From Daphnia pulex (lineage: Eukaryota > Arthropoda > Branchiopoda > Diplostraca > Daphniidae): a DNA stretch of 64,000 bases. The translations under genes and the position numbers were made by a program. The stretch lies in assembly GCF_021134715.1 (NCBI RefSeq), contig NC_060026.1:14313001-14377000 (forward strand). Direction: 5' to 3'. Shown one piece after another: positions 1-64,000 of the stretch. Numbering within the stretch: position 1 is the stretch's first letter; every line of letters starts with the position of its first letter. The notes beneath the pieces are model-generated. The model made no database searches. It saw only the letters and a list, made by a program, of their open reading frames with translations, and was not told the origin of the DNA.

Positions 1-619
1 GTTTATCTCCAAAAATCGATAGCTAACTACTTGAAAAATGAATAAAAGTATTCAAACCAACTTGGTTGATGTCACGACAAAATCCAATACACAACAACAA
101 CAGAACCTATTTCTTCTGCATATTTATGCACGCTAGGCCACTATGGCGCTATTTTCTTTCACGAGTCTTTTTATTTTTCTTTAAAAAAAACCCTATAAAC
201 TAATTGCAGTTCATTCGAGTCAATAATTGATATCTATTTGTTTTTCTTTTTCTGTTTCTTTCCCTGTTTGACTAGTCCGCAGGTTAATCCCCTTGTTCAA
301 TAAAGGGAAGATTGTCCATAGCCACGTACAAAACAAATAATACCATGACATTAAACTGACATTTAAAAATTCTAATCGAAAACTTATCTTCTTATTTACA
401 AACACAAAGACGGAAGACCCGTTGTTCTCAACTAACCTTTAAGTTGAACGCAACAACAACAGGTTCGACAAAATTCGACCATTTTATCCTTATCACATAA
501 TAAACTCGTCGACATTTTCCTTTCTCACTGTAAACCCCCCCCCCCAAATATTTGCTTTTAAATTTCGTTATCATTTTCGTTGTGTAAATTGACTAGCCGA
601 ACGGTGAGGTGGCATTAGT
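1..619. other. Left-edge intergenic DNA
   Basis: AT-rich sequence with no exon, RNA gene or element I can support. It contains an 11-base C run at 535-545. The minus-strand open frame at 220-405 has no splice context or recognisable protein and looks like chance. Confidence 0.5.
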
Positions 620-625
620 TGGCCA

Positions 626-656
626 TATAAATTGAAATAGATCGCAGCAGTTCAGT
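626..656 (+). promoter_or_regulatory. TATA box and initiator of the C1q gene
   Basis: TATAAA at 626-631 is followed 28 bases later by an arthropod-type initiator TCAGT at 652-656, which puts the likely start of transcription near 654 and leaves a 5' leader of about 65 bases before the ATG at 720. The spacing is typical for a TATA-Inr promoter. No start-site data support it. Confidence 0.7.
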
Positions 657-719
657 CGAATCGTCGAATCTAATTCAAACACTCAGCTAAAAACTAATAG
701 AAATTTATTATTGAAGAAA

Positions 720-2942
720 ATGATAAATTTTACCCGAATTTGTTTGTTGATGGTTTTGATGTTATGGACGTCTGGACCGACCAGTGCTGCGTTTTCCATT
801 GAAGAAGAAATTCTACAATTAAAGGTAAATTACTTGAGAATAAATTAATTTAGTTTTTATTCTTTTATGATCTATTATTCTTTAGTTCCTTTAATTGATA
901 CAATTTCGTTTGCAGTTAAAAGTGGTCCAACTGGAGGCAAAAGATGCGGAAATGGAGGGAAAAAGTACCGTGCTAAAATCGCAAATTCAAGAAAAAGTTT
1001 CTGAATTGGAGTTAAAAAACGTTAAAATGGAAGAAAAAGTGACGCAACTTGAGACGAGAAATGGACAACTTGAAACTAAAGTTAAGGATCAAGAAAAAAT
1101 GTTGACCCTGTTAAAAGCGTCTGAACTTGCAATTTCAGTCACTGGATTAAAATCAATTTTTAACAATGTTGATAATGCAATTGAATCAACTGGAAGGAGT
1201 GGAATCCCGAGGACATGCCGTGAACTTCGTGCGATCGATCCTTCACTTTCATCCGGAATGCACTGGATTGACCCGGACGGCCAAGGTGTCGGTGATGACC
1301 CAATTTACGTTTACTGCGATATGGCATCAGGTAATTAAAATCAAATCTTTGCTTTTAAACAAAAATTATTTAATTATTTATTTTTCATAAAAAGGATCGA
1401 CTTCAATTTTACACGACAGTGAAACTGCCATTGACGTGGGTCACTGCGCCGATCCTGGATGTTATTCCAGGGCAATCAACTACAACGCATCCATGAAACA
1501 GATGGAATCGTTAATCGCGTTATCATCTGAATGCCATCAGTTCATTAAAGTAAATTTTCTTTTAATTATATTGAAACGAATTTCCCCTAATTTCCTTAAT
1601 TATTGCAGTACGATTGTATCTGCGCCTCGTTCGAATACGACAACACCCAATACGCCTGGTGGAACGACAGGGACGGCAATGCGCAATACTTTTGGGCAGG
1701 AAATAAAACGAACGGAATTCACACCTGCCAGTGTGGAATTGATAAAAACTGTGTTGATTCTTCGTTGAAATGCAATTGCGACCAGGCATCACAAGATGAA
1801 TTAGTCGATGAAGGTAAATTTTAAAAATATCATTTTCCTCTCAACATAACATTTTATTTTAAGGACATTGGGTTTTTTTCCTCTTTAAAAATTTGCTTAT
1901 TAAAATTCAGGTCTCATAACGGACAAAAATGTTTTGCCTGTCATTCGCCTTAATTTTGGTCGAACTCAATTTGGAGGTGGAATCCACACGCTGGGACAAT
2001 TGGAGTGCAGTGGATCAATCGCCGTCAATGGATTGCCCACGTCATGTGAAGATCTCTGGCGGATCGGCCACAGTCTAAACGGATTATATTTCGTCATGGA
2101 AGACGAATTAGTAAAAAATGTTTACTGCAATTTCACCAAATTTTTTAGTGAAGCAGGTACATCGTTAATGCTGATAATCAAATCGTATTAGCCGATAGAT
2201 GAAATCGATTACTTTCACTTAGGTTTCCAGAGTTTAATCGGATACTCAGAAGTCAAAACCAAACCAACATATTTCGGTATGCCGACATCTTGTGACGATT
2301 TGGAGAGAGCGGGACACAGCTCGAGTGGATTTTATTCCATCAAAGGATCAGCAATGATCGAATCCGTTTTCTGCGATTTTACTAAACACCCCAGTGATGA
2401 GGGTAAATACTTTTATCATTTCATTGGGAAAACAAAATTTATTTCTATCGTTGTAAAAAGGATTTGAAAAATGGATTGGATACGCCGACGTCAAATCGGC
2501 GCCCGTCCATTTCTACGTCCAGAGAAATTCTTCATTTGACTACGAAGGAACTCCGATTCCGTTCGATTTGGCGCGGGTGAACGAGGGAAACGCAATGGAT
2601 TTGAGATCGGGAATATTCACGGCGCCGCGACCTGGAATTTATTTTTTCTCTTTCACGGGACATGCGTTTATTTATTCTTCTGTCTATGTTGGGTTTGATT
2701 TTCGTCTTTATTTGAACGGGAATCGAATCGGGTCGAGTGAGGTTGACGAGTATAACGCCCCCGTTTATCAACAGAGTCCATTGACCCTCCAGTCGACGCT
2801 GAACTTGAAAATAGGCGATCAACTCTGGGTGGAGCTTGTTTATACTGATGGTTCATCCTCGTATTTGTATGACAACAATTTATACCACTACACTCATTTC
2901 ACGGGTTTCATGTTGGATGAGGAAATTGTGGCGTCTCTTTGA
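720..2942 (+). CDS. Secreted coiled-coil, fibrinogen-like and C1q-domain protein
   Basis: Exons 720-824, 916-1330, 1395-1549, 1609-1813, 1911-2156, 2223-2402 and 2461-2942 join in frame to about 595 residues. The first 24 residues form a signal peptide (hydrophobic core ICLLMVLMLW). Residues about 30-120 are a charged heptad-like coiled coil, likely for oligomerisation. Exons 2-4 hold a cysteine-rich fibrinogen-like module (SGMHWIDPDGQG, VYCDM), related to those beside C1q domains in other crustacean proteins. Exons 5 and 6 each carry a short version (PTSCEDL / PTSCDDL ending in CNF / CDF). The last exon, from about residue 447, is a C1q/TNF-like beta domain (GIFTAPRPGIYFFSF, YTHFTGFML). C1q-domain proteins bind surfaces or carbohydrates outside the cell, so an immune or matrix role is likely but inferred. 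A poly(A) signal AATAAA lies at 3081-3086. Confidence 0.88.
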
Positions 2943-2989
2943 GGTTCGACATCCAAAATGAACATCAATCATTTGGGGAAAATAATTTT

Positions 2990-4340
2990 AATGGGGAAGG
3001 GAAGAAAATGCATTCGACTCTAATTCATCAAGGAATGGATATTTCTTTACCAAAATCATACTGTGGATGTAATTACACTTAATAAATACACAAACCGAGT
3101 TTCAAAATTCTATCTGCAAAACTCTAGACGTTATGAACAAATAACCAATTTTGATTGCCAGATTGCAAAAAGTGGGAGGCCTTGAAATGGGAGAAAATTC
3201 ATTCGCCTCTAATTCATATACGGAATGGAATTTACAAATAATTTTTTTATAGATCAATTCACTTTTCAGTTGTGCACTCGTCCAGAAAAATTCGCTTTTC
3301 TATTTCTAAAATCTAGGGCAGGGGACGTGAAAAACTCTTTTTGATTGCCAAATATAAAAATTAATTTTATTTTAAAAATTCAAAATTTCGCTTGCAATTA
3401 AATCGAAAACGATGCGTCTACACATGTCGTTTACCTTTAAAAAAGTTTTTCACTATTTCAATTTTATTTCATTAAATTTTAAATTATTTCCTTCTCACGG
3501 TGGCAGGATGGGAAAAATAAGGGAAGGGGAGGAAATTCGTTCGTCTCCAATTCGTGAAGGAGTGGAAATTTCTAAACGGAAATTGAACTGTTTGAAATTG
3601 AAACTAGATTTACAATATAGAGGGTAGACTAGAAATGGGGGAAAATTCATTTGCTTTTAATTTTTTAACCGATTGGAATTTTCTCAAAATTTCTTCACAG
3701 TTCCATATACTCATTATAGTTTTGTATGACTCAACGAAAATTCACGGATATTTACTATCTGCAAAATCAAGGGAAGGGAATTAGATTAGTCTCTCCCCCC
3801 CTACAAAAATTAATTCAATTGCCAAACACTGCTTGAAATCACGTAAAATTTCAAGCTGATATTTTAAAAAAGCAAATAAATAAAAATGTTTAAATCAATA
3901 AAACAAAAAACTAATTTTGGGACTAAAAAAAATTGGGAAGGGGAAAAAATTCGATCGACTCCAATTCGGGGAGGAGGGGGAATTTCTTGACGAAAATTGA
4001 ACAGTGGATGTAACTATGCATTTATAATGCACACACCAGTTTTCAATTTTCTACCTATAAAAATGTGGACGCGACAAGAAGAAAACCAAATTTGATTGCC
4101 GAATTTACAATATAGAGGGATTAGAGGGTGGACTTGGAATGAGAGAACATTTATTCGTCTCTAATTCGTTTACGGAATAGAATTTCCAAATAATTCTTTT
4201 TACTGATGAATTCACATTTCAATTGTGCAATCGTCCATAAAAAATCGCGTGTCTATCTCTAAAAATAAGGGCAGGAGACGTGAAAAATCTCATTTTAATT
4301 GCCATTAAATTAATTGATTTTCCCCAAAAAAATTGAAATG
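2990..4340. repeat. Three decayed tandem copies of a 410-530 bp unit
   Basis: Two sub-blocks recur in order. Block A (GGGAAGGGG, AAATTC, CTCCAATTC, GGAGTGGAAATTTCT, then TGGATGTAA) begins near 2994, 3521 and 3934. Block B (GGGTGGACTTGGAATG-like, then CTAATTC, GGAATGGAATTT, and the later TTGATTGCC) begins near 3172, 3619 and 4124. Spacings are 447-527 and 413-505 bases and copies differ at many positions, so the duplication is old. Copy 1 includes the 3' UTR and poly(A) signal of the C1q gene. A weaker echo (GATGCGTCTAC...TCGTTTA) recurs near 3411 and 4412. There is no coding frame across it. Confidence 0.75.
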
Positions 4341-6411
4341 TCTCAATTTGTTTTCCTATTGCCTATCGCAGCTCGAAATCAAATCAACACGAGAATGAAA
4401 CGTTTCTATTCCCTACGCATCTCGTTTATCTTCAGTAAATGCGTTTCACTCCCCCCCCCCCATTTGAATTGGCAAAATTAATTTTACCTGCGGTATAAAA
4501 TGACAGTCGCACGGTATGAAAAAGGATAAAAAGCAACGGCCGTTCAAAAGAAAATGTCGGACCAACACTTCAATTTAACGAAACGATTGCTAATGCGAAT
4601 TGGGGCACGTGATCAGTCGGCAATTGTCAATTGAAATTACAATTCGCGAAAAGATACCAAAAAGTTCTTACCTGCTGCCTTTACTTTGATGAATGTCGTG
4701 GTGTTGGCTCAGGTGAGTTGAATTTTCTGCATCTTACATCAACGCACAACTCTACAATCTCCATCTCACTAGAATCAAATAATTAAATGGTTCGCACTTA
4801 AACACAACAACGTGAACTGAGTTGGCTCACCCAGACTTGTAAGTCTCAAAGTCTGTGGTCCAACTGTTTCCTAAACAACGAAAGTAGTAGTAGCCACTTA
4901 AGTAAACTAATTAAGTAGTTGCAAGTTTTTAAAATTTTTTAAACTTCCTTGGTTTTAAATTCTATTAGGTTGTAGTAAATTAGTAAGAAACAGTCAACAC
5001 AATTCATCCAGTTTCAATTTTTATTTGCACTGCAGACGAACATTTGTGAGAATCGAAAAGCGGCGATGCCAAATTAAATCAGCAAAAAACCGAAAAACGC
5101 AATATTTTTTGCTATCTTCGCTATCTTCTTTTTTGTTTGCCAATGAAAATTTGAAATTGAGTTTCTAGCAATTTTTATTATTAAATACCGTGAGTGTGGT
5201 GTGACGTCAGAGAATGCTATCGTCAGTCCTTATATTTTTTTTTTATAAATACTTAAAAAATTTTAAATTTCTAGAACAGTAAAGCTCAATGTGGATCCCA
5301 AGGCGACAACTTGGCCAAGTCTTTAAGTTGAAGCAGTTGAAGTAGAATTATTAGCTGCAAACTTTCCGATTCAGAGCAGCGACTGCATAAGGAACGGCAG
5401 ATCAGCGCACTGGATCTTTCCTGCTTGTGGCACTGGCACCACACAACAGAAAATTTAAACAGGAATTTTGCTGTAAGTCATTTACAAGTCAAACAAAAAT
5501 TTATTACTTGATTACAATCAATTAGTAAACATAGCCAAATTGTACGGATTTGGCTATTTGACAGTTTGTGGTTTATTGAAAGCCTTTTCGCCCAGCGTTA
5601 CTCGGACATTCTTTATTGATTTTATAGCCCTAATCAATCAAAGATTCACCTGTAGACTTGATCTCCTTGGATAAAAACTTTCGTGAATAAAACAATTTCC
5701 ATATAAAGCACACATTTATCCTTAGCTAAAGATTTTGCCACAACGATAGCGAAAACTACATGATTTGGAATATACCTGCAATGTATGTCTATATGCGCCA
5801 TCTTACCTTGACTTGGACGGAAATTAATTAAAATAAAAAGGCCCACACTCCTACCGATGAATTAAATGTTATCAGGAAAAATCAAAATTCAAGTTTAATC
5901 CAATTGCGGTTGATTGTCGCCGAGAAGCCTAGTGTTGAATTTAAAATAGTTAGAAAAATACCGGTTTCGGTGTCATCATGATAACACTACTGATTTTGCA
6001 ACTGTTTGATTTTGCTCTTCTCTCAGGGGGTCTTAATTCGGGGACTAAATTAGAAACAAAAATTACCATAATTCCATGTCCAAAACGAAAAACTTGAATC
6101 AATCGGATCTTCGTTCAAAAAGGGTGTGGGATCCCCACACCCTTTTTTGGCAATTTTTCATTACGTGTTATATTTAGAAACAATTTCAAAGCAAGTTTAA
6201 CCGCCAGCATTACAACCGAATAATATCTAAAAATAAACTGAAAAGAAGACCCGTGATTTGGATAACCCATTTATAGCCACCCGATTGATCGACTGATAAC
6301 ATTGGCCTTCAATTTGAACAGAGGGAGGATAAAGGTAACGAACTTTAGTTCACCTCCTATTCCGATGGGTTTAAAAACAAATGTAGCCTCGCCCATCAGT
6401 CGCTTAAAAAG
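4341..6411. other. Intergenic DNA upstream of the small secreted-protein cluster
   Basis: No gene can be supported. A TATAAAA at about 4494-4500 and a possible mini-exon at 4689-4714 (MNVVVLAQ, then GTGAGT) that could splice to 5277-5330 would give only about 26 residues, so I do not call a gene. A C run of about ten bases lies near 4450. The stretch 5280-5450 is less AT-rich than its surroundings but has no frame I recognise. Confidence 0.4.
6117..6147. repeat. Perfect 14-bp hairpin
   Basis: AAAAAGGGTGTGGG at 6117-6130 is the exact reverse complement of 6134-6147, separated by the three bases ATC. It lies about 300 bases upstream of the TATA box at 6412. A function is not evident; it could be a remnant of a short inverted-repeat element or a chance palindrome. 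Confidence 0.7.
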
Positions 6412-6420
6412 TATATAAAG
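6412..6420 (+). promoter_or_regulatory. TATA box of the first small secreted-protein gene
   Basis: TATATAAAG at 6412-6420 lies 39 bases before the ATG at 6459, so transcription probably starts within about 15 bases of the coding region and the leader is very short. The two later family members also have a TATA box close upstream of their ATG. Confidence 0.65.
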
Positions 6421-6458
6421 ACGAAGATTGGAGTTTGAAACATACAGACTTGTGGAAG

Positions 6459-6982
6459 ATGTCCCGTTCAATCAGCATGGTATTTTACTGCTTCCTTCTT
6501 GCTTCTCTGGCGATGGCAACCATGGGCCAAAATCGATTTGCAATGCATGATTTAACACTGATGAAGAATTTAAATTCCTATCCGCATGGTGTTCACCCTT
6601 ATTTCAACTACTACTATTACAACCATCAACCGTTTGCTGAAAATGTTCAACGCCAAGGTATTAAAAAAATGTTACTATTAAAATAGTATAAGACATTTTT
6701 ATAACTGTATAAGCTTTACAAATTGACTAAATATCGAATTAGAGTTAATCAGCTATTTTTTTCATTTTAGATATTTTTGCCAAGGACAATAATGATCTGA
6801 AAGGAAAATCTGAAGCTATTGCCAGACAAGTTTCGCTTATAAGCCTCCTGGGCTTGGACACCATCTTAGCTTCATTCGGTATGTCTATCGGTGGCTCACA
6901 AGAGCTCCGTTTGTCATAATTGTTATCAGTCTGACCAATTTTACTAATTTTTATAGGCCTATGTCCAACAACATCAGGATGA
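6459..6982 (+). CDS. Small secreted protein, family member 1, collagen tail lost
   Basis: Exons 6459-6657, 6771-6878 and 6957-6982 join with phases 1 and 1 to about 110 residues. The start at 6459 gives a signal peptide (VFYCFLLASLAMATMG); an in-frame ATG at 6435 lies upstream and is less likely. The mature part is Tyr/His-rich (HPYFNYYYYNHQPF), then a short helical exon (SLISLLGLDTILASF). The third exon reads GLCPTTSG and stops at TGA 6980-6982. In the same frame beyond the stop lie GPAGVLGPPG (6995-7024) and more open sequence to a second stop at 7094-7096, which looks like the remnant of a collagen tail. The function is unknown. It shares exon layout, phases and promoter type with the genes at 8273 and 10222, but the sequence is clearly diverged. 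Confidence 0.6.
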
Positions 6983-8087
6983 TTTATAGAAGCTGGACCT
7001 GCTGGAGTTCTGGGTCCTCCTGGTCGTTATAGTAGAACAATTTTAAAAAACTTAATAGCGAAAGGAAATGGGGTAGATGCTGTTCACAATTCTTGATGGA
7101 AAAGTAGTTGTGTCGGTGCTGGGATTGATATTTATCTTTAAATTATATGAGTTAGTTTGTTTTAGTGCCAATCTTATGATTAAAACGTATCTGAATTACC
7201 TACCACTTAACTTAATAATCCCTGTTTCAACGTTGAAAAATACACGAATATAATGAATGCAAAACTGAATTTGAGTAAATCTTTTTTACCTGAGCATAAC
7301 CAAGTGCCTCTCGTTCAATGTAAATCAAGGTCCACTGATGAGTCACTTTCTTTTGAGGTAAACTGTAACGCCCAATTGAAGATGGGATCTGGTTGCCTAA
7401 AGGAGTGCGCATGCAACGCACGGAAGATTTGAATAAAACCGCCGCCAGTCTACTTTCGTACAGGCTATATAGTTCTACGATTAGTTAAGATAACAAAAAA
7501 CTATTAACAATATTATGGTTATAAGTCAGAATAACGGAAAAAAAGGAATGCATAGAAATTACAGGACAGTGCTACTGAAACTTCATGGAAACAAATTTTG
7601 TTTCATTCAAAAATATTTGATGGCAAACTTCAATGATGGATTAAATTTGATTTACCTGAAAATGTTTCATGCGTCGGTTTTACCGCAACAGCAGAACGTT
7701 CTTGTCCGAACATGTTACGCAGTCGTCAAGATTCGAATGAAGAATTTTATTCAAATCAGGTGTGCTATAAATGGAAGGTGGCTTTCGGGGCATTTTCCGG
7801 GGTTGGCAAGCGGCACCTGAGTGGTTCATCAAATAATGAACCGCACGTGGCGTATTTTTGGCGTAATGTCAATACCACCATTTTATTAAAAACTCGGCAA
7901 ATGCGCTTCGTCTGGTAACTTATCGATTTTCAGAAACTGGTTTCCAATTAAAATCTAACGAAACATGGTTCTCCAATAATAGAAATCTAAATTAAGAGTT
8001 AAAAGAAGAACTGTGTTCCGAAGATGAATACTAACTGGGACTAATGAGCTCAATTCTTTTTATATATATCTACCTTGGGTGAACCAT

Positions 8088-8225
8088 GTTGTGCTCTAAA
8101 ATTAACTCGGCAAAGACCATAATTTCGATCCAAGAGCAAGCCGACCAATCGATAAGTTGGATGATTCTTTCCATCCGATCGTCGTCGAGGCACGCCTGTG
8201 CGGGGAAAAAGAGTATATAAATTGT
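8088..8225 (+). promoter_or_regulatory. Conserved promoter block of secreted-protein gene 2
   Basis: A TATATAAA at 8214-8221 follows CCTGTGCGGGGAAAAAGAG. The block shares long near-identical runs with 10028-10172 upstream of gene 3, including ATAATTTCGATCCAAGAGCA, while neighbouring sequence has more changes. This suggests shared control, though recent duplication alone could also explain it. Confidence 0.6.
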
Positions 8226-8272
8226 TGTGCTATCCAATGTTGAAGAACAGTGCACTCAAAAACACAAACAGA

Positions 8273-8766
8273 ATGTTCTCTTTGGTCACTCTAGTTTACG
8301 TATGTCTTACCGGGTTCGTGCTGTGCATGGGTCAAAGAAATTCAACCGCAATCGAGCATCGTCGGCATGGAGTTAGCTTCGATCCTTATTTTAGTCACTT
8401 TTTAATTCAACCGAAAATATCAGCCAGAACTCACCATCGTGGTATGTAAAATTATATCAGATAAATTAAACACAAAACAGCACAGTATACGCTAAAAGTA
8501 ATGTTGAAAAATTGCAATTCTTACTTTGTCTTTGCAGGTAGTAACGTTCCGGAAACGGATTTTAAAAAATGGCGCGGATTTGGCCAATCGAATCCGAACC
8601 TGTCTGATTTAGTCTCGCTGTTTGCAAGAAGCGGTAAGCATATTTATGTGTGGCATTAGTTCGTTAGTCTGTGTCTTTTTCTCTAAATAATTAATCTAAA
8701 AGCCAAGGAGACAAAGGAGACTATAAGGAGACAAAGGAGACTATAAGGAGACAAAGGAGACTATAA
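8273..8766 (+). CDS. Small secreted protein, family member 2, collagen tail disrupted
   Basis: Exons 8273-8441 and 8538-8633 (phases 1 and 1) encode a signal peptide (MFSLVTLVYVCLTGFVLCMG) and a mature segment with FDPYFSHFLIQPKISART and VPETDFKKWRGFG, close to gene 3. The third exon starts at 8703 or 8708 and runs into three 20-bp repeats (8707-8766). Because 20 is not a multiple of three, the Gly-X-Y frame is lost after one unit, and the reading stops at 8744-8746 or 8764-8766, giving about 102-107 residues. Gene 3 has a 400-base collagen exon at this place. The gene may still make the short secreted peptide, or may be a decaying copy. Confidence 0.6.
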
Positions 8767-8778
8767 GGAGACAAAGGA
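8707..8778 (+). repeat. Three 20-bp tandem repeats in a collapsed collagen exon
   Basis: The unit GGAGACAAAGGAGACTATAA occurs at 8707-8726, 8727-8746 and 8747-8766, with a partial copy to 8778. One copy reads as the collagen peptide GDKGDY, but each added unit shifts the frame by two bases. Confidence 0.9.
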
Positions 8779-10027
8779 TGTCCAGGAAATTCAGGTAGTA
8801 CACCTGCCTGTGATGACGATGAAACTCGACTCCGTCGTCTCCATCTTCCTCACCTGGTAGCCACTAAGTAGTTAGCACGGGAATTGTTTAAGATATCAAT
8901 AGATTTTGTTAGCTTGAAGACGAATTGTAGCGTTGACACTGGGTTAGGTTTTTGCTTAATACTAGAGGTGGAGTGGTATTTTAGTAGTATAAGTAGTTGT
9001 GTCGGTGCTGGGACTGATATTATCTTTAAATTATGAGTTTGTTTCAGTGCCAATCTTATGATTAAAACGTATCTGAATTACCTACCACTTAACTTAATAA
9101 TCCCTGTTTCAACGTTGAAAAATACACGAATATAATGAATGCAAAACTGAATTTGAGTAAATCTTTTTTACCTGAGCATAACCAAGTGCCTCTCGTTCAA
9201 TGTAAATCAAGGTCCACTGATGAGTCACTTTCTTTTGAGGTAAACTGTAACGCCCAATTGAAGATGGGATCTGGTTCCATAAATCCATATAGCCTTGAGC
9301 CAGAGGAGTGCGCAGGCAACGCACAGATGAGTTGAATAGAGCTGCGGCCAGTCTACAGGCGCTAGTTTTACGATTAGTTGATAACAAGAAACTAATAACA
9401 AGATTATGGTTATAAGTCAGAATAACGGAAAAAAGGAATGCATAGAAAATACAGGACAGAAGGAGTGCCAATGAAAAGTGTCAATATTGGAAACAAATTT
9501 GGTTTCATTCATCAAACTTTAGCGCTGGATTCATTCGCTTAAATTTCAAAATTTGATCTAAAAAAGTAATTCAAAAATAAGCTGATGTTTTATGCATCGA
9601 ATTACCGCAACAGCAGAACGTTCTCGTCCGAGCATGTTACGTATTCGTCAAGGTTAGAACGTTATATAAGACTTTTATTCAAATCAGATGCTAAAAATGG
9701 AAGGCGGCATTGTGGGGCATTTTCCGGGGTTGGCAAGCGGGACGTGAGTGGTTCATCAAATAATCAACCACACGTGGCGTATTTTTGGCTCATGTCAATT
9801 CTGCCATCATTTGAAAAACGAAGCAAATGCATTTGCGGTCATGTAAATGGTAACTTATCAGTTTTCAGGAACTGGTTTCCAATTACAAACCAACGAAACA
9901 TGGTTCTTCAATAATAGAAATCCAAATTAAGGGCTAAAAGAAGAACTGTGTTCGGAAGAAAAATACTACCTTCGGAGACTAATGGATGGGCTCTCGGGAT
10001 CTTTTTATATCTACCTTATATGCATCA

Positions 10028-10172
10028 TTTTGTGCTCTAAATAACTCAGCCATGTCCATAATTTCGATCCAAGAGCAAGCCGACCAATCAATAAAATTGG
10101 ATGATTTCGTCTATTTTTTCAATCCAATCGTCATCGAGGACCGCCTGTGCGGGGAAAAAGAGTATAAATTGT
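10028..10172 (+). promoter_or_regulatory. Conserved promoter block of secreted collagen gene 3
   Basis: TATAAA at 10163-10168 is preceded by GCCTGTGCGGGGAAAAAGAG, matching the block at 8088-8225. The ATG at 10222 is 54 bases beyond the TATA box. Confidence 0.6.
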
Positions 10173-10221
10173 CGTGATTTTCAATTTTGAAGAATACAGT
10201 ACATTCAACAACACAAACAGA

Positions 10222-11121
10222 ATGTTCTCTTTGGTCGCTGTAGTTTGCGTATGCCTTACCGGGTTCGTGCTGTGCATGGACCAAATAAATTCACCCATGA
10301 TGGAGCACCGACAAGAAGTTAGCCATCCGTTCTTCCATCCTTATTTTAGCCAATTTTTAATTCAACCGGAAATATCAGCCAGAACTCTACAGCATCGTGG
10401 TACGTAAAAATCATTTGAAGAAATTTAAGTCTACGCTAAAAATGATGCTGAAACATTTGCAATTCTTACTTTTTGTCTTTGCAGGTAGTTACGTCCCGGA
10501 AACGGATGCGAAAAAATGGCGCGGTTTTGGCTATTCGAATTGGAATTCGAATTCGAAGGGTGTCGATGAATTATTGCTGCTGATTGCCAAACATGGTAAG
10601 AAAATAGTTTCATTTCCTAGTATTTTTGAACATAAATCCGTTAGTCTAACATTAATGTGGTGCACTAGTTTGTTAGTACTAAATTTTGAAGTAACTTACC
10701 TTTCATGTCACTTAAACTAGGAATAAAAGGGGAAAAAGGAGAACCCGGAGCGACTGGTGCCCACGGAGAAAAGGGACCAACAGGAAGTCACGGACCAACA
10801 GGAAGTATGGGACCACCAGGCCATCCAGGACATCCAGGTCCTCAAGGTCCTCGAGGATATCCCGGATTTCACGGAATGGCAGGACCAAAAGGAGATAAAG
10901 GATACAAGGGAGATATGGGACATCATGGAGAAGGAAAGGGATATGAGGGACCACCAGGCCCTGAAGGACCTAAAGGAAGCAAAGGAAGTAAAGGCAGCAA
11001 AGGAGACCATGGAGAATATCATGGAGATCATCATGGAGATCATCATGGAGATCATCATGGAGGCAAGGGATACCAAGGCAAAGGAGGCAAAGGAGGCAAA
11101 GGAGACGGAAATTCTCGATGA
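10222..11121 (+). CDS. Small secreted protein with a collagen-like tail, family member 3
   Basis: Exons 10222-10399, 10485-10595 and 10721-11121 join with phases 1 and 1 to 229 residues. Residues 1-20 are a signal peptide (MFSLVAVVCVCLTGFVLCMD). Residues 21-97 hold HPFFHPYFSQFLIQPEIS and VPETDAKKWRGFG, shared with gene 2, and a short helix (VDELLLLIAKHG). From about residue 97 to near the end is an almost unbroken Gly-X-Y collagen repeat rich in Lys, Glu, Asp and His, with a run of GDHH units near residues 194-208. A collagen triple helix with a short non-collagen head suggests a secreted trimeric peptide, perhaps structural, adhesive or cuticular; that is inference. This is the only intact collagen tail in the trio. 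Open frames on other strands over the tail are shadows of its low complexity. Confidence 0.82.
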
Positions 11122-11474
11122 TTCCGTCGTCTCCATCTTCCTCACCTGATGGCCACCAAGTAGATTTATAGCATGGGAATTGCTTTAGAGATATCAATAG
11201 GTTTTGTTAGCTTGAAGACGAATTGTAGTGTCACCATTGGGTTGGGTTTTTGGCTGATTAGAGGTGTGGTGATGTCTTACGAACACTAAAAACTTTTGCT
11301 AATATTATTATATCCCCAAAACCATTGTTATTACTTAAACAAATACACGACTTTTGGTGCAAGGTAAAATATTCACTTATTTGAATTTAATTCGGAACGG
11401 TAATATTTAGAACATAATAAAATATTGTATTACAAATAACAGCTATGAGAATAGGAATATGCGACAACCAACTT

Positions 11475-11520
11475 TTTTAAAAGAAGCCACATGCACACAG
11501 TCAACGCGCTTCTTTTAAAA
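11475..11520. repeat. 12-bp inverted repeat between convergent genes
   Basis: TTTTAAAAGAAG at 11475-11486 and its exact reverse complement at 11509-11520 flank 22 bases. It lies between the 3' ends of the collagen gene (+) and the GPCR-like gene (-), so it could fold in either 3' UTR. A role in 3'-end formation is possible but not shown. Confidence 0.7.
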
Positions 11521-11629
11521 TAGATACAGGGTACAGGGTAAAAGGTACTAATAAATACGTAAACTTTGTGATATGAAAAGCAACGAATACCTTGTTTTAC
11601 AATGACTCACAATCGTACTTTTGTTTCCG

Positions 11630-13143
11630 TCAGTAAAGCCAGCCGCGGTGATTGTAGGGTGTTCGATGAACTTTGTCCGCCGGACCGTTTCTAGACTGGC
11701 CACGATTGCCGACCTCTTTTCGTGACCTAAGGGTTTTATTGGTCTTGCGGCTGGAAGTCATCTCCGGGCGTAGTTTATTGTGCCAACGATGAGGAGATCG
11801 TTGCTGCTGGCCTCCTTGCTGTTGGTGGTGATGATGATGATGATGACCTCGTCCGACATCGACATGATCACGAGATCTCCGATTACCACCGTGGTGATGA
11901 TGATATTGACCGTTGCGAGCTTTATTTATGGCCTGTAAAGCTATGTCCGGAATGGTTTGGCCGTCAGGACTAATCGGCACTATAATAATCTCTAATTCAT
12001 TCATAAAGAAATACATAAACATCTCATAAATAATTGAAATAATCGTATATAAATAAATCACCTGGATCACTAAGGATTTGCTTTTCTGAGCTCCGGCTTA
12101 CCGGTTCCATATACTCTGTAACTACATGCATGTCTTTGGGATTACGTTCTTGGTGATAGACGGCATCTTCCTTCTCCGAGTAGATGCTGTCGTCAGTGAC
12201 ATCGATGCGCTCCTGTTTGGGGATCAGAGCGATAAGAGAAACAATCACAGAAGTTGTCAGGCAGCCGAATCCGATGCAGGAGGACAGGAGAGCATCGCCG
12301 AGGACGCAAGCGGCTCCTAACCAACATCCGGCAAAGGCTCCTCCAAATGTGGCAGCCAGTCCAACGTGAATCGCTTGTCGAGATTTCCATTGCGATCGAG
12401 TTCTTCGGGTTGTCCGGTAGACCAGAAGTAAAATTACTCCAATCAGCAACGCTGGGTAGAGCATCATCAACAGCTGATCGTGAACTGTCAAACTGCAAGT
12501 CTTCCGGGTGCTGCGGAACAAATAGGCGATGCTGATGACGAATTGATTCAAAACGACGAAGAAGATGAGGAGCCAGTGAAGGAACACATGGGCTCGCATA
12601 GTGTGCTGGATGATTCTAGACAGCAATCCAGCGGCCAGGAGCGCATAACCGACTCCGGGGCCAATAAAAAGGGTGCGACACGATCCATCGTTTAATGGCA
12701 CAGCCGCAACGATGGCGATGGAAGCCAAGCACATCAAGCCGATGAGAAATGGAATTTGCAACCACGGCAGTAACGAAGACCTCCTGAGTCGCAAAAAAAA
12801 ACAACAAGTAACCTCATTAGATTATAAGAACCGTTATTTATATCCAATCAAAACTTCTGATATATAATCCAGTCGAGTAAACAGAGATCACTGTACTGTA
12901 AATGTTGCCCCCCTCGGTCTAGACAATTTATTACCTGGACAAGGAAGGCTTGATCCAAAAGCAGAAACAGACGACTGTGTACAGTAAAAGTGAGCACAGG
13001 GTGATGACAGACATGGCTGGAAAATTAAAAAAAAAATTAGTTTAATACATCACAAAATTAAATTAAATTCACTTACCCAGCAGTGGCGTAGCCCAGGGTT
13101 CCTCGCGGAAGACACCTTTGAATGCGTCCATTGTGCTCGCCAT
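11630..13143 (-). CDS. Class C GPCR-like seven-helix membrane protein with His-rich tail
   Basis: Exons 13143-13077, 13016-12935, 12783-12062 and 11979-11630 join in frame to 406 residues. The outside N-terminus is only about 22 residues (MASTMDAFKGVFREEPWATP), with no ligand-binding venus-flytrap domain. Helix 1 is VITLCSLLLYTVVCFCFWI; helix 2 follows LLPWLQIPF; helix 3 contains SCRTLFIGPGVGYALLAAG; the last helices (GLAATFGGAFAGCWLGAACV, CLTTSVIVSLIALIPK) end in the IPK that closes helix 7 in class C receptors. The short N-terminus recalls GPRC5/RAIG or bride-of-sevenless-like orphans; I cannot tell which. The cytoplasmic tail is hydrophilic and carries HHHH, HHHHHHH and QQQ runs plus many Arg and Lys. 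Confidence 0.75.
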
Positions 13144-14998
13144 GGCGAGTTCACTTAAAAGTTAGTCCCGAGGTTTCAGTTTGGAGACGAGAGACAAACA
13201 AACTTTACTTCCTCCTCAAGGAAGGCCAATATTAAGTTCCCATCGCTTCGTTAACAGTATACTACTGCATAACCTCTAATAGAATCTGAGGCAACCCCGT
13301 CGAGGGCCTTTCTACGGTTGATAGCGCAACAATACCAACAATGCTTTGTTTCCTCGGAACCAATTAAAAACACTCGCAACGGAAACGAAAAATTGAATGT
13401 TTTAAATGGGGGAAAACTTGGAGAGTCGTATAATACCGCCACTTGAATGCAAGGAAAACGTTGTACACATTCACGAGAGAGTTGTCTGTTGACTGGCCAA
13501 CACTTGCACGAATATCGGTACTTTTCTTCTTCCCGTTGCACGCTCCCACAAAAGAACGCCGCAGGGCAAATCATAAAAATGCCTCTCTCTCTCTCCCTTC
13601 GACGGCCGAGAGACTTCCGTGTTGTTTTACTCATCTTTTTCTCCCACTGTAGTGTAGTGATGATGCACAGCTTGAACAACTGCCTTGGGGCTTCTGGGCG
13701 GGATACTAATAAATGGAATCACGCTCCGTCAAACAACCAAAAAGCAGCTCCTGCTGAGCTCTACTCAAAAAGATTTCCGACGGATTCACAAGTACGTCGA
13801 CCTCCCTGTTCTCCGATCGAATGAATTTGTTTGAAGTTAAAAGATTTCATTCAATTGGTCGGATTGCGGTTTCTAAAACTGCCGGAATGAAATGCATAAT
13901 ATGCACACGCATGACAGGATTCAAAAGCGATCGAGCCGGTAGAGAGCAGATGGCTTTCGGCGGATTAGGCAAACGTTCGTTGAACTTCGTCACGTGCATG
14001 TGGGGAGGATGCATTATTAAAACGTTTAGACAAGTAGAAATTGCTAAAACGATTTCAGGCAGATGTAAACCAGGAAGATTAATGACAGTCGGTTATACAA
14101 AAGAAAGAAACTAAATTAAATTAACTAGTCGCCCATGGCAATCAATTATACGTACTGACTCATCCGCAGGCGATTGACTTCAAATTGCTTCTAAGGTTGT
14201 TGATTTTTTCGATGTGCAAGCTTGATTGCGTCTAGATATTTCCGAAATGGTTCGCCCTAGTCAGTCAAATGAGACCGGCAGAGTGAATCGGCACACGAAT
14301 CACGACGCTCACGGCTCTCGCCTACTCGATTAACTACTCCGGGCGGGGCAATTTGGGGTTAAAGAAATGGGAGCCAACTTAACATGATCATTGAAATTTA
14401 TGCCTCCTCATAAAAGAAATTAGCTCAACTCTTTTTAGTAAGGGAAAGAACAGGTGGGAATAGATTTTAATCTTAAGCAGCTCCAATTTGGGCTCGGCAA
14501 TAAATGGCACAATTAACTTGAACCACAAATCAAACCACCCGAGAAAAAGAATCTCCCGAATAATGAAGGCAACTGTAAGATCTTCCAAGCGCATCCCTAT
14601 TGAATTGCGACATGGAAACAAATAAATTGCTGTCAACCGTGAATGAAACAGAATGGATGCGCGGAAGCCATAACACATGTCGGGAATCAAGCGCATCCAA
14701 TTGTTTGCCGTGAGATACTTAACTTACTTAAGACTGGCTGCCTTTTCAAAAGGTAAAGTAGATAAAAAGTTATTGCAATAAAGGATGTATAATCGGCGAT
14801 AATATATAATTTGCACGGGAAATCGCCAACGAAATTCTACACACTGTTTTAAAATCAAGTATGGCATGTTTAAAAAAAAAAGGGGGAGAAAATTCTCTAG
14901 AGGGAGTACAGCCTTAAATAAGAATAAGAAGAAAAAAGATACTCGTTTGATGTGAATCACTAATCCCATTTTGACCGTTCGGGTTCGGTAAATTTGTG
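13144..14998. other. Intergenic DNA between the GPCR-like gene and CDC45
   Basis: No exon is supported. Open frames here (for example 13251-13679 and 13821-14114) lack matching splice sites, family motifs or a promoter. It probably holds the promoter and 5' UTR of the GPCR-like gene and the 3' UTR of CDC45. Confidence 0.5.
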
Positions 14999-17519
14999 TT
15001 ACTCTAGGAGTGAAAAGAGCGAATCCAAGAAATTGGTTCGGCATTCCGAGTTGATCTCGATCACTGCGCATTCAAGAGAAAAACGAATTAGTAAATAAAT
15101 CGCTACCTACAGCAACACAAATCTCATACCGGAGGAGTCAAAAAATACAGATGTGATTTCTGTTTGGGTATTTTCAGCTGCTTGCTCAAAGGCTTTTCCA
15201 ATCAAGCTGTGACAATCGTTGCAAACGGTTAAGAAACGGTAAATGGAATTCTAGGAGATGAGGCACTTACTTTTTAGGGGAATCCAATGATAAAGGAGGC
15301 AAACCCAATAAAAGGCAATGAGATGGTCGAGACGCCGATGGGGCTGAAATGATGAGTGGAAGCTCTCTCGCTCTCAATCCACGACCTCGTGCTCGCGAGA
15401 TGTGGGCTTTGAGAAGAAACTGTCCCAGCATGAGCAAACTGTGCGGATAACCATAGTACTTGGCGTCTGGTGTCCCCTGTATGTTGCACAAGTTGTTTAG
15501 ATGCTATTCGTGTCAGGGATGAATACGATTCATTATTATTACGTCTTGGATAACTGCGTACAAACAAGGTCCTGCGCTGATCACGTGACCCATATCCAGA
15601 CAGGTGTGCACTTCTTTTCCGATCGCCATTTGCTGAAGCTTGGCCAGTTCGATTCCTTTATAAACAGCATCCATTTTCGAGCTAAAAGATATGAAAGGAA
15701 CAATGTCTCAATCACGATTCTTTCTATGAAGATGACTTGAGGTTAAGAAGCATACTTTGAAAGACATTCCAGTGCGTCGTGAAATGCATCGGCTGGATCT
15801 TTATCCTTTTCGGCCGAATCAAGCAACGCTATAAGAGCGTAGACATAGTCACTGGCGGAATTCTTTGGCCGGAATCCATACTGAGAATTAAAACTGTATT
15901 CAACGAGGTCTTCCAAGTCGTATTTTTCCACTTTTTTCTGGAAAATGGCACGCAAATCATTTCGAAGCTCGATATCCATAGAGTTAAATTTTTGGCGACA
16001 CTGAGACAGTGGAAGCCTGTGAGCAATAATAAAAGACATTGCAATAATAGTAGTAAAATATATTTGGATTCTGAAATTACCCCAATTCAGCTAGAAACTC
16101 GTTGAGTTTTTTCTCTCCTTTCAGTGTCCAAAGTTGAAAATGACTGGCTGTTTGAGGAGAGTATTTTAAGCTTTCCAATAAACTCCAGTGTCGGTACATT
16201 GACAAATTTAAACTGTTTAAACAAAAAGTTAATTTAAATTACTGTAAATTAAATAGCAAAAATATTATGTTACTCTTTTTCGTGGGTTATATATAGTGCG
16301 TCTTTGGTTCCTGTCGATTCTCCACCGTGTTGCGATAAATGGGCCAATCGAATCATGTGACTTTGCAATTTGCCATTATCAAGAACCGAGGTTTTTGATT
16401 CGACTTTACCCAGAAGCTGCTGTTCGTTCACACCAATAATAGCCCACCTGCAATACCAATGAACCATGTACATTCTTACTCAGCTAAAAATTTAAAGAAT
16501 TATTACCACAACAAGTCATTGCTGTCTCTAGATAATTTCCAGGCAAGTTCAAACATAAGAAGAGCAGTCTAAACGACGAAAATGAATGGTAATAAAAGTT
16601 GAATACAGTTTTGATTTTGAATTAAACTTACCGACGATGAATAAAAAGAAAATTGCATATAGTTAAACAAAATCTCCTTTCTTTTCTCATGCCATAGCCT
16701 TTTTTCTCTACGACGCATAACCATTTCAGCAGGATCCAATTTCTGACGTTTGGATTTAGATTCACGAACTTCTTCTTCATCATCATCACCATCACCATTT
16801 GCTTCTCCATCTGAAGGATTGCTGCCCTAATTATTTTAAAAATTTATCAGTTTCAAATTTAAACATATGCCAATTAATTAACTACCTCATCATCATCATC
16901 GTCATCATCATTCCCAAAGATATCTTCATATGTTGGTATATCTTCTTTCTCATTTACCTTTCCCAGTATACAAACCTAAACAATGGCACACAATCAACAA
17001 AGTTTTCGCTATAAAAAGTAAACAGTGATATTTACCTGTCCATCGTTGTAGATGTTACAAACATCATATGGCCGATGTGAGTCTGCAATATAGAAGATTT
17101 TTTCCTCTGATGGTTCTAATGTTTCTACAATGTCCAAAGTTCCTCCACAGTTTATCAGAATAATGTGGTTCGACTGTAGAAATTATATTGACACTCACTT
17201 CTTCAACACTATATATATTATTACGAATGCATTTTCACCTGTTCACAGCTCTCTTTGTAGGCTGAAATGAGATCATTTTGGCTCTGCACAGGGACTATAG
17301 AATAGCTGATTGAATCACAAAGTAACAGGTACTGCAGAATTCGACATGAAGCTATGGCATCCACGTCGAAATTCACAAATATCAAGACACGCTGTACAAA
17401 GAAAATATGAGAAAGACATTACTTTATATCACACACAAAATATCGGTAAATCAGTCGTTCATTATTACTTTTCCCAATATAACATCGTAAAACTCGCGTT
17501 TGAGGTCACTGAGAAACAT
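14999..17519 (-). CDS. CDC45: CDC45, replicative helicase (CMG) subunit
   Basis: Thirteen exons join in frame to 580 residues: 17519-17469, 17391-17239, 17173-17036, 16975-16886, 16826-16632, 16568-16507, 16447-16274, 16212-16081, 16016-15756, 15681-15543, 15476-15271, 15206-15130 and 15063-14999. CDC45 joins MCM2-7 and GINS to form the helicase that unwinds DNA at forks, in the nucleus. Evidence is the start MFLSDLKREFYDVILGK, the DHH-type core segment VLIFVNFDVDAIASCRILQY, an acidic insert (GNDDDDDDEG then DGDDDEEE), MYRHWSLLESLKYSP, LPLSQCRQKFNSMD, GTPDAKYYGYPHSLLMLGQF, and the C-terminal KAFEQAAE...FLDSLFSLLE. The length fits the family (about 560-580). The start is the first ATG and matches the conserved N-terminus. 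Confidence 0.95.
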
Positions 17520-18133
17520 TGTTAGCCATTCACAATACCCTTTCCCTGATCCCTCACTCTTCTTTTCATTCGGTACGTGAAATGGCGCGAAACTAACAAC
17601 AAAATCGAAGCCTCTTCTGGTGTCCCTTTAACACAGACAAAGGAATTGATTTTGTTTTTTCGTTCGTTTTTTAAGCACACGTGATATTTTTATATTTACA
17701 AACAAAGAATTCCACACACAAAATATGAAAAATTTAATTTTTTTATTTCCCTTCTTTTTAACGCTTACTTAAGTTTTCGTTGACAATTAGCATCCGAAAT
17801 TCAAATGACCAACCAAAAGTTTTCAACTTATTTTGTAGATATTTTTCTCTGTTAGAATAAATCGTCTTTATGTAAAAATCTAATTTTAATCAATCATTAT
17901 CGTGGATAAAGCTGATGCAACTGTTAAAGATTCAACTATTGGGGTAATCAAATATTCGCATATTTTAAAATATTTCACGTACGGATTCTAGTAAAGTTTT
18001 GTATACGCATATGTAGTTTTTTACAAATAATAAAAACAATACGACTTTAAATGCACAAGCATGTTAATTTATCAGCTGTAGGTCTTTATAAACCGTAGTG
18101 TCTGTAGCAATTCAACAGTTGGGCGCACGATCG
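17520..18133. other. Spacer between CDC45 and the sirtuin gene
   Basis: About 600 bases of AT-rich DNA that must hold the CDC45 promoter and the sirtuin 3' UTR (both genes are on the minus strand). I see no additional coding exon or clear TATA box. Confidence 0.45.
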
Positions 18134-19286
18134 TCAAGGTGCCAGCGCTTTAGGTAAAAGTTCCCCACAAGGACCCGAAAAATGAAATCTGCCAGAAACG
18201 TCAATAACGTGTTATGAAAAGAACTTTACGACATGCAAATGTTTAGGTGTTTCATACCCAAAGTGATGAGTAGCAGGAGTAGTTTCCATATTGAATTCCG
18301 CGACGGGAACCCCTCTTTCAGCAACCTGGGGAGCAAACATTGCTGCTGGATAGACAACTGATGATGTTCCAACGACCAAACACAGATCGCAACTATTAAG
18401 TTCCTCATCTAGATAATAAAATAAACACGTAAATAGGACACATAAAAAATTGACATCGAAGAAAAAATTGTACTAATTACCAGCTTTTTTGAGAACGGCA
18501 GAATCCAGATTTTCATGGAACCATACAACATGGGGCCTTAGAAGGCCTCCACAGGAAGAAACTTTGCATCTGGGCAACAATGATTCTGGAACCAATTCTC
18601 CAACCTCATTTGGGGATGGTGATCTAATAAGGGTAAGACAATTAGATTTTTATTTGAAATAAGTAAAAAAGGAAAATCTTACCCCTTTCCCCTAAGAGCT
18701 TCACAAATGGGACTGTCATGATTGGGTTCTATCTTTTTACATTTCAGACACCGAGTCTTGAACAGACTGCCATGCAGTTCTAAGACATTGACTGAACCAG
18801 CCCTTTGATGAAGTTCATCAATATTTTGGGTGATCACACTGACGTGCCTTCCTTCTTTAGTCATTCTATGTTGGAACTCTGCAATTGCATTGTGTGCCTG
18901 AAACAAGAAAAAAATACAGATTAAAGTGAGGAAATCATTCGAGTTAAACTGTCGGTTATTACATTGTTGGGAGACTTTGACGCCATATTTTCTCTGCGAT
19001 GATGATAAAACTCCCAAACGAGTGAAGGATTAGACCGAAACGCCGATGGAGTCGCCAAATTTTGTGCAGAATACGTCCTCCATAATCCTCCAGCTCCCCG
19101 AAATGTAGGCACTCCAGACTCTGCTGATACTCCTGCTCCAGTCAATATGACGACGGAGTTGGCTTTTTGAAGAATTTTTCGAAATGCATCCATGTCAGAG
19201 GACGGCAATAGACAATCAGACATCGTACCTAATTTTAAAATTCCGAGTTCGTCTGCAAGAGAAAACATAATACAAGTGCACGCCAT
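18134..19286 (-). CDS. SIRT5: Sirtuin-5-type NAD-dependent lysine deacylase
   Basis: Exons 19286-18963, 18897-18683, 18623-18481, 18408-18258 and 18188-18134 join to 295 residues. SIRT5 removes succinyl, malonyl and glutaryl groups from lysine, mostly in mitochondria. The NAD-binding [18 protein letters not shown], the QNIDELH motif, the catalytic His in [11 protein letters not shown], and two zinc Cys pairs (CLKC and CKVSSC) are present. The FYHHRR segment keeps the Tyr and Arg that in human SIRT5 bind acidic acyl groups (human FYHYRR), which supports a desuccinylase rather than a deacetylase. The end [13 protein letters not shown] matches the family. The start is uncertain: Met codons at 19286, 19268 and 19223 are all possible, and the longest form offers only a weak targeting sequence. 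Confidence 0.93.
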
Positions 19287-19473
19287 CTAGTGCCATAATT
19301 TAGAAAAGCAGAAAATGATTAGCTTAGTGAATTAGATCCAGCCGATCTTCACGTTTATTTGTAAATGTAAATACATGGAAATGAAATTGAGAAAGCCGCA
19401 AAGGCAGGCAATTTGACATACTTATACAAAAAACGATTGATAATAGAGTGCATAAAAAGTCGATTTTCAAGAT

Positions 19474-21084
19474 TCACTTGCTGGTAGCACGGATTTTACG
19501 ATAATGAGAAGAGGTCGGTTTATCAACCGGAATGGTGTATGATTTAGTCGGAGCCTTGTCATCGTTGTCAAAGATTACCTGGTAAGAACACAAAATGATT
19601 AAATTTACAAACAAGAGATGATTAAACAACAAAACAAATCATACAATGATATTTTTGTCATCGTCGGTGACTTTGAAGCGAAGTTTATCAAAGTTGCACG
19701 ACCGTTTTGGTTGGGAATGGCTAGGAGAACCTCTCAATGACCAAGGACCACCGCGGCCACCTCTCTTGGCAACGTTTCTTGACGGTTGAGAAGTTGTAGG
19801 AGCTGAATCTTAAAATAAATGCAAGTTGTTAGATATGCAATGTTTCGTAAGTATAAGCTACGTGTAGCATACGAGATGGGGATGCTAATGAGCTGTCCGG
19901 AGATTCAGCATCGCTGATTGAAGTGATGTCAACTTCACTCTCGTCTTCACTGCTGCTGCTTGATTTATCTTCACTCTCACTAGTCGAGTCTTCTGAGCGA
20001 GGCCGTTTCACACCAGTACGAGTTGCCGTAGTGCTGGCGGCGACAGCGGGATTCAGCATGGATGATGCTAACGGAACTGTAGCAGGCACCTCGGCAGTTG
20101 GAGATCCATTCGCACTGGTTCGCCGGGACTCTAGCGAACTGCAGTCATCACATTCCCACTCCATCGTGCTCCAGTCCAATCTGCCACATCCAATGTGGAT
20201 ACCCTTTGAACCACAAGAAGAGCACAGCAAAAGCTCCCATCTCCTGTACAATAAAAAATTTAATAAAGAGACCATTCTAAGTTAACTGAACTATCAGGAA
20301 ACAAATTTGTTTTAACAACTTACGTTCCTTCGCCATCATGCTGCCGGCCTTTCGGACAAATACAGACAGGGTGATCACATATGTTATGTCGCTGCACTAA
20401 TTCCTGGAAAGCGTTGGGTTCCAATTCCCATGACGCATCCTGCTCCGGAACGTATATTCCACATCGTTTCATTTCACTGCAGAACAAAGTGTTGTTACTG
20501 CAAATCGGGCATTTGAAGAAATATCCGGCACTCAGAGCTAGCTTTTGCATGCAGACTCTATGAAACCAGGATTGCTTCTTGCAGCAAGGAGCCCACAGGA
20601 CATCAAAGTTGGGGTGAGCTACAACCTCTTCATGGCAAATGGTGCATGTGGCCTTCTGTCCATTGCCTTTGACAACTACATTCTGAACAGGCTGATGCTT
20701 GACACAGTAAGAATTAAAAGCTCCAAAGTATTGGTTGAGCATGCGGCTCTCGGCCCCACATGGGAAATGATAAGTTTTCTTGCAAGCTTTGTTGCAACAG
20801 CCAACAGTGGCTCCGTTATGCCTGCATTTGCTACAATTCAACTTACTTCCTCGTCGGCTTTCTTTAATTATATCATGCTTCAGAAAACCCAAAATACCCT
20901 CTTCATCTGTGCCTTTTTGCTCAAGTCCAGATGAAAAAAGAAGGCAGTAGTAGTGTGCTGTGACACTTTCGTTTGTGTAGAATTTTCCATACTGTAATTC
21001 ATTATCTTCCTTCCTGTGGCAAAACATGCAGGTCAGCAAAGCTTGTTCATGAGGTGGCAAATCTTTAACAAGTTGAAGAGGCAT
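19474..21084 (-). CDS. PHF7/G2E3-like PHD-finger protein (pineapple-eye type)
   Basis: Exons 21084-20324, 20243-19873, 19808-19645 and 19578-19474 join to 466 residues. The N-terminal half is an extended PHD array: a first zinc cluster (LLTCMFCHRKED), then CSKCRHNGATVGCCNKAC with YHFPCG, and a RING/PHD-like finger (CTICHEE...WAPCCKKQSWFHRVC...CPICSN). Another finger (LLLCSSCGSKGIHIGC...WECDDC) spans exon 2. The rest is low complexity, Ser/Asp/Glu-rich (SSSSSEDESEVD), then basic Gly/Arg. Vertebrate relatives PHF7 and G2E3 act as chromatin readers or ubiquitin ligases; there is no HECT domain here, so it is like Drosophila pineapple eye. Its stop lies only 188 bases upstream of the sirtuin start, so the two genes are tightly packed. 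Confidence 0.85.
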
Positions 21085-22290
21085 TGTGGCTAAAATTTTT
21101 GATTATAGTCAACTTCAGTATTTCATAGTCCAATATGTGGTTTTAAAAGAAGACAATGGTACCTGCAAAAAATACAAAAGCTTTTAGACAGTGTTGATTT
21201 AAAAATTGTATAGGCTACTTTAGTTTTCAATATCTAACCCTTTAATTAATGTTGCTCAGTCATGTAGTCTATATAAAGATTTTCTTATAAATACCAGTGC
21301 TCAAGTTTGTTGAATCCACAAATGCTCCTTTTTGTACTTCTAGTCTGGTGTCCGTTAGTTGAAAAGCAGACGAATATGGGTGTCGTCAAAATTAATGTCA
21401 GTATTGTCAGATAAGGGAAGCCGCAATTTCAAATTTTGTTATACTTATCAGGGATGAATGTAACTTTAACTGTAATCGATACAATATCCTTGAAGTGTCC
21501 AATAATGTAATAGTTTATAATGCTAAATCTGGATGGAGGCAATTTGTCAATACAATCAAATTGCGTTGTGAGCTGCTCTTTGAGTGGAGAGTTAACGTGT
21601 ACTGACTTCTCGTAGGGCTATACTATACAGTCAAGGCTAATAGGAGGGAGGAACAAATCAAATTGATATTGCGCGCCAAGCCAAACAAACTGAAATTTTT
21701 TTTTTTATTGAAAACCGTTGAAAACAGAAAAAATATGAGTTTTATTTTTATCAGAACTCGTTGTCTTATCTTATGATAATGATGTTTATAATATATTTAT
21801 ATTTATGATTAAAAAAAAAATACTTTGAACTTTCGTTTTCGCCAATATTTTATTATCTTTTATTTTTAACATGCCATCGACATATTTATTATGAAATAAT
21901 TGAATTAATTGTAGTAGTGTATAGGAATCGACCAATGATATTGCAATCATGAACGCGGAACGAAATATATTTCAAGATTCAAGCTACATTATTTTACGGA
22001 TAACAGAAAAGGGTTTTGCAGTCAGTTGCAACAACTAAAAAACCCCATCAATGATCTTCCTTTCAGTTGACAGGTGATCCAGAAGTAGATCCGACTACCC
22101 ATAATTTCTCTTGAGCTTCGCCGATCACAGAGTCCCGGTACAAAATGGATTCGAATTTCGAAAGATGTGGAAACAAACAAATGCTAAAAATCTAAGGGGA
22201 AATGAGAAGGCAGAAGAAGCAACCTGACTCTTTAAACTGAAAAGAAAAATTTGGGGGAAATAAACCATAAAAGGCCACATTTCATTGACT
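21085..22290. other. Intergenic DNA between the PHD-finger gene and prosaposin
   Basis: AT-rich, with A/T runs near 21700-21840. It should contain the PHD-gene promoter and the prosaposin 3' UTR. I see no coding exon. Confidence 0.45.
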
Positions 22291-25200
22291 TTAAGGTTGG
22301 GATTTCATCCAAACTTTAGTCTGGCAATGCTCCAAAGCCTATTGACAAAACAACAAAAAGAAATTGTTATTCATGTAATCGAATTTTTCAAAGACGAAAT
22401 ATCATTACATTGCAGGCATCAGCATGTTGAGGACTAGCGCACCAGTACGATGGACCCCAAGTGCATTGTTTTCCGCCCAACAGTTGAACTTGGCCAGGTG
22501 GTGGTTTGCACAAATGCACCGATTCACAAACCTTCTTCTTATCAAGCATAGTTGCCAGTTGGCTAAGTAGATACGGACCGTAAGTGTCTACAATGCCAGT
22601 GCACTAAACAAGGAGGAAAACCATTAACATACTGATGTGACAAGACTATCTTAGTTATTGCAATTACCTTATCTTGGGCACCCCGAGGAACCACAGTGCA
22701 CGCCTTCTCAATGATGTGGTCAATGCTTGCTTCAATAGTGTCATCTGCCAGCAGTTTGTCAAGATACTCGATAACAATCTCGCAAATCTCGCACTTGCTT
22801 GGCAATTTCCATCCGGTCACTTCAAGGGCTGTTTCCTTTTCGTTTTTGTGCCCCAGCAATTTGTGGCTTTTATCGTCTCCCCAACACAATCCCATCTGTG
22901 TGCAAACGGCTTTGGGAGCAATTTCGGATGTCAACAATTCAAATAGCTCGTCGCCATATTGCTCGACAAAATCGATACACATGTCGGCTACTGTGCTGGG
23001 TAGGTGGGCGCACAAAAACTGAATGGCTCTTGTAATCTCCTCCTAATAACAACAGAAATTAAAATTATCAATTGGCAATAAAAGAGTAAAAACTTACTTC
23101 AGTGCTGTTGGTGAGAATTCGCTTTTCGAGGATGGACATGGCGTATTCGCACATTACACACTGGGGAGTATTAGTAGATTCGATTTCTTTCGGTTTAGCC
23201 GGGACATCTTGTTTGATTGTCTCGAGGAATTCGCCAACGGTAATTCCTTTGGGAGCTTCTTTAATCGTCGCGACTACAACCGATGACAGACGCACAAAAC
23301 AGGATATTGTATTAAGATTAAGGAACACCCGACTGCTTGATAAGATAAACTTACTTTCAGAGGTGGTTTTAGGGTTGCACATTTTCAATGCGACACAAAC
23401 TTCATCGGGTTTCAAATCAGCCAACAGCATTTCAATGATTTCTTTCGAGTAAGCATCAACTAGGCGAACGCAATCGCTTCTGACACTTTTGGGAAGACGT
23501 TGGCACACACCCTCAAGGGCTGTTTTGATCGATTCTTCAGTGCGATTATCTTCCAATTTGCTGTCAAGCATCGTAATGACAAACTCGCACAGAGAGCAAG
23601 TGTTGGCATCTCCGGATGTAGGAGCTATAATGAAATATCGTTTCAGTATTTTAAAATTTAACTTTTATCTAACAAAAATCTGACCTTTAAATGGATTAGC
23701 TGGGAGTTTAATTTCCTGTTCCGCAGATTCAGTGCACAGCTGGAGTTGAGCGCACAAGATATTGGGATCCAGTTCTTGGCTCAAGAGGAAGAAGATGGCA
23801 TCTCCATAAGTGTTGATGAGATTATCACATTCATTGCTGATGCTAGACGGCAACTTTTTGCAAATGTTTTTCACGACCTATTAGGCAAATAGATTATATA
23901 GTTAACAGAAATATTCTAATGTTTTCTAAACGCAGCTTTGTGACACTTACAGTTTCAATTTCTTCTTTGACGGTGACATTTTTCAGATCGTTGATGATTT
24001 CGTGTAAAACGTATTCGCAAAGCATGCAACCAGGCTTCCTGGGGCCAAGGACGGAAATTGAGGCGGGAAGTAGACGCTCGGCTGGCAACGCTTGTAATCC
24101 TGCCAAGTTGTTGGTGCGGATAGCGTTACTTTCGTCTTGACCAACCAGGAAATCAGTGTTCACTTCGATCTCGGTCCGTTTAGCTGGGATCATTTTAGTT
24201 GCTTCAATATCTTCTGGTTGGATCCTCAAAAATGACGTTGGGAGCTATATTGAAACGGGAAAATGGTGATAAAGGATGGTTTCAATAAAGTAAGAGGTTT
24301 GTTCAGTACCTTTGAAAGTTTAGGACTTCCCAGAGAAGAAGAAGAACAAAGAGTAAGCATACGACAAGCTTCATGTGGGTCCAATTCTTTCAAGACGAAC
24401 GAATAAGCCACATCTCCGTATTGTTCAACCAAAGCTTGGCACTTAGAAAGAAAACAAATTATATAATTATACGTCATTAATTATGTAACACGTTCAAAAG
24501 ACTATATTACCTCTTTGGCGTAAGTACCAGTTTGTTTGCAAAGACCGTTCAAAACTTGGATGAATTCCGCTTCAGTAGTATTGCTGATGAGCATAGCACG
24601 AACATTCTTCACAAGCGCCTCACAGAACTGGCATTCAAGGTCGTCATTCATCTTTGATGATTTTTCGAGTCTGGATTCGAATTTTCTGTCATTCGACATA
24701 GGACGAACAGAAACGCGCATCGGCTGTACAAAAAGAGCATCGTGTTATCACACAGTTGCAAGCCATTAACAATATCTTAAAAATAGGTACAAACCTTTAA
24801 TTGAGATTCATCACAGAAACCCAATGGCTGGCACATATCCTTCTGCAAGCTTTGCTCCAAAGCATTGAAGATTTGATCAATGTTTTGTGAAACAAGACCC
24901 ATGCATGCATCAGAGTAGCTATTCATATGTGAACAGACCTGCAATAAAACATTCAACTCAATAATTTAATGTTCTTTGGTTTAAAACCCCAATTATAAAT
25001 CTTACATTGAACAGGATTTGTTGGAGATCCACTTGAGAGGAACTTTGAACCTTCATGGCATTGTGACTCATGAAAGTCTTGCATGACTCACACTGTCTGT
25101 CATTGGATAACTGCTCAACAGTTTTGGTTTTCTGGGCACCTTTGTACTCTGACAACAAGCCATCAACCCAGGCATTGTTACACAAAAGAGCTGTTGTGCA

Positions 25201-25795
25201 TACCATAGTTGGATTCATTTGAGAAGCCAGCATTTCAATCAGTTCAGGGATGAAATCATCCACCAACTATTAAGTAGAAAAATGGGTAAGGAAGATGAGG
25301 GAATATGATGTAATGAAAGGCATTACCTTAATGCACTTCAACTGAACCATTTTGATTGGCATAAGCTTGCATGAACCTTCAAAAACTTGCTTCATGTCCT
25401 CCTGGGTTTCATTGGAGAGAAGCTGGTCTCTGGCCTCCTGGACCATTTCTTTACATACCTCGCAGATGCTGTCATTATCTTCTGGGACGCTTTGCCTTTC
25501 CCAAACTGTCTGGATGCAGTGCTTTGTTGCACGGCATGATTTAGCATTGGCGATGCTCTGGCACCAATAACTTGGGCCTTCAGAACATTGATTAACTGGT
25601 GTTGGCAAGTCACCAGCAGAGATCACGACCATACCAGCAGCACACGCCAATAAGCCTGTTGTCAAGAGAATATAAATTGAGGGAAAAGCAGTCTAACAAG
25701 TGAAAGTGAAATCACAAAAGAAAGCAGTAACAGGCTAGTCAATTCAAGCGACACTTACCAAAAGCTGCAGTGAAAAACACCGCCTTGGACGCCAT
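22291..25795 (-). CDS. Prosaposin, saposin precursor
   Basis: Thirteen exons join to 888 residues: 25795-25759, 25655-25327, 25266-25006, 24938-24795, 24723-24511, 24441-24310, 24244-23951, 23877-23685, 23624-23355, 23273-23098, 23042-22668, 22603-22409 and 22338-22291. Saposins are lysosomal activators of sphingolipid hydrolases, cut from a secreted precursor. A signal peptide (VFFTAAFGLLACAAG) is followed by an N-terminal saposin-A domain (SYWCQSIANAKSCRA), seven saposin-B domains starting ICEVC, CESC, CQFC, CMLC, CSLC, CVMC and CEIC and each closing with a C...LC type segment (LLCN, LGFC, LTLC, LQLC, LKMC, MGLC, VHLC), and a C-terminal saposin-A domain (CTWGPSYWCASPQHADAC). Exon borders mostly lie inside each saposin-B domain. 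Vertebrates have four saposin-B domains; insect Sap-r has more, so seven is expected for arthropods. Confidence 0.93.
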
Positions 25796-26634
25796 TTTTC
25801 AAACGAATGACGGCGAGATAATTCTTTGTATGACTATTTCGTAAATTTTCTTGGGCTTCCTCTCTTCAGAACTACGACGTTAGAAATGACGGGAATGACG
25901 TTCAGATTGAGAGAAGTTGATAACGTAATTGGTTGTTTTGTTCCTCTAGCGGCGGGTTTGGACACTCGACGAACAACAAATCCCAAAAGTGAAAGTGGAA
26001 CTAATTTCAACCAATGGGAGGCCGTCCATTTCCCGCTCAACTTTAAATTGGACTTGACAAATTATGTTAAAAGAGACTAAATACTTTTTTAAAAGCTCCG
26101 TGACAAACTTAACTTAAAATGAATAATGCCTTATCGTCTAAATTTGATCTAATTTATGTATTTGCACGATCTTTGATAATTGTATAATTAGAAAACGAAC
26201 AACGCGGTTGGACGATTTCTAATCCCCGGGTGGGTTACTTCGATAAAGCTTGCATCTGAGAGATCTGCGGGATAAAAAAAGTCAACCAAAATTTAATTTA
26301 TGACCGGCATGTAGAATGATGACAACGCTGCTGCCCCGGATATCCCGCATGAGAGGTAAACGAACTGTCAAATCAAAATCTAATTTGCAATAATCTTAAC
26401 AATATATACAGGTAAACCACCCCAGAAAACGTCCAAATGAACAACAACAACAAAAAAAAACAGCTGTTTGGGTTGTTTTTGTCGTCCTTTTTCTGGGCTT
26501 TCTAATTGGCTGAATTCCAGGTGCCCCCGCCAGCTCGCTTCCAATTGCCAAGGTATAAAACCGAGGCCCTTGGGTCCAAACGTACCATCAGTCCGTCCGA
26601 GTTATCCTACAGGATACACATAGCAAATAAACAA
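25796..26634. other. Divergent promoter region between prosaposin and the cysteine-rich peptide gene
   Basis: Prosaposin reads left and the next gene right from this 840-base stretch. TATAAA at 26554-26559 followed by TCAGT at 26588-26592 forms a promoter for the plus-strand gene, with TATA-to-initiator spacing a little long at about 36 bases. No TATA box is evident for prosaposin, as expected for a housekeeping gene. Confidence 0.6.
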
Positions 26635-27422
26635 ATGGCATTACCTTTGACTCTTGTATTCGTTTCGGCTTTGTTGATCTTCAAGGCCGGAGCTTTCCCT
26701 CCCATCGATAATGGTAACAGTAATTTACGAAATTTTGTCATTTTTAGCTTTTTTGGACACAAATTGACAATGTTTTTGGGTTTTTTCCAGAGGCTGCCGT
26801 GGTTGTCGAACGTTCGAATCTGACTAGCGCAACCACCGATCTCTGCCTGCGCGAAGGCGGTTTGTGCGTGATCAAAAGCCAATGCCCTCAAGACAAACTG
26901 GCGTCCAAGAAGGGCCTATGCGGCAAAGCGGACAAGGAATGCTGCCACTCACGTAATAACAATAAATCCACACGGACCAAATTTTTTTGTTTCTTTCTAA
27001 TCTTATCATCGCAATTTCATTCCTTTGAGACACGAACAATAATACTATCATATCTTTTTTGATTTTTAATTTTTCTTACTTGGTGTTGGTGTGTGCCCTC
27101 CAGTGCCAGATACTATCGTCGATTGCCAGGAACGCGGCGGAATGTGCAGGTGGGAAAAACATTTTGGCCAGTTGTTTTTGGTTGTTGTTTTCTCGGCGAT
27201 TCGTATCGAGACGAATTCGATGATGAATCGCCGATAAAATGATGATGGATCGAAGAATTGTTTCGCATTCACAGCAAACCAACCGGCACAAAAACCTGTC
27301 TAAATATTTCAATTCTTTTTGTCTTTTACCGCTCAAGGCTGTCGTCCGAATGCAGAGGAGCTTCTCGTGATGAGCTCGGTCGTTGCGACGCTGGTCACGT
27401 TTGCTGCATCCTCATTAGATAA
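26635..27422 (+). CDS. Twelve-cysteine secreted peptide resembling tick carboxypeptidase inhibitor
   Basis: Exons 26635-26713, 26791-26952, 27104-27149 and 27338-27422 join to 123 residues. The signal peptide is LTLVFVSALLIFKAGA. The mature part has two consecutive six-cysteine modules of the same spacing: CLREGGLCVIKSQC...LCGKADKECC, then CQERGGMCRLSSEC...RCDAGHVCC, ending in ILIR. The CxxxGGxC...C...C...CC pattern twice, with a short tail right after the last CC, matches the tick carboxypeptidase inhibitor (two beta-defensin-like domains, six disulfides, tail inserted into the enzyme's active site). I infer an inhibitor or defensin-like peptide secreted into haemolymph or gut. The tail here ends in Arg, not His. 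Exons 2 and 4 hold most of each module, so the modules may come from an internal duplication. An antimicrobial role cannot be excluded. Confidence 0.75.
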
Positions 27423-28589
27423 AGTGGAATTATTCGTCGTCGTGTACGCAGAGTTTTCCTTTTTTACTTACATAATAATAAGCAAACTAATCAAAAAGTC
27501 TCAATCGGAAAATTGTGAAACGGGACTATTATAATATCATAATCTCAAATGATTGTTTGATTGTTAATAAATGGTATATATCTGGTGTTTATCGGGAACA
27601 ATAATAAACCATACTGGCATTATTATAAAGTTTCTTTGTATATTTTTTGAAAATCTTTTTCAAAGTTTTTTCTTTTTTTCTTGGTGAGTGAATCCATTGA
27701 ATTTTGTTTCACTCTTTACATTTTCCATCTTTACACGAGGTGAACAACAGCAGCTCGGAGATACAACAGTCGACGCTATACGATTTCAACGTCTTTTCAA
27801 TGGCGGAATTTCGCGATCGATACAAATAAAAAAAGACACAAAAGAATTTCGATCGGACATATTGAAATCAAATTTTGTTTTTTTCAGATCTTTTCGCGCT
27901 CGAACGAAAGAATGAGATTTTCGTGAGTCCCCAACAAAATTTGAATTGGATCCACGAAAAAAGACATATGACACTTTTTGAGAGATAATCAGCGAGGGAG
28001 GAGATTGAAGTTGAACGGATAATCCTGATAACATCAAAAACACTCACACACACACGACACGACACTTTAATTTAATTTTTTTTTTCATTGGCACTAGAAT
28101 TCACGTTGGCCAAGCCCAACATTTTGAATATGCGAACTGGAATTTTAATTTTAGAAGGGAAAATACACAAAAACAATTATTTCACATGAACTTAAACAAA
28201 GAAATATTAGATTTTACACACGTTAAGTTAAGCCGTTTTTTTTTTGTCGAGTTAGACTCTCACTTTATGCATCGCAGCAATCAACTGAATTGAAGTTTCC
28301 TACATATTATTTAAGCAGCAATTGACATTTCGATTGTATACATGGACAATACCTGAAACGTGAAACATTGTGAAATAATATCAAATCGAGTTTTTCTGGA
28401 TTTAATTCCGCGAAGAATTAAATGATTGGCTCAAAAACCAAAACAAAATTAACACAAAACAAAATGACACAAACATTTTAATTTTAATTCTAACACTGCG
28501 GAATTGATAATAATGGGATGTGCTGATGGGGGGTGCGGCTTTTCTTATACAATAAGGTTTAATGTAGATTTCGTGTGATTCATTTGAAA
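27423..28589. other. 3' flanks of two convergent genes
   Basis: This stretch lies between the 3' end of the cysteine-rich peptide gene (+) and that of KCTD1/15 (-). A candidate plus-strand signal is AATAAA near 27566. Nothing else is recognised; open frames at 27688-28065 overlap each other on both strands and look like chance. Confidence 0.45.
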
Positions 28590-30321
28590 TCAAAGGGGAA
28601 CAGCTTTGCGGATGAAAAGGTACTCGGAGAATTGCTGGCCTTCAACTCCGCCGCCGTTGGATGCAGCGATGCTGAAATTGGCGTTCAACAAACGCGTGAT
28701 CGCCTTCAATAAAATTGAAATCATTTAAATACAATTATATGTTTTCCCGGATTTTCAATTCAATTTTCAATTTACCTGCATCGAGTTCAACTTGCAGTAG
28801 CCGTTGAGCGGGAAGCGGATGACGTGCCGAGGGTCCTGATTCCAAGCCACGCTGGATCGGCCATCCATCAGAGGCGTGGCGATTTCCGGAAAAATTTCTT
28901 CCACCAAATTCCGGTCGCCGGATAACATGATCCTCTCGCCCAAATCGGGACTGACGTACAGGGCTAGACACTCCCAACCCAAGCGGCTGTTGCAATCATC
29001 TCCGGGCGAACCGGAATCTTCGGCTATCAAATCCTTCCGGCACGTCAAACCGGCCACACCTGGAGCTCCGCCACCGCCTTCGTTGCTACTGCCTCCGCCG
29101 GGTGAATTTTGCTGGTGATCCATCCGGTTGCTGGATGAAACAGCCGAACGTAACCGGACGCCACCAGTCACGCTCATCCCGCCAGAAACGGGCGAACAAC
29201 GGGACCCCGAAACCGGACTGGAACTCGGCATTGCCGGATGACCGTTGTGCTGGTGGCTGTTGTACAATTTATCACCTGGAAAATCATTTTCAAATTTCAA
29301 AAAATTTAGAAACAAAATTAACTTAAATTAAAACAGTAATTTTATTTTATTTTTTTACCGTACTGTCCATTCCGCGTCCGTCTTTCCATCCGCAACATTT
29401 CCAACGCTTTCACCATGGCTATTATTTAAAGAAAAATTTATGAAAAATTAACAATTTAAATTAAAATAAATGAAAGAATAATCATTACGGATGATGTCGT
29501 AATATTTGGCCTCTTCCAGTAAAAGTTCCACATCGGCAAAATCGTCCGGGAGGAGTAGTCTTCCGTTGCGGACGAAATTGAGGACGTGCCGGAACATCTG
29601 GCCGTCCCTATCGATAAAGTAGTGCTGCTTCAAACTGTCCAGGACGATGGGGATGCCGCCGTTGAACATTTTGGCCAGTCGCGACTCGCCGAATCTCGTC
29701 GTGAGCGTTTCCAGCGACGACGTGTAGATGGTCCCGCCGACGTCAATGTGAACGGGCGCCGTGTAACGAGACGCCGCCGCTACGCTGGGGATGCCGGCCA
29801 ATTTGGGCGTGTAAGAAGCCGAATTGGAAGAGATCACCTGGAGCATCGGCGTCGTCGTGGGCGTCGGAGTTTGGGGAGCCGGTGACGACACGGCGCTCAA
29901 CGTCGGTGACGTCGCCGGAGATAAACTCGGAGATAATAGCCTATCACAAAGTTAAAATTAACATCAACTCTAATTAGTTTATCTATCATCCAAGAAAAAT
30001 TTTAAAAATCCCACTCAAATTTAAATGAATTTAATTTAATTTGAAAATCCCGCTCAAATTTAAATGAATTAAATTTAATTTGAAAATCCCGCTCAAATTT
30101 AAATGAATTAAATTTAATTTGAAAAAAATTTCATTTCAATTGAACCGTGAACTTTTAAAATGTCAAGCAAATTTTGATTAAATTTTCTGATTTATTTATA
30201 CAGGTAAGCGGATTACCGGAATAACCGGATGCTTTTCTATTATTTTTCATCCGAAAAATAATCTTTCCAAAAAATGTTGTTACCTGGAATGCGCTTTGCC
30301 GATCATTCTCTCCACCTGCAT
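28590..30321 (-). CDS. KCTD1/KCTD15-type BTB protein
   Basis: Exons 30321-30284, 29940-29489, 29418-29359, 29275-28776 and 28703-28590 join to 387 residues. KCTD1/15 are nuclear BTB proteins that bind and repress AP-2 transcription factors; the Drosophila member is tiwaz. The BTB domain (about residues 76-165) has [16 protein letters not shown] and [20 protein letters not shown]; the C-terminal domain has [45 protein letters not shown] and [11 protein letters not shown]. Between them is a Gly/Ser-rich linker of about 70 residues absent from the vertebrate proteins (about 260-280 residues). The N-terminus is uncertain: a good acceptor at 30390 (preceded by CTTTCTTTC) begins an open exon in frame with the Met at 30321, so an upstream coding exon may exist. 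A possible 5' exon donor lies near 31682. Confidence 0.9.
30004..30121. repeat. Three 39-bp tandem repeats in a KCTD1/15 intron
   Basis: The unit AAAATCCCGCTCAAATTTAA(...)TTTAATTTG is present at about 30004-30043, 30044-30082 and 30083-30121; the last two copies are almost identical and the first has small changes. It lies in the intron between 29940 and 30284. It is a minisatellite and probably polymorphic. Confidence 0.9.
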
Positions 30322-33300
30322 GTTGTTGCCCGGACTTTTTGATCCACTACGTCCGTCCCTTTTTTTATTTGAAAATTTATTTGAAATTTCTACGAAAGAA
30401 AGAAAAAAACAAGGAAAATCAATTTTCGGAATATGGATTATTATTGTAGCGGATGACGGGGTATCATCACATAACCAAACATTTTAAAAGGATAGTTAAT
30501 ACCCTAAGGCCAACCCCGTTAGACAGAGAGACTGATATCAATTTGAGAACAAGTAATAACATTTTGATTTCTCATTTCCTCCCCTGACGACCGTTCAAGC
30601 AAAGCAAAAAAGTAAAAAATCCTTTTTTCATTTTTTTATTATTTGATTTTCTTTCGGATTGAGTATGTGTGTGTGTACCCACACAGAAATGGCCAGTTTC
30701 CAACTTGCCTCGCGGCCAAGCCCGGCACCAATCTCTCTCTACCTACATATTCTTTTTCTTTTTTCGAAATATCTTAACTTTTAACCATATCCTTTAGATC
30801 CACCCATAGCGGAGGGCGAGCAAATGGTTTCAGGTTCTGCCTCTTGGACACGGACGACCTGCGGGAATTTAAAAAAAAAACGGGAAAAAAAGGGCCGCAC
30901 TCATTTGTTTTCCAAAAATGGAACGATTGGATGTTTTTGTGTCTACTGATCTTTTCGATTACCGAGGTCACAACACCCATAACAATAATCATAAAATAAC
31001 GACCCATCTAGAATTTAAATAAAAACGGGATCTTAATAATCGAGTGGTCATGATGATCTAATCAACCCCGTTTACTTTTTAAAAATTAGTTTGTGCAAAC
31101 TGTTGAATAGAATAAGACAACAGGTGCGCGGATATCGAATGTCACGCGGATGTAACAATCAAAAAGAAAATCGCACATTTCATTTGACCCCAATCTAGAA
31201 TTGTTATGACGTCATCAGGAGATTTTAACAGTTTTTCCTAAAAGGTGCGCCAAGAAAAATAAACAAAAGACATTTCAACACGCCAATGATATGACGTGCG
31301 TGTGTTTTCGCCGTAATAAAAATAAATCTCCGATCCGTTAAAAAAAAATAACATTTTCTGCCCAGGTGGGGTGAGCAAAAATCAGGTGATATCCCCAAAG
31401 CAGAAAAATAAAATAAAAAAAGAGAAGGGACAAGAAAAAACAAAAATTTGTCGATGCCCCGTGGCCTTTGCTGGGCTGACCCTTGCAGGCAAATACCTTT
31501 GATAATTTTGTGATTTTTTCTTCTTTTCTTTTTCTCCCAACTAATAAAAGAAGAAATACACAACGTGAAATCAAGAAAAAAAAACTGTACAGCCGCAGGA
31601 AGAATCGAAAACATTTAAAAACAGCGGATCCGCTTGAACGATTATTCCGAGAGAAATAATAATTGAAAAATCAAACTTACCTAATTATACTATCTGGAAA
31701 ATTTCAATAATCATCCAGTAATCAACACCGGCAGCAGCAGTCCATTATTGAGGGAAAATCCGTTTCTTTATTCTGCGGTTAAAAACAATTTCGAAAATGT
31801 TGAAAATGAGCTGACGCAAGTGTCAAAACGACACGCACGTTTCACGGACGGACGCTCGACGGAGACTGAACGTCTTTGAAAAGCTGCGGTGCCTAGCTGG
31901 CGGATCCTATAGGAGATGCCTGGAGCACTGGACAGATGCTGCTGCTGCATGATGGGGTCCACCTCTTTTTTCTTTTTTCTTTTTTAGCTGGAAAAAAGTG
32001 CCTCAAGTGCCTCCGTAGAGCAAAGGGTATAGGTTGGAATATATCGGACGAGAGAGAGAGATGGAGAAAAAGCCTCCGGCACAGCTTCCAGTGATGTTGG
32101 ATATATACCTATCTCTCTCTCTGCAACTACAACCGGTTAAATTTATTTTCCTTTTTTTTATTATTTTTATTTTTAGTAGATATCCCCCTCCCACTTCTTC
32201 TTTTTTTGGGAAATTGCAAAGTTGATGATGTTCCCACCCGCCATTTCTAGGAACTCAAATGACGTGGTGGATCAATAAAGTTGCCCTTTGATTTTTATAC
32301 TCTACGGAAAATTAATAAATAGGCTACTAAACTTTGAATTGCGATTTTCTGATGAATAATAATTATTTTTGTTTCACGGATAATCGTTCATTTTTCGTTG
32401 ACCCGCGAAATTTGAATATTCTAATTTCTGGGGGGGAAATGATTATTGAGGGTCTATTTCAATCAGCATTACAGCCGTTCATCACATTTGCATAAATTAT
32501 GCAATGACAGCATTCACTGTCGTAATAATGAAAGTTATTTTAATACCACGAAGTGTTTTCCAGCCTCTTTTGGGAAAGCCTTAAATAAATAATTACCTTT
32601 TTTTTCTTTTTTACGTCCGTAAATTGACGCAATAAAAATTGGATTAAATTAAAATGGCTGTAGGCTCTTAATAATTTTTTTTTTCTTCTCCCCCCCGTAT
32701 ATACACACACACAATCTTCCAGATGTCTTCACGGTTTATTTTGTCAAAAGCCTCTGGGCGGTGTGGACTGATGGCGCACGCGCTGGAGAGTTACTCCGCG
32801 CTCGTTCATCTTCAAACACACGGAGCCGAGAGAAAGATATACTGGCACATTCGTTTCTTTTCTTTTTAGCTTCCAGCTAAATGAAGAAAATAAGCAGCGA
32901 AACTTGTAACGAAAGGGTGAGACGAGAGCCCCGGGACTCGACTGAGGTATAGCGGATGATCACGACCGAAAGGTTTGTTTTCCTTTTTTAATAAGAATCA
33001 AAATTAAATGGGGTAAATTTTAAGTTTTTTTTTTAAATGAATTAAAATAGGAGGAAAAAAAAAATTATTTCAAAATGTTCGAAAAATAACATTCCGTGAA
33101 ATGCATTTAAAAAAAAAACAAAGTGCCAGTGGGATGTGTCTAAAGAAGCCGCCGGCAGCAAAGCGCACCGTAACGTTCAGGAATGCTGTCCGTCGGTCCG
33201 TCGGTCCATCTCTGACGTGGCATTTTTTGTTAGTGATGGGAATCACACATCACCTGCTGGGGCTGTTGATCTCTCTAAATAGGTGTGTGTGCGCATACAT

Positions 33301-35586
33301 TGGCTGCTGCACACACAATAGACTGGACGTTAACTGTGTATATAGACGTTGTGTGGGGAAAACGGGAATTTTGAAAAAAAAAACTAAATTCAAATTTCGC
33401 GCGCATTAATTGTCAATACATTTTCCTTTCACTTTGTTGTTGCGCAAATCACGACCGCTCACTTTAGCTCGGGGCTAGTTGATATTTTCAGAAGAAACGG
33501 CTCGTTTTGAACGCCAATTTATTGAGAGCCCCGAAAAATTATTGACACACACACACCCATGAAGTGAGTCACTTTGGACAACGAACTTCATCATAAAACA
33601 GGTTTTCTTTCTTCTTTCCTTTTGCATTCAACATTTTTTTCGTGCCAAATAAAGAAGAAGAAAACACTCTTTTACAAAAGACCAAAATACATTAAAAATA
33701 AGGAAACGGGTCATTAACCGCAGCGGCTAAAAACGAACGGGGGTCGTTTCACGCCGAATCAATTCAACAAAAGCCAATAAAAAATCCCGAAAAATCTTCA
33801 TCGACCGAAATGAATGATTACATCTAATAAATTGTGAATCACTTATCAAATATTTGAGTAAAAAAAAAAAGAAAATTATTATTTTTAAAAAATAAAAGGG
33901 GGGTTTGAAAAAGTGACGGAGAAATTTCAAACTGGCTGTAGAATGCCGGAGGCAATGAATCTATAAATCCCATATCATCTAATAACACGAGAGAGAGAGA
34001 GCGAGAGTGAGTCGAGAAATAACCCAAGAGAGAGAGAGAGGCTTATTAAAGTAGCACCGGCGGGCAGAAGCGGGATAGATCCATCCATCCATCGAGCCCC
34101 AGCAAAAGAGTCGAATGCGAATCCTGCAGCAGCTCTCTGCTACTACTAGACCGTGATCGGTTGGGGCGACGCCTTGGGCCATGCTATAATGCATCACGCA
34201 TCCCAACCATCCCGCAGACTCTCTCTCTGTAGTATACCATATAACTCATTATCTCAAGTGACGGGTGAGTCTTTGGATCTACAACCCGTTTTTTCTTTTT
34301 TCTTTCCAAGTTGTTTTGATTTTATTTATTTATTTTTTGGAAACTCCAACGGCTCCAACTGCTGGGATCTGTGTGGATTTGACTCAAATAACCTTATTAT
34401 TATTTTTTGTTTTTTAAATAGTTACACAAATAATGTAATTCAAATAAGACTACCACCGCGCCGCTGGCGGTTCAAGCCGACGAGAGGCAATCAGTTGGAA
34501 ATCTGATTGGCCTTTTTCCCGGCCCCGTCCAGCAAAAGTTGGGTCGAGATTCCGGACTCGAGAAAAGAGATGAGACATTTCTCCAGCAGCTACTCCAGTC
34601 GACATCTCATTAAAAATCTAAAGTTCAGGATTTTTAAATATTCGAATTGAAACTGTATTTTTTTGAAAATAATGCAATTGCGGAACTTGTGGCGTTACAA
34701 GACAAGCGCCAGATGTTAATTCAGCGTGAACGAACAGCGTGTCTTACAATGTGTGATTAAATTTCGCGCGAGCGAATTTTTGAAGCACGTATGAATATTT
34801 AACTATGCGGTAACTGGTTTTTTCGTTTTTGTTTTCTAAGTCACTCGACTGGCTGTATAATACATACCCATCGTATCAATCATTATTGTTATTATATTAT
34901 GCGGGTCTGGCTCTATCGTCTGTGCCAACCGGATGGCCAAAAAATAAAATTTCCGTTATTACGAAAAAATAAACTTTCACCGACATTTTCCCAGAAACTC
35001 AACGTCTAAAATTGTTGTTTGGTTATTTTTACAGCTAGAGATAATCATTAATATTTTGACCCGCTTCAACAAATTATTTTCGAAAATCTATAGCTGCTGG
35101 AAAAATTAAAAGAACGAACGTCTTCATTAAATCTATCAGCGCAAAGGTCGTCGACACATCACGAATGTTTGGCATTCCGAGACGAGATTTTTTGGATTCG
35201 TCATAGTAAAAAAGAAAAGGCAAAAATAATAAAAATTCACGGCGCTGTTAACTACACAGTTTTTTTTAATGAATCTTGTTCCCATCACCGTTGGTGTGGC
35301 GTTCTTTTAAGGAACTTGTATGCCATGTCAAGGGGTTTACGATGTTATTTAAAAATGATGCGGAACATTTGAAATAATTACAGGCAGAGGAACGAATAAA
35401 AGTGTATACGGCCTGTTGATAGTAAATGCCGGGCAGTCTAAGCAATGCGGGATTTTTAGAATTGAAAATTATACGACCCGTAATTCAACAAGGATGTAAC
35501 ACGGTGCAGTTAAAAGTCGGTTAATGAATCAAGTGTAATGCTTCTCAAGTAATCAGTGATTTTAACTATTCTATTTAGGGAAGGAA
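30322..35586. other. 5.3 kb without a supported gene
   Basis: Apart from probable 5' UTR exons of KCTD1/15, I find no gene. The stretch has many A/T runs and short simple repeats (GT near 30667, GAGA near 33990 and 34030, ACAC near 33546). A weak candidate exon on the minus strand at about 30858-30785 (SSVSKRQNLKPFARPP) has an acceptor-like CCCGCAG but no good donor. Its size next to a developmental repressor makes regulatory DNA plausible. Confidence 0.4.
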
Positions 35587-38500
35587 CTAACTTGGCTCGA
35601 CACGAGTTATTGTGCCCTTTGATCCGTCCAGGATGACGACATCGCCGGAACGGAATACTTGAGTCACTTTATCGCAGCCCACGATCGCTGGCAGACCCTG
35701 TAAATAAACCGGAATAATTATGAGGAAAATCTATAGAATCAATAAATATTCAAAGTTCAGTCAATACATATTCTCGGGCCACAACAGCTCCGTGAGAAAT
35801 CAGACCACCGAGCTCCGTCACGACGCCAGACAACAACGGGAAATACGGACTCCATCCGATGTCTGTGCTCCGCGTGATGAGGATGTCTCCGTTCTGGATT
35901 TCTTTGGCTTCTTCCAGGTTCAAGGCGACACGGACTGTTGCTCGAACGGTTCCCTTGAAGACTGGAGTTCCCGTCAACTGGACTCCATCAGCACCTACCA
36001 TCTGGTCAATCAAACGCGAATAAACAATCGACTACAGAATTAAAAACGTGTCTAAAAGTCAAAAATTACCAATTCTTCGGTAGACGATTCTTCTAGGGGT
36101 TGGGGAATACCCAGTGACATTTCAGGGAAGACGAGAGCATCCAGATCTGGGTGAAGTTTCCGTCTCCTATTGGCCTTGTTGATTAATGCGACGCCATTTG
36201 AATGAATGAGCTGCTGTAGCTCCGAATGCGTGAAAAAGAAAATCAGGTTGGCGTCAGGGATTTTGCCATCTCGGACCAAAAGTTGGGCCAGTCTGCGGTA
36301 AGCCATTCGGAAGACATGAATAGTGCGGATCAACAACGACTTGGTTTTCTCGCGAGCGATAACAGCATCGCGACTGCGAGGGACGAAGAATTTCAAGGCG
36401 CGATATTTTCCCGGCTTGCTCTGTCCAATGATTTTGAGCCAGTCATCATTAGACTTGGTCGGTTGGGAGTTGGGAGCAAAGCTAACTGGATTAGCCACCA
36501 TTGATTGGAGGACAGACACCAGGGATCGGCAATTCATTCCCCAAGTTTCAGTTGCAATGTCGAATTCTTTGATGCCCCGATGTCCATGTCGGGCGATGAA
36601 TGAACGAAACAACCGACCGGCATGTCCGGGATCCGTCTCCAGCCAAACTGATGCGACTTCTGGTGCGTGATCAGTAAACTCTTTAACATCGTCACTCTTC
36701 AATATGGCTTCAGCAATTTGCTGTCAAAAAGCAAACACACGTTAAATGTCTAATCTAAAATTCAATTTGAAATCTGGCACGTACCTTGAGAGCAACTGGA
36801 ACATCAGCCGATTCGATATTGGAAATTGAACTGAGTAACTGTGCCATTTCACCGTACAATTCCGGCGTCCATTCATTACGTCCGTCCAATAAAATGATGA
36901 AAGCAATCAATTGGCTAATCGTTCCAGCTCGGCTCACTTGCAAGTGGGTGTTACTAATTTCAAGTAAACGAGGTAGCTGAGAACTTATTTCATCATAGAG
37001 TTCCTGAGAGTTGATGTATTTTTCCGATGGAATTGAATAGTCGGCGAACTTGCGGACAGCTTTTTTCACGCGTCTAAACACGAAGAAAAAATCTAATTAA
37101 ATAAACAGTGTTTCTTTCACAAATGTCAGTAAGTTGACAAACCTGTTGTTAAAACACATGTCATTAAACATGTGTCTGAATCTCAAAAGTTTCACTCCCC
37201 AGCCTGCAACACCAAAACGATCCTTGCCGATTTGGTGCATGGTCGAGTTGGAGACCCTGAGTTAAAACGAATTTTCATTTAGCGCAAATAAATTTAAATA
37301 TGAAATTGCAACTCACAAGTGACCGAAAATGGCCATGTCGACGGAACGATGATGTGATGTTATTTCTTCTCCAATGTCTCGCTGGAAAGTGTCGATGACG
37401 TTGATGAAAACTTGGTTCTGGAAGAACAAGTTAAATCGACCAATACACCAAGGATTGACCTCAAAAAATCTGGCAAATTGCTCTTTAATCACAAATTGGA
37501 AACTGAGATCTAAAGCCCTGGCGGTAACTGATAGGCCAAGAGGAGAAGTTGCACCGGGAAAAACTTCGCCTGTGTTCGCCTTAGTCACGTAGTCTGAATC
37601 CGTGAGAATAGGAGAATCAAATTCATGACGAAGTTCAAAGTCAGTCCAAGCATCGAGCGCAGTAACTGGTCTTGCCTGAATAATATTTGGAAGTAAACAT
37701 TTTACAAATCTATAAGACCAATACGGCAATACTACAAAGACTAGTTTAAATTTTACCTGGAGCAAATACAGTGCGCCTCCGGATACAGCAAATTCCAAGT
37801 CCCTTGGTCCACCAAATGCCTTTTCTAAATAGACTCCAAGTTGACCGAGTTCTAAGACTTTCTCGTCCGACAAGCACAATGTGGTCGATACTTCTTCCGC
37901 AATCTTTTCTTCACGGGTACCATCATCTGACAGAATCACTTTGGTTTGTTTAGCTCCGACAGTTCGAGAAGAGACGGATAATTCTCCACTTGACGTCCTT
38001 TTGATGTAAAAAGTATCGGGGTCAGCGGAAGCGGAAACAACCGACTCGCCCAACCCGTAGTTGGCAGTCAAAATCATTTTGCTTGGGTCACCATCGTTGG
38101 GGTTGACAGTGAAAAGAACTCCAGCGGCTTCGGCGTCGACCATCTCCTGAATAACCACACCCATTCCTAAATATCGTCTCATTTAGCAAATAAATCAAGA
38201 AATACGTGATGGATTAATAATACCTGGAATGAGAGGCTCTCCATGTTGACGACGATACTCGACCGACTGATAAGAAAGCAGCGACGCCCAACATTTACGC
38301 AATCCTGACATGATGGATTCGAATCCTTGACAACCGAGTACAGTGATATTTTGTCCAGCAGAAGACAATTCTTCGCCGTCTTCACCAACTGCTGACGATC
38401 TTACAGCGAACCGTTTCTTTTCAGATTCATCACCAAACAATTCCTGCCATATTTTGAGAGAATATTATTTTGTGATGTAACTAAAAATTGTTATTCGAGT

Positions 38501-40559
38501 TTACCTGCAGAGCTTCTCTGATGCAATCCTGAACGAACGTGTCGACAGGAAGAGAAGCTACGAGGTTCTCCGCTTTGATGCAAAAATCCTCCAGTTTCCC
38601 TTTAACCACTCCAGTTGCTACATCTTCCAGCTGTAGGAATACTTCTTCAATATCGCGGTTATTTTGTGTTTGAGCTTTCCACGCATTGACTGTCACGCAA
38701 AATCCGGCTGGAATTTGACATGCCACAGGAGCTTTCCTTGAGTTGCTGCTAAGGAGAGCCAAAGATGATCCTTTGCCTCCTACTAAACTTTCGAAGCGGC
38801 AAGCCTCTTCATTAAATAACAAAACGAGTTTTTCTGTTTCAGACGACGATGGTTCGCGATTAGGAGCACTCAAATAAGGAACAGATACTTCATTTGCGAT
38901 TGGACAATATCCGTGAAACACGTTGGTGTTTACCAAAACCACGCGTCCTTGGCGTGAATTCAATGTCAAGTGACACGGGTATGTCGTGCTACAATGAACC
39001 CACGGACGTCCAATGAAATGTTCGAATGGTGATGATGGGAGCAAATGGATGGTTGCGTGATAGTTGCGGCTTTTGGTGGAAAAGCGGATTGAAAAATGTC
39101 TTGGGACTGTGCCCTTTTCCCCGATATCTTTCAAATCTAGACTCGATGCATCAATTTTGTAGAGAAATCCATTCGGTTGGAAGACATGACCCCAGACTTC
39201 GTGAGTTAGACGAGCTGAATCCGAAGTAGCGCTCAAATAGAAATAATGTCCATCCTCAGAAGCTCCAACGATATCTAATTTCCTATTAACAGAAGTCGGA
39301 TGTTAGGTGTGACTCTTCTCCCATTGAAGTATCGAATTTACCTGCGCAATGTCGAAGCATTGTTTTGTCCCCAACGCCTTTGACGAAGACTGCGCAGATA
39401 AATTTCTTTTTCAATGTCCAAACTACTATCTTGATAAGTTCCGAACATAACACCCCACTGGTCGACCCCATCTACAGTTGGCTCACTAATATTTCAAAGT
39501 ACATTTGATAAGGTAAAAAAAAAAGAAAGTTACTTTGTTATTAAACATTCTCAACCTCATTTGTGACCAATCAAGCTGCCCCCTCCAACGCTCCCGAGCC
39601 ATTCCTTGCGCTAGTAACTTGTGACTGAATTCTCGTTTGAACTCGAACGGACGAGTAAACGTTGCCCAGATCAGGTTGATTCTCAAGTGCACTTCAGTTT
39701 CCTATACAGAATAAATCAATTAACATTTTAATTAAAGTGACGATTTAAAGAAAAAAACCTAACCTTTCCGTGGCGCGTTCGCTTCGCTAGGCCGTTGAAT
39801 GTTATCCGCCATTTCTTCATGGCTTCGAGAAGTTGGAATTTCAATCTGCCGTCGGTATTAAATGATTCCCTGCCATCCGTATTTGAAATCAAAGTATCAG
39901 GGGCGGCTGTTAAACAAATAATGAATATTTTAATGATTTAAAAGAATTCAGATTGAAAATACCGGGTAATCGGTAGACAGTTCCATCTTTCAGCGTAAAC
40001 AGGAGCGTAACCTGAGCTTGCCGATTGATCAGACGATTAATCGACACTTGAAGGAACGTACTGTCGCCATCGGTTCCGTAAAATGTCAACCCGTCAAAAT
40101 CCTACAGGACGAGATTATTACTTAAGAATAATTCAGAAACTTAATAAATTAAAAATTGTTTTTACCGTCATTAATTTCAGGGGATGTGGTTGTTCCCATG
40201 CAATTTCCACATTGGTCGGCACCAATCTTCCAATTTGGTTGTATCCTTTGGAATTGACTTTATTGTAGTCATCGTCAATTGTGTTGTTGAGAATGCGAGG
40301 ATTTTTCTTTAGTTTCCGACTCAACCAAATTCTGGCAGCGATGATTTTCAATAAATACCAAGGTCCTGATTTTATGTTTTATTATTAGAAACTTTCTAAA
40401 ATACTAGGAAACGATTTAATTTGCATATTTAAACTTACCGGGATTGGTGTACGATGATCTCAACGATTTCGGAATATCCAAACTCGCAAACAGCTTCCAC
40501 CAAAGAACAAAAAGCACAACGAAAATAATTAAAAAAGCGAGGCACGTAGAGAGATCCAT
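35587..40559 (-). CDS. PEP-synthase/rifampicin-phosphotransferase-like enzyme, copy 1
   Basis: Fifteen exons join to 1352 residues: 40559-40439, 40365-40166, 40101-39963, 39906-39764, 39701-39556, 39485-39342, 39282-38505, 38443-38224, 38166-37757, 37675-37317, 37256-37143, 37073-36785, 36720-36070, 36001-35768 and 35697-35587. An N-terminal membrane anchor (CLAFLIIFVVLFVLWW) precedes about 430 residues with two beta-rich stretches (DGLTFYGTDGDSTFL; EDGHYFYLSATSD). Then comes an ATP-grasp domain (VGGKGSSLALL, RSSAVGEDGEE, AAGVLFTVNPNDGDP, ANYGLGESVV, LLQARPVTAL), a helical middle, and a swivelling His domain with His1308 in GGLISHGAVVAREYGLP. This order is that of bacterial rifampicin phosphotransferase and PEP synthase, which pass phosphate from ATP via the His. 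The substrate in animals is unknown. Copy 2 lies just upstream in the same orientation. Confidence 0.88.
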
Positions 40560-41705
40560 GACTGAAGACACTCGGGCGTCACACTAGTGAGCGGTGACTG
40601 TAGATCTTGAAAAAAAAATCCAATAATAGTCGCCCAACAACAGTTCGATGGCACCAAGTCCAACTTAAAAAAAGAAAAAATTATGGAGATACATTTTGTG
40701 TTATCTTGCGATGCTGTTACATTAGCCTATCTCGGTTCAATCTCAAACACAAACATTAAATAATGATCAAAGGTCTACAAATTATTTGTTCAAAACCAAT
40801 AAGGTGTAAAAGAAACTTTTGTAAACTTGTCGCTTAGAATCTATAGATACCGGATAACAGGACTTTGTATTTAGATGACAAGATAGTTGAAATTCAACGT
40901 CCAGACAGACAGTAAAATAATCTGATCAATTCTTGACGTACTTTGAACGCGATGAGTCAATCCTGGAGGAAAAAAAAATTTACGCCAAGTTCATGCACAA
41001 ATTAAGCTACAACAAAAAACAAAACAAAACACAATGCACAAACTGATGGGGATTACACTTTAGGCTAGGATGTTTTAAGACAACATTCTCAGTTCCAGTT
41101 TGAAACATCAATGATAAAAACGTGTTTCTCCTTACCAATGCATCACCAAGGCCGTACAAGCTTAGGTCCTTATCTCGACGAGCACAATCTTATCTCTCAT
41201 CTTGGCCGGCAGCCAAATACAAGGGAAATCACCACTTTCTCCTGACCCTATTTATCGCATCAAAACAACACGCACGGAATACTCAACAAATTAGTTGTAA
41301 AAAATTCCTTACATCAAAAGGGTCTCTCCTGTTCCTTCCCACGTATCAAAATAAATTTCTAAGAATGAAGAAAAAATAATTAAAACATTTTTAAAAAACC
41401 TAAAAACGGTCCAGCTACCCCTTCAAATAACAACTTTGAAACTGCAATACATTTTTATTTACTAAACATATGATGGGATATTTTGGACAGAGTCGTCAAC
41501 AAACCTACAAGCCCTTCCACAAAAGAAACAAAACAAAAAGAGTAATTAGTTTGAACGGTCTGACGAATGTCCCCAAAACGAAGTATCTAGAAAAATACTA
41601 TAACTATATTAACCGATTAATAGCATACTGCAATGGAGGATTATAATTCCCTGAATCCCCTTGTAAAATTTTGGATGACAAGACCAAATTTTAGCTCTAT
41701 CAATT
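40560..41705. other. Spacer between the two PEP-synthase-like genes
   Basis: About 1.1 kb holding the copy 1 promoter and the copy 2 3' UTR. I see no coding exon. The open frame at 41122-41379 lacks support. Confidence 0.45.
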
Positions 41706-44700
41706 TTATGCTTCCACGCGTGTAATGGTTCCTTTACTTCCATCAAGGATAACTATATCACCAGAACGGAAAACTTGCGTTACTTTCTGGCAACCAACGA
41801 TAGCCGGCAAACCCTAAAATAAGAACGTATGAAATTATTATCAATTCAGGGGAAGTCAAACAAAGTGAATTACATATTCTCGGGCCACAACAGCTCCATG
41901 AGAAATCAGGCCGCCGAGTTCCGTCACGACGCCAGACAACAACGGGAAATACGGACTCCATCCGATGTCTGTGCTCCTCGTGATGAGGATGTCTCCATTC
42001 TGGATTTCTTTGGCTTCTTCCAGATTCAAGGCGACACGGACTGTTGCTCGAACGGTTCCCTTGAAGACTGGCGTTCCCGTCAACTGGACTCCATCAGCAC
42101 CTACCATCTGACCAATCAAACGCGAATAAACAATCGACCGCCAACTTAAAAACGTGTCTAAAAGTCAACAATTACCAATTCTTCAGAAGACGATTCTTCC
42201 AGGGGTTTGGGAATACCCAGTGACATTTCGGGGAAGACGAGAGCATCCAGATCTGGGTGAAGTTTCCGTCTCCTATTGGCCTTGTTGATTAATGCGACGC
42301 CATTTGAATGAATGAGCTGCTGTAGCTCCGAATGCGTGAAAAAGAAAATCAGGTTGGCGTCAGGGATTTTGCCATCTCGGACCAAAAGTTGGGCCAGTCT
42401 GCGGTAAGCCATTCGAAAGACATGAATAGTGCGGATCAACAACGACTTGGTTTTCTCGCGAGCGATAACAGCATCGCGACTGCGAGGGACGAAGAATTTC
42501 AAGGCGCGATATTTTCCCGGCTTGCTCTGTCCAATGATTTTGAGCCAGTCGTCATTAGACTTGGTCGGTTGGGAGTTGGGAGCAAAGCTAACTGGATTAG
42601 CCACCATTGATTGGAGGACAGACACCAGGGATCGTGAGTTTAATCCCCAAGTTTCTGTGGAAAAGTCGAATTCTTTAATGCTACGATGACCATGTCGGGA
42701 TATAAATGAACGGAACAATTTTCCTGGTTGTCCTTGATCTTTTTCCAACCAGGTCGATGCAACTTCTACAGAGCCTTTCCTAAAATCTTTACCATCCGCA
42801 CTTTCAGAAATCGCTTTGGCAAGCTCCTATAAGGCAAAATAAAGAATAAACATTTTTTCAAAAGTCTCAACAGTTGAAATCGAATACTTTAAGGGCAACA
42901 GGTACATCAGCTGACTCGACGTTTGAAATAGATGAGAAAAGCTCTGCCATTTCACCGTACAGCTCGGGTGTCCATTCCTTTCTTCCATCCAACAAAATGA
43001 TGAAAGCAATCAACTGAGTCATGGCACTTGCGCGGCTCACTTGCGTATGAACACGACCAATTTCTACCAAGGCAGGCAGGTGGACGCATATTTCATCATA
43101 CAGTTTCTGTGAATCCGTTTGATTTTCAATAGGAAACGAATAGTCGGTGAATTTCTTCACAGCTCGACTAACCAGTCTAATTTTAAAATAAAGATAATTT
43201 GTTAATCATAACATTGATCAATGTTTTATGTCTTTAGTTACTTGTGATTGAAGAACAAATCCTGAAAGATAGTTCTATATCTATTATACTTCACTCTCCA
43301 TCCGGCAACCCCAAAACGCTGTAGACCAAGACGATGCATGGCGGGCGTAGTGATACTATAGGACGGAAATTAATAAAAAAATAATGATTGGTGGTTTTTA
43401 TCTAAAATAAAAAATGAACAAAATAAATGTAAACGAAACTTACATATGACCAAAAACTGCCATGTCAATAGCACGGATGTTGTCGCTAATTTCTGCTTCA
43501 ATGTCACGAAGAAAAGCTTCGATAACATTAATGAATAAATGATTCTGTTGGTACGAGAAAAAACGACCCCCATGCCAAGGATTGATGTCAACTAGACGTC
43601 CAAATTGCTTTTTGACAATTGTCTGGAAGTTGAGATCAAGAATTCGAATGGTGGTTGAAACTGTAAGAGGAGACGTCGCTCCGGGGGCAACTTCACCAGT
43701 GTTGGCTTTCGTGAAATAATCTGAATTTGTGAGTATAGGAGAGTCAAATTCATGACGAAGTTCAAAGTCAGTCCAAGCATCGAGCGCAGTAACTGGTCTT
43801 GCCTGAATAATACACGTAAACGCAATTTTCAGAACTCTATGAGAACAACATTACAAAGACTAGTCTAAATTTTACCTGGAGCAAATACAGTGCGCCTCCG
43901 GATACAGCAAATTCCAGGTCCCTTGGTCCACCAAATGCCTTTTCTAAATAAACTCCAAGTTGACCGAGTTCTAAGACTTTCTCGTCCGACAAGCACAATG
44001 TGGTCGCTACTTCTTCCGCAATTTTTTCTTCACGGGTACCATCATCCGACAGAATCACTTTAGTTTGTTTGGCTCCGACAGTTCGAGAAGAGACAGACAA
44101 TTCTCCACTTGACGTCCTTTTGATGTAAAAAGTATCGGGGTCGGCGGAGGCTGAAACAACCGACTCGCCCAACCCGTAGTTGGCAGTCAAAATCATTTTG
44201 CTTGGGTCGCCATCGTTGGGGTTGACAGTAAATAGAACTCCAGCTGCTTCGGCGTCGACCATCTCCTGAATAACCACTCCCATTCCTAAATGTCACAACA
44301 CATTTAGCAAATAAATAAAGAAAGTTTAACGTGCTGATGGAGTAATAATACCTGGAATGAGAGGCTCTCCATGTTGACGACGATACTCGACCGACTGATA
44401 AGAAAGCAACGACGCCCAACATTTTCGCAATCCTGTCATGATGGATTCGAATCCTTGACAACCAAGTACAGTGATATTTTGTCCAGCAGAAGATAATTCT
44501 TCGCCGTCTTCACCAATTGCTGACGATCTTACAGCGAACCGTTTCTTTTCAGATTCATCACAAAGTTCCTATAACATTTTGGGAGAATATTATTGGATAT
44601 GCTCTGATTAAAAATCATCATCCGAGTTTACCTGCAGAGCCTCTCTGATGCAATCTTGAACGAACGTGTCGACAGGAAGAGAAGCTACGAGCTCCTCCGC

Positions 44701-46781
44701 TTTAATGCAGCATTCTTCGAGTTTTCCTTCAACTACTCCAGTTGCTACATCTTCCAGCTTTTTGAAAACTGCCTGCACATCTTCGTTGTTTTTAAATTGA
44801 GCTTTCCACGCATTGACTGTCACGCAAAATCCCGCTGGAACTTGACATGCTACAGGAGCTTTCCTTGAGTTGCTGCTAAGGAGAGCCAAAGATGATCCTT
44901 TGCCTCCTACTAAACTTTCGAAGCGACAAGCCTCTTCATTAAACAACAAAACGAGTTTTTCTGTTTCAGACGACGATGGCTCGCGATTAGGGGCACTCAA
45001 ATAAGGAACAGATACTTCATTTTCATTCGGACAATATCCATGAAAAACGTTGGTTGATACGAAAACCACACGTCCTTGGCGTGAATTCAACGTCAAGTGA
45101 CACGGGTATGTCGTGCTACGATGTGTCCATGGGCGTCCTAAGAAATTTTCGTATTGGCAAGGCTTTAGATGAATAATCGCGTGGTAATTGCGGCGTTTCG
45201 CAGCAAAACGGACTGAAAAATGGTTAGGGACTGGGCCATTTTCTCCCAGCCTTTCTAAATCCAAATTGCAGGCGTTGATTTTGTAGAGGAAGCCATTCGG
45301 ATGGTAGACATGTCCCCATACTTCGTGTGTGAGCCGGGAAGAATCTGATGTGGCACTTAGGTAGAAATGATTTCCGTCCTCACAAGCTCCAATGATATCT
45401 AATTTCCTGTTACAAACACAAAGGGGAAATTATTAGGAAAGAGTATTCCCACTTGTAGTTGTTATTGATTCTACCGGTGCAACGTTGGTGAGTTGCTCTG
45501 TCCCCATCGTCTTTGGCGAAGGCTGCGGAGATAAAATTGTTTTTCTATGTCCAAACTGTTATCCTGATAGGTTCCGAGCATTGCACCCCATTGATCCATG
45601 CCATTTAAACACGGTTCACTGATATTCAAAATATTTGTTACAATTGATAAACGATAAGTTTTGCGTCACACCGCCCACAAGAGTTATAACAATTGCTTTC
45701 TTGGAATATGTTTCTCTTTGTATACAGTGTGAGCGCGCAAATAAAAATTGCTGTTGTACTAACCTCATTTGCGACCATTCTTGTCTTCCTCGCCATAACT
45801 CGCGTGCCATGCCTTGTGCTAATAATTTACGACTAAACTCGCGTTTAAACTCGTAAGGGCGGCTAAAGGCAGTCCATACGATGTTGATTCGTAAATGAAC
45901 TTCGGTTTCCTTGAAGAGATTAATATGACATGCATTTTCAGGTGTAAGTAAACTGTGTCTTCAAATCAATTGCTCATTACCTCTCCATTGCAGGTACGCT
46001 TAGCCAGTCCGTTAAATAAAATTCGCCATTTTCTCATAGCCTCTATGAGTTGGAATTTTATTCCACCAGCATTGAAACTTTCTTTGCCATCTGTATTTGA
46101 TATCATAGTGTCTGGAGACCCTGTACTCAGAAAATAAAAAAATTAAGATTCTTGATTCTCAGAACCAGCAATTAGTAATAATCTCAATAAGTTCTACTAA
46201 AAATGTTACAAACAATGCAGAGCATAGACCTGGTAGTTGATATGTTGTTCCATTGGGGAGAATTAACAACAATGAGACTTGAGCTTGTCTATTAGTTCTG
46301 CGTTCAATTGAAATTTTTAGGGAAGTATCAGCTCCATCAGTTCCAAAAAAACACAGTCCATCAACAGACTATTAGGAAATGGAAAGATACAATGACTGGA
46401 AATTTCTTAGCATGACAAAAATAAACACACTTCTCTATTTTTCAGCTCGTGTGGTAGTTCCCACACTTTCTCTAATTCTGTTGCAACAAGTCCAATTTTC
46501 TCATATTTCTTTGATGTTGTGTCGTACACATTTAAAACTCTGGGATGACGAACTAATTTCCAGGCTAACCAAATCCTTCCACATATTATTTTCAAGTAAT
46601 GCCAAGGTCCTGATCAAAACAAAAGTATTAACTTATTCAAACAAAGAAACCTGTAATAAATTTTACCAGGGCGAGCATAAGGGGTGTGAAGAAGTTTGGG
46701 TCTGTAAGGAACTTTAACCATAGCCCTGATGATTAGGGCAAGTATTGGCCCTCCGAAGAGAAGCAACCACCATTCAATCAT
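41706..46781 (-). CDS. PEP-synthase/rifampicin-phosphotransferase-like enzyme, copy 2
   Basis: Fifteen exons at the same positions and phases as copy 1 join to 1339 residues: 46781-46667, 46609-46431, 46368-46230, 46120-45981, 45909-45764, 45618-45475, 45406-44632, 44568-44352, 44285-43876, 43802-43444, 43355-43242, 43176-42888, 42826-42176, 42107-41874 and 41813-41706. The anchor is WWLLLFGGPILALIIRAMV. The ATP-grasp motifs and the His domain (His1296 in GGLISHGAVVAREY) are intact, so both copies look catalytic. The anchor, exons 2-6 and the helical middle (exons 10-12) differ a lot from copy 1, while exons 8, 9, 13 and 14 are almost identical. Different middle regions, the substrate-binding part in bacterial relatives, may mean different substrates. 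Confidence 0.88.
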
Positions 46782-47859
46782 GTTAAATGTTCAACAAGTC
46801 AACTTGAAAGAGTCAGCAAACGATGTTTTGACGTGAGACGGCGACTCGTTACAGAATAAATTACATGGACGGTGAATCTGAAACCATTTGATAGGGCAGG
46901 CATAAATCAGTATCAAAGTGTTGCAAGGTCAATATTCAATATTCAAATTAATAATCTCTTCCTGGTTCACTAGATTACCTTATGTAAAGGCATGTAACGT
47001 GGGCAGGCGTATTGACCACGTACTTGTTAGGTATCAGAACAGTCTGCTTGTTGCTACTCGCTCGGTTGTTAAATGAGGTCTGAGGTGGCGCGAGAAGAGG
47101 AGGAGGAGCTTTATTTTCTGTGCAACAGCTGGAACACATCGCCTTCGGCAATAGGCTAAACACGTTCTACTCTAGTGACTCAGCCAAATATTTTGTACCG
47201 TTAATGTACCATTTATGAAATTGTCGGTGATTTATTGTGGGGAAACTATGACAAAACGAAAATGAAATAAACAAAAAAATTTGGAATGAAGCTAGATTCA
47301 GCAATCAATCAAACAGGGTTGTGAATTGAGTAGAATTCCAAAAGCGCAATGGTTTGATTATATGACTGGTTTAATGAAAAATAAAATTTGCAATTAAACG
47401 CTTGTAGTCCGTTAACGCCCATTTCAACTTTTAGTTAGTGGGGTAAATTGAATACGCTTTACATAAGTAAGGGTCAGTTGTTTCTTTAAACGCGCATTGA
47501 CTCAGCTAATTTACAGATACGGAGATAACGTTTGAACTATGGAACTTGTGAGGCTGGAAAATACATTGATCATATCTATGTATGGGGTGTAATATATATA
47601 CTTCTCATTTAAACGGTCGGACTTTGAATGGACAGATTTTTTTAAGATTGAATATGAAATACGCGATGGTCTTCAGTTTGATAACTCAAAACGAGAGTTA
47701 ATCATATTAGAAAAAAAAGTAAGTACGTGGAGACACCACCTTCTTTCACGAATAATTAAGCTGCAAGACAAGACAGTGCACTATGTAGTTCGATAACAAT
47801 CATCACAGTAGCTTTTAAGGGCAACCGTTAATTAAAACAACAAGTCCTGTTGTCTTTCG
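46782..47859. other. Intergenic DNA downstream of the palmitoyltransferase gene
   Basis: It holds the promoter side of the PEP-synthase-like copy 2 and the 3' UTR of the ZDHHC gene. No exon or element is recognised. Confidence 0.45.
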
Positions 47860-49138
47860 TCAAACAGCATACAAATATGCATTTCTTTTCTTCCCATCCA
47901 AAGGCGGATTAGTGAACGGGGAGAACCATTGAATACTGAACAGGCCAAAGACAGAGTGGAAGCTCTTCCACCGGGACTTTCTTATCCAGCGCGCCTCTTC
48001 TTTTTTCAGTTGTTCGATGCCCTAAATGAAAACACCAATTTTTAATGGAAATCGAATTAAGTTTTAGAAATGCTGAAATTATCTTACGGTCTCATCGTTC
48101 CATATCGCTTGCATCTGAGTCCCGAGCATAATAGTTGTAAAAATCGCAAAAAGCAGCGCCTCGAAACCGAGAAACAACAATAGAATGACTGTGGCTGGCG
48201 GACTATATGTCGAACATTCTTTCCATTCAGAATGTACGCATGATATGAACTGCAGAATGACCAGCACCAAAGAATGCACTGAGAGAGTAGCTATGTAGAA
48301 CTGCAGAGAAAATAAAAACAAAACAAGGTTAGTGATAATCTCCAGTTCCTTGTAATAACATTGAACTTACAGTAAAAAGGACAAAAAACTTTTGATTGTT
48401 TTCCCCAACACAATTGTTAACCCAAGGGCAATGGTCTAAAAAACAATAACAACACATATTTATAAATCTCACACTATAAAAATATTTATGAAATAATGTT
48501 AGAACTTACGGTCCATCTTCCTCACACACCTGTTAACAAATTATAATTAGGATCAAAATTACAGTGTTAAAAAAAAATAAACAATATGATTACCTTTGAC
48601 ACACTGAACAATGATGGGCTCTCTCAGGCTTGATGGAACAGCACTTTTGGCACTTGAATATAACTTGTCCTTGTTGCAATCCCATTCGTTGAATCATTTC
48701 TTTTGTAGCATTTCCTCTTGGTACAGCTCCCTGTAGTTGAATTAGTTAGTAAATACTTGAGACAAAGTACTCTCATGATAAGCACAGACTTACTGGGTCA
48801 GTCAGCATTGTTCTAACATGTGAGATGAAGGCAAGAGACGAAAGTGCCATAAACAGGATGAGATTGAACACACTGAAAATTGTGTGGGTCGAAATTGCAG
48901 GTATCAGGATAACAAAAAACGACACAAACATTGAATAGAGGATAAGGAACCAGGTAAGGACAACGCAGATGATCCCACAAATATCTTGGATGCACCAGAA
49001 TCGTCCGGAGCAACATCGGTTATGCATATCCATATCGGAAGTGAAACCGAGTCCCGAACTAACGTTAATACTCAAATCGTCGTCTCGTTGTTCCATTTGA
49101 AATTGATTGCTATTATTGCTGTGATTGTTGTAATTCAT
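47860..49138 (-). CDS. DHHC palmitoyltransferase, ZDHHC3/7 type
   Basis: Exons 49138-48794, 48730-48594, 48529-48510, 48435-48371, 48300-48088 and 48021-47860 join to 313 residues. Members attach palmitate to cysteines of membrane-associated proteins, mainly at the Golgi. Four membrane segments are visible ([54 protein letters not shown] and [20 protein letters not shown]). The zinc-binding cysteine-rich domain reads [20 protein letters not shown] then [11 protein letters not shown], with the catalytic Cys in DHHC; the motif is split by an intron after MD. The end ([19 protein letters not shown]) matches ZDHHC3/7. Exon 3 is only 20 bases, supported by exact phase fit. The N-terminal 30 residues are Asn/Gln-rich. 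Confidence 0.93.
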
Positions 49139-49622
49139 TTTGTTATTAACAACATAAAGTTTAGAACACTAAATCAGTTATGAACATTGTCAGTTTAAGA
49201 AACACTTGCGTTGGACCTTTTGTTCGATAATTTTAAATGGATTAGAAAAAAGGTGTTGGGAACGGTAAGTCGGTAAGACACGGTACAACAGGATGACAGC
49301 TCACTGCTCAGTGTTTTCAACCTGTTTCAGATAACATATCAAGGCCCTTGAAGCGCCACCGACATATACGGTAGCGATCCTAGTGTCTAAAAAAGAAACT
49401 CAATTACACAGTTTAAACTTGGTTCTGAATATGTGTATGCGTATTGTATTGTGATTTATTCATTTTTTTAAATGCCGACGTTAGAAAGCGAAAGACATGA
49501 GATTCCAATTAAAATTCGTTTCACAACTACTCGCAATTACAGCATGAGAAAAAATACCCGTTACCTTACCAGCCTTTAATTTTAAAACTTTAGTTTTTCA
49601 TAAAATTCAGAACTCTGTAAAA
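49139..49622. other. Short spacer upstream of the palmitoyltransferase gene
   Basis: It contains the ZDHHC promoter and the 3' UTR of the first ligase gene. No TATA box or other feature is evident. Confidence 0.4.
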
Positions 49623-51879
49623 TTATAGCAATTTTTTTAGTTCACGGCGGAGAATTTTGCCAGTGTTTGTTTTGGGAATAGCGTCGAGGAAGACAACTCC
49701 ACCCTTCAACCTTTTATGATGAGAAACTTTTGCATCAACAAATTCTATAATATCTTCCTTGGACAACGGGGTGCCTTCCTTTTTAACAACATAAGCTCGA
49801 GGAAGTTCACCAGCAATATCATCTGGAACACCGATCACTGCAACATCCAAAACGCCAGGAATGCGGCGTAAAACATCTTCCAACTCTGAAGGTGATACCT
49901 TGATCATAAAAAAAAAATTAATTTAATTAATTACTATCGAAATTCACCCAATTTCGTTATAATATGACGTATACCTGAAGTCCCTTGACTTTGATAAGCT
50001 CTTTCAAGCGATCGACAATAAAAAACTGGTTTTGTTCATTGTAGTAAACCATATCTCCAGTGTGGAGCCATCCTTCACTGTCATATGTTTCTTTGGTAGC
50101 TTTTTCGTTTTTAAAATATCCTTTCATCATTTGTGGGCCTTGTACACACATTTCTCCGGGTTGTCCAGGTCCAAGCGATTCACCGGTATCGACATCAATA
50201 ACCTTTACATGGGTCCGCGGTAACGGCTCACCAAACGAACCGATTTGATTATTCTTCACTGGGCTTAAATGACAAGCAGAAGTTGTTTCAGTCATTCCGA
50301 AACCTAATTTGCAAAAGGAACCAAGTTAGAATTTACGTCAAAGTCACTATAATATCTAATTACCTTCTTGCATCAAGAGATCAGGCCTTCCTAAACGCTC
50401 GACGAATCTGGTGGCAACAGCTGTGCCCAACGGAGCGGCGCCAATGGCGACCGTATGCAATCGCTGGAAGGCTTCCAGTTTCAAATCAGGTCGAAGTCCC
50501 AGAAACGCCACAAGTGGAGGCACAAGATGAAGTGTTGACGGCTGCCACAAGTTTCAATGATAGAAAGTTTAACACTTGAGTGCGATGTTTGAGTGCAATA
50601 CAAGTTTACATGATGTTGATGTAGAGAATTGACGTAGGACTCTCCTTCAAACCGAGGTAGAATAACCATCTTTGCTCCTAGATCCAAACCAGTCAGCATA
50701 ACGCCAACCATTCCATACATGTGGAAAAACGGAAGAATGACAACGTAAACCTCTTGAAGCTCGTCGGTTGCGTTACCTGATGTAAAAGAGAAAAAAACAA
50801 AACTTAAATTGAGAGAAAACTATATCAAGTTAAGTTAAATTTTACTAGTCGGTGGTGGAGAAGTAAGTTTCATTGCTGTTGGATGCAACAGTTGTTGAAT
50901 GTTAGCGGTGATATTAGCATCGGTGAGCATAACACCCTTGGGAAGACCAGTTGTTCCGCTAATAGGTAGGAATAATTTTGTTTATAATTAAATATTATAG
51001 AAATTAAATGGCTAATGAAGTTACCTTGAATAAGGGAGCGCAAATATGTCTTCTGATGGATTAACCTGAAACCCAATTGTTTATTAAATTGTAATTAATT
51101 ATAAAAAATAAATTTCAATTTCATACGTTAATATTTTCGTCGTAAAGATCACCGGAATCTTGCAACATTTCTCCAAAAGTAGCAAATCCTTCTTCAGGTT
51201 GTCCTATTATGATGAGGCGGCGTATTTCTGGACACTGTTGAGCCACTTGGCGAAGAGTTCCCGCCAATTGCGGAATAGTCACGACGACAGTGGCGCCAGA
51301 AAGTTGCATTTGGCGCGCAATTTCTTCGACGGTGTAAATAGGATTCACGGTGGTAACGGGCATTCCGATACCGGCCGCTCCGAGTAAAACAATTGGAAAT
51401 TCCGGAAGATTGGGAAGAAGCATTCCAAACACTTCACCTTTCTTAAAACCCATCCGAACTAGAGCACTGCCGAAACGGCGTATCAAAACGATTAATTGAC
51501 CATAAGTGTATTTGCGACCAGTCAAACCGCATTCCTGTAATTGACGTTTAATTCAATGAAACTCACGCAACAACATTTAACCACTGAAAAGATACGATAA
51601 ACTTACCGTAGCTGTAAGATTCGGCCACATGGAAGCTCGTTCAATAAAGCGCTGCACTACTGTTTGAGTGCGGAGATCGAAATCCTGGTGACGAGAATAC
51701 ACGATGTTCTTATCGATCGACGAGTTACCGACCGATGTTGCACAAGACACTGCCCGAATCTGGACACTCGGCTTAAGAAGCTGTACAGCAGTTCGACTGG
51801 CAGTCTTGGAACGGATGGCTTGAATTGCCTTCAAACCAGTTTCCAACGATTTGAGACGTTGAATGCTGAGACCCGCCAT
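49623..51879 (-). CDS. 4-coumarate-CoA-ligase-like acyl-CoA synthetase, copy 1
   Basis: Exons 51879-51607, 51534-51127, 51065-51025, 50958-50846, 50776-50610, 50541-50364, 50303-49975 and 49898-49623 join to 594 residues. The enzyme activates a carboxylic acid with ATP to an acyl-AMP, then to a CoA thioester. Family motifs are SSGTTGLPKGVM (AMP binding, split by an intron), FFHMYGM, GFGMTETTSACH, WLHTGDMVYYNEQNQFFIVD, and the catalytic Lys in PKTNTGKILRREL. The first 60 residues are basic and Ser/Ala-rich with no acids until Glu13, suggesting a mitochondrial presequence. The C-terminus is KKLL, not the SKL peroxisome signal common in firefly-luciferase relatives. The acid substrate cannot be told from sequence. 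A tandem copy lies just upstream (52846-55111). Confidence 0.92.
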
Positions 51880-52845
51880 TGCTTTGCCTACAATTTCCAG
51901 TGAAAATGTAGCGAATTAATGTCTAAAACAACCATAATAAGACGAATTTATACGATTTCGAAATTTGCCAGAAATACAGTATGTTAAACTGATAAACATA
52001 AACAGTTGCAACTTGCTATTGTTGGATACCAATAAGGTATCAAGGAAATGTATAGCTTAAAAGCTAAATTAAGAACCTGGGTTGGTATGACGTTGTTTTG
52101 AAGCTGTAGAAGTCGAACTGACGAGAAAAAAGCTATAATAAACACAGTGGTATCCCGTACACGTTCCAATACCCACTGACTATGCCTCTCTACTACCACG
52201 CTACTCACTGCCAGCCATGCCACAGGGTCGGTATCGAAATCCATCACGAGTTGCCAGTTCGGGATTATGTGTTCCTAGAAAACAATTCACTTAAAAACAC
52301 CTGTTGGAATTCGGATGATAATTTCTCTGTTGTTAACTTGTTATTTAAATATTTGTTTTGTTTTGACAAAAAATGTACGTTGTTTGGAATGAATCAAATC
52401 ACGAATAAATACAATAATTTCTGAATTGCCATTTTGATGTTTAGATTGTCTATGTTATTGAAAATTAATCAGGATTAGGATAAATTCGGGTTAATTTCCC
52501 CTTCATCTTTCAAATTCAAACAACTTGAGTATTGCGGACGAAGAAAGATAACAGATTGCAGGACAGATACGGTCTAACAACTAACGTATCCCAGAGAACC
52601 TAGTGTTGGAATTTGGAAATAGTTACTGCGTTCAGCCGGATACCGCTACTTGTTTGAAATAGGATTCGTTTAAGTTTATTGCATACAAAAGATAATATTC
52701 TTAACGTCCGAGAACTATTCAGCACGTATACAAAAATAATTTTGCCAAAAATAAATTGCTATTTCATTATAAAATATTTTTCTACAATAATTTTTAACGT
52801 TTAAAATGGTCTGACATTTAGCCCACATAGATTTTAAGTTTATAA
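51880..52845. other. Spacer between the two ligase genes
   Basis: Just under 1 kb, holding the promoter of ligase copy 1 and the 3' UTR of copy 2. No exon or repeat is recognised. Confidence 0.45.
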
Positions 52846-55111
52846 TTATAACAAGCTCTTTAATTCACGTCGAAGTATTTTACCTGTGGCAGTTTTGGGA
52901 ATCACATCAAGAAAGACAACTCCGCCCTTCAACCTTTTATGATGGGACACTTTTGCATCGACAAATTCAATGATATCTTTCTCAGTTAACAAGATACTTT
53001 CCTTTTTAACAACATAAGCTCGAGGAAGTTCGCCAGCAATATCATCGGGGACACCGATAACTGCAACATCTAAAATACCAGGAATGCGTCGTAAAATATC
53101 TTCCAATTCCGATGGGGCTACCTAGAATTTTCACATCATTATTATTTACTCGCCTTACAAAATAACAGATGAATCATATACACCTGAAATCCCTTCACTT
53201 TGATGAGCTCTTTCAATCGATCAACAATGAAGAACTGGTTTTGTTCGTTGTAATAAGCCATGTCTCCAGTGTGAAGCCATCCATCGCTGTCGATAGTTTC
53301 TTTTGTGGCTTTTTCATTCTTGTAGTAACCTTTCATGAGTTGCGGGCCCTTTATGCATACCTCTCCATGTTGACCAGGTCCAAGGGATAGACCGGTAACA
53401 AGATCAACAACTTTGACTTGAGTCCGAGACAGCGGTTCTCCAAATGAACCGATTTGGCTGTTAACTATCGGGCTAACATGGCAAACACAAGATGTTTCAG
53501 TCATTCCGTAGCCTAAAATCAAATTGAACATTAATATTAATAAACTTTAGATGCCACCAATTTTGATGCATTTAAGGCAAAGCTATGTAACCTGCGAGCG
53601 TATACCTTCTTGCATGAATAAATCAGGTTTCCTTAAACGTTCGATGAACCTAGTGGCTGCCGCTGGTCCCAATGGAGCGGCACCAACAATGACCGTATGC
53701 AATCGGTGAAAGGCTTCCAGTTTTAAATCAGGACGAAGTCCGAGTAACGAAACTAGTGGAGGTGCCAGGTGTAGCGCCGATGGCTTCGTAGAATTTTAGT
53801 TAACAATGAAACAGTCGATTCAAGATTCCAATTCGATGCTTACCCTATGTTGGTGTACAGAATTCAGGTAAGATGCGCTTTCGAAACGAGGTAAAGTTAC
53901 CAGCTTGGCTCCGTGATCTAACCCAGACAACATAACGAGAAGCATCCCATACATGTGGAAAAACGGGAGTACGCAAATCAGGACTTCTTGCAAGTCTGAT
54001 GAATCACCTGTTAATCAAAATTCAACGGAAATTTGAACCGGGATATTAGCAAACGAGTTTCAAATCTCATTACTGGATGTCGCTGGACAGTAGGCAACCT
54101 TCATTGTTCCTGGATGCCCAACTTGAGCCATGTTAGAACACAAGTTAGAATGGGTAAGCATGACACCCTTAGGAGGACCAGTGGTCCCGCTAATTAAGAC
54201 AATTAAAACCATTGATCAATTAATCGAATCTGTGTCAACTGTTCGAATTGAATTACGCTAGTACCTTGAAAATGGAAGTACAAATATGTCTTCGGATGGA
54301 ATAATCTGTAAAATGAAATGTTACTTTCCATTTAATTTACTTTGAACAAAATTCAATATTTCATACGTCAATATTTTCGTCAAAAAGATCGCCGGAATCT
54401 TGAAACATGTCTTCAATGGAAGCGAATCCTTCTTCCGGATTTCCAATAACGATGAGACGACGAATTTCCGGACACAGTTTAGCTACTTGGCGAAGGGTTT
54501 CCGCCAATTGCGGAGTAGTCACGACGGCAGTGGCACCAGATAGTTGAAGTTGGCGCGCAATTTCTTCAACAGTGTAGGTAGGATTCACGGTAGTCACTGG
54601 CATTCCGATACCGGCCGCTCCAAGTAAAACAATAGGAAATTCCGGAAGATTCGGAAGAATAATTCCAAACACTTCACCTTTCTTAAATCCCATCCGAGTC
54701 AGTGAACTGCCGAAACGACGAATCAATTGAATTAATTGGCCGTAAGTATATTTGCGGCCAGTCAATCCGCATTCCTGAAATAAATGAAATCATCCAAAAT
54801 GTTTTTGTGGTTTTCTTTAAACATTTAAACGAAGAGCTAACCATAGCCGTAAGATTCGGCCATAAAGAAGCCTTTTCGAAGATGCGCTGGATTACTGTTT
54901 GACTACGGAAATCGAAATCCTGGTGACGAGAATACACGATGTTTTTATCGACCGACGTCGAGGTTGAAGAGACGCCGGAAATCGTCCGACATTGCACTCG
55001 ACTCACATTACGAATCCGCTCAACAGAACCGTTCGTGAAACGAATTGTCTGAACGATGGCCTTCAAACTGGTTTCAATGGATTTAAGACGCAGTAAATTG
55101 TAACCAACCAT
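52846..55111 (-). CDS. 4-coumarate-CoA-ligase-like acyl-CoA synthetase, copy 2
   Basis: Exons 55111-54842, 54774-54367, 54305-54265, 54189-54074, 54007-53844, 53783-53606, 53512-53184 and 53121-52846 join to 593 residues. All seven intron positions match copy 1. Motifs are SSGTTGPPKGVM, FFHMYGM, GYGMTETSCVCH, WLHTGDMAYYNEQNQFFIVD and PKTATGKILRREL, so it should be active. The N-terminus (LLRLKSIETSLKAIVQTIRF) is again basic and amphipathic, suggesting mitochondria. The C-terminus is KSLL. Exons 4-6, around the acyl-binding pocket, differ most from copy 1, for example MLLVMLSGLDHGAKLV against MVGVMLTGLDLGAKMV, so the two may prefer different acids. Confidence 0.92.
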
Positions 55112-59523
<4,412 letters not shown>

Positions 59524-62500
59524 ACGCACCAACCGCAAGTAAAAATTCAAAACAGCAAAAAACAAACCTATCGTGCACACATATAACAACCTAACAATTT
59601 AAAAGGCGAGCTTCGATTTCAGTTGGCTCCGCTTTTACAAAAACCAACCCTACCCCTCTACCCCAAATTACGCGCGATGATTAACGGCCAATTATATTTG
59701 TAATATGCTTTTTTTTCCAATCCTACCCACCCTCTAATATTTATTCGTTTACAATAATTGGTTACTCTACTTTATATCACCTCCTAATTTTTCCCAATAA
59801 CGTTTTTTTTTAACAAAAGAAAAATGGCGATAAAAGAAAAAAAACGAACAAGCAAAAAGAAGGAAAAGGGTCTCGAAAAATTCGTGTAGCCGTCATCGCT
59901 TATTATTACTTATCAATGAAATCCCCCCTCTCCCAATGTCCTACCCTTCTTAATTACTATCTACAAACAAAAACCTCCCTACCAAAATTGTCAGTCTGCT
60001 AGGTACAAAATCATTTAAAATTAATTATTATTATTATTATTATTCGGTTCTCTCTATTTTTCTCTAAATATTCTCTTTGACTTTCAAAAAAAAAACCAGA
60101 AAGTGAAAGAGTGATGGAAATATTTTCCCCTTCCCTTGGATGCCGCACAAGTTAATATTACCCCCCTTACAATTGCACTTGCACAAATTTTGAAACAGAG
60201 CCACATTCTTCTCCCTGATTAGGGAAACATTTGAAACACTGAGAAAAAAAAGCTTGGAAGAAAAGACAAAATGGCGAACCACCCAAATTGTTTTCCCTCT
60301 TTATGCCAGCGCAAATATCTTTAAAAAAAAACTACTCTGTATATTTTGGTGAAAAATCATCATTGATGTGTGTGGTGTTTTGAATTATTATTTTTTTCCC
60401 CCTTCTCCACTTTGCAAATTTTTTCGCTCTCTACTCCCCTACGCCTACGTTGAAAACCTATTGTGTCTTGTCGCAACATCGATGCTCTCTTTAAAAACTT
60501 TTTTTTCAAATTAAAAAGTGCCTTGGCGAATCAACTGCACACACAAAAATTAACAATTTCAGCATTAACAATTTTCTCTTTGCAAAGGAACTCCTGGAAA
60601 ATCGCCTTTTTTTAAAAAATCTTTGTTGTGTGCACATATTAAAATAATGAAAGAGCCTTAACACAAAACAAACACACACACTCGTGATGTTGTTAATTTA
60701 TTTTAAACGCAATACGTTGAGAAAGAAAAAAAAAGCAAATTTAACTCTTGAATTGGATTCATTTTTGTCCTCATCGTAAACAAACGCCTAAAATTTTTAC
60801 AAACACAAAAGGAAAAACTTTACTACTGTCAACTTGCGCACATTTTTCCTTCGAAATTATTTCCTGGCTTGATTACTCCAAAATAAGATTGTTGTTCGAG
60901 TGCTCTCTCTCTCTATTTTCTATTCTTAATCTTAATAATTTTCTTTCCTTCCTTTTCTTCATATTATTCTCTGTTGTGAATGCGGCGAATTCAAAAAGTG
61001 TACAAGATGAAACATAAAACCATTTGCTGAAACCATCAACAAAACAAAAAATGAGAAAAATACTCTGCAGTTTGAATTCTTTTATTTTTTATTATCCGCT
61101 CGACTTTACACATTTTCTTCTGATACGAGACACACACACGAACTTTCGAAACACACCACATCCTCTTTTTCTTTTCTCCTTATCATTTCCATATTTTTTT
61201 TTTTATTATTCAATTTTTGCTGGTTCCTATACAAGGGATGTGTGTGGTAAACGATATAATGTAATATGTATATAATATTCTAAAGATTAAAGGGGAGGGA
61301 AAGGAAGAGGAACAGAGGGCAAAACTACCAACATTTTTGTGTGGTGTGTTTCTTCCCAATTTTTCGACCACAGAAAACAAAAACTGAAAAATAATCTGAA
61401 TAAATACAGAAAAAAAGAAGATTGATTATCTGGCTTATAGCAGACCCGAGAAACAGTTTCAAGACAGACCCCAAAAAAGTGAAAGACCATTCAGAATTAT
61501 TTTATAACTAAACTTAAACAAAGACTAAATTTGGGGGGTGTAAATAAAACTTGGGAAAAAAACAAGACATCCCCATTGATTATTTTTTTGTTTTTACGTA
61601 AGTTCTCTTCACCGAAAGCGAGTAAAGGGGAAATGTGATTTGCGTCGATACAAAAATAATAATAAGAGAAGCCGACGATGACAGGATTAAGAAGGATAAA
61701 TTAAGTCAGGACGTTATTTTTTTCCTTTTGGGTAGATTGGTAGATGACATTTGTTTTTCAAATGATTCATATTTTGTTCGTCTTGTGTGTGTGATAGTTA
61801 TCATTCGTTTTTTCAATTCAATTTGTAGAAAAATTGGAGAGGCATTTTAAATGCTTAAACCATCTGTGTCCGGCAGACGGTTTCCTTTAGGACGAATTAA
61901 AGTATAACAATTTTATAAATGACACACACAAAAGAAGTTAAAGAAAGAAAAATGAGGGCAGTCGGTTTTTGTTCTCCTAAATTATATAAATCGGGTCTCT
62001 CGACGTCCTAAAGCTCGGCAGGACAGTGAACGAATTCCCAAAAAGGGGGTTGCTGGAATATGCTTGCACGATTTTGGTTTTTTGATTGAAAAAGAAAGAA
62101 AAAAAAACAGACGGATGTGGCAGGCGTGAAAAATGGACGAAATAAAAAAAGTGTGTGGGTATTTTTAAGCTAGACGGAGAAAGGGTAGAGGATTCAAAAT
62201 CCAACTGATTACGTTGACCAGTTTTTCGAGAAAACGAAAAGAAAAAATATGTCAGAAACGAAATTATTATTAGCAGCAGCAGCAGCAGGGGTCTTTTTGT
62301 CAATTCCCGACAAGCCTCACACTTTCCCAAAGTCTGTCCAAACCACATGAGCTAACCGAGTTCTATCCTTCTCGCTCATCATCTTAACTCGAACAGGGAG
62401 GAGGAATAAAAAAAGGCCCAGGTTGGCTGTGAAACCAGGAGCTAGTTTTTTCTTTTTCTTTTTAGGTGAGGGGAAGAGGCTCCGTTTTGTTTCTTTCACG

Positions 62501-62589
62501 AAAACAAAAAAAAGCGACACACTTTGAAACCTAATTTCTTTTTGTTTTTACTGATTGTTTTCTTTTTTGACTTTGTCGAATTAAATAAA
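59524..62589. other. 3' flanks of coronin and the OSBP gene
   Basis: About 3 kb without a supported gene, between convergent coronin (+) and OSBP (-). It is very A/T- and pyrimidine-rich with many short runs. Likely long 3' UTRs: an AATAAA at 61543-61548 and others are candidate poly(A) signals for coronin. A CAG run lies near 62272-62288. None of the open frames here has conserved motifs. Confidence 0.5.
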
Positions 62590-63957
62590 CTACCAGAGAC
62601 GAACAATGTTCATGTCCCGGAATTTCGACTGGGCTCTAGCATCCCAGTAATTGTGAGCGAATTCCCATTTCTCGCCCTCGGCCTCGTCGATGTCAGACGT
62701 GGTGCATCTGAACCATCTGGGCTCGTGCTTGATACCTCGTTGCTCGTTGGCGATGCGCCGCTCACGCTGCGCCTGCTCCAGTTGCAACTTGGAAGCTTCA
62801 GCTCCTGGAACGTTGCCCTCTTCCAGCAGACGCTGATCCGGTCGGAATCGGCTGTCGGTTGGCGGTAGGACGTCCACCAGGCAAGGTTCAAGGTCGTTCA
62901 GTTCAATCGCAAATCGGGAAAAGCCGTAATAGTGTTCGTGATCCTCTGGAAGGGCACCAGGTCTCCAGACGCATCGAGCCGAAGGCGCCACTCCGCAGTA
63001 TAAACCTTCGCTCCATTTTCCTGTTATTGGATGATGACGATCACGTAATGCCATAACTCTTTTCTCGTCGTGACATAATCAAAGCCGTGCCAAGAAAAAA
63101 GAAAAGACAAAATTACCAAACAAATGGTGGACAAGTTTGCCATTGGGATCAGTGACGGAGCCCACAACTTCGTATCGATTCGACGACCAATACGAGGCTT
63201 TGGCAAAGTTTAACTTGCAGCGGATGCCCTTGTTGTTGGTGATGATGAGGTCACCGTACTGGTCGACCCAGCGCTGACCGCCAAATAAATTGTGAACGCA
63301 AGTCGTCACTTTATTCCAACGGTAATGATCGTCGTGCATAGGAAGTCGAACATTGACCGTTCCTAAATAAATTGATAAAACATTGAGAATGATGATCAAT
63401 CAAAGTTGAATTTGATATTTTACCCAGAGGTTGAAACTCCATCGATTTGCCCCAAAATTTAGTTTTGATTCGGATATCCTGCCAGAATTCAAAGTTGTCG
63501 GAAGATGCGTAGCAGGCGCTTATGGGCGGATGATGACTCACCTAAAAACAAGAGATAACAATCGACACACAAACAACAAACAAACAAAAAATAGGTGAGA
63601 CAAATAAGACCACTTACACAACACCCTATGACTACAAGTGAATACGTGTGCCAGTTATTACAAGTCCCTTATTTAATCTTTGAGTCATAACTACGTAAAA
63701 AGGTGACACACTATGAGGTAGGCCTCCTACCTGTTCGCCAATGTACTTGAAGCCCTTGTCCTCTCGTACGCATTCGTAGGTTTCGCCTAGTAGGGGATTA
63801 AATGGCTTATGACCAGCGCGGACGTGCGAGGACCCGTACGCCGAAACGGCGAAGGCGGCAATCAGTACCATTCGTTCGTAAGGGTCCTCCGTTTCAGAAG
63901 CCTTATCCAGCAACTCGCTGTACTCTAATTCTTCGCTAAGTCGTTGCAACATGCCTG
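62590..63957 (-). CDS. Oxysterol-binding protein (OSBP type), 3' exons only
   Basis: Four exons are seen: 63957-63731, 63541-63424, 63362-63117 and 63020-62590, about 340 residues to the stop; the gene continues beyond the right edge, so the PH domain, ankyrin or FFAT region and ORD start are missing. OSBP moves sterol and PI4P between ER and Golgi at contact sites. The ORD signature [11 protein letters not shown] spans the first intron shown (YIGEQ then VSHHPPIS), with its two PI4P-binding His present. [32 protein letters not shown] and [11 protein letters not shown] agree with OSBP1/OSBP2 more than with shorter ORPs. The C-terminal helix ([20 protein letters not shown]) is standard. Confidence 0.93.
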
Positions 63958-64000
63958 TTTTGTTTTGTTTTTTTCGTGAGCCAATAAGCGGGTAAATCTA

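Follow-up and report, generated by a model that had tools for sequence, protein, structure and literature searches.

Two tandem genes in a 64,000-nucleotide stretch of the Daphnia pulex genome (contig NC_060026.1, positions 14,313,001 to 14,377,000 of the forward strand; hereafter the window) are best explained as encoding a membrane-anchored two-module enzyme, in which a lipocalin-like barrel of the DUF7065/DUF7064, 25-phosphosteroid-lyase/AttH-like type is joined to a dikinase of the rifampicin phosphotransferase (RPH) type. We give this reading of the sequence about an even chance of being correct. Most likely the protein would use ATP to phosphorylate a hydrophobic alcohol while anchored in a membrane. 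In the open-licence literature that we searched, no animal enzyme was assigned RPH-type dikinase chemistry on an alcohol (ATP converted to AMP and Pi, with formation of a phosphoester), and the animal reports found name PEP synthase (PMC3499245, PMC2990333), a name that does not fit the window genes.

Both genes were complete and lay in tandem on the minus strand, from which the models were built, and their outer limits coincided exactly with the span of 35587-46781 given in a first-pass annotation of the window. Gene A (40559..35587, minus strand) has 15 exons (40559-40439, 40365-40166, 40101-39963, 39906-39764, 39701-39556, 39485-39342, 39282-38505, 38443-38224, 38166-37757, 37675-37317, 37256-37143, 37073-36785, 36720-36070, 36001-35768, and 35697-35587) and encodes 1352 aa. 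Gene B (46781..41706, minus strand) also has 15 exons (46781-46667, 46609-46431, 46368-46230, 46120-45981, 45909-45764, 45618-45475, 45406-44632, 44568-44352, 44285-43876, 43802-43444, 43355-43242, 43176-42888, 42826-42176, 42107-41874, and 41813-41706) and encodes 1339 aa. Each model has GT-AG splice sites and an open frame with no internal stop, and an in-frame stop precedes the ATG in both genes. The annotation had described 14 introns per gene at identical phases, and the models bore this out: all 28 introns were GT-AG, they ranged from 56 to 145 bases, and the exon end phases of both genes read 1,0,1,0,2,2,0,1,0,2,2,0,0,0. The hydrophobic N-terminal segment was likewise present, with the Kyte-Doolittle maximum (19-residue window) at residues 6-24 of both proteins (2.65 in A and 2.02 in B). 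We presume this segment to be a membrane anchor, encoded in exon 1 of gene B (46667..46781, minus strand) and in the equivalent exon of gene A (40439-40559, minus strand).

The order of ATP-grasp domain, middle region and His domain proposed in that annotation was recovered by Pfam and by the PDB match. Pfam PPDK_N matched at E 2.2e-66 (A) and 1.2e-69 (B) and Pfam PEP-utilizers at E 2.1e-22 (A) and 1.7e-22 (B), and the best PDB match was RPH, which covered the ATP-grasp domain and residues 1042-1334 at E 9e-76 and so excluded chance similarity. In gene B, the ATP-grasp domain (PPDK_N, residues 452-763, with Lys457, Arg560, Thr579, and Glu743) lies in exons 7-10 at 43779..44916, the RPH-type middle domain (approximately residues 766-1236, with Glu792 and the phosphate-handling triad Arg1132-Glu1133-Lys1136) in exons 10-14 at 42078..43772, and the swivelling phosphohistidine domain (residues 1262-1332, with the catalytic His1296 in SHGAVVAREYG) in exons 14-15 at 41730..42002, all on the minus strand. 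We mapped the residues named for RPH-Lm in PMC4844700, and all eight (Lys22, Arg117, Thr136, Glu297, Arg666, Glu667, Lys670, and His825) had identical counterparts in A and B, in agreement with the claim that every phosphate-transfer motif is intact; Glu297 is described in that source as dispensable in RPH. Where stretches of A and B have been homogenised, identical motifs are not two independent confirmations. The domain order and the eight residues place both genes in the RPH-type dikinase superfamily.

We rejected a true rifamycin phosphotransferase. PMC4844700 delimits clade A of RPH by two features, an identity to RPH-Lm above 42% and a block 1 Gln. The phosphate-binding Gln337 of RPH, mapped by way of the RPH-like protein L007 as a proxy, is Glu in the window genes, and Glu occupied this column in all 23 aligned rows (the window genes and a bacterial subfamily of relatives), which makes a rifampicin kinase unlikely. 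The proteins also scored below the NCBIfam RPH cut-offs, and their identity to eight aligned RPH-like and PigC-like proteins, a set without RPH-Lm itself, was 23-28%. RPH-Lm (PDB 5hv1/5fbs), as described in PMC4844700, has the same order of ATP-grasp, middle and C-terminal swivelling His domains; compared with it, the window proteins add the presumed anchor and an N-terminal domain of ~400 aa, fall in a separate clade, and are encoded by genes with introns.

The trees and searches for relatives sampled prokaryotes. The closest sampled dikinases formed a rare subfamily, found mainly in Myxococcota (25 of the 282 genomes sampled) and in a few others. The first tree was built with 24 ORFs of the subfamily and 26 further RPH-like ORFs; it omitted L121 (94.8% identical to L122), L123 (86.0% identical to L124), the truncated ORF L130, and the remaining candidate ORFs, including PEP-synthase-type and partial rows. 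The second combined the two window genes and L159 with 16 rows of the subfamily and 25 other rows. Phylogeny with bacterial relatives, the check suggested by the first-pass annotation, placed the animal pair beside this Myxococcota-type subfamily, in a joint clade with support of 100/99. The pair was sister to the sampled subfamily rather than nested inside it, on a long branch (1.59 and 1.44 changes per column in the two trees), and animal and subfamily dikinases shared 28-34% identity. Both have the same middle domain over ~450 aa, with the motifs HGHR, RE-x-x-K, and N-x-[GS]-E-[MV]-x-P-G that assign the window genes to this type. They differ in that the subfamily has a shorter ATP-grasp N-lobe (the profile match begins at ~position 79-120) and has the two parts as separate genes, and many members have other neighbours. 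A topology uniting the animals with four DUF7064-linked bacterial genes, a group chosen after the tree was seen, was rejected at a borderline AU p of 0.045. An ancient gain from bacteria, as first proposed, is plausible from these sequences: bacteria supply the nearest relatives in the sample, and a prokaryotic gene pair matches the fusion. It is nonetheless unproven, given the prokaryotic sampling, the long branch and the sister rather than nested position.

The first-pass annotation lacked a second conserved domain (~400 aa), which lies within residues 1 to ~437. By sequence comparison this N-terminal domain is lipocalin-like, of the DUF7065/DUF7064 type, and it is the most informative part of the protein. 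A three-sequence bacterial HMM, searched against 5777 ORFs plus the two window proteins, matched gene B at E 1.3e-11 and gene A at E 4.5e-9, and it gave the gene B domain 45.1 bits, whereas none of 2000 shuffles exceeded 6.2. The matched part of the barrel begins near the close of gene B exon 2 and reaches into exon 7 (45181..46433, minus strand, residues 98-363), and its equivalent in gene A lies at ~39057-40095 (minus strand, residues 110-373); the gene B barrel domain probably extends to about residue 437. Searching 26 genomes with an animal-only N-domain profile turned up one match with an E of 1.5e-4, directly upstream of the same genome's subfamily dikinase, and the other six matches listed had E values of at least 0.13. 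The similarity to the DUF7065/DUF7064 family was found with profiles made in this analysis; with the Pfam models of DUF7065 and DUF7064, neither animal protein gave a match at a threshold as loose as E 10.

Through prokaryotic partner proteins, the domain is homologous to 25-phosphosteroid lyase (PDB 9fzn, 9g2i, 9g4c), DUF7065/DUF7064 proteins and AttH/CrtC-like lipocalins, whose family members have hydrophobic substrates. The archaeal partner protein, L046, matched the lyase over the whole protein at a phmmer E of 3.9e-7, a value to which three weak stretches contribute together, the strongest reaching E 0.057 by itself. A fold search with the predicted structure of L046, a low-confidence model with a mean pLDDT of 51.2, matched the lyase at E 1.7e-9, with TM-scores of 0.35-0.43 for the lyase chains; a structure model of animal exon 7 had a pLDDT of 33. 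PDB sequence searches with the bacterial (A6) and animal (A2) N-domain profiles each returned one match, at E 0.54 and E 0.29, neither of which is meaningful. We confirmed none of 25 pattern matches in a scan of genome contigs for the animal N-domain, which is weak evidence of absence because both patterns lie outside the part of the domain shared with bacteria, and none of 41 in a scan of viral contigs for the middle domain.

At eight prokaryotic loci, seven bacterial and one archaeal, a homologue of the N-domain was a separate gene adjoining an RPH-type dikinase gene, and the partner proteins carried DUF7064 and/or DUF7065 by Pfam. Since the same two parts occur as adjoining prokaryotic genes, fusion of such a pair is the apparent origin of the animal protein. 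We counted 32 DUF7064 matches in the 118.9 Mb of 26 genomes (24 of the 26 then known, without G103 and G215, plus G486 and G350). Adjacency of dikinase and DUF7064 within 1 kb was seen in 4 of the 26 (P ~1e-9 by a rough binomial in which each genome counts as independent). In G001, G067, G237, and G128, the genome's one DUF7064 match adjoined the dikinase, and a further pair was present in G196. Out of 24 bacterial tree members, four had a DUF7064-type gene directly upstream, and no such ORF was found for the other 20 in the 1.5-6.9 kb of upstream sequence searched for each; several members had a luciferase-like monooxygenase gene there instead. The word DUF7064 was not found in the open-licence literature searched, and the fusion and adjacency point to a functional partner for DUF7065/DUF7064.

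The fusion, together with the occurrence of its parts as separate adjoining genes in an archaeon and some bacteria, suggests that an oily alcohol is phosphorylated in these animals. By analogy with the scheme put forward for RPH and HpeHI, ATP would bind the ATP-grasp domain, and His1296 (gene B numbering) would be pyrophosphorylated and then lose the gamma phosphate, with release of AMP and Pi. The His domain would swing to a second site (49 Angstrom distant in RPH), where Arg1132, Glu1133, and Lys1136 would help to transfer phosphate to a small-molecule hydroxyl in the middle domain. The substrate would be a hydrophobic alcohol, such as an isoprenoid, a sterol-like compound or a lipophilic phenol, which the barrel would hold or present at the membrane, probably on the cytosolic face because ATP is there. 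Copies A and B differ in the regions expected to select the substrate. We infer its hydrophobicity solely from the lipocalin relatives; the fused domain and the adjoining prokaryotic genes make hydrophobic alcohols a testable substrate class. HpeHI, an RPH relative, is reported to phosphorylate phenols and to lose activity when its His is lost (PMC12167813). HpeHI/phenylphosphate synthase-type aromatic dikinases are likened to the window proteins by description, not sequence, in the same proposed swivelling-His chemistry on small-molecule hydroxyls; they are described as two-component bacterial enzymes with the ATP-grasp domain apart from the rest, whereas the window proteins are one chain with a barrel (PMC12167813).

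A more ambitious version of the two-module reading, which we hold only tentatively, is a single protein that would use ATP to act on an isoprenoid or sterol-like alcohol and would derive from the prokaryotic pair by fusion. The dikinase would phosphorylate the alcohol and the fused phosphosteroid-lyase-type barrel would bind and process the phosphoester, giving an alkene by Asp-independent elimination or releasing the ester as a product, and the protein would be the first animal member of its class with a predictable substrate type. It is rather unlikely that the enzyme instead detoxifies plant phenols or foreign aromatic alcohols by phosphorylation, the barrel merely concentrating lipophilic compounds at the membrane. 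RPH and HpeHI are described as acting on aromatic hydroxyls (PMC4844700, PMC12167813), and duplication with a diverged presumed pocket fits such a gene pair, but the archaeal partner is like the steroid lyase and not like a resistance protein.

In Sterolibacterium, the sterol side chain is reported to be dehydrated in an ATP-dependent manner via a 25-phosphoester made by 25-hydroxysteroid kinase (25-HSK), followed by a C-O lyase (PMC8449060, PMC7411048). A full kinase-lyase of this kind in Daphnia, with the dikinase phosphorylating a (tertiary) alcohol and the barrel eliminating phosphate to leave an alkene, would let a single chain dehydrate an isoprenoid or sterol-like alcohol at the expense of ATP, giving animals an oxygen-independent route for doing so. 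The resemblance of the archaeal partner to structures titled 25-phosphosteroid lyase is consistent with this, and successive pathway steps would fit both the fusion and the repeated adjacency of the genes, but we consider it unlikely. The family motif R-D-[HR]-S-[WF]-G reads RQRRWG in both animal copies, which sets them apart from the lyase proper, as do the fusion to a dikinase and the presumed anchor. The motif Asp, which we infer to be catalytic or required in the lyase family and which is Asn in PDB 9g4c as against 9fzn, is Gln in A and B, making phosphate elimination doubtful; the barrel probably no longer performs it. The known 25-HSK, as characterised in PMC8449060, moreover works by a sequential mechanism through a ternary complex, bears little resemblance to known phosphotransferases and is no dikinase, and that account places no lyase candidate gene near its gene. 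A role in arthropod sterol dealkylation was dropped as unsupported.

We regard as improbable a ligase of the PigC/RedH type, in which phosphorylation would activate a substrate for the condensation of two small molecules. The PigC and RedH models matched at E 1.4e-88 and E 1.9e-78, the plasmid genes L002, L004, and L008 share with the animal proteins the Glu found where L007 has Gln, and L008 adjoins a gene annotated PigD. These three genes nevertheless fell outside the animal/Myxococcota clade with full support, and the PigC and RedH scores were far under cut-offs.

Very improbable is a PEP synthase or pyruvate dikinase of carbohydrate metabolism. NCBIfam models of that name match, but far under their curated cut-offs, and ATP-grasp and His domains are common to all these enzymes. 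Glucan water dikinase, too, has an ATP-grasp and/or phosphohistidine domain, in an order different from that of the window proteins. Unlike PEP synthase and PPDK, with which they share such domains, the window proteins have the His domain C-terminal rather than central and an RPH-type middle domain. Pfam found no C-terminal pyruvate/PEP-binding barrel in either protein, so that "PEP synthase" is the wrong name; of the original label, "PEP-synthase/rifampicin-phosphotransferase-like", the second half stands, by domain order and middle region. A eubacterial-form PEP synthase has been reported in bdelloid rotifers (PMC3499245) and a protein named PEP synthase in fly pupal brain (PMC2990333), for neither of which is a relation to the window genes established. 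Despite bacterial-type domains within a eukaryotic window, an artefact is hardly credible: the 14 GT-AG introns per gene at identical phases rule out contamination, and frames open over 1339 and 1352 codons, with dN below dS where measurable, argue against pseudogenes.

Gene conversion keeps the catalytic parts of the two copies alike, and the barrel and presumed pocket have diverged. One homogenised block of gene A (37727..38436, minus strand; gene B counterpart 43846-44564) covers most of exons 8-9 and intron 8, and exons 8 and 9 were 96% identical between A and B. A second (35768..36465, minus strand; gene B ~41874-42572) covers the 3' part of exon 13, intron 13 and exon 14. Across gene A residues 17-264, the beginning of the barrel, dS was saturated and selection was therefore not measurable. 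In every 60-codon window with a computable dS, dN was well below dS, and by this measure both copies have been retained.

Both genes lie on the minus strand, gene A at 40559-35587 and gene B at 46781-41706, and each is complete (1352 and 1339 codons, respectively) when exons are joined at GT-AG sites. These gene models bear out the first-pass annotation's claim of 14 introns per gene at identical phases; each gene has 15 exons, and introns are 56-145 bases long. Pfam detected PPDK_N and PEP-utilizers in both and, at E values up to 1, no other family in either.

A search of gene B against solved structures returned rifampin phosphotransferase (RPH; PDB 5hv1, E 9e-76) as the best match, aligned over 438-762 (ATP-grasp) and 1042-1334 (middle-domain end and His domain), with residues 763-1041 between them left unaligned. 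Counting along this alignment, we placed the RPH-Lm residues named in PMC4844700, Lys22, Arg117, Thr136, Glu297, Arg666, Glu667, Lys670 and His825, at gene B Lys457, Arg560, Thr579, Glu743, Arg1132, Glu1133, Lys1136 and His1296. All eight have identical counterparts, in agreement with the earlier claim that the phosphate-transfer motifs are intact. In an alignment of 23 rows, the two window genes and 21 bacterial sequences, Arg560, Glu743, Arg1132, Glu1133 and Lys1136 were invariant, Lys457 and His1296 were invariant except for two truncated or gapped rows each, and position 579 was Thr in 21 rows and Ser in 2. Glu297 of RPH-Lm is described as dispensable for activity (PMC4844700). The counterpart of RPH Gln337, mapped by proxy through an RPH-like plasmid gene (L007), is Glu792, and this column held Glu in 23 of 23 rows.

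Arthropod database entries carry titles such as "putative phosphoenolpyruvate synthase" or "rifampicin phosphotransferase-like". We rejected naming the animal proteins PEP synthase or RPH; all 25 NCBIfam matches shown of 27, including those to PEP synthase, RPH, PigC and RedH, fell under the models' own cut-offs. The proteins are thus members of the RPH-type superfamily without being any of those named enzymes.

Relatives were sought in plasmids and genomes. With tblastn, 250 of 72,556 plasmid records matched the protein, none at a place covering 80% of the query; the 30 rows listed had identities of at most 32.1% and began at query residue 469 or later, leaving the N-terminal part uncovered. 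A genome scan confirmed at least 591 of 596 stretches, and among the best 80 loci, which were taken further, one (L009) was an outlier at E 5e-97, the rest being at 5e-72 or worse. The gene B middle domain, compared with 19 whole genomes, matched strongly in the genome of L009 (G001; 4.8e-48) and in G012 (9.5e-39), the remaining four matches being at 1.6e-7 or worse, and it was present in 25 of 282 sampled genomes of G012's phylum (E ≤ 1e-10). A 19-row profile of this domain (E ≤ 1e-25) matched 9 of 246 genomes of G001's phylum, 3 of them strongly (1e-116 or better: G001, G486 and G350); it matched 0 of 144 and 0 of 299 genomes in the phyla of G006 and G009, zeros that show nothing, as the first look of these searches scores only some candidates. 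At E ≤ 1e-60, matches came from 2 of 63 genomes in the order of G067 and from 1 of 14 in that of G128. Two contigs of G001's phylum, G509:C24 (L139/L147) and G422:C21 (L141/L146), carry very long ORFs of 1550 and 1516 aa with two RPH-type middle-domain profile matches apiece.

Pfam found nothing in residues 1-437; at E up to 10 there was a single match of 0.23, to an unrelated family. A profile of the two animal N-terminal domains matched 7 of 26 genomes at E ≤ 1, and the best match (1.5e-4; the other six 0.13 or worse) lay directly upstream of the G067 dikinase of the sampled bacterial subfamily closest to genes A and B, the two ORFs overlapping by 8 bases. An ORF occupies the same place in L128 and L116, and a partial one in L009. 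All four partner ORFs scored above the Pfam cut-off for DUF7064, and three also matched DUF7065, under its cut-off. An HMM built solely from three bacterial ORFs recovered both window genes over ~250 residues (gene B, 1.3e-11; gene A, 4.5e-9). Its score on the gene B domain was 45.1 bits, and no score among 2000 shuffles exceeded 6.2.

Across the 5777 ORFs in 114 loci, this HMM found others with E < 0.05 only in L009, L046, L006 and L058, where they overlap or directly adjoin the dikinase gene, a proximity that is partly by design because loci were centred on dikinase genes. In the latter three, an archaeon (L046, 6559-7494) and two actinobacteria (L006, 4389-5291; L058, 6516-7532), the gene is directly downstream of an RPH-type dikinase of another clade; the first exceeds both the DUF7065 and DUF7064 cut-offs, the others that for DUF7065, and the annotated L006 pair is separated by 77 bases. 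A genome-wide count gave an independent measure: there were 32 DUF7064 matches in a set of 26 genomes (118.9 Mb) and none in 14 control genomes. In G001, G067, G237 and G128 the genome's single match was the dikinase's neighbour; 4 of 26 adjacencies within 1 kb give P of about 1e-9 by a rough binomial that takes genomes as independent, some being incomplete. G196 has an additional pair on another contig (L159; DUF7064-type ORF 1433-2479, dikinase from 2476), and G262 has a match on the dikinase's contig, on the other strand about 2 kb off, at the contig end. L046, L006 and L058 make the pairing a recurrent one that extends beyond the animal-like subfamily.

Other genes were seen upstream of subfamily dikinases. 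A luciferase-like monooxygenase lies at or near that side in six loci, by Pfam (PF00296) in L125 (3675-4697), L131 (9530-10552) and L120 (9657-10526) and by profile match in L124, L123 and L149; in L117 the gene there encodes an APH-type kinase, and in L129 it is alkyl-sulfatase-like.

The window genes grouped with 24 bacterial subfamily members in a 52-row tree (clade support 100/99), separately from 26 other RPH-like sequences; they were the sister group of all these bacterial members (support on the bacterial side, 99/99). The four members with a DUF7064-type neighbour (L009, L116, L128 and L134) formed a clade with moderate support (88/76; 93/84 in a second tree of 44 rows); grouping the animals with them was rejected at the borderline (AU p 0.045). 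The next outward branches in the second tree were L159 (95/88) and the pair L058 and L006 (94/95). In all three, the dikinase likewise has a neighbour of DUF7065 or DUF7064 type, so the partnership looks older than the animal branch. Long branches and many rows failing the letter-composition test make fine placement unsure.

The archaeal partner (L046) matched 25-phosphosteroid lyase by phmmer (whole-protein E 3.9e-7, from three stretches of which the best alone reached 0.057). Foldseek with its low-confidence AlphaFold model (mean pLDDT 51.2) placed four chains of that lyase first (TM-scores 0.35-0.43, E 1.7e-9 to 3.2e-9); the remaining 21 hits (E ≤ 0.001) comprised AttH, kievitone hydratase and fungal-type pericyclases such as Phm7, CghA and Fsa2. 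In Sterolibacterium, a kinase is described as phosphorylating the sterol C25 hydroxyl, after which phosphate elimination yields an alkene (PMC8449060, PMC7411048). The lyase motif is GSRDRSWG, with Asn replacing Asp in PDB entry 9g4c, and we infer that this Asp is catalytic by analogy with Asp268 of CrtC, described as conserved (PMC4717167). Prokaryotic partners have RDHSFG, RDHSWG or RDRSWG (RTRTWG in L058), whereas both animal copies have Gln in place of the Asp (RQRRWG). Because that Asp is absent from both, the animal barrel more probably binds substrate than acts as a lyase.

Genes A and B have not diverged evenly. Their identity is 96-97% in exons 8, 9 and 14 and 90% in exon 13; for introns 7, 8, 9 and 13 it is 75, 82, 75 and 88%, and for the remaining ten 42-64%. 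In 60-codon windows (gene A numbering), silent divergence was 0.10-0.39 across the ATP-grasp domain and the stretch leading into it (386-806) and 0.02-0.57 across the end of the middle domain and part of the His domain (1047-1286). It reached 1.3 or more, or was saturated, in the anchor and barrel (17-385) and in the middle domain's first half (807-1046), and the final window (1287-1346) fell in between at 0.75. dN was far under dS in every window with computable dS. Because the similar blocks take in introns, these patterns point to gene conversion between A and B. The catalytic modules have been homogenised, whereas the presumed substrate-choosing regions remain divergent. RPH drug contacts are described as falling mostly within residues 351-479 (PMC4844700), which lie between the two 5hv1-aligned stretches, in the region where A and B differ.

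The domains, residues, gene partnership and divergence pattern are the established parts of the reaction we propose. ATP would phosphorylate the histidine of the swivelling domain, and the phosphohistidine would then pass its phosphate, at a membrane, to the hydroxyl group of a small hydrophobic compound; we infer this chemistry, the membrane side and the substrate class. The catalytic core adds a member to a known superfamily; what is new is the presumably anchored barrel fused to a dikinase, together with its correspondence to a prokaryotic gene pair. No description of such a fusion was found in the open-licence literature searched. A eubacterial form of PEP synthase has been proposed in bdelloid rotifers (PMC3499245), and flesh-fly pupal brain is described as containing less of a protein named PEP synthase during diapause (PMC2990333); were it the present protein, this would hint at insect expression.

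Several neighbours in the window were noted by eye. On the minus strand, AMP-dependent ligases of the 4-coumarate-CoA ligase/luciferase type stand in tandem (49957-54789) next to the dikinase pair, DHHC-type palmitoyltransferase fragments (48079-49168) lie upstream of gene B, and there are saposin-like cysteine-rich repeated segments (22563-25692), a BTB/KCTD-like coding segment (28767-29951) and an oxysterol-binding-protein-like one (63632-63997). The plus strand has C1q-like (2457-2942) and coronin-like (58029-59523) coding segments.
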